Assembly (NCBI GenBank): GCA_036583965.1
Contig: JAZBQD010000005.1
Location: 371,718 to 435,717, forward strand
From: Prunella strophiata
Lineage: Eukaryota > Chordata > Aves > Passeriformes > Prunellidae
Length of the DNA stretch: 64,000 nucleotides
Reading direction: 5' to 3'
Shown piece by piece: positions 1 to 64,000 of this stretch (its first letter is position 1; each line of letters begins with the position of its first letter). Below the pieces are notes generated by a model. It had not been told where the DNA came from, searched no databases, and saw nothing but the letters and a program-made list of their open reading frames with translations. Position numbers and translations under genes: made by a program.

Positions 1-53
1 CCAATTTCCCATCACCAAACACCAACCTGTCCTAAAGCCTGAAACAGAGAGCA

Positions 54-388
54 CTGAACTGGCTCTCCCAGTGCTGAAGTGGGTCCTCCCAGTGCTGAAC
101 TGGGCCCTTCCAGTGCTGAAATGGGCTCTCCCAGTGCTGAACTGGATCCTCCCAGCGCTGAACTGGGGTCTCCCAGTGCTGAACTGGCCCTCCCAGTACT
201 GAACTGGCTTATCCTAGTGCTGAACTGGATCCTCCCAGTATTGAACTGGGTTATCCCAGCACTGAACTGGGGTCCTCCCAGTGCTGAACTGGCCCTCCCA
301 GTGCTGAACTGGTCTCTCCCAGTGCTGAATTGGGTTATCCCAGTGCTGAACTGGACTCTACCAGTGCTGAACTGGCCCTCCCAGCCCT
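54..388. repeat. minisatellite, about 19-20 bp unit (CCCAGTGCTGAACTGG)
   Basis: Around 16 imperfect copies in an SLC4A8 intron. The rest of 1-2127 is intron with no exon seen, apart from the arrays at 890-1095 and 1551-1700. Confidence 0.9.
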
Positions 389-889
389 AAAAACGTCCTG
401 AGCCACCACCCATCAGTCCCTGACAAAAAACATTTGAATTTCCTGCTCTCAGAGACATTTTTTCCCATCCCAAGGCCCTCAGGGAGAAGAAATTCCCTGG
501 AGCAGCCGTACCTGGATTCCTCGGAGTGACGAGACCCCCATGTACAGAAAGACCCCGTAAAGCACTGGCATCGGGATAAACTGGGGGGAAAATACAATAA
601 TTAATGGCTTTAAATTTCATTTGCAGTATTGCCACTCTCTTTCAGCACTCCTTTCTCAGGTGCTGCCTGAAGATTCCCAGCTTTCCCATGCTAGATTTTA
701 TCCAGCACAGATTTTGTTCTCTGTGTCAGGCTGATCTTTTGATTCATTTAATGAGAATAATCCTTTTTTCCAGAGAGGTTGGAGACAAGGAGGGGATTTC
801 ATCCATCAGGACATTTCATCTAGCTGAGACCTCCTGAGGCGGTAAAACATTATCTCGAAAAACTCTGGTGGGAATGCATGGAAGTGACA

Positions 890-1095
890 TCTGCTTTGAG
901 CCTGGAGCTGGGATTGTGTCCCCTTTGAGCCTGGAGATGGCAATGGGTCTCCTTTTAGCCTGGAGCTAGGACTGTGTCTTCTTTGGGCCTGGAATTGGGA
1001 ATGGGTCTGCTTTGAACCTGGAATTAGGAATGGGTCTCCTTTGAGCCTGGAGCTGGGATTGTGTCCCCTTGGAGCCTGGAGCTGGGATTGTTTGG
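890..1095. repeat. minisatellite, about 30 bp unit (TTTGAGCCTGGAGCTGGGA)
   Basis: Seven imperfect copies in an SLC4A8 intron. Confidence 0.85.
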
Positions 1096-1550
1096 TGGGA
1101 AGAACAGGCATGGAAGCCTGTGGGGGGGAGCTCTGAGGGTTCAACTCCTGGGAGTGGCTCTTCTGAGGCTCTTGGGGGAGTGAATTGCAGCCAATAAAGT
1201 CCTGCTTGTCTGAAAATGCTAAATTCTAACCCAAAGCGGGGGTGGATGTGTTGAGTTTGCGTGGACATGTTTGGGGAACGGGGATGGCTTCTGTGAGAAG
1301 CTGCTGGAAGTTTCTTTCATGTCTAGCAGAGCCAGCTCCAGCTGGCTCCAGGATGGACCTGCTGCTGGCCAAGGTCAGAGCAAGGACCCAGGCTGGAGCA
1401 GCTTGTGGAGAGCTGTCTCCCATGGGATGGACACAGGTTGGAGGAGTTCCTGGAGAAGACTGGAGAAGTTCCTGGAGAAGTTCCTGGGAGGGACCAATGG
1501 GAACGTGGGATGACCTGACAAAAACCCCCATTCCTGTCTCCCTGTGCTGG

Positions 1551-1700
1551 GGGAAGGGAAGGGAAGGGAAGGGAAGGGAAGGGAAGGGAAGGGAAGGGAA
1601 GGGAAGGGAAGGGAAGGGAAGGGAAGGGAAGGGAAGGGAAGGGAAGGGAAGGGAAGGGAAGGGAAGGGAAGGAGGAAGGGAAGGGAAGGGAAGGGAAGGG
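1551..1700. repeat. (GGGAA)n microsatellite
   Basis: About 30 near-perfect pentamers, broken once by GGAGGAA at 1670. A long polypurine tract on the plus strand, antisense to SLC4A8. Confidence 0.97.
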
Positions 1701-2127
1701 ATTTGGTTTTACTTCTCATGATCCTGCTGTGGTTTTGTCAGTAATAAATTCAATTAATATCCCTAATTCCAGCCTGTTTTCCCGTTATCATGATTGATGA
1801 GGGATCCATCCCTGTCCTTATCTCAAGCCATGAACCTTTGGTCTATTTTCTCTCCAATCCAGCTGGGAAGGGCAGGGATGGACCAGCTTTGGTGGGATCC
1901 AGCCAGGATCCCTCTCACTACAGAGGGTCTGGAGGACACCTGGGAATTAAGGGATTTGTCTTGTTTGCTTGGCTTGAGCACCCCAAGCCAGGTCTGAAGG
2001 GCTGGAAAGTCACCAAGGCTGGTTCCCATCCTGGCTTTGGCGTCACCTCCTGGGGGAGAGAGGCCCTGATTTCGCATCCCCTCCCAAACTCCTGTGGGTC
2101 ACCAGGGGGTTTCCATCCCACTCTCAC

Positions 2128-5100
2128 CTTGAGCACAGAGGTGAAGAAGACGGAGCAGCCCATGAGCACGAAGATCATCAGGCCAGTGACCCTCTGCTCC
2201 CGGATCCCCAGGAACTTGGGCTGCTCGCCCGGCGCGGAGCAGTCGGACTCCACTTTGAGGCTGTTGACGTGGGTGATGGACAGGACTGTGGCAGCCACAA
2301 ACCAGGGCAGCCCCATCACCGAGCACACCCCGAGCATCACAGCCACCATGAACAGGTCCAGGTGGTACCCGCAGCCTTTCTGGGGAGCAAAAGTGCAATA
2401 GGAGCATCCCTCAGGGACCAGGATGACACCACGGGTGGGGTTCAAACCCTGCTCAAGTACAAGTCAACTTCTGGAAAATTTAAATAAGGTTTGAAATAAG
2501 AACTGGAATCAAACACAGATTTGACGCCTTGCACAAAAATCCAGCAGGATCAGACCAAGTGAGTCTGGAGAGTTTGTACCATCTCTGCTTCTCAGAAATA
2601 ATTTTAAAACTGATTATTTTTTCATTCATAAAGAAATTCCCACCACTTGTAGGTAGGACATGGTTCTGAGTGATCCCTGGAGCTCATTGAGATCCCTTCC
2701 CCAGCTACCACTGACATTTGAAAAAAACCCACCCTTCATCACTCCAGTATTCACTTGCTGCTCCCAAAAGTTGCCATCCCCTCCCTGTGTCCAGGAGAGC
2801 TCCTGCCACACAGCCTGGTGTTATCCCAAACCTTCCCAAAGCGTTTGGGACAGGAGCTTGTCCCAGCCCCACAGCCCGAGCAGGGTGGGGAGGGGTGACC
2901 CCCTGCAGCCCCTCACCTTGAGCCTGTGCTCCTTCCTGTTGACGATTACAGCCGTGATCTGCTGGTCCATGAAGATGAGGATGGTGCAGAGCAGGGCTGG
3001 GATGAGTGCGGCCAACACCGTCCACCACGGGTTGGGCCCAATGGGGTTGATGAGCCACCCACGGTCATCCCTGGTGGGCTGCAACACAGGGCAGGATCAG
3101 CTCCCAGCCCAAACCCTTCCCTGGCCTCCATTCCCCTCCATCCCTGTGTCCAAGCATTGCCCAGCCCTGGCTTCGTGTCACCCTCTCCCAGGGGGCTTCG
3201 CAGTGTTGGTGCTCTGTCCCAGAGTTCCCTCTCCCCTGGTTTTGGGGCTGTCTTCCCAAAAGGAAGGAATTGATGCACTTGGACGTGGCAGAGGAGATGC
3301 TCACACCACTAGTAGCTCCTCCAGCCCTGCCCTGCCCTGCTGGAGATGGTTCTACTGTCCAGTGTCTGGTTTTGGGGCTGTACACTGATTTCCAGGGGTC
3401 AATGCTCTTGGATGCCAAAGAGGAGATGGTTCCACCACCAGCACCTCCTCCAGCCTCGCCCTGACCTGCCTGGACACACCTGAGGTGCCAAAAGCCTTCT
3501 CCACCAATCCCCAACCCCGTTACCTTGAACACGTGGGGGACGTGGAGCTTGGGGGACGGGATCCCGATCCCGAGGTCGATGAGCACCATGATGACAATGG
3601 TGAGGAACACAGCAAAGTCACTCACTGTGGATCGGACCTGAGGTGAGAAACCAGGGCTGAGAGGGGCCAGGACACGAGGTGGGAAACCTGGGGACACCCA
3701 CAGCATTGGGACTGGTTAATTCCTAAAATCCCACCACTCCAAGGACATGCAGCCAACTCCCTTGGGTCGATGTTGCTGCCATGTTGGAGATCTGGGGATC
3801 TAGTGGGGGGCAGTAGAAAGAGTTTAATTAGAGGGAAAATTCAAATTTTAATTCAGACATTAACAAAAATTCTAAAAATGAGGAAAGGTGCCACACTTGT
3901 GGGTAAAATGGGAATAAGGCACTGAGGCATCATTCATTCCTGTTTTTCCATGGCAACTCCTCATTCGAATGCTACTCCAGAAAATGATGCTCAGGAGGGG
4001 AAGAGAAATAAATAACTTTGGAAGAGCTGATTTCCCACTGCCTGAGCCAAAAAGCATCGCTCTGGAACAGGTTGTGAGGCAGGTGGGGAATGCCACAACC
4101 TCTCTGTACTCATGGAAACGAGGGAGGGACATCCAAGGTCAGCGTTTCCCTGCCTGACTGAGCGGTGGCCAATCCTTCAGTGCTCCAGGAATGGCATTTT
4201 GGGAAAGGAACATGGAATCTGCCCTGGGCCACCACCTTCTACCTACTCTGGTTGGGAAGTAACGGCTGGTTTTAAATTTCTTCAACAAACTCGACAGGAC
4301 AAAGGTGGAGAAGAAGAGGATGCAGCACCAGAAGAGGACATTGGGTGCGTAGGGGCCGTTGTGTCCACAGGCAGGTCCGTGGAACTCCCCGTGCAAAGAG
4401 CGACATTCCTGGAGAAACAGAGCATCAGGACATGGAGGAAAACCAGGATAACGTGGGGGCTGAGGATCTTGGTGCAAGATCCAAGACCTTGCAGCTGCCA
4501 TAGAAGAAATAAATATGAATATATCAATAAACATATCTGTGTATTACAAATATGTACATATTTATATAAAAATAAATAGACATATATAATTATTATTATA
4601 TTATGATCTATTGATATAAATATGTGGATATTTTCTATATAGATATAAATATTTATATATTTATATTTATATAATGTAAATATGGGCAGCAGCCACTGAA
4701 CAAATTACACATGGAGCTGGAATTACACAGAGGAGAGCAGAGGCAGGATGTGGTGGGACACCATGGCCCCCTGGCATGTCCTCTGCTCCACCATGGCTGA
4801 GGAAAACACTGGAGGGGAAGGAAAAGCTGGAAATTTGTGGATAAAGAGGGAATAGGGAAGGAGGGCTGGGACAACCATGGGACAGAAAAAGAGACAAATC
4901 ATCCCTTTGCAGTCGGGGCTCTCAGGACAAGGCCAAAAGGGGCAGGAGATGTCCCAAAGAGCTCCAGTCCCACACCTGGGCTCTGCTTCCAGGGACAATC
5001 CCTGTGGGGCTGCTCAGACATGGAAATTAGGGCCTGGAGTCATTAGGAACCAATTAATGGAGCCAATCAGTGCCTTCAGGCAGGAACTTCAGTCCTTCAA

Positions 5101-8100
5101 ATGCTCCAGGAATCAAAGCACTCCCTTAACCTTGATGAGGTCCCACAGCCCGGCTGAGGGGGACAGTTCTTATCCCTGAGGTTGGGGACAAAGTGAGCTG
5201 GACCAGGGGGGCTGGGCAAGGTGGGCTGGGCACCCCTGCACTCTCCTTCCCAGGACCAAGCAGGCTAAAAGTACTCGTGAGATTTAAGCAGGGACTTCTT
5301 GGAGCACTTTGAAGCCCAAAGTCACCTGAAGATGGTGGCTTTGGCACCGTGAACGCCCCTGGCCTCCCTGAGGGAGTGGTGGCCCAGGGCACTTACAGTC
5401 ACTGTGAGGTTGCCCCAGGTGATTCCCGACACGTTGATCCCCTTGCTCCGCCAGAACCGCAGGGTCTCGTTGCTGGGATGAGCCGGGGGCTCGCACTTAC
5501 AGCTGGAGGAGGGAAACCAGGACAGGGCTGAGGGGACAGCGCCAGGAGGCACCTGCTGGGTGGGGAGGAGGAGGAGAACACCCACTAGTAGATGGTGAGG
5601 AGGTCCAGCTTGCTGTGCATGTGCACGGGGAAGGTCTCCCGCAGGTGGCTCAGCTTCTCCAGGGCCTCGTAGATGAAGATGATGCAGATGAGGGAGGCGA
5701 AGGCCTCCTCGGTGAAGCGGGTGATGTAGCACACCAGGCAGCTGGCGTCCGTGGCCACCAGCACCACGCAGAAGAACGCAGTCCAGAGCCCGATGCATGT
5801 CCGCAGGGACAGATAGGAGAGCGTGTATTCCCTGGAAAACCACAAAATCTCCTGGGGGAAAGGCCTGCACAGGCCTCAGAGCCAAGCCAGGAAAAATCTC
5901 CAGAGCAAATCAGGAGCAATGGGGGAGGGTGTGGAGGTTGCAGGTGGTAATTGAGGTTTCCATGTCCTTGAGGTTGCAGGGTGTGGGTTGAAAAGCCAAG
6001 TGTTTAATTAGCATTAATTAATATCGTCTTAATGCCTTAAAGGCTGATTGAGGTTGTGGAAGGTTCTCCCACATCCCCCAGAGCCACGACACCAAAACCA
6101 GCTGGGTTTGCCCCAGTCACCCACAGTCAGCCTGGGGGTGAATGAGAAGTTTAATTCCGGTGAGGGGGGTTCATCCCACACCAAAGTCACCAAGATGAAA
6201 GGACTGTCATAGAAAAGAGCTATTTCCCAGGAAATGCTCCTACTTGTTCAATAAAACCCCCAAAACTCAAAATATTCCAATTGAACTACATGGATATTTG
6301 GGCAAAATCTATTTCTTCTTCCAGCAAAAACCAGGTTTAAAAGTTTTGTACTACGTGGAAAACAAACCCTCCGTTATTCCCAAACCAGAGTGATTTGTCT
6401 CACCCGCCTTGGGCATGCACACAGAGCCTCTTGTTCTTCCTCCTCCCACTGCTTCATTTTAACCCTAAAATCCCAAAATAACCCCAAGCCAAAAACCCCA
6501 AATGATCCCCAAGCCCAAGGACTCTCACCCTTTATGTGCAACAACAGCAGCAGGAGACCTCTGTGACCCAGCAAACAACTTAAATCTGACAATTCCCACC
6601 GAAAAAAATGAGAAGAAAAACACCTCCACGCCCAAAAAAATAAAAAAATCTTTTCCCCAGAAGAGCAGAAGACAAACATCTCACTTGCAGAATTTATAGA
6701 GAATCTTCTCAAAGACCAGGACGGGTCCAGTGCTGCCAAGGATGGTGAGGGGTTGGCCAGCAAAGAGAGAATAAACCACACCTGTCATGGATGCTCCCAG
6801 CAGTGACTCCATGGCACTCTGGCAGGGAAGAGAGGGAGCAGGGAGTAAATAAACCATTAGGGGCAAAAACCCCCAAAAAACCCAAAGGAAATTCACAGCA
6901 GCGAAGAGATTTCAAAGGTTATGGAGTGGGTTGGGTTGGAAGGGACCGGCAGGTTGGGTTGGCAGGGGCTAGTTTGGGCTCCAAACTCTCCCCACAAGCA
7001 GGAACACTTCCCACCAGTCCAGGAGGCTCCATTTGGGGCATTTCCCCCTCCCCAGGCTCCCAGCAGAGAGAGGAGCTCACAATGTGGCCGTGGGTTGCCT
7101 CCCCCAGCAGTCCCCCGAAGGTGATGACGGGGGACATGCAGGCACAGTAAAGGAACAGGAAGGACGCCAGGCACTGCAGGCTCAGACCGTCCCTGAAGTC
7201 ACTCCAGAACCACGGCGCCTTGCGCTTCACGTCCAGCACCAGACCTCCAAAGAGCCTGCAGGGAGGGAGAGAGGACCAGGCTGTTCTCCTGGGAGAGCAC
7301 GTTTAGTTTCCTTTGGGCAGAAAATGCCTTCGCCTGGAGGTGTTTCCAGACCTGCCCCCGCCCCAAAGCCAGGAAAACCCAGAGTGCGGATGCTGGGGCT
7401 GGGCCCACCTGCCCAGGTGTCTCCCCTGCCCAGATCTCCCACCTTCCCAGATGTCACACCTGCCCAGGTGTCCCCCCTGCCCAGATCTCCTACCTTCCCA
7501 GAACTCTTCACTGCCCAGGTGTCCCCCTCTGCCCAGATCTCCCACCTTCCCAGATCTCACTGCTCAGATCTCCCACCTACCCAGGTGTCCCCCCTGCCCA
7601 ACCCAGGGGACCAAGGTGGCAACGTGGAGCCCTTTCACTGAACCAGGTGATCCCAAAAGCTGCTGGAAGGGGAGGTCTCTGCTCAGATTTTGGGGGCAAA
7701 ACAGCAGAAGGCCCCAAACCAGAGCTCCCACCTCCCAGTCCGCTCCAGTTCAGGACCGCTGTGTTTCTCCGGTTTGCTGTGGGAAGAACTCTCATCCAGA
7801 GCTCCTGGCATCTTCCTCTTTTCCTGTGAACATGGAATTCAGCTCAAAACAGGCATTTTTCAGGTATTTTATCAACCACCAGCTTGTTGTGCTCCTGGGT
7901 GTGGCTGTGCCAAACTGGGAATTCCAGGTTTGCCAGAATTTGGGGTGTTGTACTGCCCATCCCCCTTGCAGCACCCACCTGGGAGGGGACATTTTTGGGG
8001 GGCTCGATTCGGATGGATGGGTCCCACTCTCCTGGTGGCAGCACCGTGACCTGATCCAGGAACTCATCAATGCCAGCCACGAGGTCAGCCCGGTCCTTGG

Positions 8101-11100
8101 CTTTGTAGGCAACATCATGGAAAACCTGCCCAGAGGAGACCCCCAGGTGAGGGCACAACCCACCCCAGGTGTCCTCACCTGGGCAGCTCCCCTTTGGCTA
8201 CAGCAGGATCATCTTCCCCAAATCTTCTGCTGGAAATGGCAGGTGAAAATGTTCCCCCAGCAGGAAAATCTGGGCATTGTGGTGCTTGTAATCATCTCCT
8301 CCATGAGGTCACCGTCCCTCATCGCTTTGAGGAGAAGTTCTACCACCCTGGCAATGCCAACCCTGGGATGGTGCCAGCCCTGGATGTGGGGAGGATGAGG
8401 TGCAGGATGAATCCTGGGTGGGATTTCAGCCCTGCTCCCCATGGCCACACTGGAGGCGTTGGTTTAAAGGGGAGAAGTTCTTCTGGTCCAATGCCACCAC
8501 GGGGGACAATGTCCTGGGTGCCCCATAGGGCAGGATGGGGTGTAGGATGCACCCAGAGGGGATTTCAGCCCCCAGGATTTGGAGTGATGTAAATCTGCCT
8601 GGTTTGGGGTGTGAGTGAAGGGCTGGGACACCAAATCCTCTTCCTCACTGCTCCAGGGACAGGGAATGGTGAAGAACCCCAAAAGTGACCCTGAGACCCC
8701 CCCCTTATCTCATCACACCTCATCCGTCATGGTGGTGGCCATGGACCTGCCAATCTCGTGGTACTGATGGGCTTTTCCTCCTGGCCCCAGCAGAACAAAC
8801 AGGAACCTGGACAAGGAAAACCAAACTGAGAGAGGGGAACGTGGCTTCACTCCAAGAGCACCCAGGGAAATCCGTGGGACCTCAAGGGGAAACACGCTGG
8901 TTTCCCACCTCCTCCATGGGTTGAATTGTTCACCAAAACTAATCACAAATCTCATTTTGGGGCCAATTTCATTGAAATTAGTCCATAGGTTTCAAAGATC
9001 AAGCAGGGAATGGAGGAAGGTGAGGAGCAGCATGGGAGAAACATGCAGCTCCCACTTGTTCCCTTGGGCCCCAAATCATGGGGCCATTTCAGGTGGGTTT
9101 GGGGTTTTTTTTTAATAAAAACTTTGTGCTTCTCCTTCAGACCTCGTTGGGATGGGAACTTCTGTCATTCCTGACAGGAGCACGGCCGGGGTCAGGCGGA
9201 CAAAGGCCACGAGGGGCTGGTGGAGGAAATCCAGCTCTCCCACCAGCACGTTGGATGCCTCTGCTCCGCTGGGAATCTTCTTCATGAAGTGTAGCTCCGC
9301 CTGGGCAGGACCAGCAATTCTCAGGGAATCCCCCAAAAACAAAGCCCTCAGGGCCCCCCAGGGTCTCTCTCACCCCCCTGGAGGAGTGGGAGAGGTGCAG
9401 GGGTCTCACCTTGCTCAGGTCCATGGCACTGGTCTCAGGGGTCACCCCATTTTTAGCTTCTGCAGTGGTGGGAGAAGGGTGAGGGGTGAGGGTTTGGGCT
9501 GGGAGGGAAGAGAAAGAAACTCAGAAAGGGAGGAAAGGAGGAGTTGGGGTGTCTGTTATTTTCCAGAACAGTTTAATGGGGACAAAGCCACCCAGAAACC
9601 CCCATCTGGTGCCAAAGCCTGGAGGAACACTCAGCTGGTGTCAAATCCCTGGAGAAACCTTCACCTCAGGCTAAAGACAGGCAGAAGACCTCACCTGGTG
9701 CTAAAGCCCTGGGAGAAAACTTCACCCAGTGCAAATTCCTGGAGAAAACATCACTTGGCACCAAATCCTGATAGAAACCTTCAGTTGGTGCCAAATCTGA
9801 CAGAAACCTTCACCCAGTGACAATCTCCTCCAGAAACCCTCACTTGGTAGTAAAAACTTGCAGGAACCCTCACCTGGTGTCAAATCCCTGGAGAAAACTT
9901 CACCTTGTGGTCAAGCCTGGCAGAAACCTCCAGCTGGTGCAAAAACCTCACCAGGCTCCAAGCCCTGAAGGACCCTCACCTGGTGTTGTTTTGATTTTTT
10001 AAGTTTTTCTAAAGCCTTCTGATGTTTATATTTTTGTATAGAATTTTTTAATACACTTTATGTAAATAACTTATTGTTTATATTTTTTAATGAGGGATGA
10101 GTAACTTGATAGACTGTTGGGTTGCCCAGTGGCATTGAGGAGGTGGCACTGTCACCCTCCAAAGACACTGGCACTTCAGAGATCTATAAACTGGAGTCAG
10201 AAATTAATAAGCCTCTCTTTTTACTGCAGAATATTCTCCTTTTTACTGCAGAATATTCTCCTTTTTTACTGCAGAATATTCTCCTTTTTACTGCAGAATA
10301 TTCTCCTTTTTACTGCAGAATATTCTCCTTTTTACTGCAGAATATTCTCCTTTTTACTGCAGAATATTCTCCTTTTTACTGCAGAATATTCTCCTTTTTA
10401 CTGCAGAATATCTCCTTTTTTACTGCAGAATATTCTCCTTTTTTACTGCAGAATATTCTCCTTTTTTACTGCAGAATATTCTCCTTTTTTACTGCAGAAT
10501 ATTCTCCTTTTTTACTGCAGAATATTCTCCTTTTTACTGCAGAATATTCTCCTTTTTTACTGCAGAATATTCTCCTTTTTACTGCAGAATATTCTCCTTT
10601 TTACTGCAGAATATTCTCCTTTTCTACTGCAGAATATTCTCCTTTTTACTGCAGAATATTCTCCTTTTTACTGCAGAATATTCTCCTTTTTACTGCAGAA
10701 TATTCTCCTTTTTACTGCAGAATATTCTCCTTTTTACTGCAGAATATTCTCCTTTTTACTGCAGAATATCTCCTTTTTTACTGCAGAATATTCTCCTTTT
10801 TACTGCAGAATATTCTCCTTTTTTACTGCAGAATATTCTCCTTTTTACTGCAGAATATCTCCTTTTTTACTGCAGAATATTCTCCTTTTTACTGCAGAAT
10901 ATTCTCCTTTTTACTGCAGAATATTCTCCTTTTTACTGCAGAATATTCTCCTTTTTACTGCAGAATATTCTCCTTTTTACTGCAGAATATTCTCCTTTTT
11001 ACTGCAGAATATCTCCTTTTTTACTGCAGAATATTCTCCTTTTTACTGCAGAATATTCTCCTTTTTACTGCAGAATATTCTCCTTTTTACTGCAGAATAT

Positions 11101-14100
11101 TCTCCTTTTTACTGCAGAATATTCTCCTTTTTTACTGCAGAATATTCTCCTTTTTACTGCAGAATATTCTCCTTTTTACTGCAGAATATTCTCCTTTTTA
11201 CTGCAGAATATTCTCCTTTTTACTGCAGAATATTCTCCTTTTTACTGCAGAATATCTCCTTTTTTGCTGCAGAAGATTCTCCTTTTTGCTGCAGAACATT
11301 CTCCCTTTTTCTGCAGAATAGCCTCCTTTTTACTGCAGAATATTCTCCTTTTTTACTGCAGAATATTCTCCTTTTTTACTGCAGAATATTCTCCTTTTTA
11401 CTGCAGAATATTCTCCTTTTTACTGCAGAATATTCTCCTTTTTTACTGCAGAATATTCTCCTTTTTACTGCAGAATATTCTCCTTTTTTACTGCAGAATA
11501 TTCTCCTTTTTTACTGCAGAATATTCTCCTTTTTTACTGCAGAATATTCTCCTTTTTACTGCAGAATATTCTCCTTTTTACTGCAGAATATTCTCCTTTT
11601 TTACTGCAGAATATTCTCCTTTTTACTGCAGAATATTCTCCTTTTTACTGCAGAATATTCTCCTTTTTTACTGCAGAATATTCTCCTTTTTACTGCAGAA
11701 TATTCTCCTTTTTACTGCAGAATATTCTCCTTTTTTACTGCAGAATATTCTCCTTTTTTACTGCAGAATATTCTCCTTTTTACTGCAGAATATTCTCCTT
11801 TTTACTGCAGAATATTCTCCTTTTTTACTGCAGAATATTCTCCTTTTTACTGCAGAATATCTCCTTTTTTACTGCAGAATATTCTCCTTTTTACTGCAGA
11901 ATATCTCCTTTTTTACTGCAGAATATTCTCCTTTTTACTGCAGAATATTCTCCTTTTTACTGCAGAATATTCTCCTTTTTACTGCAGAATATTCTCCTTT
12001 TTACTGCAGAATATCTCCTTTTTTACTGCAGAATATTCTCCTTTTTACTGCAGAATATCTCCTTTTTTACTGCAGAATATTCTCCTTTTTACTGCAGAAT
12101 ATTCTCCTTTTTACTGCAGAATATTCTCCTTTTTACTGCAGAATATTCTCCTTTTTTACTGCAGAATATTCTCCTTTTTACTGCAGAATATTCTCCTTTT
12201 TACTGCAGAATATCTCCTTTTTTACTGCAGAATATTCTCCTTTTTACTGCAGAATATTCTCCTTTTTACTGCAGAATATTCTCCTTTTTACTGCAGAATA
12301 TTCTCCTTTTTACTGCAGAATATTCTCCTTTTTACTGCAGAATATTCTCCTTTTTACTGCAGAATATTCTCCTTTTTACTGCAGAATATTCTCCTTTTTA
12401 CTGCAGAATATTCTCCTTTTTACTGCAGAATATTCTCCTTTTTACTGCAGAATATTCTCCTTTTTACTGCAGAATATTCTCCTTTTTACTGCAGAATATT
12501 CTCCTTTTTACTGCAGAATATTCTCCTTTTTACTGCAGAATATTCTCCTTTTTACTGCAGAATATTCTCCTTTTTACTGCAGAATATTCTCCTTTTTACT
12601 GCAGAATATTCTCCTTTTTTACTGCAGAATATTCTCCTTTTTACTGCAGAATATTCTCCTTTTTTACTGCAGAATATTCTCCTTTTTACTGCAGAATATT
12701 CTCCTTTTTACTGCAGAATATTCTCCTTTTTACTGCAGAATATTCTCCTTTTTTACTGCAGAATATTCTCCTTTTTTACTGCAGAATATTCTCCTTTTTA
12801 CTGCAGAATATTCTCCTTTTTACTGCAGAATATTCTCCTTTTTACTGCAGAATATTCTCCTTTTTACTGCAGAATATTCTCCTTTTTACTGCAGAATATT
12901 CTCCTTTTTTACTGCAGAATATTCTCCTTTTTACTGCAGAATATTCTCCTTTTTACTGCAGAATATTCTCCTTTTTACTGCAGAATATTCTCCTTTTTAC
13001 TGCAGAATATTCTCCTTTTTACTGCAGAATATTCTCCTTTTTGCTGCAGAATATTCTCCTTTTTACTGCAGAATATTCTCCTTTTTACTGCAGAATATTC
13101 TCCTTTTTACTGCAGAATATTCTCCTTTTTACTGCCAGAATATTCTCCTTTTTACTGCAGAATATTCTCCTTTTTACTGCAGATATTCTCCTTTTTACTG
13201 CAGATATTCTCCTTTTTACTGCAGAATATTCTCCTTTTTTACTGCAGAATATTCTCCTTTTTACTGCCAGAATATTCTCCTTTTTACTGCAGAATATTCT
13301 CCTTTTTACTGCAGAATATTCTCCTTTTTACTGCAGAATATTCTCCTTTTTTACTGCAGAATATTCTCCTTTTTTACTGCAGATATTCCCTTTTTTATTG
13401 CAGAATATTCTCCTTTTTACTGCAGAATATTCCCTTTTTTATTGCAGAATATTCTCCTTTTTACTGCAGAATATTCCCTTTTTTACTGCAGAATATTCTC
13501 CTTTTTACTGCAGAATATTCCCTTTTTTATTGCAGAATATTCTCCTTTTTACTGCAGAATATTCCCTTTTTTATTGCAGAATAATCTCCTTTTTACTGCA
13601 GAATAGTCTCCTTTTTGCTGCAAAACCTTGCTCCAGTCTCTCTCTAACCCCAAGATCCCTTTCCAAAGGGCCACACATTGCCAGCAAGAGCTGCACACTC
13701 GAACTCCACTCATCCCATAAACCCCCTCAGGACAGCAGGGACCCCCCAACACCATTCCAGCCCCGCTCCCTGGGGCAGGATTTTCTGGGGCGAGCCCCCC
13801 AGTACCCACGGTGCCCCCCAGTACCCAGATACCCCCGGTGCCCCCCGGTACCGGCGATGTCCTCGACGCTGGTGGCGCGCACGTCCAGCAGCACGGTGCC
13901 GTTGATGATGCAGCTGCGCAGCTCGAAGAGGCTGTGCAGGGACAGCGTGGCCACATAGGGTTTGCTCCAGCGCTCGCCCCCATCCTCCACGTCCTCCTCA
14001 AACTTCAGCCACCTGCGGAGTTGGGGCGGGATCAGCCAGGGAAAAAAATGGCTCCAGCCCTGCAGCCCCTCGGATAAACCGTGGAATGGCTGGAGGAGGT

Positions 14101-17100
14101 TCCTGCAGCTGGGAAAGTTGCAGAGAACAGGGACTCCTCTGCCACCACAGCTGGCAGCAGGCATCATGGAATCCTGGAATATCCAAACCACACAGAACCT
14201 CACCTGCCTCCAAGCCCTGCAGAACCTCACCTGCCTCCAAACCCCTGCAGAACCTCACCTGGTTCCATACCCTGCAAAACCTCATCCGGCTCCATACCCT
14301 GCAGAACCTCACCTGGCTCCAGGCCCCATAGAACCTCACCTGGCTCCAAGCCTTGAAGGACCCTCACCTGGCTCCAAGCCCTGCAGAACCTCACCTGCCT
14401 TCTCAAGCAGCTGGAAGGGACCCACAAGGATCACAGAGTGCAACCCCTGGCCCTGTGCAGGGCATCCCAACAATCCCAATTAAAGCTGTCCCTGGCCTCT
14501 GGAAACATGGAATCATGGAATATCCAGAGGTGGAGGGGACCTATGAGGATCACAGGATCATGGAAACTCTGGAATTGGGAGGGACCCACAAGGACCATCA
14601 AGTCCAACTTCTGGCTGAGGATAACCCCAGAAATCCCACTGACCCCCAAACCCCAATGTCCAAGCATTCCTTGACCTCTAGAACCATGGAATCTCCTAAG
14701 TGGGAAGAGACCTACAAGGATCATCAAGTCCAAATCCTGGCCCTGCCCACAAACCCCAAAATCCCACCCTGTCCCAGAGAGCTTTGTCCAAACGCTCCTA
14801 GACCTCTGGCAGCCTTGGGGCTGTGACCATTCCCTGGGGAGCTGTTCCAGTAGGGGAAGAACCTTTTCCCAGTATCCAACCTAAACCCCTCCTGACACAG
14901 CTTCCTGCCATTCCCAAATCCCAGGGATTTATTTACCTAGCTGTCTCCTTCCACTCAGCATCTTCCCCCTCCTTCACGCAGATCTCGTCCAGCTCCGTGA
15001 ACAAGTCATGGGGGACATGCTGCTCATCCTCCTCCGTGCCCAGGATGAACTGGACGCGCTGGGATGGGGTGTCTAGGGACAGGAGGAGATTCCCCATCCC
15101 ATTACTGAGCCTGGAGCCATCCCAGCACACTCACATTCCAATGGCATCACACTGGGACCAGCCCAGCCATAAATGCTGGGCTGGCTCCTCTCCCACGGAT
15201 CTCTCCAGGCTCTCACAGAGCCACGGGGAAGGTGAAGCCCCCATCCCAGGCTCCATAAGGATGGGCTGCTTTCCTTCCCCACACCTCCATCTTTACACCA
15301 GGATCCCTCAATCCATTATGGATTTAACCCCAAAACCAGAGAAAAGTTTGGGAAAAGGGGAGTCTTGCTTAAAAAAAATCCACTTTTCCTCGGTAAAACA
15401 GCCACACAAAGAATCCACAGGGACCTGGTTGGGGAGTGCCGTGGTGGCCACCCCAGCAGGACTTACAGTGGTCTCCCTGCTCGGCGGGGACCGGGTCCTT
15501 CTCCCGCTCCCGTTTCCGGTGCTTCTGGCTGTGGGCGCGGTGGTGCCGGTGGCTCTGGCGCACCAGCGGCATCCGCACGCCCACGTACAGCGTCCGGTGG
15601 CCTGGGGAAATGGGGATGGTGGGAATTATTGGGGGCTCAGACTGGGAAAACGGGGATGGTGGCAATGGTTGGTGGCTCAGACTGGGAAAATGGGGATAGT
15701 GATAATGGTTGGTGACTCAGACTGGGAAAATAGGAATTATTGGTGGCTCAGACAGGGAAAATGGGGATAGCGACAATGGTTGGTGGCTCAGACTGGGAAA
15801 ATGGGGATGGTGGGAATTATTGGCAGCTCAGACAGGGAAAATGGGGATGGTGGCAATGGTTGGTGGTTCAGACTGGGAAAATGGGGATGGTGACAATGGT
15901 TGGTGGCTCAGACTGGGAAAACAGGGATGGTGGGAACTATTGGTGGCTCAGACTGGGAAAACGGGGGTGGTGACAACAATTGGTGGCTCAGACTGGGAAA
16001 ATGGGGATGGTGGGAATGGTTGGTGGCTCAGACTGGGAAAATGGGGATGGTGGGAATGGTTGGTGACTCAGACTAGAAAAATGGGGATGGTGGGAATTAT
16101 TGGTGGCTCAGACTGGGAAAATGGGTATGGTGACAATGACTGGTGGCTCAGACTGGGAAAACAGGGATGGTGGGAATGGTTGGTGGCTCAGACTGGGAAA
16201 ATGGGGATGGTGGGAATGGTTGGTGGCTCAGACTGGGAAAACAAGGAAGGTGGGAATTATTGGTGGCTCAGACTGGGAAAATGGGGATGGTGGCAATGGT
16301 TGGTGGCTCAGACTGGGAAAATGGGGATGGTGACAATGGTTGGTGGTTTAGACTGGGAAAACAAGGAAGGTGGGAACTATTGGTGGCTCAGACTGGGAAA
16401 ACGGGGGTAGTGACAATGGTTGGTGGCTCAGACTGAGAAAATGGGGATGGTGGGAACTATTGGTGGCTCAGACTGGGAAAACGGGGAATGGTGGGCAATG
16501 GTTGGTGGCTCAGATTGGGAAAACGGGGATGGTGGGAATGGTTGGTGGCTCAGCCAGCGCAGCCACCCCAGGAGGAAGCCACGGAGTCAGGGAACCAAAC
16601 CATTCCATGATTCTCCTCAGTGGAAAGGGTCATCAAGGCCCCACACAGAACACCCCAAAATCCCACAGCCACTTCCACTAATGTAAATTTCAGTGGATCC
16701 CTGACTTTCCCAGACTTGTCCTTTTTTCCAAGCCTGTTTTACTCAAGCTTCACACCAAGGAATGGTTTGGGGTCACCTAAAAGTGCCCTGAAAGCACCAA
16801 ACTCCTTCTCAAATTCCAGCTTGGGATGGACAACAACACCACCACCAACCCTCAGATTTGCTCATTAAGCAGGAGATAATACAATAATTATAGTTTTGAA
16901 ATCTTTTTATGGCAGAAGGTGACAAGGAAAAATCAAAGGAGCCCCATGATGATGAACCCCAGGAGGAAAACTGAGAATCTGCACCACATCAAATGATTCT
17001 CCTGCCCTCTCCAAGCTGGGAGCAGCTGCTTTGGGAAAGGCAGATGGGAATTATCCAACCCCAAGGACACATTTCACACCAGGGCCTCCACCAGGGCTTT

Positions 17101-20100
17101 AAAAGCCATCGTATTAAAAAACAGATCAATATTTTGATACTTAATCAAGAACCACAAAGGTTTTGCTGCTCTTGATGTGATACCAGGCAAGGGACATTGC
17201 AAGGGCTTTTTCCCCAGGGTCTGGTGGCCCCTCCAGCAGGATCCCAACAGGATCCCAGCAGGATTTCAGCAGGATCTCACCTTCCAGCTCCTCCTTCTCA
17301 TAGTGGATGTTGACCACATTGCTCGTCCTGCCCTGGTCAATCACGGCCTCCTCGTCGTGTCTCTAATGAAGGGAAGGGAGAAGAAGATAATGAAGAAGGG
17401 AGAATTTGGGGATGGGTCTGTGGAGCTGCCTCCACCCTCCCTGTCTATCCACCATTCCCTGAGGATCACAGCTTCTCCTCCAGGCACAGCCCAAAAACCA
17501 AGGACTTGTGGAAGGTTCTTTTCCCATTCCCAAATAAACTCATCTGTGTTGTACACAATGGGAGTCTGGAAGGGTTAGTGTGGGGGGAGAGGAACTTCAG
17601 ACCCAAATTTGGGCATTTCAGACCTAAAAATACCTAACCACCTGCTTTGTTTTTGTGGTTCATTTCTTGAAAAAGAAAAAATACACAGGGATTTCCAAGC
17701 TGGGGGAAAAGAGCCACTTTTGGTCTCAGGGTGGTTCCTGCAGGACTCCCTGGGTGGCTCTTGGCCACAGGATGTGGCCACCAATGACCTCCAAAAGCCC
17801 TCAAGGTCCTGCAGAGGCTCGGGCTCCCCTTGGTGCGAGTTCTCATGGAAAACAGCATTTCCCATCTTTTCACTGAGATTTCTGAGCAACCTGTGGGAAG
17901 TATCCCTGTCCATGGCAGAGGGGTGGAGCAAGATGGTCCATTGGTTTTCCAAATCAAACCATTCCATGATTCTTTTATGCTTCTAATACTAAAGGAAAGA
18001 TGTCACCACTGCTCACCTTCCCCTTCCTTGTGCCCCCAGGCAATCCAAGAAAACCAAAATCCCATCATCTTTGCAAACAAACACCCTGCAATGCCCAACA
18101 ACCCATATTTCCCATCAGTTTCCCAATTATTCATCATTTAAAGGCTCAAAGGAAAGGTTTGGGATGATTGAGTGGATGAGGTTCAACCTCATCTTGATGC
18201 CATCACGGCGACAGAAAACAATTCAAACAACAAAAACCACACTGAGATTTTGATTCCTGAAACTGAAGGTGGAAAAGGAGCAAAATCCTGAGAGAACTGG
18301 GGGAACTGGTGGGGCTGCTGGATGAAATTCCAGGAGCAAGAGCTCCCCCATGCCTGGGGAACCAGCTCAGAGCAACCACAGCTGGAATTTGTAAGGAAAG
18401 TTTCCAAAGCCACTGGGCAGAGGCTGCCCTTGTATTGATAATGTTGCCATGAGGTCATTGGAAAATTGAGAATAAATAATGGATTATGATTTCAGCTGGA
18501 ACAACTCTCAGAGAATCTGCTCCCCCAAATTCCTGCTTTAACCAAGGGATGGAAAACCTTTGGGTCCCAGGCACTGGTGAGGTGGATGAGGAAGAGGAGC
18601 AATCATTCCCTCTGGGGATGATTGCTGGTCTCTGAACACCAATCCCTGAGTTCACTGTTGCTCCCTCTGCCTGCTCCTGGACTTGCCCACATTGCCCAGC
18701 AGCCAGATTTTCCTGCACCAGTGGCTCTTCCATCCTTGCTCCAGTGACATCCATCACCACCCTCCTGCCCTTCCCAGCACCCTGCTCCCTCCAGGGCTGC
18801 CAAAACCCCAACCCTGGAAAAGGCACAGGGTGAGAGGGCTCAATACATCACAATTTAAAATGGGAATTTTAATAAAATGGCAAATTTGAGCACACCTGTG
18901 GCAGTGGGAGCAAACAGGGATTTGGGAGTGGCAGATTCAAACCTCCCACTGGTGACAGAGGCAGCCTTTCTCCCCAAAAAAACATTTTGTCAAACCTCCC
19001 CTCCTGCACTCCAGGGAAGCTCCGGCAGGATTTGGGGGAGTTTTCCCTCCATCAGGGGGATGCAGAGCCCCCAGCAGAGCCTCTGGGATTGTCCCAGAAA
19101 GGGTCACATTGTCACTGCTGTCACCTCGTGGGTCCCTTCCTATTCAGGACATTCCTTCATCCTCATGTCAGGCCCTGGTTTTGGGGGACTCCAGATGGAT
19201 CAGGGGGTCACAGCCCCTCAGGACAAGGTGGCACCTTGTGTCCCTCAGCTCCAGAGATAAAAAGGGATGGGATCAGAATCCAGGGTGCTAACCCAGGATT
19301 ATTTACAGCCACTCTCCTCAAAACTCTGCACATTCAGAAAACACTGTGGAGGAGAAGAATCCAACTCTGTTTTAAGGAAAATTCTGCAGAATGGGGTGAA
19401 AACACCACATCCTGCCAGGGGAAGGACAATCAGCATTTGGGTGAATTTTAAACACAAATTCCCAAAGAGCAAGTGAGGTACAAACTGTCAGGAAAAGAAA
19501 CATCATGGGCAGGGCTGGTTTCCATCCAAATTTCCTGCAGAAAGTCAGGGAATTCCTGGAAGGTCTCGCTTTGGCACAAGCCCCATCCTGTGGGGGATCC
19601 TCATCCGGCAGAGCCAGTCCTGCCACGGGACAGAGGCTCCGGACAAGCCCCATTTTTCCTCTCCTCCCTCTCCAGCTCTGCCTGACTTCCCGAGCTGAGC
19701 TAATCTGGCATCTCCCTCCTCCAGACTCGTTTGCTTTAATGAGTTCCCTCCCCGGCGCCGCCGGACTCGAAGGTCACCTGCCCGGAAAGGTGACCCGGGT
19801 GTCAAATGACCCGGCCGGGAAGGTGACACCGAGCGCTGGGCAGGGAAAATCCCGCCGGGACCCAAGCTCGGAGCCCCACTGAGCGTTATTAACCAGGATT
19901 GAAGCTCCAGGAGCTTCAGGAGGGGCAGGTGGGGACCTGTGGGTCCAGGGATGCTCCAACATCCCCGAAATCACACCCAGGGAAATGCTGCCCCTCCAGA
20001 TGCCCCAGCCCCACTCGGATGGACTGGGAGGGGTTGTTCCCCCGAGGACATTCGAGGGGATTTAAGGACTTTACAGCCGTGGAGCCGTGGGTTTGGGATG

Positions 20101-22070
20101 GGGTGGAGCAGGAAGGGGGATGCTCCAAAGCACGAGTTATCCCAGGACACCTGGATGGGTACCAGCCTTCCCTCTCCATCCTCCTGCACTGCCAACAGCC
20201 TGGGAAGCATCAAATCATCCAAACTGGGCTGGAAAGGGGATGCCGAGCTTGGCATGGCTCACCCTGGAGTTTCAGAGCAGCCAGAGTTGTTCCAATTTGC
20301 TGTTTTCTAAGGAAAAACTCAATTTGGCTGCCTGGAAGTTGTTTTCTGGGGAGACTGAAAGGAATTGTTGCTACTAGGAATGAAATGAGGAATGGCTGGA
20401 GCAAAGCAGGAAAACCCATTTTAATCCCCCTCCATGTCACAAGCTCAGTGTGTCCTGTCCCCCTCTCCAAATTCATATTTTGGTGGGATTTTGTGCCCCC
20501 CAGAGGGATCTCTGGGGGTTCTGCCTCAGTTTCCCTGACTCCCTGCAACTCCTCAGGTTTGGAAAGAAAAGCTCCTACTCTGGGGATGTTTTGGGGTAAT
20601 TGAGGACAAGGAAAAGCTCCAAGCAGAGGCTCAGGACCAGCCCTGAGCCCCCTTGGTCCCCAGCCCAGGACACACCAGGAGTGGCCACCAGCAGCGCTGG
20701 GAGGATTGATGTCACTCACCCTGCCCGAGGTGTAATTAATAATTAATTAATAACTGACCCACTGTTCTGATGGGATGAGGGTAACAGGGGGTACCTGGGG
20801 GCTGCTGAGGTGGCAAAGAGACCCTCCCCTCACCCCTCTCCATCTCCCTCCTGCTGGACAAAGCCATCATCCCTGGGGTCCCTCGGGCTGTGTCACCCCC
20901 AGGGACCCCTCTGGCTCCTGGGGCAGGGGACAGATCTCCAGCCCCCACAATGGGGCTGGGGAGGGACCTGCTGGTCACACCCAGGCATCCCTAGGACACG
21001 ACGGTCACCAGTGCAGAGGGGACAGAAACTCCATTCACACTGCAATTTCCAGGCAGATTCATTAATTCCCCCCTGTCATGGTCACCCAGAGCAGCTCCGA
21101 CCTGTCCTGAAGGTGCGGGGCAGGGGGGACAGGGACAAGGAGACGCTGAAAGGGAGGGACAACCCAGGTGCCCCCTGCCCCCCTCCTGCCCTGGGCAGGG
21201 GGCACAAGCCCTGAGCCCCCCAGACAGTGGGGCTGGGACAGGGGGACAGGGACGGGGTGGCAGTGATGGGGGGACAGTGGCAGGGGACAGGGACAGTGGT
21301 GGGGGACAGGGACAGTGGCAGGGTGGCAGTGATGTGGGGACAGTGGCAGGGGACAGGGACAGTGGTGGGGGACAGGGACAGGGCAGGGTGGCAGTGATGG
21401 GGGGACAGGGGGGACAGGGTGGCAGTGATGGGGGGACAGGGACGGGGGGGACGTGGGGCTCTGCAGGGACAGGGACAGTGGCAGGGTGGCAGTGATGGGG
21501 GTAACAGTGACGGGGAGGGGACGGGGGGCGTGGGGCTCTGCGGGGACAGTGACAGGGGACAGTGACGGGGGGGACAGTGGCAGGGTGGCGTAGGGCTCTG
21601 CGGGGACAGTGGCCTTTGTCTCCTCTCCAAAGGGCCGATCGGGGGAGAGATGGGGCAGGAGGCAGGCGAGGCACATCCAGATGCAGACGAGGAGCCGGGG
21701 GGGCCCATGAGGACCCCCCAGCAGGCCCCACGCAGGTGCCCTCCCCCCCTTCCCCTCCCTCCTGCGCCCACCTTGAGCCCCTCTCGCCCTCCTTTACACC
21801 CCCCCTTTCAGAGGCCGGACTCCCACACCCCCGGCCCCAATTCACGGACACCTCCCCCCCCGCCGATGCCCTTCACCCCCCTTCGCACGCCCCTTGCCCC
21901 CCCCTTGCAGATTCCTCCCCTCCCCGCTCCCCGTTCCCCCCCCCTCGGTCGGAAATGCCGCAGTGAAGCAGCCGCGGAGCATCCTCCGGCCGCCCCGGGG
22001 CACCGGGCATCCCCCCCGGCCGCACCTGGTAGCTGAGGATGCCATCGGGCTCGTTGCTGCCGGCGGGCAT
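2128..22070 (-). CDS. SLC4A8: SLC4A8: electroneutral Na+-driven Cl-/HCO3- exchanger (3' exons lie outside the window)
   Basis: Plasma-membrane transporter that imports Na+ and bicarbonate in exchange for Cl-, regulating intracellular pH, mainly in neurons. Eighteen exons, in transcript order: 22070-22026, 17362-17281, 15601-15467, 15072-14937, 14012-13852, 9459-9410, 9300-9143, 8806-8719, 8125-7979, 7823-7732, 7255-7081, 6818-6685, 5831-5586, 5502-5397, 4408-4247, 3637-3524, 3078-2917, 2379-2128. All have AG/GT borders and compatible phases and give 815 open codons (human protein about 1093). The start [15 protein letters not shown] matches SLC4A8. The cytosolic domain includes [15 protein letters not shown] and [14 protein letters not shown]. 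Transmembrane exons include [32 protein letters not shown] and [22 protein letters not shown] and NLT sequons lie in the extracellular loop at 5502-5397. Residues such as PTRDDRGW and YYCKC favour SLC4A8 over SLC4A7 or SLC4A10. The conserved 'DMVLDQQ' exon expected between 13852 and 9459 is not present. Exons encoding the last membrane spans and the C-terminal tail lie beyond position 1. Confidence 0.95.
7418..7600. repeat. pyrimidine-rich minisatellite (CCCAGATCTCCCACCTTCC)
   Basis: About nine imperfect units of 18-26 bp between SLC4A8 exons 7255-7081 and 7823-7732. Confidence 0.8.
9590..9985. repeat. minisatellite, about 30 bp unit (GGAGAAACCTTCACCTGG)
   Basis: About 13 degenerate copies upstream (in the sense direction) of SLC4A8 exon 9459-9410. 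No exon is visible inside. Confidence 0.85.
10211..13622. repeat. 3.4 kb tandem array, 22-23 bp unit (AGAATATTCTCC + T5-6ACTGC)
   Basis: About 150 head-to-tail units in an SLC4A8 intron. Units differ mainly in having five or six T, with occasional loss of a T in ATATTC. The last 250 bp alternate with a variant (TTCCC, ATTGC), a dimeric higher-order pattern. Long open frames through it are by-products of the unit and not genes. Confidence 0.98.
14200..14395. repeat. minisatellite, 27-28 bp unit (CTGCAGAACCTCACCTGG)
   Basis: Seven copies in an SLC4A8 intron. Confidence 0.9.
14400..14935 (-). mobile_element. degenerate CR1 fragments in an SLC4A8 intron
   Basis: Repeated GGGACCCACAAGGATCA / CATCAAGTCCAAC blocks and CCCAGTATCCAACCTAAACC are reverse-strand CR1 3' sequence, possibly two or three tandem partial copies. 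Confidence 0.65.
15602..16552. repeat. 40-bp minisatellite, about 24 copies
   Basis: The unit contains GGTGGCTCAGACTGGGAAAA followed by TGGGGATGGTGGGAATGGTT. It abuts the acceptor of SLC4A8 exon 15601-15467, whose polypyrimidine tract and CAG are the first, diverged unit of the array. Confidence 0.95.
17980..20740. other. SLC4A8 first intron, no feature recognised
   Basis: The intron between exons 22070-22026 and 17362-17281. Ordinary single-copy sequence; a moderately CpG-rich patch lies at 19740-19870 without an identifiable gene. Confidence 0.5.
21235..21620. repeat. G-rich minisatellite (GGGGACAGGGACAGTGGCAGG)
   Basis: Degenerate units of 12-33 bp on the plus strand, inside SLC4A8 intron 1. 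The many G-runs could form quadruplexes. Confidence 0.85.
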
Positions 22071-22420
22071 GGCTGGGCCCGGGCACCCCCCCGGGGTGGG
22101 GGCCAGCGCCGGTGCCGCTCACACCGGCTCCAGCATCGCCCGGTGCCGGGGCCAAACCCCGCCCAGGCCGGCGGCAGCAGCAGCAGCAGGAGGAGGAGGA
22201 GGAGGAGGAGGAGGAGGAGGAGGAGGAGGCAGGGCCGGGAGGGGCGATGCCCGCCGGGTTTCCTGCGGCCCCGCTTCGGCAGCACCCCCAGCCCCGGTTC
22301 CCTCCAGCATCGCTCCGACCCCTCCGCCTTCGAATCGTCCCCAGGATGCTCCTGCTGCCCCCCAGCATCGCCCCCATCTCCCCTCCCGCACCTGCCCTCG
22401 GCTGACCCCCCCCCCCCGAT
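22071..22420 (-). promoter_or_regulatory. SLC4A8: SLC4A8 CpG-rich leader and probable promoter
   Basis: GC- and CpG-rich sequence immediately upstream of the SLC4A8 start codon. It contains a pure triplet tract (22165-22228; CTC and CTG repeats in the sense direction). No TATA box is visible, as expected for a CpG-island promoter. The transcription start cannot be placed from sequence alone, so how much of this is transcribed leader is inference. Confidence 0.5.
22119..22136 (-). other. short upstream ORF in the SLC4A8 leader (MLEPV, then stop)
   Basis: An ATG at 22136 opens a five-codon frame ending in TGA at 22119, 48 nt before the main start codon. If transcribed, it would be a minimal upstream ORF able to lower initiation at the main ATG. 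Its presence in the mRNA is not proven. Confidence 0.4.
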
Positions 22421-22614
22421 CACCGCAATTCACCCCTGTTCCCTTCAGCATTCAGTGCCCCCCCTCCAGAACTGCCCCCTCGCAGGTGCCCTGCAGGAGC
22501 CCCCCAGGATCCTCCTGATCCCCCGCGATCACCCCGATTCCCCTCTCACCCCATCCCCCAGGCATCACCCCCGCCCCTCTGGCATTTTAGTGCCCCCTCT
22601 CCAGAGCCATCGGT

Positions 22615-23160
22615 ACCCTCGGTACCCCCAGCACCATCCTGAGCCCCCCCAGCACCATCCTGACCCCCCCAGCACCATCCTGACCCCTCCAGCACCATTC
22701 TGCTCCCCTCCAGCACCATCCTGACCCCTCCAGCACCATTCTGCTCCCCTCCAGCACCATCCTGACCCCCCCGACCCATCTTGTTCCCCCCCAGCACCAT
22801 CCTGACCCCTCCAGCACCATCCTAACCCCTCCAGCATCACCTTGACTCTGCTTCAGCACCATCCCTTGATCCCCTCGAGCCTCCCCCTCAGATCCTCTCC
22901 AGTGTCACCCCCAAATCCCCTCAGACCCCCCAGCCCCTCTCCAGCTTCACCCCCAACTCCCCTCCACCATCCCTCCCCACCATCACCTTCAACACCATCC
23001 TCACCCCCTCAGAGTCATCCTGACCCCCCCAGACCCATCTTGTTCCCCCCAGGATCATCCTGACCCCCCCAGACCCATCTTGTTCCCCCCAGCACCATCC
23101 TGACCCCCCCAGACCCATCTTGTTCCCCCCAACACCATCCTGACCCCCCAAGCTCACTCC
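22615..23160. repeat. C-rich minisatellite, about 18-36 bp unit (CCAGCACCATCCTGACCCC)
   Basis: About 20 imperfect units upstream of SLC4A8. Between here and the TANK-like gene (23160-25740) I see no gene, only single-copy sequence. Confidence 0.85.
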
Positions 23161-25744
23161 CATCCCCTCGGGAATCTCCCAAACCCTCCCCCTCAGCCCC
23201 CCCATGGCCTCCCCCACCATCTCCCACCCCCCTTTTCCCCCCAGCTGAGGCCAAACCCGGCCCTTTGCTCCCCAAAATCCCTTGTCCCAGCAGGAAAGGT
23301 TCAGAAATTCGGGGGGGGTGAGCTGTCACCTACAATGTTCCAAAAACAGCACCTGGAAGTCTCTTGGAAGGCTTTCTTGGAAATGAACTTTTTTTATCCC
23401 ATTTTCCAGCCCCTGCCTCCTCGAGCTCGTGTCCAAACACAGCAGGATCACGGAACATTTCCCTTCCCTTAATGAGGGATGAAATTGAGGGGCAGTTATT
23501 AATTAACAGAGGCATTAATGACTTCCCATCCTTGCTGGTGGCACAGATGGGGGGGAGAGATGATCCTCCCATCCCTCATTTCCAGTGGCAGCTCCCAGAA
23601 GATTTGGCACAACCACAGCAGCCAGAGAGCTTTTCCTTAGAGAAATGCTGTTCCTGGGGAGGAAATTTCCCTTTTTCCTCACTCTCCCATGGGAGGGATG
23701 AAATCCCAGCCTGCCCCACCCTCATTTCTTTTGTCTTCTCTGAAAATGTGGCCCCAAAGGGGTTGGATGTTGGAATTTGGGGGTGTTTGGGCAGAGATTA
23801 GTGTCCAGGGCTCAGTGTCAGGACACCCCCAGCACCTGGGCAGCCCCTTCCCCCTCCCACAGCCCAGACCCTGAATTAAAAACCCTCAAAAATTAACATT
23901 TTCCACCCAAAATCCCATTTCCAGCTGCATTTTTGCTGCCGTGGTTTCCCCAGGAGCATCATCACCATCTCCATCCCTGCTTGGAGAACAAGAGTGGGGC
24001 ACCCTCACCCCCAGTTCTCCTGGCACAGCTTCACCCACTCCTGATTTTCCAGCTTCTCCTGACGGGAATCTGCCCTCACCCAGGTCCTGCCCTTCCCAAA
24101 ACAACTCCCACCCACCTGGAGCCCAAGCTGGCCCCGGCAGCCACAGCCCACCCACGGGCCCCAGCAGCACCCTGCAATTAAAGTTATTTCAGGGTCAGAG
24201 CTACCTGCCTGCCCTGGAGAGGGCTGGATCCAAAAGGGAAGCTCCATGTCCCTGGGGACCATCTGGGAGATCAGGGGGTTCATTTCCCCCACACTAAAAA
24301 TGTCCAGGTTGATGGAGCTTCCAGTGCTGTCCCTCCCAGCTCACCAGGGATGGAGGAGCAGCCCAAAATTCCCTCGTGGCTCACCCCAAAGGCTCCCAAG
24401 GGGATTTTCCACAGCATTTTGGGCATTGCAAAACTACAACAGCCCCATGCCAGGGACTGTGACAGTGACAAAAACCATTTTTGTCACTTTGGAAATTCCA
24501 TTTCCCTGGTGAGGAGAGCCCAGATGGATCCCTCCTCCTGGCCAGCTCCAGCCATTTGGGGCCAATCTATGGGAATAAATTGATGGGGTCCTTGCTCCAG
24601 CTTTGGGGCTGCAGCTTCCAGGGATTCGCCTGGGAAATGAGGGTTTCTCCCCAAAAAAGAGCATAAAACCCTCAAATAATTATCAAATAATCCCAATTAA
24701 TTTGAGGAGCCACAGGACGAAACTTGGAGCAGGAGATGGTGGTGGGAAAGTTCATTGTGGTGTGGAGCAAACCTGGATAATATCCCAAGGAAACCTTGAG
24801 AAAATCCTGAGAAAACCTTGAGAAAACCCTGACAAAACCCATTTTCAGTGAAATAAAGGCCTTGGTTCTACCCAGGGCTGGAAGCAGCTCCAGCATCCAC
24901 ATGGATGGAGAACCCAAGGTCAAAGGTGCTGATGCAAAGAAAGAAGTTGTGGGATTTGCCTTGGGAAATGGTTCCAGGGACCCTGGGGACACACAGGAGT
25001 TTGTCACGAGTCATTCCATTAATGTGGCTCTGTTTTGGGGAAGAAACTTCACTCCTGACTTTTCTGTGCTGCCAAAGAGGAGATGTTGGAGCTGGACATC
25101 CCAATTCTTCCCGATCCCAGGAGTTAGAGGAGAACCTGGCTCTTCCTTTCCACACAAGTTTTCTCAAACAGGAGATGCCAAATCTACTTTGGGAGAAACT
25201 TGCAAAGTAGAAAAGCCTGAGATGAGATTTTTCCAAAAGAAAAGAGGGATTTGGAGCTGATGCTTTGTGCCTCAATTCCCCCACTTTGGGAAACATTGAA
25301 TACCAATGATGAAAATTCTGTAAAACACTCAAATTCCTGTTAAATGAATTAAAATAATTCTCAGTGACCCCAAAATCCTTGAGATTCTGCCAGCCAATCT
25401 TCCAAACTCCCAGAAAAAGACAACGTGCCTTCCCAAACATCCCTAACTGTTTATGGAAGATTCATTTCCACTCAGCCAAAGGCAAATTTTGAGGAATTCC
25501 CTTTTCCCAGGAGTTGCAGCTCCCTCTCACATCTCCAGACCCTGGGATGGGATCAGCTTCAACATCCACAGGGATCAATAACCCAGAACACACCTGGGTT
25601 GATCCAAATCTGGGACCACATGGAGAAGGACAGGGACTGTGGAAACTGCTCCTGGTCCAAACCAGCTGCAGGATCCCAAAATCCTCATCAGCCCCAGAGC
25701 CCCAGGGCTGGAGGAGCTCCCCGAGGCCATTGAGTCCAACTTGG

Positions 25745-26205
25745 AAATGTCCAGAGTCTGTCCCATAGAAATGGGAAATTTCCATCCAGAGTCTGTCCCA
25801 GGAAATGGGAAATGTCCAGAGTTTCTCCCATGGAAATGGGAAACGTGCAGAGTTTCTCCCATGGAAATGAGAAATGCCCAGAGTCTCTCCCGTGGAAATG
25901 AGAAATGTCCAGAGTCTGACACATGGAAATGGGAAATGTCCAGAGTCTGTCCCATAGAAATGAGAAAAGTCCAGAGTTTCTCCCATGGAAATGGGAAATG
26001 TCCAGAGTCTGACCCGTGGAAATAAGGAATGTCCAGTATCTGACCCGTGGAAATGGGAAAGGTTCAGAGTTTCTCCCATGGAAATGGGAAACATCCAGAG
26101 TCTGTCCCAGGAAATGGGAGATGTCCAGAGTCTGTCCCAGGAAATGGGAAACATCCAGAGTCTGTCCCAGGAAATGGGAGATGTCCAGAGTCTCTCCCGT
26201 GGGTC
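25745..26205. repeat. minisatellite (GGAAATGGGAAATGTCCAGAG), about 33 bp unit
   Basis: About 13 copies immediately downstream of the TANK-like stop codon, so probably in its 3' UTR or just past it. Confidence 0.85.
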
Positions 26206-26245
26206 ACAGTGCAAATCCATGGGTTTCCCATTGGGAGGACGAGTC

Positions 26246-28942
26246 CTACTCCAGCAGGTGGAGCAGCAGGTGATTCAGATATTCCACGTGTCCTTCTGCC
26301 CCCGAGGGGGGAATCTCCTGGCACAGCTCGCAGGCTGGGGCAGCCTCACCTCTGGGGCTGCTCCCCAGCATCCCCTCCTCCAGCACCCAGCCCGGAGTCC
26401 AGCAGGTCTGTGAGGAAAAGAGGGGTTTGGGGACAGAAATATGGATGTGACAACCTGGTCAGAGAGTGAGAAAACCAGGTAAGCTTTCCCAGAATCGGCC
26501 TGGGAGACTTTAGAGAGCTGGAGATAAACAGTGATATCCAATAATTAAAAGCAACCTGCAGGTGTTGTTTTCCTACTGTCTATTTCCTTCTTATTCTCAA
26601 AGGTTGTTCATAAAAGGGTGTCTTGTTAATTAGCCAATCAGGTTAAATGTATGAACTAAATGACCAATCAAGTCCACCTGGATCAGAGCAGTGTATAAAA
26701 AGGAGCAGTCTGAAATAAATGGCACTTTATGCCAATCAGCCTTCTGGTGAGTTTGTGTCATTTCTTACTAAAAGGTGACACAGAGAGACCCTGAGGAATG
26801 CCCTGGGACAGCCCCCAAAACCTGACCCCACCCAAAAAGGGCTGGGCTGGAGCTTGAGAGATCCCCATCCTCCATAAATCCCACTGGACAATCCCATGTC
26901 CATGTGGCTCCCAAGCCTCCCCCAGCACTTCCCACCAGCCAGACCAGGAGGAAAATTTGAGTAGCAAAGTGGAACACATTTGTCACCTGTCCCCCTGACA
27001 TTTGAGCACTGATGGGGCCTCCCCAAACAGATGCAGCCCCACTTCCCCCTTCTCCTGTAAAAACTCCCTCCCAAATACAGCCCAAAAGCAGAGTTATCCC
27101 CAGGAATACCCAGCCCCTGAAGCCATTAAGGGATTTTTAAGAGCTTCATTTAGGAAAAGGAATGAAAGAAAATGGGTTTGGCATCCCAGGGATCCTGGGT
27201 GGGAAGGCCAGCATTGGGGTGAAGGTTCACCAGGAGGCCTGAGGAGCCAGAGTTCAGGGCAGTCTTTAGAAATCCTTTTAAATTACAGGAATCATTTGGA
27301 ATTATTTGGAAATATGTTTTGGGGTATGGAGATCAGAGAGAATGAAGGAAATACTTTAGAGCTGTTTAATTGGAAGATTCAAAGGAGGTTGAGAGAACTT
27401 CCCCTCCAAGGGATGCCCAAACCCTCCATGAGGATCACGGGAGGGATGTCCTGGACCTCAGGGCCTTTCCCATACCCAAGTCCCCTGGGAACCAGAAAAA
27501 TGGGTTCCCAGAGACTTTTTAAGGAAATAACCCCACTCTGCCACACTTCCCATGTGTCCAGGGCTGATGGAGAGGAGGGTGAAGTGTCCCTGATGCCATG
27601 GACCAAATTCCCCAAAGCCTCCCCAGTTACCTTCACGGGTCCTCGGATCTCCACCAGAGCCACGTCCCTGGGAGCCTCTTCCCTCTCAAGCACTTCTGGG
27701 GCTTCGTAGAGATCCAGAAGATTTGGGAAGGAGCCCCCAGCCCCCTGGATTCAGTGTCTCCAGCTCCTGAGGGCTGCAGGGAGCTCTCCCTCCTTCCCAG
27801 GGGACGGGGAGGATCCAGGTTCTCCTTGGGGAGGGCACTTCCCCCTTCTCCCCCTCGGTGCTGCCAAGAGCTGTGGCTCCTGTGCCATGCCCAGGGCTCA
27901 GGGGGAGCCTGTTGGTGGCCCAGGGCTGTCCCATGGGACAAGCAGAGCCCTCCAGGTGGGATGTGGAGGATGTCAGAGCTCCTGGGTGGTTTTGGTGGCT
28001 CTCAGGTGACCTTTGCCCATCCCCTGTCCCCACGTCCTCCGTGCACTGGACAGGCAGCGACACCGGGATGTCTTTGGGAGAGAGAGAGGCAGAGGGGTCA
28101 TTCCTGGCAATTCAAAGGGGTTTTTTTTTTTTCCTCTTTCCATTGCTCCATTTTCTTGTTGGGCTTGGGGAACCCCTGGGCTGGCAGAGCTCACCTGTCC
28201 CCTCTGGAGGCTGGGCCACCAGAGAAAGGACACTGAGGACAGCCAGGGAGGGCTGGGGGTGGGGGACCATCATCTCCCTCAGGAGACCAGGACATCCCTG
28301 TGTCCCCAGACCCCAGGTTCATGCCAGGAAAGGCTTTGGTTTAAGTCCTGGTTTATCCCAGGAAAGGCTTTGGCTCAAGTCCTGGGAGGACACAGGTGGA
28401 GAGGAGGGAGCCCCAGGACAGGGAGGCTGCAGTTTCCCAGCACAGCTTTGTCCAAACTAATCCCTCCCAGCCACAAAATTCCCATTTTAGGGTTGGGAAA
28501 ATGGTGCCAGACCCCATGGGAGTGCTGTGAGTGTTTGTGGGGGGAGAGGAGAGTACAGAGAGAGGGATCCTTAGAAAACCAGAGGGTTCCTGGGTGTTTT
28601 CTGGGCTGTAGATCCTCCCCAGCCCTGCTCCCACCCTCTCCAGGTGATGCTCCCAGGACCTGGAGTGTCCCTGAGCAGTGACACCCAAAGCCACGATGGG
28701 CTCAGTGCACGTTCCTGCTCAAAGCCCCTCCACCCCACCAGAGGAACTTCTGAGGGCCCCGGGATGAAGGTGGGAACGACCCAAATGTGCAGTCTGGGGA
28801 CCCTGCAGGTCCCACTCACCCAGGACAGGTCCCTTCCTGGCTCTCAGCCTCTGGAGGAGCCTCCCCTGCTCCGAGCACAGCTCCCGCAGCCTGGCCACCT
28901 CCCCCCAGAGCTGCAGGAACACCTCCTCCATCTCCATCACTC
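26246..28942 (-). CDS. TANK-like adaptor: TBK1-binding helix, TRAF-binding motif and zinc finger (candidate TANK ohnologue)
   Basis: Three coding exons. Exon 28942-28820 has an ATG at 28937 in good Kozak context. It encodes a heptad helix beginning MEMEEVFLQLWGEVARL; its E..F..L..E......L...Q...L..L pattern lines up position by position with the TBK1/IKKe-binding helix of TANK. Exon 28071-27631 starts DIPVSLPVQCTEDV; PVQCTE corresponds to the TRAF-binding PIQCTD of TANK. It ends SFPNLLD...EIRGPVK, resembling TANK SFPLLD...IRGP. Exon 26407-26246 is joined in phase and ends in a zinc finger, CELCQEIPPSG...LNHLLLH, with the same C-x2-C...H-x3-H spacing as the TANK finger, three residues before the TAG. 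Within the middle exon the frame changes once (near 27734-27745): one base too many in a G run, or a small unrecognised intron. Without that base the protein would have 239 residues, against 425 in human TANK. I found no N-terminal coiled-coil exon. Role inferred by homology: a scaffold linking TRAFs to TBK1/IKKe. Confidence 0.75.
26563..26780 (+). mobile_element. short LTR-like fragment
   Basis: About 218 bp with TGT...ACA ends, two CCAAT boxes (near 26633 and 26661), a TATA box TATAAAAAGG (near 26693) and AATAAA (near 26716): the order of a retroviral U3-R. No clear target duplication. It lies in the last intron of the TANK-like gene, antisense to it. Confidence 0.4.
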
Positions 28943-28949
28943 CTGGGCA

Positions 28950-30460
28950 GGGGGGACAGAGGGAACAACCACCTGGTAACAGCAATAAGAATCAAATAAT
29001 CATATTAATAATCATCCACTGGTGTTATCCGAGGGCAGGAGGAGCTGCCAGGGTCATCCCGAGCTGCTGGGATGGGGAGGGTCAGGTGCTGCAGGTGTGG
29101 GGAATTGCACAGAGAGAAGCAAGAGAAGCAATCCAAGTTCTCTCATCATTTTGGGGAAAAAAAAAAAAAAAAAAAGGAAGAGATTCTTCCTAAGACGAGC
29201 TGAGCTGGGCTTTTCCACCTCTCCCCCACAGCTTCCACGAGCTCCAAGCAACACCAAAAAATCCCATTTAGTAAAAAAATCTACCTGGAAAAAGTTGTGT
29301 TTCCAACTCAGTACCAAAGGATCGAATTTTTTGGGCATGAGACCAAAAAAACTCCCAACAAACCCATCCAAGGAATGATGTCCATGGGTGGGGACACAAT
29401 TCCATTTTTTGAGTGGCTCAGCCCCTTCTCCTCCCAAAAATACCCCAGGAAGCACCACCCAACATCAATTAACCAAATATTGGCATTATGGAGGAAAATT
29501 GCTTTCCCCAGATTTGTCCCCTCTTTAACAGCTGTATTATGGATTAAACTTCCCAGTTTTCCCATCTTGCACCAATTATTACCGGGCGAAAAGATAATAA
29601 ATAAACCCAAAGCTGGGCACAAATCTGCAAACCATCTGCAAAGGGGATCTGAAAGGTTCGCGCGATCCTAATTAGCATAAGTATGCAAATCAGCCTGGCT
29701 TCCTGTCAGCTCCTCCAGGTTTGCTGCCGCTCAGCGCTGCGAGTTTCAGCTCGGCGTTAAATTTAAGCCCTGGCTCAAATTAGGGGTTTGGCGGGAGGGT
29801 TGGATGGAGCCGCCTCCGACGCCGTGGATTCCCCGGGAGGGATGAAGGGCAGAAATCCTGGAGGAAATGCACTTGGAGAGAGGAAAACCTCGGAGGCAAT
29901 GGTAAGGTTTGCTCCCAGTGCGGGAATTTCGGTGCTCGCCCCACACCGAGGGGTAACTTCACCCCACTTTTGGCTCCTTGGGGTCCTCTGCTCCTGAAAA
30001 CCTTAAAAGTAAATATTTTTCACCCCCCCCCCAAGGCAGCCAACTCCACCTCTAATTCAAGTTTTGTTTTGCCTGAGAGTTGTCTATAAAGACGCCAATT
30101 AATTATTAATTGGAGTGTGACACCGAGCCGCCACTCCCTAGCAAGCCTGGGAAGATTTTTTTTATGGATTTCATTCCGTTCCTGCTGGGCTCTTCGGGTC
30201 TCGACTCCTTCTCATTTCCCCCAGACTGGTGCCACCAGGACGAAGCCGCAGGAGATTTTTAATGTCCCAAAAAAGCCTCTCCTCTCCCAAACTGCAATTA
30301 AAAGCAGCAATTTGGGAGCACAAAACTCCCGTTTGCGGGGTTGGCAGAGCGGCTCGAGGGGCAGAGCCCGGCTGGGGGAACGGGGCAGGTTCAGGTCACC
30401 CAAAATCCCATCCCCACTACCCGGCGTGGACCCCAAAACCCTTCTTTTTCCCCCAAAAGT
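28950..30460. other. intron or 5' region of the TANK-like gene, no further exon identified
   Basis: Searched on the minus strand for an N-terminal coiled coil like that of TANK; none found. It holds an A-run at 29156-29175 and an octamer-like ATGCAAAT (29683-29690). Confidence 0.45.
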
Positions 30461-30467
30461 GACTTAC

Positions 30468-30535
30468 CGCCGTGGGGACCGTCCTGGCCCTGCGCGGTGG
30501 CCGCGGTGACGCCGAGCTGAGAGCGGCGGGTCCTG
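30468..30535 (-). other. candidate 5' non-coding exon of the TANK-like gene
   Basis: On the minus strand a strong donor (GTAAGT) begins at 30467, and a TTTCAG precedes 30535. The next good acceptor on this strand that leads into recognisable coding sequence is at 28943. No open frame here joins the TANK-like start in a convincing way, so I read it as leader sequence. Its 5' end may lie further up, inside the kappa-B/IRF region. Confidence 0.4.
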
Positions 30536-30660
30536 AAAGTCGAGCAGCAGCAAATTTGGGGGTGGGAATTTCCCCTTCGGGTTTTTGAGCGAAGAGCGAA
30601 ACCTGCGAAGCAGGAAACGAAAGGGGAGAGAGCGACAGCATCGAAGCGAACTCGGAAAAG
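30536..30660 (-). promoter_or_regulatory. putative immune-responsive promoter with kappa-B and IRF sites
   Basis: GGGAATTTCC at 30564-30573 is a perfect NF-kappa-B consensus. GGAAACGAAAG at 30613-30623 contains the IRF core AANNGAAA. Both lie just upstream of the candidate first exon of the TANK-like gene, whose family acts in NF-kappa-B/IRF signalling. The motif matches are direct; promoter activity is inference. Confidence 0.45.
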
Positions 30661-31059
30661 CCCCGGGGAGGGCGATGGAGGCCCCTGGGGGCTCATGGGG
30701 GCCGAGGGTTGGCTCCAATCGGTGCCTCAGTTTCCCCTCACACCCTATTCCAACTCAGCGCTTTAATTCGGGGGTGAGGGGTGTTTGTGCCCCAGAGACC
30801 TCATCCCCTGTAAACCAGTTAATATTCCAACTAATATCCCAATAATCCCCATTAATCCTCGCTCTGCTCCGGCTCAAATCTCCCAAATCCTCCGCACAGC
30901 GCCGGAGCCAAAGGAAAATCCTGGGCTGGGTGAAGGAGCCCGGCCGGGCCCGTCCCTCCGGGGCTTTTCCCGTGGCCATCCCTCTTCTCCCAGCGCGCCC
31001 AGTGCCAGGCGCTTACTGGTCCCAGTACACCTGGAGCCGTGACCTTGGGACCTCCGGAA

Positions 31060-31435
31060 ATCCCTGCGGCTCCCAGTGTCCCCAGTGCCAGCCCCTCACT
31101 GGTTCCCAGTACACGAGGAGTCCTACCCTGCGGCTCCCAGTGTCCCCAGTGCCAGTCCCTTACTGGTTCCCAGTACACGAGGGGTCCTACCCATGAGGCT
31201 CCCAGTGTCCCCAGTGCCAGTCCCTTACTGGTTCCCAGTACACGAGGAGTCCTACCCATGCGGCTCCCAGTGTCCCCAGTGCCAGTCCCTTACTGGTTCC
31301 CAGTACACGAGGGGTCCTACCCTGCAACTCCCAGTGTCCCCAGTGCCAGTCCCTTACTGGTTCCCAGTACACGAGGAGTCCTACCCATGCGGCTCCCAGT
31401 GTCCCCAGTGCCAGTCCCTTACTGGTCCCGGCACA
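31060..31435. repeat. minisatellite, about 65 bp unit
   Basis: Six copies containing GGCTCCCAGTGTCCCCAGTG and ACTGGTTCCCAGTACACGAG. Intergenic between the TANK-like gene and GALNT6. Confidence 0.9.
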
Positions 31436-31494
31436 GCATTCCCATTTCAGGCGCGGGGCCGGCCGGTGGCTCCAGGCCCCGGCGTTTTCCCCCA

Positions 31495-31745
31495 GCAGAC
31501 ACCTCTAGGACCCGGCGTTTTTCCCGGCCCAGGCGGCTTCAGGACCCGGCGTTTTTCCCCTCCCAGGCGGCTTTAGGACCCGGCTTTTTTCCCGGCCCAA
31601 GGGGCTTTAGGACCCGGCGTTTTTCCCCTCCCAGGCGGCTTTAGGACCCGGCGTTTTTCCCGGCCCAAGGGGCTTTAGGACCCGGCGTTTTTCCCCTCCC
31701 AGGCGGCTTTAGGACCCGGTGTTCTCCCCGCCCAGGCGGCTTTAG
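31495..31745. repeat. minisatellite, about 33 bp unit (GGCTTTAGGACCCGGCG)
   Basis: Seven to eight copies, adjoining a further degenerate GC-rich repeat zone that runs to about 32330. No gene seen in 31745-33480. Confidence 0.9.
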
Positions 31746-33479
31746 GACCGCGGCGGCCCCGCCCGTGCACCTGCCCGGGAGGCGGGGACAGGTAGCGCAG
31801 GTGACCCCGCCCCACCCGGACGCACCTGCGGCCCCGCAGCCGCTGAGGAGCCGGTGAGAGGGGACGAGACGAGACGGGGGTCCCGCTGCTGAGCCCTCCT
31901 CTGCTCTAAGGGGGTCTGGGGGTCCCAGTGCCGGTCTCTTGCCGGGGAAGGGGCTCCCGGGGTCCCGGTGGGCAGCACTCGCCCCAGGGAAAGGAGGTCC
32001 GGTGGTCGCGGGGGTCGTGGTGCGGCGCCCCTCTCTGCGGTAAGGGGCTCTGGGGGTCCTGGTGTGATGTCTTTGCCCCGGGGGAAGGGGTCCGGGGATC
32101 CCGGTGGTCCCGGTGCGGAGCCCCCCACCACGGTAAGGGAGACAGGAGGTTCCCGGTGAGGAGCCCTCGGCCCGGGGGAAGGGGGAGCTGGGTGCCCCTG
32201 GTGAGGGGCTCTCCTGGGGGTTGGGTGCGCGGGGGTCCCGGTGCAGAGACCCCTCCCTGGAAGGGCGTTCAGGTGGTCCTGGGATGGAGCCCCCCCGGGG
32301 CGAGGGGGTCCGGATAGAGCCCCCGCAGCAGCCCAGCGGCTCCAGGGGCTGTGGCAGTTCTGGGCAGGGCACTGGGGAGGACCCGGCCCCCGTCACCCCC
32401 ACGGGGCAGCCCAGGGCCCCGCGGCGGGGCAGAGACCCTCACAGAGCCCCATCTCCGGGCGCTCCCATCCCACACCCCGGGGAGCGGCTCCGGGACCCCC
32501 TGGGCTCATCCCGAGGGGTCATCTGGACGGGGGGAGCCCGACAGGATCCTGCTCCTGTGACCTCCCAGCACATCCAGTTCCTCACACTGGAGCTGAATCC
32601 CACCGGGAGCAATCCCGCTGCACCCCGCTTCCCGCTCCTGGCTTTTCCCAGTCCCTGCCCCTCCCGGTGTCATCGTGGCTCGCTGCCACGTGGAGCCGGT
32701 GGCCACCTCGCCTGCGGCAGTGTTGGTGTCAATTCGTTTGTATTTTATTTCTTTTCCTTCTTTTCCTCCATGAGTATATCTCTGTTTCTGCCTCTTCCCA
32801 CATCACACATCACAGGGGATGCTCCTCGAATTCCCACCGAACCCCTTTTCCCTCTTCTCTTTTTCCCTCTTCTCTGACCCCAGTAGGCTCCACTGGGTTA
32901 TTTCGGATGTTGTTTTTCCAGGGTGCAGGGCCAGCCCCGCGGCAACCTGGGATTTTCGGGATGGGCTGGATGGGATGGAGCAGAATCCAGCTGGGAGTTC
33001 GCAGGGCAGGTGGCGGAGGGCGCAGGTGCACCAGGAGCTCTATGCCAAATCCACCCCAGTCTTTCGGAGGGGAAATTTTTATTTCTATTTGGCTTTTTGG
33101 CCCTTTTTGGGAAGGGGTTAGGGAGGGGGTTGGGGTTGGGGCCCCCCCGGGAGCGGCAGCTCTTGTGCACAACCTGTGTCCCCCCCCGCACACCTGAGTG
33201 TCCCTCTGGGGTTAATTAGCATCGACACCTAACGAGCTTCATTAGCAACGTGGCAGGAAGGAAGCTCAGAGAGTTGTGGGGTTGATGGAAATGGGGTTTT
33301 TTTCCCCAAAATCCGTTGCTTTTCCCTCCCCCTTGTTGTACGGCAGCACCGTGCAATGAAAACCTCGGCGCTTGGAGGCACGAGTGGAGTGGGGGCACCT
33401 TCGCTCAGCTTCGGGCAGGAATTCCGAGGAACTGGCAGGGAACACGAGGGGATTGATGGTTTTTTTTTTCCCCCGATTC

Positions 33480-34130
33480 TGCTTTTTCTCGCTGGATGGG
33501 GCCGGGCGCTCTTGGCAGTGGAGCGTGGTCCAGCTTTGATCCCGCAGTGCTCAAAGCGGGGACCCCCGGACCCTCCTCCTCCTCCCCAGCCCAAACTTCC
33601 TCGCCCTTGAAGTTGTGGCAGGTGCCTTTCCCCGCCCCATTCCCAAAGAATGAAAAGAAAAGGGGAAAAAGGAATCAGGGGAAGGGGGGGGACCCCGAAG
33701 TGGAGGAGGAGGAGGAGGAGATGGCGGTGAATGGATCCCGCCGGGCTCGTCCATGCTCCGGCGGCCGCGGCTCACAAAGAGGAGCCGCGGGAAGTTTGGG
33801 GGTGGTGGAAAGCTCAGAGCCTCCGGCGGATCCCGGGGCAAATTCGGGAGCTGGCGCCGAGCTGCCGGTGGCCGTGGCACCGGACACGGCCCCGGACACC
33901 GAACCTGCTGCTGCAACTCCGCCGAACCCGGAGCACTGCCTGGTCTGCTCGAGTTTTCCTTTGCAGGCAGGGAAATGCCCAGGGAAAGGCTTTCTCCCAG
34001 CGGCCAAAATTATTTTGGCAAATTTTTGGTTCTATTTTAACTTTGGCGTGCGGGGGGCGGTGGCGGGGGGAGGCTGCAGCCCCCGGATCAGTCCCAGAAG
34101 AAACTTGGGGGGTGGGGGTGGCACATCCTC
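33480..34130 (+). promoter_or_regulatory. GALNT6: CpG-rich block upstream of GALNT6, probable promoter or first-exon area
   Basis: A GC- and CpG-rich stretch with a GGA tract (33703-33721), about 600 bp upstream of the first coding exon of GALNT6 (34645). In mammals GALNT6 has non-coding leader exons. I could not pick a specific one here, because several GT donors are possible. Confidence 0.35.
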
Positions 34131-34404
34131 CGGCATTTATTAACCTGCACTTTTCCTGGTGTTTTAATTTCAGAATGGATTTAGGGGCTGGAAGTGCTGG
34201 GGGGGGGGAATGAGTTTTACAGGCTGTCGCTTGTGTCAAACTTTATATTAATATATTGCTAATATTATATTGCCATATTCATAAATTACTAACATTGTAT
34301 TGCAATATTGATACTTTAATTTGTTGCTAATTTTACTTTACTATGTAAATATATTCATGTATTGTTTTGCTGTTGAATTATTATGTTATTATTTGTTATT
34401 AACC

Positions 34405-34495
34405 TGGTCTAGTGGGAGGTTCCCTGCCCATGGCAGGGGGTTGGACTGGGTGATCTTTAAGGTCCTTAACAAAACTATTCCATGAGCTGATCATA
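34405..34495 (+). mobile_element. CR1 LINE 3' tail upstream of GALNT6
   Basis: The CCCATGGCAGGGGGTTGGAC stretch, then TGGGTGATCTTTAAGGTCC and TTCCATGA, is the standard CR1 3' end. AT-rich sequence surrounds it on both sides (34240-34570). Confidence 0.75.
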
Positions 34496-34644
34496 TTTAT
34501 ATATTCTATTTTAGGTACAATATGATCTATTTTAAATACAATATATTAAATCTTCAGTACAATATTTCTATTTTGCCATCAAGGGGATGCCCCTGGGGCA
34601 CACCCAGCTCGGGAATTCACTGCAGGTGTTTCTCCTTCCCCCAG

Positions 34645-34739
34645 GTCACTGGAGCAGAGCAGCACACCGTGATGCACCCAGAGCCCCCACATTCCTGAAT
34701 CCCCCAGCCCAGCCCGGAGAACCCTCCAGAAACCCCAAA
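34645..34739 (+). other. GALNT6: GALNT6 leader part of the first coding exon, with an upstream ORF
   Basis: The acceptor TTCCCCCAG ends at 34644, so 34645-34739 is 5' leader. It holds an upstream ATG at 34672 with a nine-codon frame ending in TGA at 34696-34698, before the main ATG at 34740. It could dampen GALNT6 translation (inference). Confidence 0.5.
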
Positions 34740-37700
34740 ATGAGGCTGTTCCGCCGCCGCTACAGCACCTTGAAGGTGGCCTTGGCGGGCGCCGTTTTCG
34801 TCCTCTTCCTCTTCATCCTCCAGAAGGACGTGGGGAGCAAGGAGCCGGGCGAGGAGCCGTGGCTGCGGAACATCGTGCAGGGCAAGGGCCAGGTGCTGGA
34901 CCTGATGCTGGGCGCCGTGCGGGACCTGCGGGACTCGATGCCGCGGCTGCAGATCGGGGCCCCGGAGCCGCCGCCGGAGCCGCTGCCCAGCGCCCGCTCC
35001 TGCCTGCCCGGCGTCTACACCGCGGCCGAGCTGCGGCCGCTCATGGAGAGGCCCCCCCAGGACCCCGCCAGCCCCGGGGCCGACGGAAAAGCCTTCAAGA
35101 AGGATCGCTGGACGCCCGAGGAGACGAAGGAGAAGGAGCGGGGCTATGAGAAGCATTGCTTCAACGCCTTTGCCAGCGACCGCATCTCCCTGCAGCGTGC
35201 GCTGGGCCCCGACAGCCGCCCCCCCGAGTGAGCGCCGGGCCAAAACCCCCTGGGGCCACCGACTCCCTTAAATGTGGCCACCGACTCCCTAAAGTGTGGC
35301 CACCGACTCCCTAAAGTGTGGCCACCGACTCCCTAAAGTGTGGCCACCGACTCCTTTAAATGTGGCCACTTATCCCTTAAATCTGGCTACTTACTCCCTT
35401 AAACTGTAGAGGAAATAAAAGCAGATTGGGGCCAGGATGTCACCCAGCACTGGCAGAGGATTGAATGGAGACAGAGCTAAAAAAAAAAAAAGAAAAATTA
35501 TTTATTATTATTTCTCCCTAATTTTGGCCCCTTGGGGGCGGGTTTAATGGCAGCAGGCTCTTTGTGTCTCCCCGTACCTGCTTGGTGGCTGTGGCACCTC
35601 CCCGCCTTTCCCTCCTCTCCCTCCTTTATTCCAGCGGCTCCAGCGGTCAGACTTTTTCTTTTCTTAGCCGAGTGGAACAGCCTCGGACCCCGCTGGGGCG
35701 GGGGGGAGGGAAGCAGGGAAACTCCGGAGATTTCCCCGCCTGCCCTCGGCCAGGGGCTGCCGGATTAAAGCGGGGCCCGCGCGGAGGGGTGGGATGGGGG
35801 AGACATGGGGGGAATTCGGGATGGAAAAAGCCTTGAAAGGGATGGAGGAATCCAGCCCCCCGCGCTGGCAGGCGATTATCCGTGCTTAGCAGGTGTAGCG
35901 GTGACAAAGGGGGGACACGGAGGCCGGGAATGGGACTCACTCAACCAAAATCAATGGGAATCAAAGCAGGGACGAGTCCAGAGGGGCCAGAGCTGCTCCC
36001 CCGCAGCTGTGGGGTTCTGGGGGGGGAGGGATATCAGGGGGTCACTCCAGTCGTGCCTCCCCCTTCATCCCCTCCCCATTCTGTCCCCCAGGTGCATCGA
36101 CCAGAAGTTCAAGCGCTGCCCTCCCCTCCCCACCACCAGCGTGGTCATCGTGTTCCACAACGAGGCGTGGTCCACCCTGCTGCGGACAGTCTACAGCGTC
36201 CTGCACTCCTCCCCGGCACGGCTGCTCCGAGAGGTCATCCTGGTGGACGATGCCAGCACGGACGGTGGGTGGGGGACACGGGGGTGCAGGGAGCATGGGG
36301 AGATGTGGGGTCAGAGGGGGGCAGGGAGCATGGGGAGATGTGGGGTCAGAGGGGTGCAGGGAACATGGGGAGATGTGGGGCCAGAGGGGAGCAGGGAGCA
36401 TGGGGAGATGTTGGTCAGAGGGGAGCAGGGAGCATGGGGGAATGTGGGGTTAGAGGGGAGCAGGGAGCATGGGGAGATGTGGGGCCAGAGGGGAGCAGGG
36501 AGCATGGGGAGATGTGGGGCCAGAGGGGGGCAGGGAGCATGGGGAGATGTTGGTCAGAGGGGAGCAGGGAGCATGGGGGGGCCAGAGGGGAGCAGGAGCC
36601 CTGGTGGAAAGCAGGAGCCAGAGGGACACAGGGTCAGAAGGATGCTGGAGCCATGTGGGATGTGGATGCCAGAGGGATGCAGGAACTATGGTGGGATGTG
36701 GGGCAGAGGGGTGCAGGAGTTCTGACAGGATATGGGATCAGAGGGGTGTGGGAGCCCTGGTGGAAAGCAGGAGTCAGAGGGGTGCAGGAGCCATGTGGGA
36801 TGTGGATGCCAGAGGGATGCAGGATTTGTGATGGGATGCTGGAGCCACATGGGATGTGGATGCCAGAGGGAGGTAGGACAAGCTGTGCTGGGATGTGGGA
36901 GCAAGAGGGATGCAGGAGCCACAGGGAGCAGTGGGGGTATTCGGGGGGCAGAGGGAGGCAGGATCCGTGGCAGGATGTGGGATCAGCAGGATGCAGGGGA
37001 TACCAAGCCCCTTTCCAAGCCTGGAAGCAGCAGCTCTGAGCACTCAGAGAAGCGGCTCACACTCCCAGCAGCCGCTCCCCTGTTTCACATCCACCCCAGA
37101 GCACCCCTGGGATTTTCCCTTCCCCAGCACCGCTGCTAACCCTGCCCTGGGGACAAACCAGGTGCCCCACAAACCTCCACCCTCAGCCAGCTGTAATCCT
37201 CGTTAATTAGCACCCAGAGCTAATTAACGCAGGGTTCAGTGTCGGGGCACTGGGAGGAGTGGACTTTGCCCTTGTCCCAGATAAATTCTCCCTTTCCACC
37301 CACGGGCTCCCGAGGAGCAGGAACCTCGTGGTGCCCCAAGGCTCCACTGCCCCAGAGCTCGACTCCCACTGTGGCTGGATGGGGGTTGGACTCGGGGCCC
37401 CTTCCCAGGACACTTTTCTCGGGGTCCCAGCTCCCACTTGGCCATTTCCAGCTCCTGGCTTGGCTGCATCTGCCAAGAAATCCCAGGTTCCTCTGGTGAC
37501 CCCACATCTGCCGTCCCTTCCCTCAGGAACAACTTGGTCCTGGTGCCACTTCAATCGCAGGGATGTGACCTCCTCACCCTGTCAACCCCCAGTGCCTCTT
37601 CAGAGAGGGATTAGACAGGAGGGGGCTTCAACCCTTATAAAACTCATTTTCTTTAGCCAAAAATACACTTGGGTTTGGGTCAAAGGCTCACGTGTCCCTG

Positions 37701-40700
37701 AACCCAAACGGGATGGGATGGGATGGGATGGGATGGGATGGGATGGGATGGGATGGGATGGGATGGGATGGGATGGGATGGGATGGGATGGGATGGGATG
37801 GGATGGGATGCAGGGACTGGCACCTGCCTCTCTGATGGATCTGGATGCTCTTCCCACCCGCAGAGTACCTGAAGGAGGAGCTGGATCGCTACGTGGAGCA
37901 GCTGCAGATCGTGCGCGTGGTGCGGCAGCGGGAGCGCAAGGGGCTCATCACGGCACGACTGCTGGGGGCCAGCGTGGCCAGCGGGGAGGTGCTGACCTTC
38001 CTGGATGCCCACTGTGAGTGTCCCCGCCCCCGTGACACCCTGTGACACTGTGAGTGTCCCCCCTGTGCCCCCGGGCGCTGTGAGAGGCGCTGTCCCCGCT
38101 CCAGCCCTGCCCCGTGTCCCAGGCGAGTGTTTCCATGGATGGCTGGAGCCGCTCCTGTCCCGCATCGCCGAGGAGCCCACGGCCGTCGTGAGCCCCGACA
38201 TCGCTACCATTGACCTCAACACCTTCGAGTTCTCCAAGCCTGTCCAGAACGGGAAGCAGCACAGCCGGGGCAATTTCGACTGGAGCCTGACTTTCGGCTG
38301 GGAGGTCGTTCCCGCGCGGGAGAGGCAGCGCAGGAAGGATGAGACCTTCCCCATCAAGTAAGCCCAGCACGGGGCTCTATCCACCTGAGTTTACTCTTTT
38401 TTTCCAACAATTTGGTGTTTCCCTTGGGTTTGGTGCCTCCGGGCGGGCGGTGCTGCCCCTTCCCAGTGAGGTTCTCCCCCGGGATTTTGGTGTGGGAGAT
38501 GTCGGGAGTTTGTGCCCGAGCAGGTCAGAGCTGTGGGGGTGGTGGAGGATAAACCTCCCTTGGGGAACGCGGGGCCAAAAGGGACCTTGGAATCGCCTCC
38601 GGCAGAGCCGCCCATTAAGGATTTAATTGCTGTCTGTGCCTTCTCACTCCCCGTGCCCAGGTGCCCCCGCACAGAACAGGTCACCTGTGGATCAGGCTGC
38701 ACCAAAATCCCTCTTCTTATCCCTGTGTTTTACACGCAGACAGAGCCTGGGTGGGTTTCCCACTTCCCCCAGGAGACACCGGACACCCCGCCCGGCCCGG
38801 CCCCACCCCGGCCGCGGGGCTGCCTTTGTGCACGGGTCACCTGGGCGACGCTCCTGTCCCAATAAAGGCCCCTTTCACCTCCAGCCGGGCACTTGGCTCC
38901 CGGCGGTGCCTCGTCTCCAGCAGCTCAGCGAATCCTCGGGGTTTATTATTTTTCCTGAATAAAAGCGAGGTTCTGTTCCAGCCTCAGATGGAAAAGATTA
39001 GGGAAGCGGGAGGAGGGAGTGGGGCACCGAGCTCTGACCTCCTCCTCTTTTTGGCGACAGGTTTTTGGTAACAATATCCTTTTTTCACTTTGAATCCAGC
39101 TGGCAGCGAGGCCCCTCCGTGTCACGCTGTCACCTCTGTCCCCTCCCAGCAGCCAGGCCACCAAAGCCACCCCAGCTGGATGGAGGGGGACTCTCATTTT
39201 GGGGCTGTGATGTCCCAAAACTCAGATTTCTGTTATTTTATTTGTGTTTTACCCCTTCTTTGCCCCTCTCAGGTCCCCGACCTTCGCAGGTGGCCTCTTT
39301 GCCATCTCCAGGTCCTACTTTGAGCACATCGGCTCCTACGACGACCAGATGGAGATTTGGGGGGGTGAGAACGTGGAAATGTCCTTCAGGGTAAGGACAG
39401 GGGTGGCCCCTTCCACGGGCACCTCCAGGGAGCTCCCTGCTGGGGGGCCCGGGGGCTGGACCCCCCCACCTCAGGTGTGGCTTCCTCGCAGGTGTGGCAG
39501 TGCGGGGGACAGGTGGAGATCATCCCCTGCTCCGTCGTGGGCCACGTGTTCCGCTCCAAGAGCCCCCACACCTTCCCCAAGGGCACCCAGGTGATCTCCC
39601 GGAACCAGGTGCGCCTGGCCGAGGTCTGGATGGACGACTACAAGGAAATCTTCTACCGCAGGAACCAGCAGGCTTCCCAGATGGCCAGAGAGGTACCGGC
39701 CACGCTGGGGCTGCTGCTTCCACCGGCAGGACTGGTCCTGCTGGGAGCTGCACCTGAGCAAGGGGAGGGGGTGGGAAACCAGACAGGTGGACAGAAATAG
39801 CCAAAAGCCTTTTTGTTTTCTTTCCCCATTCTGGCCAGAATGTTTGCTAGTAGGAAAACATTGGAGTTTATGAATTTTTTTTCTCTCTCCTTTTATTTTT
39901 TTTTACACAAAACTTGTTTTTATTTTCTTTTTTCAACACCAAAACTTCTTATTCTTTGCCAAAATATCCCCAAGCTCTTGGTGGAGCCTGTGGGTTCCTG
40001 CCAGGTGACCCCCCCACCTTGTCTCGGTGCTTGTCACACCATGAGGGATGATGAAAAAGCTGGGGCGACTCCCAGCTCTGAGCCCCAGCTCGGAAAGGGA
40101 TTTTTGGGGATTTTCCCTACTGTTTTCTGAAGTGAATTTAATTTTCGCCTCTGATTTCATTTTTCAGAAGACGTTTGGTGACATCACGGAGCGGCGCAGG
40201 CTGCGGGAGCGGCTGCACTGCAGGAACTTCACCTGGTACCTGCAGAACGTCTACCCCGAGATGTTCGTGCCCGACCTGACCCCGACGTTCTACGGAGCAG
40301 TGAGTGCCGGGACGGGCGGGGCACGCCGGGCTCGGGACAGCCTGGGGGAACTGCCCCAAGGTGGGGTTTGGGGGCTTGGCATTAAACCGGGGAGGGGGAG
40401 CCGCTGCCAGTCTGTCACCGTGTCTGTCACCGTGTCTGTCACCCTGTCTGTCACCTCATCTGTCACCGGCTGGCGGGGCCGGTTTGCACTCCAGCTAAGC
40501 CTGGAATCCGGCAGAGCTGGTTTGGGGTGAGTCCCAGGGAGGGGAACCCGTGGGGATGTGGATTTGGGTTAAACTCGGGGGAAGAGCTGAAAAGTTCCCT
40601 GAGCCCCAAACACCGTCCTGGCACAGGGAGGGCTGGGAACAACTGAGCTGGGGGATGGGATGTGGAGCTCCATCTCCATCCTGAGGGGACCTGGAGACGG

Positions 40701-42559
40701 GTGGGAGGCAGGACCCCTGTGTCCAGGTTCTGGGCCCCTCAGCTTAGGAGGGACGTTGAGATGCTTGAGCGTGTCCCAAAGGAGAGCAACGAGGCTGGTG
40801 AGAGGCTTGGAACACAAGCCATATGAGGAACGACTGAGGGAGCTGGGGCTGTTTAGCCTGGAGAAAAGGAGACTCAGAGGTGACCTTATCACTCTCTTCA
40901 ACTTCCTGAAGGGTGGCTGTGGTGAGCTGGGGGTCAGTCTCTTTCTCTGGGCAACAACAGATAGAACAAGGGGACAAAGTCTCAAGCTGTGCCAAGGGAT
41001 ATACAGGCTAGAATTAAGGAGGAAGTTTTTCACAGAAAGAGTGGTCAAATACTGGAATCATCTGCCCAGGGAGGTGGTGGATTCACCATCCCTGGATGTG
41101 TTTAAAAAAAGACTGAATGTGGCATTTGGTGCCATGATCTAGTTGAGGTGTTAGAACATGGGTTGGACTCGATGATCGAAAGATCTCTTCCAACCTAAAA
41201 ATTCTGTGTGTGATTCTGTGTGTGACCCCGTCTCCAGCCACCCATCCACAGGGAAGTGGAGACAGGCAGGATGTGGCGGGCTGGCTCTGTCCCTGAGGGA
41301 GTTGGGGACAGCAGGACACGGAACTGTGGCTGCATCCCCGAGGAACTGAGGGCAGGCAGGATGAGGCGCTCCAGCTCCATCCCTGAGGATGGGATTCCCC
41401 TAAGGCAGGAAAAGCCCTTTCCCTCCAGCTGGGTGTTGGAACCTGAGTCTGCCCCTCCTCAGCCAGGGCGATGTGACAGCAGCTGGCACGGCCAGCACCC
41501 AGCCAGGTGACAGCCAGCTGACAGCCGAGTGCTGGGTGCTGGCTCCCATCCAGCTTTTCATTCACCTTTATTTCCTGAAACCCCAACCCGGGTGCCTTTC
41601 CCTTTGCCCCATGTGCCGGAGGCGAAGGCTTGGGCGTTCCTCGTGTCCTGGAAAGGACACGGGACCCGGAGCCGGTGCTGCATGCCGGGATCGTGTTTGC
41701 ACTGCGATAACCCAGAGCCCTGCGCAGCCAAACCCGTGCCGGTCCTAGCCCGGCTCCTGAGCCCTTCTTTCCTCCACTCTCCCGACCTTTTTCCTCACTC
41801 CTTCCCCTTTTTCCTCCTTTCCCCCCTCTCCTCACCCCCGTTCCCATCTCCTTTTCCCCCTCTTTCCCTCTCTTTTCTCTCCCTCGTTTTTCTCCCCGCT
41901 CTTTTTCCCAACTCTTTTCCCCTCCCAACTCCTCTCTTCCCCCCACGCCACAGATAAAAAACGAGGGCACCAAGAGCTGCCTGGACGTTGGGGAGAACAA
42001 CCACGGTGGGAAACCTCTCATCATGTACCCCTGCCACGGGCTGGGGGGCAACCAGGTGGGCCCCCCAAAGCACCCCCATCATTTCCCCCTCTGCCGCCCC
42101 CCGGTTTTCCCGCGGGGGTCAGCTCGGGGGGCGCGGCAGTGACGGTTCCGTTGGCTCTTCCTGCAGTACTTTGAGTACACGAGCCAGCGGGAGCTGCGCC
42201 ACAACATCGGCAAGGAGCTGTGCCTGCGCGGGGGCTCGGGCACGGCCGAGCTGGGCGAGTGCCAGTTCCGAGGGAAGCCCGGCCGGGTGCCCGCCAGCGA
42301 GGAGTGGGACCTGGCGCAGGTGAGGAGACCCCTCCGTCCCGGGAATCGCCCCCGGGCACGGCGGCATCGTGCCCGCCACGGCGCCGCTCCTCCGGCGCTG
42401 TTTCCCCGCGGTCGCTCATCGATCCCTTGGGTTGTTTCTCGGCAGAACCGGCTGATCAAGAACTTGGCCTCGGGGATGTGTCTGACGGCCCGGGGGAAGC
42501 ACCCGGCGCTGGTTCCCTGCGACCTCACGGACCCGCACCAGCTCTGGTCCTTCACCTAA
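34740..42559 (+). CDS. GALNT6: GALNT6: polypeptide N-acetylgalactosaminyltransferase 6
   Basis: Golgi enzyme that transfers GalNAc from UDP-GalNAc to Ser/Thr, starting mucin-type O-glycans. Coding exons: 34740-35227, 36092-36264, 37864-38013, 38123-38357, 39273-39390, 39492-39692, 40168-40299, 41954-42055, 42167-42319, 42446-42559. All borders are AG/GT and phases agree, giving 621 codons (human 622). It is a type II membrane protein: short basic [10 protein letters not shown], then a membrane anchor (about residues 12-28), a stem, and the catalytic domain. The GT-A core shows [17 protein letters not shown], the metal-binding DAH in [13 protein letters not shown], and the Gal/GalNAc-T segment [17 protein letters not shown] followed by VVGHVFR. 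The C-terminal ricin-type lectin domain starts near [19 protein letters not shown] and ends DPHQLWSFT, with a QXW-type motif. Sequence and neighbours both support GALNT6 rather than GALNT3. Introns carry a CR1, a GGGAT microsatellite and a 32-bp minisatellite. Confidence 0.97.
35255..35400. repeat. minisatellite, 22 bp unit (TGGCCACCGACTCCCTAAAG)
   Basis: Six copies directly after the donor of the first GALNT6 coding exon. Confidence 0.9.
36270..36600. repeat. minisatellite, about 32 bp unit (AGCATGGGGAGATGTGGGG)
   Basis: Ten copies directly after the donor of GALNT6 exon 36092-36264, followed to 37000 by a more diverged related repeat. Confidence 0.9.
37711..37812. repeat. (GGGAT)n microsatellite
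   Basis: Twenty uninterrupted pentamers about 50 bp upstream of GALNT6 exon 37864-38013. Confidence 0.97.
40700..41225 (+). mobile_element. CR1 LINE 3' fragment in a GALNT6 intron
   Basis: Reads as the 3' end of a CR1 reverse transcriptase frame ([18 protein letters not shown], then [20 protein letters not shown]), followed by GGTTGGACTCGATGATC and the short ATTCTGTG-type terminal repeats at 41202-41221. A classic 5'-truncated avian LINE. Confidence 0.9.
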
Positions 42560-43330
42560 CAGGGAGCGGAGCCCCCGGCCGGCCCCGGCCACGCTCAGGA
42601 AACCAGGATCCAAAAAACTTCCTTGTTCGCTTTAATTTAAGAAGTGAAAGCCTTAAATATGCTGCATTTCGTGGTTGCCTTGAACTGAACCCCGTGCCTT
42701 TGGGAGCCGGGCTCTGCCGGGGGCAGCCCAGGGACCCCGAAACGCGGCGGGCGTGGCGGGGACGCTCCTGCGGATGCTCCTCGGAAGCCGCAGCTCGTCC
42801 TCCCCATCCCGGACTCCAGCCAGAGACTCTTCCGTTCATATCGGGCATTAAAAACGTGGGTGCGCCTCCCCAGATGTGGAATCCGGGCGGAAAAATCCGG
42901 CGAGGAGGAGGATGGTGACCGTGGGGCTCCTCCCGTCGAGGGGGGATCGGGGCTGGCGGTGGTCCCCTGGCGAGCAATGGGAGAAGTTGGGATTGTGCCT
43001 TAGGAATCACGTTGTATTTGGAGGGGGGAGGAAGTTAGATTCTTGATTTTATTATTGTTATTATTAAGTGATGATGATTCCTGGGTGCGATTCTCCTTGT
43101 GCTGAGCAGGAGGAGTTTTCCCTGAACGGCACCACAGAATCCTTCTGAACAGGATCCCGGGTGCCACATCTCCTCTGCTCCAGGTTTTTGTCTATCCCAA
43201 CTTCTGTAGCTGCCACTTTGGTTGCCATTTCACTTACAGTGGGGAGAAAATCCTCCTGGACATGGCAGGAGGGGGGAGAACCTGTCCTAGACACACAACC
43301 TCAAATAAAGAGATGATTTATTTTACACAA
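42560..43330 (+). other. GALNT6: GALNT6 3' UTR with poly(A) signals
   Basis: Non-coding sequence after the TAA stop at 42557-42559. It contains an ATTAAA near 42847 and a canonical AATAAA at 43304-43309 followed by T-rich sequence. The second is the likelier 3' end. Confidence 0.55.
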
Positions 43331-43406
43331 ATACTGTCTCCGGCCATTCAGAGCGCCCCAGACTCCTCTCACGCTATGTCGTTCACTCTTCATGTTCTAG
43401 AAACTG

Positions 43407-44961
43407 CCTTTTTAGCCCGAAAATGAGTTTACAGCCCTTTGTGCCACAGCTGGGGGCTCAGCTTTGCCTTGGGCTGTCCCTGTGTGGGGCAGAGCCGTTG
43501 CCGCTGTCCCTCGCCGCGTGCCCTTGGTGCTGACAGAGCAAACATGGCACTCCTTGGAAATTGTGTTCTGTGTTGTTCTGTTCAAGTCTTGTGTTGTCCC
43601 AGGAGATAAGGGCAGAACTGCAACAGGTGCTTTTTATTTCATTCACTTCTTTGGATCATATGGACCCCATGAGCCCCGTGATCCCAAATGCCAGGGCCTG
43701 TGCCTCGAGGGCCAACGTTCCCCTCAAAACAACCTCAGTTTGGAGTTCAAGGGGTAAAACACGACACCGTTTTGGCCAAAACTCCAGGGTTTATTTCAAA
43801 CCCGATCTCTGCTTCCTTCTGCCCCAACCTCAGGCCCCAGGGAGGCCGAGCCCCAGCCCTGCTGCAGCTCTGGCTGTGCCCGGGGCTTGGGGAGGGGCTG
43901 AAGGTCGTGCCCGGTTTGTGCCTCGATTTCCCCATCCCGGCGCCCATGCGGCTCCATTCAGGTGTTGGATGGAGCCCTGGGAACCATCCCACGAGCCGAG
44001 GCCACGGAGAGCTGCAGCCGAGGGCTCCCGGGGCTGAGAGCAGGACACGCCGGTGCCAGCGCTGCGGGACACGGGGCCGGGAGGCGGCGGCGCAGGGCAG
44101 CGTCTGCCTGGGATCCAGCGCCGAGGGGCGCTCGGGGTGTCCCTGGGGTGCCCGGGCGCCGTGTGTGCTTTGGCAGGGGGGCCAAGGCCGCTCGGGGGGG
44201 CCGCGGCACCTGCTCCCCTTCCCGCGCCTCCTCCCGCGGCCCCGTTAAAGCGCCCGCGGGGCAGCCGCTGGCTCCCACTCCGGACACCGCTCCACGATGA
44301 TGCTGCAGCTCGTGCTCCTCGCCGCGCTCGCCCTGTGCGGTGAGTCCCGCCCGGAGCCTCCGGAGAGGCCCCTTGACCCTCCCCCGGGGGCACTGACGCC
44401 GTCCCTCTGTCCCCAGGGCGCTGCTCCGAGGCGGATCTCGATGGCATGCAGCGGGTGGTCGGCGGCACCGAGGCGCGCTCGCACGCCTGGCCCTACCAGG
44501 TGGGTCCTGCCGCCGTCCCAGGGCCGGTGCCGGGGCTCTCCCCGCGCCGGGACCCCGCGCTGAGCCCCGGCCCGTGTCTCGCCCCCTGCCCAGATCTCCC
44601 TGCAGTATTACTCCGGGGGCGGCTGGCACCACACCTGCGGGGGCTCCCTCATCCAGAGGAACTGGGTGATGACCGCCGCCCACTGCGTCAACAAGTGAGC
44701 GGCCCGGGGACCCCTCCTTCCTCTCGCCCAAGCTCCTTTCCCCAAAAAGCCCTTCCAAGGAGAAATTCCGGCTGCCCCAGGCCGCAGAGCAGCCGCCCTT
44801 GGAGGGCTTTGGGGCTCCTCGCGCAGGGGCTCCTCGGGGCTTCTCTGGGAGCGTCCTCTGCCCGCTCGGACCCTCCCGGGGCAGCTCACGCTCGGCATGA
44901 GCGCAGCTCGGCGCTCACGGAGCGGTTTTGCACCTCGCCGGCAGTAACATGAACTACCGTG
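43407..44961. repeat. parent arm of a 1.5 kb inverted duplication (CELA1 5' half and upstream flank)
   Basis: This segment, from 1 kb upstream of CELA1 to the first 17 nt of its fourth exon, reappears in reverse orientation at 49519-51691 with high identity. The differences are scattered substitutions and single-base indels. Homology stops at 44961 inside the exon and near 43407 upstream. Confidence 0.9.
44200..44296 (+). promoter_or_regulatory. CELA1: CELA1 proximal promoter
   Basis: An E-box CACCTG (44207-44212) is followed at short distance by CTTCCC (44218-44223), resembling the bipartite PTF1 site of pancreatic acinar genes. A TATA-like TTAAAG lies at 44245-44250, about 47 nt before the ATG. 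The site resemblance is my reading, not proof of use. Confidence 0.4.
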
Positions 44962-46063
44962 TGGTGGCCGGCGAGCACAACCTCTACACGAGCGATGGCA
45001 GCGAGCAGATCTTCAGCGTCAGCAAGATCATCGTGCACCCCTACTGGAACAGCAACAACGTGGCCGCGGGGTAACGGGGCCGCGGGAGGGGGACTCGGGG
45101 GGAGCCCGGCCGGGGTTTGGGTGGGGGTCCTTGTGACATCCTCTCCTCTCCCTCTTCCCGGCAGCTACGACATCGCCCTGTTCCGCCTGAACGGCTACGC
45201 CACCCTGAACAGCGCCGTGCAGCTGGCGGTGCTGCCCCAGGAGGGCACCATCCTGCCCAACAACTACCCCTGCTACATCACGGGCTGGGGCCTGACCCGC
45301 AGTGAGTCACGGGCTCCCCCCGCCCCAAATTGCCCCGGCCCCGGCAGCGCCGGCAGCCGCGGCAGCGCTGCGAGCCCTTGACGGCCCCGGGAGGCTCCGC
45401 TGGTGGCTTTGCTCGGGGCACGCAGGTGCCCGGGGCCGTGCCGAGCCTCGGGGGCACGCACGGGGCCGCAGGGGCTCGGCGGGGCCGCGGGCTCCGCTTC
45501 GGCCGGGCCCTGGCGGCGGCTCCGAGGCGGCGCTGACCGGGCCGGCTCCGCGCAGGCAACGGGCAGCTGTCCAGCGTCCTGCTCCAGGCCTACCTGCCCG
45601 TCGTGGACTACCAGACCTGCTCCAGCGCGTCCTACTGGGGCTCCACCGTCAAGAGCACCATGGTGTGCGCCGGCGGCGACGGCGTGCGCTCCGGCTGCCA
45701 GGTCGGCCCGCGGCCCCCGCGCTGCCCCCGCCGCCGCCGCCGCGGCCCCGCAGCCCCGGCTCACGCCGCTCCTCGCTCCGCAGGGCGATTCCGGCGGTCC
45801 CCTGCACTGCGCCGTCAACGGGCAGTACCAGGTGCACGGCGTCACCAGCTTCGTCTCCAGCCAGGGCTGCAACGTCGCCCGCAAACCCACCGTGTTCACC
45901 CGCGTCTCCGCCTACGTCTCCTGGATCAACAGCGTAAGGCGGCCGGGCCGGGCCGGGCCGGGCCGGGCTCAGCCCCGGCGCTCTCGGGGCGCCGCTGAGC
46001 GGCCCCGGCCCCGCGCGCCTCAGCCCGGCCCTTTCTCCCTTCCAGGTGATCGCCCAGAACTGA
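44297..46063 (+). CDS. CELA1: CELA1: chymotrypsin-like elastase 1 (secreted serine protease)
   Basis: Secreted pancreatic digestive protease of the trypsin fold (S1 family). Exons: 44297-44339, 44417-44499, 44594-44694, 44945-45070, 45165-45301, 45556-45701, 45784-45933, 46046-46063, giving 267 codons in matching phases (human 258). Domain order: signal peptide [15 protein letters not shown] (two tandem ATGs at 44297 and 44300), a short activation peptide, mature start [15 protein letters not shown], catalytic His in TAAHC, catalytic Asp in YDIALF, catalytic Ser in [26 protein letters not shown] and [17 protein letters not shown] are close to mammalian CELA1. The enzyme is made as a zymogen, activated by cleavage before VVGG. 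It lies head-to-tail after GALNT6, as in human. The gene looks intact. A partial inverted copy of its 5' half is at 49519-51691. Confidence 0.96.
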
Positions 46064-46157
46064 GCCGAGCGGGACAAGCGCTCGCTGCCCCTCGCCCGTG
46101 CCCGTGCCCTGACTCCCCCCGGCCGCGCTCCGGCCTTCTCGCCCCCGAGCCGGCCCC

Positions 46158-46163
46158 AATAAA
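46158..46163 (+). other. CELA1: CELA1 poly(A) signal
   Basis: Canonical AATAAA 95 nt after the TGA stop (46061-46063), giving a short 3' UTR as usual for this gene. Confidence 0.75.
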
Positions 46164-46839
46164 ATCTCTCCTCCCGTCTCGGTGCCTCCGTGCTGCCTTG
46201 TCCCGCGCCCGCCCGTCCTTCCTCCTCCGACCCGCCGTCCTCCTCCCCGCCCAGCTCCCGCACCGGCCCTTCCCCGCCTCCTCCTCTTCCTCACTCCTCA
46301 GGGAAGAGCCCTGGGGAGCAGCAGCTGCCGCCGAGCTGTCGGGGCAGCCCGAGCGTCTGTGCGATGCTGGAAAAGGGGAAATGCTGCAAATCCCCTTCCC
46401 GGGCACCACGGCCATCGCCCCTTGGCAATACGGGGGCTCACAGAGGATTCGGAGCAACCCCATCGGGATTTCCCCTGACCCTTGTTCCATTTATCTTCCC
46501 AAAATTCCCTCCTTGGCTATGAGAGATCCCGGATTCGGGGACTGCCCCCTCCTCGTCCCTCTGCTGCGTCCTGGGGCTGTGCCACAACCTCCCAGCCTGG
46601 GCACACATCCCCAGCATCAGCGTGCCCCAAACACCCAGGTTACCCCCAAACAGGCACTGCTGGATGGATCCAGTGCCCGCTGGGAGCTCCTCTCCCCCCT
46701 CGGTCGTGTCCTGCTGAACAAAGCACCCCAGTCCCACCAGAGGGCTCTCCCAGCCCTGGGCTGGCCTCGGGAGCAGTGGCTGTGCCTGGCGCTGCTGGAG
46801 CCCCCGAGGGCTGGGTCCGGTTCTGCCCCTCCCGACAAG

Positions 46840-47110
46840 AGAAACTCCGAGGGGCTGGAGCATGTTCAGAGGAGGGAACAGAGCTGGGAAGGGGCTGGAG
46901 CAGCTGAGGGTGCTGGAAAGAGGCTCAGCCTGGAGAAAAGGAGGTTCAGGAGGGACCTTGTGGGTCTGCACAACTCCCTGACAGGAGTGGGCAGCTGTTG
47001 GGGTTCGGGCTCTGCTCCCAGGGAACAGGGAGAGGAGGGGAGGGAAGAGTCTCCAGCTGTGCCAGGAGAGGGTCAGGTTGGACACCAGGAGATGGACACA
47101 ATCCCCTCCC
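46840..47110 (+). mobile_element. CR1 LINE fragment
   Basis: AGGCTCAGCCTGGAGAAAAG, the following GGAGGTTCAGGAGGGACCTT and the stretch ending AGAGGGTCAGGTTGGACACC are typical CR1 3' sequence. Degenerate and truncated. Confidence 0.75.
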
Positions 47111-47444
47111 TTGGCCGGCTGCAGTTCCAGCCCTGGTTTCCCACGGCAGTCCCAGGTGTCCTGCTCCACAAAGCCATAGAGTCCCCTGCAGTGACACCAG
47201 CCCCAGCTGGTGCCTCTGAGGAGGAACCCCTCGGGTTTATCCCCTCACAGTCCAAGAGTGCAAGTTTCCCTCTTCCTCCCAAATCTTTGGCTCCTCCCAT
47301 CTCTCTCAGTGTCCACCCTCCTGGCTGTGCCACTGCTCTCCAAAGGTCAGCAAGGGGTCAGCAGTTCACAGCCTCTTGTACCACCCAGAGCTCAACCTTC
47401 GCCTCACCCACAAACTGAGCTGTTGCAGCAGCTGCATTCCTCGA

Positions 47445-47644
47445 CACACCAAGCACAGAATCCCAAAATCTCTGAGGTGGGAAATGCCCTCCCAGCCCAT
47501 CGAGTCCCAGCTGTGCCCAATCCCCACCTTGTCCCCAGCCCAGTGTCCTGAGTGCCACATCCAGTCCTTCCTTGGACACCTCCAGGGATGGGCACTCCAA
47601 ACTCCCTGGGCAGCCCCTGCCAATGGCCAACCACCCTGTCCATG
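47445..47644 (-). mobile_element. CR1 LINE fragment, left part (interrupted by LTR)
   Basis: Starts ACAGAATCCCAAAATCTCTG, the reverse complement of a CR1 3' terminus, and runs through CCCATCGAGTCC to GGGCAGCCCCTGCC. It is cut by the LTR at 47645. Confidence 0.75.
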
Positions 47645-48416
47645 TGTCTTAGGCTGCAAGATGTGGCTGGGGGTGTGTGTTCTATTGCCCTCTGTCAGAG
47701 GTGGGACAGTTATCTGCTGTCCATTGGGCAGTTTTTTCTTTATCTCTTCCACACACCAATCCTCCCTCCAGGAGAGATCTTCTATTAATGGGCCATTAAT
47801 TATTAATTATCTTCTGTCCATGGCCAGTGAGTGTCCCTGCATGGCTGATAAAATTCCATCATCCCACTGGGAGATGCTCTGCCCAGGGGAAGGAGCCAAG
47901 CATTCCTACCTGGATAGAATCTGACCCTGGAACACCACAGCAGCCTTTGCCCACTGCTGCATTCCCAGAGGAGCAGCTTTCTTCTCCTCTGCATTCCCAG
48001 AGGAATCCCCAGGCCCATCTGCAGCAGCCCTGGAGCTGCAGAGGAAAACTCCCCCCTTGTGCAGGATCCCTGCTCCAGCAGAACCAGCCCTGGCACTGCA
48101 GGAGGGCTGCAGCCCCCATGGGATGGGACTGTGCCACCACCCTGACCCACAGGGGCTCAGATCCTCTTCTCACTCTGCCAGTGTTGGTTTGTTTTACTGC
48201 ATGGGGGGGGGGGGAGTTTGTCTTTTTTGCTTTTTTTTTTTTTTTTTTTTTTTTTTTCTTCCCTAATAAAGAACTGTTATTGCTACTCCAGTATCTTTGC
48301 CTGAGAGCCCTTTAATTTCAAAATGATAATAATTTGGAGGGGCGGAGTTCACATTTTCTATTTCAAGAGAGGCCCCTGCTTTCCTTAGCAGACACCTGTC
48401 TTTTCAAACCAGAGCA
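47645..48416 (+). mobile_element. solo LTR (songbird ERV type) nested in a CR1
   Basis: The TG start (TGTCTTAGGCTGCAAG) and CA end (CCAGAGCA) bound about 770 bp with a G-run, a long T-run (48229-48257) and CCTAATAAAG at about 48263, a typical R/U5 junction. A CR1 in reverse orientation stops at 47644 and resumes at 48417, so this element landed inside it. The flanking 5-mers CCATG and TAATG are similar, not identical. The family resemblance to songbird LTRs is from memory. Confidence 0.65.
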
Positions 48417-48500
48417 TAATGTAGAAATTCCTCCTGATGTCCGACCTGACCCTCTCTTGGCACAGCTGGAGACTCTTCCCTCCCCTCCTCTCCTGGCCCC
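48417..48500 (-). mobile_element. CR1 LINE fragment, right part, running into the assembly gap
   Basis: GTAGAAATTCCTCCTGATGT and onward is reverse-orientation CR1 continuing from 47644. It ends at the N run, so the rest of this element is unresolved. Confidence 0.7.
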
Positions 48501-49000
48501 NNNNNNNNNNNNNNNNNNNNNNNNNNNNNNNNNNNNNNNNNNNNNNNNNNNNNNNNNNNNNNNNNNNNNNNNNNNNNNNNNNNNNNNNNNNNNNNNNNNN
48601 NNNNNNNNNNNNNNNNNNNNNNNNNNNNNNNNNNNNNNNNNNNNNNNNNNNNNNNNNNNNNNNNNNNNNNNNNNNNNNNNNNNNNNNNNNNNNNNNNNNN
48701 NNNNNNNNNNNNNNNNNNNNNNNNNNNNNNNNNNNNNNNNNNNNNNNNNNNNNNNNNNNNNNNNNNNNNNNNNNNNNNNNNNNNNNNNNNNNNNNNNNNN
48801 NNNNNNNNNNNNNNNNNNNNNNNNNNNNNNNNNNNNNNNNNNNNNNNNNNNNNNNNNNNNNNNNNNNNNNNNNNNNNNNNNNNNNNNNNNNNNNNNNNNN
48901 NNNNNNNNNNNNNNNNNNNNNNNNNNNNNNNNNNNNNNNNNNNNNNNNNNNNNNNNNNNNNNNNNNNNNNNNNNNNNNNNNNNNNNNNNNNNNNNNNNNN
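48501..49000. other. assembly gap (500 N)
   Basis: Exactly 500 N, a conventional placeholder for a gap of unknown length. The true distance between CELA1 and BIN2, and the join to the inverted CELA1 copy, depend on it. Confidence 0.98.
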
Positions 49001-49518
49001 AGAGCGCAAAGGGAACTGAGGTAATTTGTGGGTAGCCCCATGGTTGGGAACGTGGGTATTTGTAGGTCATTTGCCTCCCCTGGGATCCCTCCGTTTGCAC
49101 TGCGGGATTTAGGTCATTTCCAACACAAACCATTGCATTTTATGATGAAGAATGAAGGCATCCAATCAGGGCTCTGGGTGGGCTGAACATGGAGATGCGC
49201 TTTGCTGCATCTGGACTCACATGAATCATAAGGCCTTTTTCCAACCAATGATTGCTCTTGCTGCCAGGTCCTTGTTCCACTCAGCTCAATCGGAGCATAA
49301 CTCCCAGGCCTCCATGAGCCTCCTGTCCTTGAGCAGAGGGAAGGGCAACAGGGAGCCCTTCTCTGGCTTCTCATTATTGCCAGCATGTTTTGTGCACTCC
49401 ATCCAGCCCCCCACATGATCTCCTCTAATAAATTTAACGGGCCTCATCTCTCCAATCGTCTTTACAGGCACTTATCTGCCCTAATCATTAGTTCACTTCT
49501 CTGGAATTTATTCTCCGT
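49001..49518. other. unique sequence, no gene recognised
   Basis: Between the gap and the inverted CELA1 copy. No coding signature, known repeat or RNA gene seen. Confidence 0.5.
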
Positions 49519-50212
49519 CGGTAGTTCATGTTACTGCCGGCGAGGTGCAAAACCGCTCCGTGAGCGCCGAGCTGCGCTCATGCCGAGCGTGAGCTGCCCC
49601 GGGAGGGTCCGAGCGGGCAGAGGACGCTCCCAGAGAAGCCCGAGGAGCCCCTGCGCGAGGAGCCCCAAAGCCCTCCAAGGGCGGCTGCTCTGCGGCCTCG
49701 GGGCAGCCGGAATTTCTCCTTGGAAGGGCTTTTTGGGGAAAGGAGCTCGGGCGAGAGGAAGGAGGGGTCCCCGGGCCGCTCACTTGTTGACGCAGTGGGC
49801 GGCGGTCATCACCCAGTTCCTCTGGATGAGGGAGCCCCCGCAGGTGTGGTGCCAGCCGCCCCCGGAGTAATACTGCAGGGAGATCTGGGCAGGGGGCGAG
49901 ACACTGGGCCGGGGGCTCAGCGCGGGGGTCCCGGCGCGGGGAGAGCCCCGGCACCGGCCCTGGGACGGCGGCAGGACCCACCTGGTAGGGCCCAGGCGTG
50001 CGAGCGCGCCTCGGTGCCGCCGACCACCCGCTGCATGCCATCGAGATCCGCCTCGGAGCAGCGCCCTGGGGACAGAAGGGACGGCGTCAGTGCCCCCGGG
50101 GGAGGGTCAAGGGTCCTCTCCGGAGGCTCCGGGCGGGACTCACCGCACAGGGCGAGCGCGGCGAGGAGCACGAGCTGCAAGCATCATCGTGGAGCGGTGT
50201 CCGGAGTGGGAG
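49519..50212 (-). pseudogene. CELA1 partial inverted pseudogene (promoter and exons 1-3 only)
   Basis: Reverse-strand copy of CELA1 exons 1-3, their introns and the first bases of exon 4, after which homology stops at 49519. The coding frame is broken. One extra T follows ATGATGC at about 50179, putting the start codon out of frame with [13 protein letters not shown]. One extra G in the GCCTGGCCC stretch near 49990 shifts exon 2 again. Exons 4-8, including the catalytic Asp and Ser, are absent. The copied upstream region still carries the E-box and TTAAAG. It cannot encode an elastase. The extra bases could in part be assembly errors, but the truncation alone inactivates it. Confidence 0.85.
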
Positions 50213-51691
50213 CCAGCGGCTGCCCCGCGGGCGCTTTAACGGGGCCGCGGGAGGAGGCGCGGGAAGGGGAGCAGGTGCCGCGGCCCCCCCGAGCGGCCTT
50301 GGCCCCCCTGCCAAAGCACACACGGCGCCCGGGCACCCCAGGGACTCTCCGAGCGCCCCTCGGCGCTGGATCCCAGGCAGACGCTGCCCTGCGCCGCCGC
50401 CTCCCGGCCCCGTGTCCCGCAGCGCTGGCAGCGGCGTGTCCTGCTCTCAGCCCCGGGAGCCCTCGGCTGCAGCTCTCCGTGGCCTCGGCTCGTGGGATGG
50501 TTCCCAGGGCTCGATCCAACACCTGAATGGAGCCGCATGGGCGCCGGGATGGGGAAATCGAGGCACAAACCGGGCACGACCTTCAGCCCCTCCCCAAGCC
50601 CCGGGCACAGCCAGAGCTGCAGCAGGGCTGGGACTCGGCCTCCCTGGGGCCTGAGGTTGGGGCAGAAGGAAGCAGCGATCGGGTTTGAAATAAACCCTGG
50701 AGTTTTGGCCAAAACGGTGTCATTTTTTACCCCTTGAACTCCAAACTGAGGTCGTTTTGAGGGGAACGTTGGCCCTCGAGGCACAGGCCCTGGCATTTGG
50801 GATCACGGGGGTCATGGGGTCCATCTGATCCAAAGAAGTGAATGAAATAAAAAGCACCTGCTGCAGTTCTGCCCTTATCTCCTGGGACAACACCAGACTT
50901 CACAGAACACAATTTCCAAGGAGTGCCACGTTTGCTCTGTCAGCACCAAGGGCACGCGGCGAGGGACAGCGGCAACGGCTCTGCCACACACGGGGACAGC
51001 CCAAGGCAAAGCTGAGCCCCCAGCTGGGGCACAAAGGGCTGTAAACTCATTTTTTGTCAGAACTCAGGATATTCCTCTGACTGCCCTGGATGTTTTGAGC
51101 CCCTGGCAGGGGGCTCAGAGACTTTGGCACACAGCCCAAGACCCCTGTGCCTTTGATCTTGAGCCATGGAAAAAATTACCAACCTTATATGAAGAGTTAC
51201 AAGCCACACAAATTAAGTAGAATAATAATTAGTTTATCACAGGGTGAAAATGTAGAATTTTAGGGTTTTTTATAATAAGGGTTCGGGGGTCAAGATGGAG
51301 GAATTTTGGCATGTTCTGTCCTTCTTTCTCCTTCACAGCCTCCATCTTCTGGTTGATGGTGGCACTTTTGGATTGGCTTAGAGTAGAGTTAGACTCTGTA
51401 ACATGGGTGATAGGTATTGGAAAATAACTGTAAATAATGTACACGTAATTTTTAATAAAAAAGGATAACACCACCCTGGGGACGGGCAGTGCACCATGGA
51501 CTGACCTGCTGAACTGATCTCAGCTGGTCAGGGAGAAAATTTGTTAGATAAGAAACAATAAACAACCTTGAAAACTGCACAAGAAGACTCCTGATCCTTC
51601 TTCGGTTCTCGGGCCAGAACACAGAGACTTTCTAACTGATCAGGGTCATCTCAAGCTCCTGAGAGACCTCTGACAATTTTTGGGCTAAAAA
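50213..51691. repeat. remaining part of the inverted duplicate arm, interrupted by a solo LTR
   Basis: Reverse complement of 43407-44280. Homology runs to the CAT(T)n target at 51049-51054 and resumes after the LTR with GGGCTAAAAAGG (51680-51691), matching CCTTTTTAGCCC at 43407-43418 in the parent arm. This shows that the LTR entered the duplicated copy or its allele, while the parent site is empty. Confidence 0.85.
51055..51673 (+). mobile_element. solo LTR of an endogenous retrovirus
   Basis: A 619-bp element starting TGTCAGA and ending TCTGACA (7-bp perfect inverted ends), flanked by identical 6-bp duplications ATTTTT (51049-51054 and 51674-51679). It has an internal AATAAA at 51557-51562 that fixes the plus orientation. 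No gag, pol or env coding sequence is present, so it is the remnant of LTR-LTR recombination. Confidence 0.85.
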
Positions 51692-52199
51692 GGTGTTATT
51701 TGTGGATTACTGAGATTTTTTGGGATAGTTCTGTGCAGGGACAAGTGTTGGACACATAACTTGTGTCCTATCCAACTCCTGATGTTCCACAGTTCTTTGC
51801 TCCCAGTTGGTCTCTTCCAGCTCAGGATATCCATGATTCCAGGAGTCTGGACATCAGGGAGCACTTGGACCACACTCCTGGATTTCGGGGATCTTTGGGG
51901 TTGTCCTTTGCAGAACCCACAGGTGACCTTTATCACCCTTGCTGGTCCCTCCCACCTCTGGTTATCCCACGATCTGAGAGGTCAGGCACCTTTTTGACAA
52001 CAACCTTGACCACTGAGGTGTTGTCAGCAGTGCCCTTTTGTGGCTGTCCTGCTCAGGGCCAGGAGCTGCCTCGATGATCCTTGTGAGCCCCTCCCAGATC
52101 CCCCCAGATCCCCCCAGCCCTGTGGCCTGGCCCTGTTCCAGCAGAGCCTTTTGGGGGTTTTGGGGGTTCCGGGGTGTGCAGCGGATGCTGCCTGGCCTC

Positions 52200-52252
52200 G
52201 CCTCCAACTTCCTCCATCAAAAGCCTCCAACGGCAGCGGCGGGGCCGGGGCC
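52200..52252 (+). promoter_or_regulatory. BIN2: BIN2 proximal region with a PU.1-type ETS site
   Basis: ACTTCCTC at 52207-52214 is the reverse complement of GAGGAAGT, the PU.1/SPI1 consensus. It lies 38 nt before the start codon, with no TATA box. BIN2 is a leukocyte gene, so a PU.1 site is plausible; use is not shown. Confidence 0.4.
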
Positions 52253-55200
52253 ATGGCCGAGGGCAGGAGCGGCGGCGCCGGGCTCTTCGCCAGGCAGGTC
52301 CAGAAACGCTTCAGCCGCGCCCAGGAGAAGGTACAGAGCTGCCACCCACCCCCAAATCCCACCTGCAACTCGGTTTGTCCTCCTTTCCCACCACAGTGCC
52401 CCCGGGGTGCCCCAAAGGCAGAGCTCAGCAGCTCTGGGTGCTCAGAGGGTGGGAATTTGGGGGTTTCTGGGTCAATGTCATCGTGGCTCCAAGGCGTTGG
52501 AGGATGGCGTCTCCCAAAGCTCCCCAAGACATTTTGGCTTCTCTAATGGTGGTCAGAGGGTGGGGGGTTTCTACCCAAAACGCCTTGCAGAGGTTATGGG
52601 GGGCTGTGGGGTGGTGGCACAGGGTCCCTGGGCTGGCTGGCACTGAGGGTGCCCAGCAGGACCTGGCGTGGCTGGTGGTCCCAGGAGCGTTGGTGACATT
52701 GGCAGGGGCCCACAGGAAGAGAGGGGGAAGGGCTGCGGAAGCGCCACGAGCAGGAAAATTCTCAGCTGCTTTGGGGCACTTTGGGGGGCCTCTTTCCTTT
52801 CCTCTCCCCTAAAAGTAGCTGTGACTCCCCTTTTGGGGGTGACACAAAGACCCCTTTCAAACCCTCACCCTCCCGGGTTTCCTGGCCAGGGCTCGGTGCT
52901 AAATTTGGCTTTCCCACGGCTCAATCATCCCAGGCCAGGCTCTGGCTGCTTCCTGCACACTGCAAATCTCCCTCCCAGCCTGTCCTGGCCTCTTCCCAGG
53001 GGGCCCAACCTCTTCCTGGACATCCCAAATCTCCCTCTGACCCAGCCCCAACCTCTTCCTGGACATCCCAAATCTCCCTCTGACCCAGCCCCAACCTCTT
53101 CCTGGACACTCCAAAGCTCCCCACTCCCAGCCCTGGTCCCTTCGTGTGGGGGTCAGGCTGTTTGTGGACACCCAAAAAGTCCCTCCTGCCTGGCCCAGCT
53201 TTTTCCTGGGGGGTTCAGCCTCCTCCTGGACACCTTGAATTTCCCCCCATCTGGCTTCAGTCGTTTTCCAGAGGGTCACCCTCCTCCTGGGCACTCCAAA
53301 ACTCCTTCATGCCTGGCCCCAGCCTCTTCTCAGGGGAGCTCAATCTCTTCCTGGACACCCCAAAGCTGCCCCAAGTCCAGACTCAGCCTCTTCCCAGGAG
53401 GTTCAGCCTGGACACCCCAAATCTCCCCCACCCAGGGCAGCCTCTCAGCTCTCCTTCAGCCTCAGACCCTCCTCATCCTCCTCATGGTCGGGGCTCAGAG
53501 TGTTTTGGGGTGCACAGGACTGCACCCCCAGGGTTTAGGTTGGGAGGTAGATTGGCACCCAAAAATTCACTGCTTTCTGAAAGAAATAAAAGCCCTGATG
53601 GACGCAGTGAAATTTTGCATTTCCACATAAATCCTGCCCTGCCAGGTCCTCGGTGACCCCTCAGGGGGTTTTGGGGGGCCCGGGGGGCACAGCCGATGAC
53701 CTCGGGGCGTGGTGGGACCTCGTCCCCTCCCTCTCCCTCCCAGGTTCTGCAAAAATTGGGCAAAACGGTGGAAACCAAAGATGAGCAGTTCGAGCAGAGC
53801 GCCTACAACTTCCAGCTGCAACAGGTGACAGGGGGACAGCGGGGACATTGGGGACACCCACAGGGGGACACCGGGGACATTGGGGACACCCACAGGGGGA
53901 CACCGGGGACATTGGGGACACCCACAGGGGGACACTGGGGACATTGGGGACACCCACAGGGGGACACCGGGGACATTGGGGACACCCACAGAGGGTCCCT
54001 GTCCCCCCCCCAGCCCCGAGGACAGCCCTGACCCCCCCTCGCCGCCGTGTTTTGCAGAGCGAGGGTCACAAACTCTACAAGGAGCTCAAGAGGTTCGTGG
54101 ATGCCGTGAGAGGTGTGGAACCGAGCCGGGATTTCCCAGGGAAAGCCGGGAGGGACCCGGGGCGGAGCCGGGACAATGAATGAGGAATAGCAGAGGAAAG
54201 AAATCATGCTTGTAATGAATAAGTTGTTCATAAAATATCGGTATTAAATCAAAAGAAAGAATAAATAAAAATAAATGTTGAGAATGAATAGATTGTAAGC
54301 TATGAAAGGATAATAAAGAGAAAATAGTTAATAAAAATACTATACATGGGATAATATATATGTTATATATGAGATATATATCTTACATATATGACATATG
54401 CAACTTGTATTTTTATATCTTATTATGTATTAAATACATATGGGATAATAAAGACATAAAAATAATACAGAGATAATGAAGAGATAAGAATAATAGATAT
54501 TAAAGATAAAATAATAATATAAATACTGTATGTGGCTTAATAGATAATAAATACATACAGGCTACATATTATATATATCTTATATATAAGATATTAAATA
54601 GAAAAACAGATAATGCATATATTGTCTGTTGGATTTATATGCAATACATGGGATAATAGAGACAATAACTAAAATTATTTTAAATAATAAAAATTATATT
54701 AAATATTATTTTATTTTATTATTATTTTAAATAATAATATTAAAAATATTTTAAATAATACCCCTGGGCTAACACACAACAGACAGCAGTGAATGAATTG
54801 ATAACAATCAGGAATAAATGATAGTGATACAGGTAAAGGTAAAGGTAAAGGTAAAGGTAAAGGTAAAGGTAAAGGTAAAGGTAAAGGTAAAGGTAAAGGT
54901 AATAATGATGATAATGATGATGATGATGATGATGATGATGATGCCGGATGTCTGTGCCCCCAGGGATGCACGAGAGCTCCCGCAGAGTGGCCGAGACGCT
55001 GCAGGAGATTTACAGCCCCGAGTGGGACGGGCACGAGGAGCTCCGGGCCATCGCCGAGGTGAGCCCTGGCTGTGCCCGAGGGTCCCCCGGAAGCCTGGGG
55101 GGGTTGGGGGATGCCGGTGTCACTGCTGTCCCTGTCCCTGTCCCCCCAGAGCAATGACCTCCTGTGGGATGACTACGAGGCCAAGTTGGCCGACCAAGCC

Positions 55201-58200
55201 CTGCGGCTCATGGAGAATTACCTGGCTCAGTTCGGGGACTTCAAGGTGCCGCCCCGCGCGGTCGGGCGGGGTTGGGGACAGGGGGAGCGCGGGGGGGATC
55301 CTGGCTCACCTGTCCCCCCCTCCCCAGGAGCGCATCGCCAAGCGGGGCCGAAAGCTCGTGGACTACGACAGCGCCCGGCACCACCTGGAGGCTCTGCAGA
55401 GCGCCAAGAAAAAGGACGAGGCCAAAATCGCCAAGGTTGGGACTCCCCGGGCACAGCCCCCCCGGGTGGGGACAGTCCCCCGGCCGTGGGGACAAAGCCA
55501 CGGCGCCCCCCCCGTCCCTCCCCGCAGGCCGAGGAGGAGTTCAATAAAGCCCAGGCGGTGTTTGAGGACCTGAACAGGGACCTGCGGGAGGAGCTGCCCG
55601 TCCTGTACGGCAGGTACGGGGTGGCGGAGGGCGGGGGACACCGCGGGGCTCGGGGACGTGCAGGGGGCTGGGGGACACTGCAGGGATTTGGGGACATCGC
55701 GGGGCTCGGGGACGTGCAGGGGGCTGGGGGACACTGCAGGGATTTGGGAACATCGTGGGGCTGGAGGTCACCGTGGGGGTTGTCAGGCTGGGGGACATCA
55801 CAAGGGCTTGGGGACATCACAAGGGCTTGGGGACATCGTGGGACAAGGGGACATGGCAGGGATAGGGGGACATGGTAGGGCCTGGGGGACATGAAAAGGC
55901 GTGGGGCCGTCACAGAAGGGGGGATGGGGGACATTGTGGGGCTGGGGGACATCGTTGTTAGGGCGTCCCCAGGTGTCCCCAGACGTCCCCAGACGTCCCC
56001 AGGTGTCCCCAGGTGTCCCCAGGTGTCCCCAGACGTCCCCAGACGTCCCCAGGTGTCCCCAGGTGTCCCCAGACGTCCCCAGGTGTCCCCAGGTGTCCCC
56101 AGACGTCCCCAGACGTCCCCAGGTGTCCCCAGGTGTCCCCAGGTGTCCCCAGGTGTCCCCAGGTGTCCCCAGGTGTCCCCAGGTGTCCCCAGACGTCCCC
56201 AGGTGTCCCCAGGTGTCCCCAGACGTCCCCAGACGTCCCCAGGTGTCCCCAGACGTCCCCAGACGTCCCCAGGTGTCCCCAGGTGTCCCCAGACGTCCCC
56301 AGGTGTCCCCAGACGTCCCCAGGTGTCCCCAGACGTCCCCAGGTGTCCCCAGGTGTCCCCAGGTGTCCCCAGGTGTCCCCAGACGTCCCCAGACGTCCCC
56401 AGGTGTCCCCAGGTGTCCCCAGGTGTCCCCAGACGTCCCCAGGTGTCCCCAGGTGTCCCCAGGTGTCCCCAGGTGTCCCCAGGTGTCCCCAGGTGTCCCC
56501 AGACGTCCCCAGACGTCCCCAGACGTCCCCAGGTGTCCCCAGACGTCCCCAGACGTCCCCAGACGTCCCCAGGTGTCCCCAGACGTCCCCAGACGTCCCC
56601 AGACGTCCCCAGACGTCCCCAGGTGTCCCCAGACGTCCCCAGGTGTCCCCAGACGTCCCCAGACGTCCCCAGACGTCCCCAGGTGTCCCCAGGTGTCCCC
56701 AGACGTCCCCAGACGTCCCCAGGTGTCCCCAGACGTCCCCAGACGTCCCCAGACGTCCCCAGACGTCCCCAGGTGTCCCCAGGTGTCCCCAGGTGTCCCC
56801 AGACGTCCCCAGGTGTCCCCAGGTGTCCCCAGACGTCCCCAGACGTCCCCAGACGTCCCCAGGTGTCCCCAGGTGTCCCCAGACGTCCCCAGACGTCCCC
56901 AGGTGTCCCCAGACGTCCCCAGGTGTCCCCAGGTGTCCCCAGGTGTCCCCAGGTGTCCCCAGGTGTCCCCAGACGTCCCCAGGTGTCCCCAGACGTCCCC
57001 AGGTGTCCCCAGACGTCCCCAGGTGTCCCCAGGTGTCCCCAGACGTCCCCAGGTGTCCCCAGACGTCCCCAGGTGTCCCCAGGTGTCCCCAGGTGTCCCC
57101 AGGTGTCCCCAGGTGTCCCCAGGTGTCCCCAGACGTCCCCAGGTGTCCCCAGGTGTCCCCAGATGTCCCCAGGTGTCCCCAGGTGTCCCCAGGTGTCCCC
57201 AGGTGTCCCCAGGTGTCCCCAGACGTCCCCAGGTGTCCCCAGGTGTCCCCAGACGTCCCCAGACGTCCCCAGGTGTCCCCAGGTGTCCCCAGACGTCCCC
57301 AGACGTCCCCAGGTGTCCCCAGGTGTCCCCAGGTGTCCCCAGGTGTCCCCAGGTGTCCCCAGGTGTCCCCAGATGTCCCCCAGGTGTCCCCAGGTGTCCC
57401 CAGGTGTCCCCAGACGTCCCCAGACGTCCCCAGGTGTCCCCAGGTGTCCCCAGACGTCCCCAGGTGTCCCCAGGTGTCCCCAGGTGTCCCCAGACGTCCC
57501 CAGGTGTCCCCAGGTGTCCCCAGGTGTCCCCAGGTGTCCCCAGACGTCCCCAGGTGTCCCCAGGTGTCCCCAGGTGTCCCCAGACGTCCCCAGGTGTCCC
57601 CAGGTGTCCCCAGGTGTCCCCAGACGTCCCCAGGTGTCCCCAGGTGTCCCCAGGTGTCCCCAGGTGTCCCCAGGTGTCCCCAGGTGTCCCCAGGTGTCCC
57701 CAGACGTCCCCAGGTGTCCCCAGGTGTCCCCAGACGTCCCCAGGTGTCCCCAAGTGTCCCCAGGTGTCCCCAGGTGTCCCCAGACGTCCCCAGGTGTCCC
57801 CAGGTGTCCCCAGACGTCCCCAGGTGTCCCCAGGTGTCCCCAGACGTCCCCAGACGTCCCCAGGTGTCCCCAGGTGTCCCCAGACGTCCCCAGACGTCCC
57901 CAGGTGTCCCCAGACGTCCCCAGGTGTCCCCAGGTGTCCCCAGACGTCCCCAGGTGTCCCCAGGTGTCCCCAGGTGTCCCCAGGTGTCCCCAGACGTCCC
58001 CAGGTGTCCCCAGGTGTCCCCAGGTGTCCCCAGGTGTCCCCAGACGTCCCCAGGTGTCCCCAGGTGTCCCCAGGTGTCCCCAGACGTCCCCAGGTGTCCC
58101 CAGACGTCCCCAGGTGTCCCCAGACGTCCCCAGGTGTCCCCAGACGTCCCCAGGTGTCCCCAGACGTCCCCAGACGTCCCCAGGTGTCCCCAGACGTCCC

Positions 58201-60690
58201 CAGGTGTCCCCAGGTGTCCCCAGACGTCCCCAGGTGTCCCCAGACGTCCCCAGACGTCCCCAGGTGTCCCCAGGTGTCCCCAGGTGTCCCCAGACGTCCC
58301 CAGGTGTCCCCAGACGTCCCCAGACGTCCCCAGGTGTCCCCAGACGTCCCCAGACGTCCCCAGGTGTCCCCAGGTGTCCCCAGACGTCCCCAGGTGTCCC
58401 CAGACGTCCCCAGACGTCCCCAGACGTCCCCAGGTGTCCCCAGGTGTCCCCAGACGTCCCCAGGTGTCCCCAGGTGTCCCCAGGTGTCCCCAGGTGTCCC
58501 CAGACGTCCCCAGACGTCCCCAGACGTCCCCAGGTGTCCCCAGGTGTCCCCAGGTGTCCCCAGACGTCCCCAGGTGTCCCCAGGTGTCCCCAGACGTCCC
58601 CAGACGTCCCCAGGTGTCCCCAGACGTCCCCAGACGTCCCCAGGTGTCCCCAGGTGTCCCCAGACGTCCCCAGGTGTCCCCAGACGTCCCCAGACGTCCC
58701 CAGACGTCCCCAGGTGTCCCCAGGTGTCCCCAGGTGTCCCCAGGTGTCCCCAGGTGTCCCCAGGTGTCCCCAGGTGTCCCCAGACGTCCCCAGACGTCCC
58801 CAGACGTCCCCAGGTGTCCCCAGACGTCCCCAGGTGTCCCCAGGTGTCCCCAGGTGTCCCCAGGTGTCCCCAGACGTCCCCAGACGTCCCCAGGTGTCCC
58901 CAGGTGTCCCCAGACGTCCCCAGACGTCCCCAGGCGTCCCCAGGTGTCCCCAGGTGTCCCCAGACGTCCCCAGGTGTCCACGCCGGTGCTGTTCCCCGCC
59001 CCTCCAGAGTCCTTGCTCATCGTTTCATTCATTCATTCAGAGCAGCCCCCGGGGTGTCCCCCGGTGTTGGGGGCCCTGCTGAGCCCCCCGGTGATGGGGG
59101 GCACCTGGGGGGTCCCCTGAAGTGTTTCTGTGTCCCCCCTCCCCAGCTCAACCGGGACCTGTACGAGGTGATGAGCAAACTGGAGAAGCAGCACTCGAGC
59201 AAGGTGTTCATCATCAAAGGTGTCCCCAGGTAACACCCGCGGGAGATGAGGGGACAGCGGAGGCTGAGGGGACAATTCGCCCCCAGCCCCCACAAATGCG
59301 ATGGAGGCTGCGGTCCCAAAGCCCTGGGGAAGGGGGGGTGGGGGTCTGCCAGGGACGGGCTGAAGGAGCTTCTTGGTGGGCCTGGGCAATTATCGGGCTC
59401 CTGCTGGATGGGGAAGTGTCAGCTGCAGGCTGGGACGGTGACACCCCAGGGACGCTTGGGGACACCCCAGCCTGAACCCCTCTGTCCCCCCGCCCCCAGC
59501 AACCGCCGCTCGCTGGTCATCTCCGCGCCCGTGAGCCCCCCGGCCATGTTCCCCTGCCCGGACAAGGCGCCCGTGCTGGACGCGGAGGTGACACCGGTGT
59601 CCCCCGGCGGGGGCGGCGCCGACACCGACACCGGCACCGGCACCGGCACCGGCACCAACGCGGAGCTGGGGGCTGCTTCCCCCGGGCCGCCCCCGGCCTC
59701 GCCCGCCAGCGGGGGCTCCCTGGACACGGCGTCGGTGTCCAGCGAGGAGAGCGCGGAGCTCGGCCCCGGCGGCGACAACGCGCTCCCGGAGCAGGCGACA
59801 TCGGTGACAGAGTCAGTGTCCAGCGGGGAGAGCGCAGAGCCCGGCCCCGGCGGCGACAACAAGCCCTCGGAGCAGGCGACATCGGTGACAGGGTCGGTGT
59901 CCGGCGAGGAGACCCCGGAGCCCCTCTCCAAGCCCGACTCTCTGTCCCCTGGCCAGGAGCCACCGGCGACAGCCGCGCAGCCGGGGGGTGACAGCGGGGC
60001 GCGGGGGGTGGCCGAGGGCATCGCCACCTCCCTGGCGTCACTGATTTTATCCGAGGCCATTGCCCAGGCCGCTGGCACCTTGTCCCCGGAGGCGGGGAAA
60101 GCCGCGGACACGGCAGGGGACAGCACGGCCACCGGCGCCGAGGGTCGGGCACGGCCCGCCGTGCCGCCGTCCCCCGGCGCAGATGTCCCCTGCCATGTCC
60201 TCGGTCCCGCGGCGGCGGCACCCGAGTGTCCCCGGGAGCCGTGCCAGCTCGGCGGTGAGCGGGGACAGCGCGGTGACACCGAGGACAGCGCGGAGGCGGC
60301 GGATGTGGAGCCAGAGGTGCGCAGAACTCGGGTGGGAAAGTTCCGGGGGACGCGCACGGGAGGATTCCTGGCTGGGGGACACCCGGGCGGGATGTGGGGA
60401 CACGGGGCAGGCCCGGGGGACAAAGCCAGCCCGGGGGACACCCTCTGTCCTAACCCTAACCCTAACCCGGACCTGCCCCTCCCCGCGGCGCCGGAGCCCC
60501 CCTGGATCCCCAACCCGGGGGGTGCTCGGTCCCTTTTGGGTGGGATTCAACGGTGCCAGTGCCACCCCCGTGTCTCTCCCAGGGCTGTTCCGGGACACCG
60601 GAGCAGGACACGAGCCAGGACACGAGCCGGGACCCCTCAGGTGGTGCAGACCCCCTCCAGGATCCCCCCGAGTTCCTCAGCACCCTGTGA
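52253..60690 (+). CDS. BIN2: BIN2: bridging integrator 2 (BAR-domain protein of leukocytes); one exon missing
   Basis: N-BAR protein that binds and curves membranes; in mammals it acts in leukocyte podosomes, migration and phagocytosis. Exons found: 52253-52330, 53744-53824, 54058-54112, 54964-55058, 55150-55245, 55328-55435, 55528-55613, 59147-59229, 59500-60316, 60583-60690. The start [20 protein letters not shown] gives the amphipathic helix. The BAR helices follow ([89 protein letters not shown]). A 272-codon acidic, Pro/Ser/Gly-rich tail exon and a last exon ending FLSTL complete it. Exon 55528-55613 ends with two bases of a codon, while 59147 starts a codon. The human exon IGCYVTIFQNISNLRD...MSK is absent, and the frame cannot close without it. 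A 10-bp array fills that interval. With a 76-nt exon restored, length would be about 560 residues (human 565). Confidence 0.94.
52960..53450. repeat. degenerate minisatellite, about 40 bp unit, in BIN2 intron 1
   Basis: Imperfect copies around CCTCTTCCTGGACATCCCAA. The rest of intron 1 shows nothing else. Confidence 0.7.
53828..54000. repeat. minisatellite, 32 bp unit (GGGGACATTGGGGACACCC)
   Basis: Five near-identical copies directly after the donor of BIN2 exon 53744-53824. Confidence 0.92.
54225..54770. repeat. AT-rich low-complexity sequence in BIN2 intron 3
   Basis: ATATAT/AATAAT-rich block, in sharp contrast to the GC-rich surroundings. Confidence 0.8.
54829..54945. repeat. (GGTAAA)n followed by (GAT)n
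   Basis: Twelve perfect hexamers, then about ten GAT/AAT triplets, ending 18 bp before the acceptor of BIN2 exon 54964-55058. The hexamer contains GGTAAA, itself donor-like. Confidence 0.95.
55966..58978. repeat. 3.0 kb tandem array, 10-bp unit in two variants (AGGTGTCCCC / AGACGTCCCC)
   Basis: About 300 units in the BIN2 intron after exon 55528-55613. Nearly every unit is one of two forms differing at two adjacent positions (GT or AC). Rare exceptions are AGATGTCCCC (57161, 57371), AAGTGTCCCC (57751) and AGGCGTCCCC (58931). Only one length change, an extra C near 57380, is visible. Open on all strands, non-coding. Confidence 0.98.
60449..60468. repeat. interstitial telomere-like CCCTAA repeats
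   Basis: Three perfect copies of CCCTAA plus flanking CC in the last BIN2 intron. Confidence 0.8.
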
Positions 60691-60762
60691 TCCCACGGGA
60701 AATGCGGCGCCTTCCCCAAATTCATTCCTCAAGAAGTATTTCCCAGCCCCCATCCCGTCCGA

Positions 60763-60768
60763 AATAAA
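60763..60768 (+). other. BIN2: BIN2 poly(A) signal
   Basis: Canonical AATAAA 72 nt after the TGA stop at 60688-60690. A short 3' UTR fits. Confidence 0.7.
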
Positions 60769-60769
60769 G

Positions 60770-62480
60770 ATGGAAAAGGTGGAGAAATCCCAAAACTCTG
60801 TCTGGGATTGCAGAGGGGTCCGGGGGGACCCCACCGGCAGATTTGGGGTGGCTGAGGAGGGTGAGACGGGAAGGTTGGGGGTTGTCGCTCTCTCCCCTGC
60901 CCCAACACTCGTGACTCAGGAAAAAGGCGTCGAGCCTGTTCCACCAGCTCCCGGAAAATGCGCTGTCATGCCAAAAAAACCCCAAACACCCCAATTTTCC
61001 CCTCCCGTGATCCAGAATTCCCCCAATCTCCGGGATGATGGGTTTGCCCCGCAGCCAGCGAGGGGTTAACGGGGGAGAGATCCGAGGGTTGATCCTCATT
61101 CCAGCCGAACTGGAAAGGTGAGGTAGGAAAAGGGCAACGCCTTCACCTGGGCAACGCCTTCACCTGGAGCCGCACATGGTGCCGGCAGGTAAGAGCTGCA
61201 GGAGTGGGACCTGGATCCTGGGATGCCCCCCCGAAATTCCCCATCCCTGGGGGCTTCAGGGGGCGGCTACGCAAATTCCCAGGCACAGGGATCTGGACAC
61301 GGAGGCACCGGAGCCCTGCAGTGAGGGCCGGGGTGTGCGGCCGGTCTGGGGTGAAGCCGGAATGTCGGGGCTCGGCCGGGCATTTCCCAGCTGGATTTGG
61401 GGTGGGAGGGGAGGGAAAGGCCGGATCCTGCCACAGGGAGAGGCTGAAAGCAGGAAATCCGGCAGGAAAGCTGAGGGGGAAACAGGGGCAGCAAAGTGCT
61501 GGTCCCATGGGATCATCCCAAGGTGACGGAGAAGAAACGAGGGCGAGCAGCAAATCCCGCCCTCCACCCGCTGGGGAGGGGAAGGGGGGGCTGCAAAGGG
61601 GCTGCGAGCACCCCCAGGAGAAGCCGGGGTGGGAGGGTTTGGTGATCGCATCCTCCATCCGCCGGGAATGGGATGGGAATGGAATGGAGGGGCTGTAAAG
61701 GCGCTGCCGAGCACCCCTAAAAAATCGCTGTGGGGTTGGTTTGCTGCTCCAGGAACGGGCACGGGAACGGGGATGGGGATGGAGGGGCGGCATCCCCGGT
61801 GCTCCTGGAAGGAGTTTTTGGGATCAGAGCAGCCGAGCGGGGCAGGGATTCCCCTGGGAACGGCTCTGGAGCCGCTCGGCCGGAGCGCAGGAATGAGGAA
61901 GATGAGGGATTTTCACAACCCCGCTTTAAAACCGCATGGAAATCCATCGGGATGCAGCGGGCTGGGAATGATTCACTCCCGCTGCCAGCCCCCTCTTCCG
62001 GGCTGGATCCCGGCCTGGCACTGCCAGAAATCCCCAGGGTTTCGTGCCGGGAGGGGTCGGGTGAGTTCCGTGCCACCATCCCCAGGGAGGGGACCCGTGG
62101 GAGCATCCCTGCCCCGGAGAGAGGAGCTGCACTTCCATGAGCACGCGGGGCTTGATGGAAATCAACCCTTTCCCTCAGATAAAACTCGGCCTAAACCTCT
62201 GGGGAGTCCCAGCATTGCAATTCTCAGCCCTGTGGGTGCCAGGATTGCGTTTTTTGGGTGCTGGGGCTCGGAGCTGGTTTGTGCTCCAGACTCCTCCCAA
62301 GAAACCCTCCCCAAGGCTCGGACCAGCCCCCGTCCCACCCAGCGCCGCCTTTTCCTCTTCCTCTCTTAAACCCCAGTCTCTTTTGGGGAATTAATCCCAG
62401 TTTTTGCTCTGAAGCCACCCGGGAGCAGCAGCTGCTCCATGGGAAGGTGGTGCTTGGCTTTGGGACAGGCCCAGAGCCCG
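60770..62480. other. intergenic sequence after BIN2, no gene recognised
   Basis: GC-rich, with no splice-consistent coding sequence. In human the next gene is SMAGP; I see no trace of it up to 64000. Confidence 0.5.
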
Positions 62481-63210
62481 GAGAGCGCTGCTGGGAGAGC
62501 TTCACAGCAAAGCTGGGCTTAATGAAGGGCTGGGCTAAAGCAAAACCGGATTTAAAGCAAAACTGGGCTTAAAACAAAACTGTTTAAAGCAAAACTTGGT
62601 GTAATTCAAAGCTGGGTTTAAAGCAAAACCGAGTTTAAAACAAAGCTGGGATTAAAGCAGCTCTGGATCTAATGCAAATCTGTGTTTAAAGCAAAATCAT
62701 CTCTAAAGCAAACTCGGTTTAAAGGAAAGTTTTAAGGCAAAATCAGATTTAATTCAAAGCTGGGCTTAATGAAAAGCTGGACTTAAAGTGAAGTTTGGTT
62801 TAAAGCAAAAGGAGTTTAAAGCAAAGTTAAATTTAAAGAAAAACTGGGCTTAACATAGGACTGGACTAAAGTAAAATCAGGCTTAAAGCAAAGTTGTGCT
62901 GGAAATAGAATCGGGTTTAATGCAAAGCTGAGTTTAAAGCAAAGCTGTGTTTAAGACAAAATCAAGTTTAAAACAAAGTTTGGATTAATGCAGACTTTGG
63001 TTTCAAGCAAAGTTGGGTTTGGAGCAAAACAAGGTTTAAAGCAAAACAAAGTTTAAAGTGAAACAGGCTTAAAACAAAGCAAGGTTTAATGCAGGGCTAG
63101 TTTTAAAGCAGAACTGGTCTTACAGCAAAACCAGGTTTAAAGCAAAGCTGGGTTTAAATTAAAACTGGGTTTAAAGCAGAGCTGATTTTAAGTAAAAACT
63201 GAGTTTAATG
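62480..63210. repeat. degenerate array, about 18 bp unit (TTTAAAGCAAAACTGGG)
   Basis: About 40 diverged units, AT-rich, followed at 63275-63630 by a C-rich array of about 20 bp (CCCCCAGCCCCAATTCCCGG). No gene in either. Confidence 0.9.
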
Positions 63211-64000
63211 AGTGGGTGGCTGCTGCCCGGGGTCCCCACCCTGTTCTGTCCCACTGTGGGGAGGGGAACGTTCACTTCCCCAATTCCCAGGGCCCCCAGC
63301 CCCAATTCCTGGCTCCCCCCAGACCCAAATCCTGGCTGCCCCCAGCCCCAATTCCCAGCTCCCCCAGCCCAAATTTCCAGCTGTCCCAACTCCCTGCTCC
63401 CCCAGCCCCAATTCCCGGGGCCCCCAGCCCCAATTCCCGGCTCTCCCCCAGCCCCAATTCCCAGCTACCTTCCAGCCCCAGCTCCCGGGGCCCCCAGACC
63501 CAACTCCCAGCTTCCCCCCAGCCCCAAATCCGGGCTCCCCTAGACCCAATTCCCGGGGCTCTCCCCCAGCCCCAATTCCAGGCCCCCACTTCCCCCCCAG
63601 CCCCAATTCCCGGCTGCCCCCCATTCCCCCGGCCCGGCCGTGGCTCCGCCCCTGCCCCGCTCCCGCCGCTCGATTTCCTCTTTTTTTAAAACCCCAAACG
63701 AATGGGATTTGATTCGCTCCCGACCGCGCTGAGTCACGGAATCCCGGAGCCAGCCGGCCCCGAGCCACCGCCGGGGTGACACTTGGGGGGTCCCGGGGGT
63801 CCCCATCGGGCACAGCCAAGGTGGGTCGGGCAATTCCACGTCCCGGCTGCGACACCGACCTCCGGCCCCGGATTTGGGGCATTTTCAAGGACTTTCAGGC
63901 ACTTTGAAGCTCTCAAAATCTGGCAGTGAATCCAGGCAGGGGCTGGTTCTTCCCTGGCCCGGCTCCGACCCCGCTCCCAGTAACCCCAGTGCGTTACTGG

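Follow-up and report, generated by a model that had tools for sequence, protein, structure and literature searches.

The window, a stretch of 64,000 nucleotides of Prunella strophiata DNA, holds three minus-strand exons (28937-28820, 28071-27631, and 26407-26246) that lie between SLC4A8 and GALNT6 and give a product of ~239 aa when a frameshift is read through. An earlier note on this DNA had placed a TANK-like gene between these two neighbors, and tblastn with human SLC4A8 and GALNT6 sequences bore out that position; to judge by these two queries and by exon order, the flanks are probably SLC4A8 and GALNT6 themselves and not paralogues. The features of the locus are:

512..22064, minus strand: SLC4A8, collinear coding exons covering residues 4-923 of the human protein (tblastn, human SLC4A8)
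26246..26407, minus strand: coding exon 3, with TCWTPGW..., the C-terminal finger, and the stop codon (from the sequence and the alignment of relatives)
26258..26332, minus strand: C-terminal finger CELCQ-x(15)-H-x3-H (from alignment with the TANK finger)
27631..28071, minus strand: coding exon 2, with the TRAF-type motif, a variable middle, LLDLYEAP, and VEIRGPVK (relatives align along its length)
27631..27654, minus strand: VEIRGPVK, counterpart of the TANK IRGP segment, at a phase 0 donor
27686..27750, minus strand: region shared by the two open frames found in exon 2, a G-rich stretch with the frameshift inside (frame B is open from 27750, and frame A reaches its stop at 27686)
28037..28054, minus strand: PVQCTE, a TRAF2/3-type motif (position counted on the sequence)
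28820..28937, minus strand: coding part of exon 1, with the start codon and a TBK1-binding-type helix (phase 1 donor; conserved in relatives)
30468..30758, minus strand: 5' exon, probably untranslated (5' end approximate; donor GCG/GTAAGT, the slash marking the splice point)
34740..42556, plus strand: GALNT6, collinear coding exons (tblastn, human GALNT6)

Gene model and the frameshift in exon 2

The three proposed exons and their junctions, 28820/28071 and 27631/26407, hold on the sequence, as does the claim of good splice sites (donors G/GTGAGT and AAG/GTAACT; acceptors CCCAAAG/A and CCTCACAG/A). Exon 1 has two candidate acceptors, which set its 5' edge at 28972 or 28942. The gene model can be extended by a 5' exon ending at 30468, in the upstream part of the interval first outlined, 26246..30660: the Oenanthe model P0020 and the Corvus model P0009 both align to 30468..30758 and then run into the TBD exon. 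In addition, full-length frames were found on short contigs, namely P0049 (96 member sequences, longest contig 2481 b) and P0021 (contig of 1385 b), and these look like spliced transcripts.

The window copy of exon 2 carries a one-base frameshift, and the protein is whole only with read-through. Exon 2 carries PVQCTE in one frame and SFPNLLDLYEAPEV..IRGPVK in another, so a plain spliced reading ends early. The splice phases had been said to fit, which is correct locally (exon 2 is entered in phase 1 and left in phase 0) and fails overall, given the shifted frame. Relatives in other birds read through this region unbroken, so the frameshift reflects either a mutation at this site or a fault in the assembly; we consider the latter probable. 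It is fairly unlikely that a TANK-type gene that is real in birds generally has decayed into a frame-shifted pseudogene in P. strophiata, as the frameshift itself and the broken finger of several lineages might suggest. Against this, the gene retains an intact start and stop, intact splice sites at both internal junctions, and intact motifs. There are also signs of an imperfect assembly close by: no match was found for SLC4A8 residues ~211-275 despite the lack of an N gap there, and a 1.5-kb inverted copy (97.5%) lies across the N gap.

We regard as negligible, and have rejected, the possibility that the frames are open by chance or belong to SLC4A8 as its 5' exons. The Limosa model P0070 bears the database name "electroneutral sodium bicarbonate exchanger 1" (SLC4A8), yet it is an exon-2 frame that continues into the intron, a passage also seen in P0066, P0068, and P0073. 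The locus has a start and a stop codon of its own, relatives from amphibian to bird have full-length frames, and matches were obtained in both protein searches. The data show a real gene, its conservation, its motifs, and its position.

Motifs and kinship to TANK

From its N-terminus, the protein has a TBD helix, PxQCT(E/D), an IRGP...W segment beyond a disordered middle, and a finger of the form C-x2-C...H-x3-H; the motifs follow the TANK order, as the earlier note had described. The exon 1 frame matched Pfam TBD (PF12845) at E=1.3e-4 with 22.2 bits, short of the 27 bits set by the curators, and a Pfam scan of the three other frames gave no match. Among 16 relatives chosen from 76, all matched this domain at E<=0.01 (best, 9.9e-12), and P0023, with 36 bits, exceeds the Pfam cut-off of 27. 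AlphaFold2 predicts a helix at residues 2-33, with a pLDDT of 80-93 over residues 1-30 and values mostly <50 in between (mean, 50.8; 18 of 271 residues at >=90). In the PDB, neither the protein nor the 16-sequence profile had a sequence match at E<=10.

PVQCTE, which we take to belong to the TRAF2/3-type motif class PxQxT, is similarly conserved: of the 76 relatives examined, 52 have the TBD pattern together with IRGP, and all 52 contain PxQCT. Within the helix, L10, L17, L28, and L31 have the same spacing as L226, L233, L244, and L247 of NAP1 and are invariant in all 16 chosen relatives; outside that set, L31 is Met in P0063 and L27 is Ile in P0008. In the account given in PMC5027247, substitution of Gln for NAP1 L226, L233, or L244 greatly reduced or eliminated TBK1 binding, and L247 is described as the ninth layer.

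The finger likewise has the spacing claimed for it, as the alignment with the TANK finger has no gap between the Cys and His pairs. The pattern is present in the window copy and in 38 of the same 52 relatives (TBD pattern plus IRGP). The remaining 14, which include models from crocodilians, turtles, parrots, and some passerines, comprise four truncated or alternative models and ten with a degenerate or absent finger. The TAX1BP1 zinc fingers gave the best profile resemblance to the finger but at E values of 0.07-0.3, and we discounted them as evidence; the TANK profile alone gave an E value of about 0.1.

A profile search against TANK, AZI2 (NAP1), and TBKBP1 (SINTBAD), the comparison proposed for the locus, ranked TANK far highest, placing the gene in the TANK family with TANK closest. 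The score against TANK was 104.2 (E=3e-14, 251 columns in order), whereas AZI2 scored 36.8 and TBKBP1 33.4, both over the TBD region only. The best of 100 column-shuffled TANK profiles scored 27.3. With the TBD and TRAF motif removed, TANK still scored 66.9 against a shuffled maximum of 25.2 (n = 100), and single sequences kept the ranking (TANK, 92.1; AZI2, 33.6). At the level of sequence comparison, the homology to TANK shows through the profiles, whereas tblastn of human TANK against the window gave no row of >=25 bits. A tree of the TBD alone groups the gene with the long-branched TBKBP1 (93/42) and not with TANK; we flag it as unreliable. Its 56 columns are too few, and 5 of 39 rows were dropped where the anchor pattern was unmatched.

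The gene and TANK share the TBD, the IRGP...W segment, and the C-terminal finger in the same order, a PxQCT(D/E) motif at a nearly equal distance, and, in the caecilian and Chelonoidis copies, F(D/N)(I/V)K(F/Y)PP. They differ in length (about 226-333 aa in full-length relatives versus about 425 in TANK), in the finger, which is degenerate in several lineages of the new gene, and in the N-terminal coiled coil of TANK, which is missing from the new gene: caecilian, turtle, and crocodilian models begin at the TBD. Because of the missing coil and the other locus (SLC4A8-GALNT6 versus TANK-PSMD14-TBR1-SLC4A10), we rejected TANK itself and filed the gene as a paralogue. TBKBP1 likewise has the TBD, and the tail of one TBKBP1 sequence matches as a related C-terminal finger (E=9e-5), but there is no profile match beyond these two; AZI2 shares the TBD with the same four TBK1-contact leucines but matches only there and just after, without a C-terminal match.

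Distribution and origin

Searching with the read-through protein placed 59 of 988 scored proteins at E<=1 (closest, E=2.2e-127), and a wider search with 7991 scored proteins gave at least 76 at E<=10. The relatives include ratites (ostrich, kiwi), galliforms, passerines up to finches, Alligator, Gavialis, Chelonoidis, and Eretmochelys, as well as a caecilian, Rhinatrema (E=3e-40). Most are labeled "uncharacterized" in the database, and two are labeled "TANK-like." The suggestion that the gene was kept in birds is therefore too narrow, and we rejected a bird-only novelty, given the crocodilian, turtle, and caecilian copies. No mammal appeared among the named matches listed in either protein search (988 and 7991 scored), with which a loss in mammals would fit; no fish or squamate appeared among them either, and a 2R gene might predict some. 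The named matches of the last protein search were all mammalian among the best 120 of 1118, a scope too narrow to bear on a fish, squamate, or mammalian copy. We found no description of the gene among the titles and abstracts of the literature matches listed, and six of its LOC numbers returned no papers in a literature search.

The gene adjoins an SLC4A paralogue, which is SLC4A8 here and SLC4A10 in the TANK block, and this adjacency supports a fourth 2R ohnologue. We presume AZI2-SLC4A7-EOMES and TBKBP1-TBX21 arrangements as well. PMC13171375 lists DPP4, SLC4A10, TBR1, PSMD14, and TANK as flanking GCG. Its 2R ohnologue GCRP (glucagon-related peptide) is placed by PMC3679108 near HOXC13, with SLC4A8 as its chicken neighbor, and described there as absent from mammals. 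GCRP thus shares the neighborhood and the mammalian absence; it is a peptide hormone of unrelated sequence and serves as a precedent only. The idea of a TANK ohnologue stands with respect to closeness to TANK, the place beside SLC4A8, and 2R as the best reading; it needs revision in that the gene is not confined to birds, the window copy is frame-shifted, and the N-terminal coil of TANK is missing.

We consider it rather unlikely that the gene is instead a later, early-tetrapod duplicate of TANK (or TBKBP1) that came to lie beside SLC4A8 by chance. The lack of fish among the named matches listed and the TBD tree, whose 56 columns give no resolution, would be in keeping with such a duplicate; however, it would take a coincidence for such a copy to land beside a paralogue of the TANK neighbor SLC4A10, and in the account of PMC3679108 the same block retained GCRP, the ohnologue of GCG, which mammals lack. 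Most likely, the gene is the 2R ohnologue on the SLC4A8 (HOXC) paralogon, with the dating to 2R itself an inference. Overall, we hold it quite probable that the locus is a protein-coding short TANK paralogue, a fourth TBK1 adaptor of the TANK/AZI2/TBKBP1 family, most likely from 2R, with a window copy that is probably misassembled.

Proposed role in TBK1 signaling

From the motifs, we infer that the product may bind both TBK1 and TRAFs. The N-terminal helix would join a four-helix bundle by packing onto the coiled coil at the C-terminus of TBK1 or IKKe, and PxQCT(E/D), ~15 residues past the last contact leucine, would dock into TRAF2/TRAF3. The protein would tether the kinase to TRAF complexes and compete with TANK, AZI2, and TBKBP1 for the same site. 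Since the N-terminal coiled coil is missing, we postulate a small single-armed tether that may limit or retune TBK1 in interferon and NF-kB signaling, the direction of the effect being conjectural. The C-terminal finger would be an additional, optional arm; several lineages have a broken finger or none.

PMC3169550 presents three TBK1 adaptors in mammalian work, TANK, Sintbad, and NAP1, which form alternative complexes in distinct compartments. Tentatively, we raise the possibility that a fourth adaptor, lost by mammals, occurs in birds, crocodilians, turtles, and at least one amphibian: a natural TANK without the dimerization coil, acting as a competitor that caps or redirects TBK1/IKKe at TRAF complexes and helps set the interferon response. 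Birds are described in PMC7236763 as apparently lacking IRF3, PMC5426785 nonetheless refers to chicken IRF3, and the latter source also describes chickens as lacking RIG-I. If the proposal is correct, the gene would be an unlisted component of interferon and NF-kB control in birds and reptiles, whose pathway already differs. It would also fill the empty slot of the 2R scheme beside SLC4A8 and offer a natural test of the roles of the TANK coiled coil and finger.

A three-exon gene upstream of SLC4A8

Our reading of the sequence recovered three minus-strand exons at the coordinates proposed in the earlier note. Their splice sites are standard, and introns of 748 and 1223 bases separate them. The flanking genes were placed by tblastn, with human SLC4A8 and GALNT6 as the only queries from their families, and on this placement the gene is located upstream of SLC4A8 and on the same strand.

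Features of the locus (exons of the gene by sequence reading, SLC4A8 and GALNT6 by tblastn)
28937-28820, minus: exon 1, coding part
28071-27631, minus: exon 2
26407-26246, minus: exon 3, stop included
22064-512, minus: SLC4A8 exons, collinear
34740-42556, plus: GALNT6
44455: CELA1-like trypsin exon, beyond GALNT6

The human order also has CELA1 after GALNT6. Tandem arrays lie on both sides of the gene (25743-26202, 31065-31426, and 31474-31755; units of 31, 65, and 34 bases).

The splice phases had been thought to fit, and this held only in part: the splice sites are standard, but exon 2 is split between two open frames. The half carrying PVQCTE ends in a stop at 27686; the second half (SFPNLLDLYEAPEV...IRGPVK) opens at 27750 in a different frame, so that plain splicing would yield a truncated protein. 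The shift is located in a G-rich stretch, and the best relatives are unbroken at this point. Loss of the gene here is less likely than an assembly error, given that the assembly appears imperfect nearby. SLC4A8 residues ~211-275, which we take to be conserved, have no match at 9499-13853, where there is no N gap, i.e., the exon is either absent from the assembly or lost. In addition, a 1.5-kb stretch that includes the CELA1-like exon recurs as an inverted copy with 97.5% identity (43420-44959 versus 49519-51053) across a 500-N gap (48501-49000), which is probably an assembly artefact.

Relatives and affinity to TANK

Reading through the frameshift gives 239 aa from the three exons. Of 988 proteins scored in a search with this sequence, 59 had E<=1. 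The top matches came from Zonotrichia, Motacilla, and Serinus (83-84% identity); the nearest relatives are passerines. A profile search (21 rows) returned at least 76 proteins at E<=10 among 7991 scored. The named relatives include passerines, owls, a hawk, a falcon, a crane, shorebirds, cuckoos, a cormorant, a stork, an ibis, penguins, a mousebird, a parrot, galliforms, kiwi, and ostrich. Outside birds, they come from two crocodilians, a tortoise, a sea turtle, and the caecilian Rhinatrema bivittatum. The named matches listed from either search include no mammal, squamate, or fish; both searches detect only sequences sharing 5-residue words. Judged by these sequences, the gene is real.

Several relatives span all three exons in a single intron-free frame, such as P0049 (255 aa, a set of 96 sequences whose longest contig has 2481 bases) and P0021 (269 aa, contig of 1385 bases). 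Such frames on short contigs imply, as far as reading frames can indicate, that spliced transcripts exist in relatives. In P0066, P0068, P0070, and P0073, the frame continues directly past EIRGPxK, like unspliced DNA, and this read-through point corresponds to the donor in the window.

The proposal of a TANK-type gene was borne out by profile comparison with TANK, AZI2, and TBKBP1. A profile of 16 relatives picked from the 76 aligned in order over 251 columns with 14 mammalian TANK sequences (score 104.2, E=3e-14), versus 36.8 for 13 AZI2 sequences and 33.4 for one TBKBP1 sequence, both confined to the TBK1-binding domain (TBD). TANK controls reached at most 27.3 when column-shuffled (100 trials) and 14.4 when reversed; with the TBD and TRAF motif removed, TANK still scored 66.9, versus 25.2 for the best of 100 shuffles. 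Single-sequence comparison gave the same ranking (TANK, 92.1; AZI2, 33.6), and the TBKBP1 tail matched the finger only (34.7). On the strength of these scores, TANK is the closest to the new gene in preserved sequence. A tblastn search of the window with human TANK gave no row of at least 25 bits. Counter to the ranking, a TBD tree of 56 columns, flagged as unreliable, placed the long-branch TBKBP1 with the new gene (93/42); the new gene, TANK, and AZI2 formed separate groups in it.

Automatic annotation already includes the gene, with the right family name in two birds; our literature search gave no description of it among the matches listed.

Position within the TANK family

AZI2 presumably has SLC4A7 and EOMES as neighbors, and TBKBP1 has TBX21, an arrangement for which our literature search found no paper. 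Based on these presumed neighbors, the adjacent SLC4A8, the SLC4A10-TANK block by the glucagon gene, and the proximity of GCRP to SLC4A8, we place the gene in the HOXC-side slot of the family. In many vertebrates, the region downstream of the glucagon gene is reported to contain DPP4, SLC4A10, TBR1, PSMD14, and TANK (PMC13171375). GCRP, a reported 2R ohnologue of the glucagon gene, is near HOXC13 and, in chicken, near SLC4A8; the same source records it in chicken, anole, Xenopus, and several teleosts, and as absent from mammals and zebrafish (PMC3679108). Counting against this placement, fish and squamates are absent among the named matches listed, in a search that needs shared 5-residue words.

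Protein parts and a putative role

The exon 1 frame matches the Pfam TBD at E=1.3e-4 and 22.2 bits, below the curated cut-off of 27. Its residues L10, L17, L28, and L31, counterparts of NAP1 L226, L233, L244, and L247, are invariant in all 16 chosen relatives; P0063, a relative outside this set, has Met at the L31 position. In NAP1, L226Q, L233Q, or L244Q is reported to largely decrease or abolish TBK1 binding, and L247 forms the complex's ninth layer (PMC5027247).

Among the 76 relatives examined, 52 combine the TBD pattern with IRGP, and PxQCT(E/D) occurred in every one of these. In the remaining 24, the TBD pattern, IRGP, or both were scored as absent; among the seven of these that we read, P0008 and P0063 are near-full with one TBD residue changed, and P0066, P0068, P0069, P0070, and P0073 are partial or intron-reading. 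Of the 52, 38 have an intact finger pattern and 14 lack it (4 truncated or alternative models, 10 with a degenerate or absent finger).

TANK has an N-terminal coil, whereas the new gene does not (the caecilian, turtle, and crocodilian proteins begin at the TBD); it is a further TANK-family member without one TANK feature. Since TANK, Sintbad, and NAP1 are reported to compete for a common site, the TBK1 coiled coil (PMC3169550), a coil-less protein with a TBD and a TRAF-type motif would most simply act as a competing, single-armed tether, its binding being putative. The AlphaFold2 model is confident for the first helix only. P0071, P0072, P0074, P0075, P0057, P0009, and P0017, which are models from crocodilians, turtles, a parrot, Corvus, and Hirundo, have a degenerate or absent C-terminal finger but keep the TBD pattern and TRAF-type motif.
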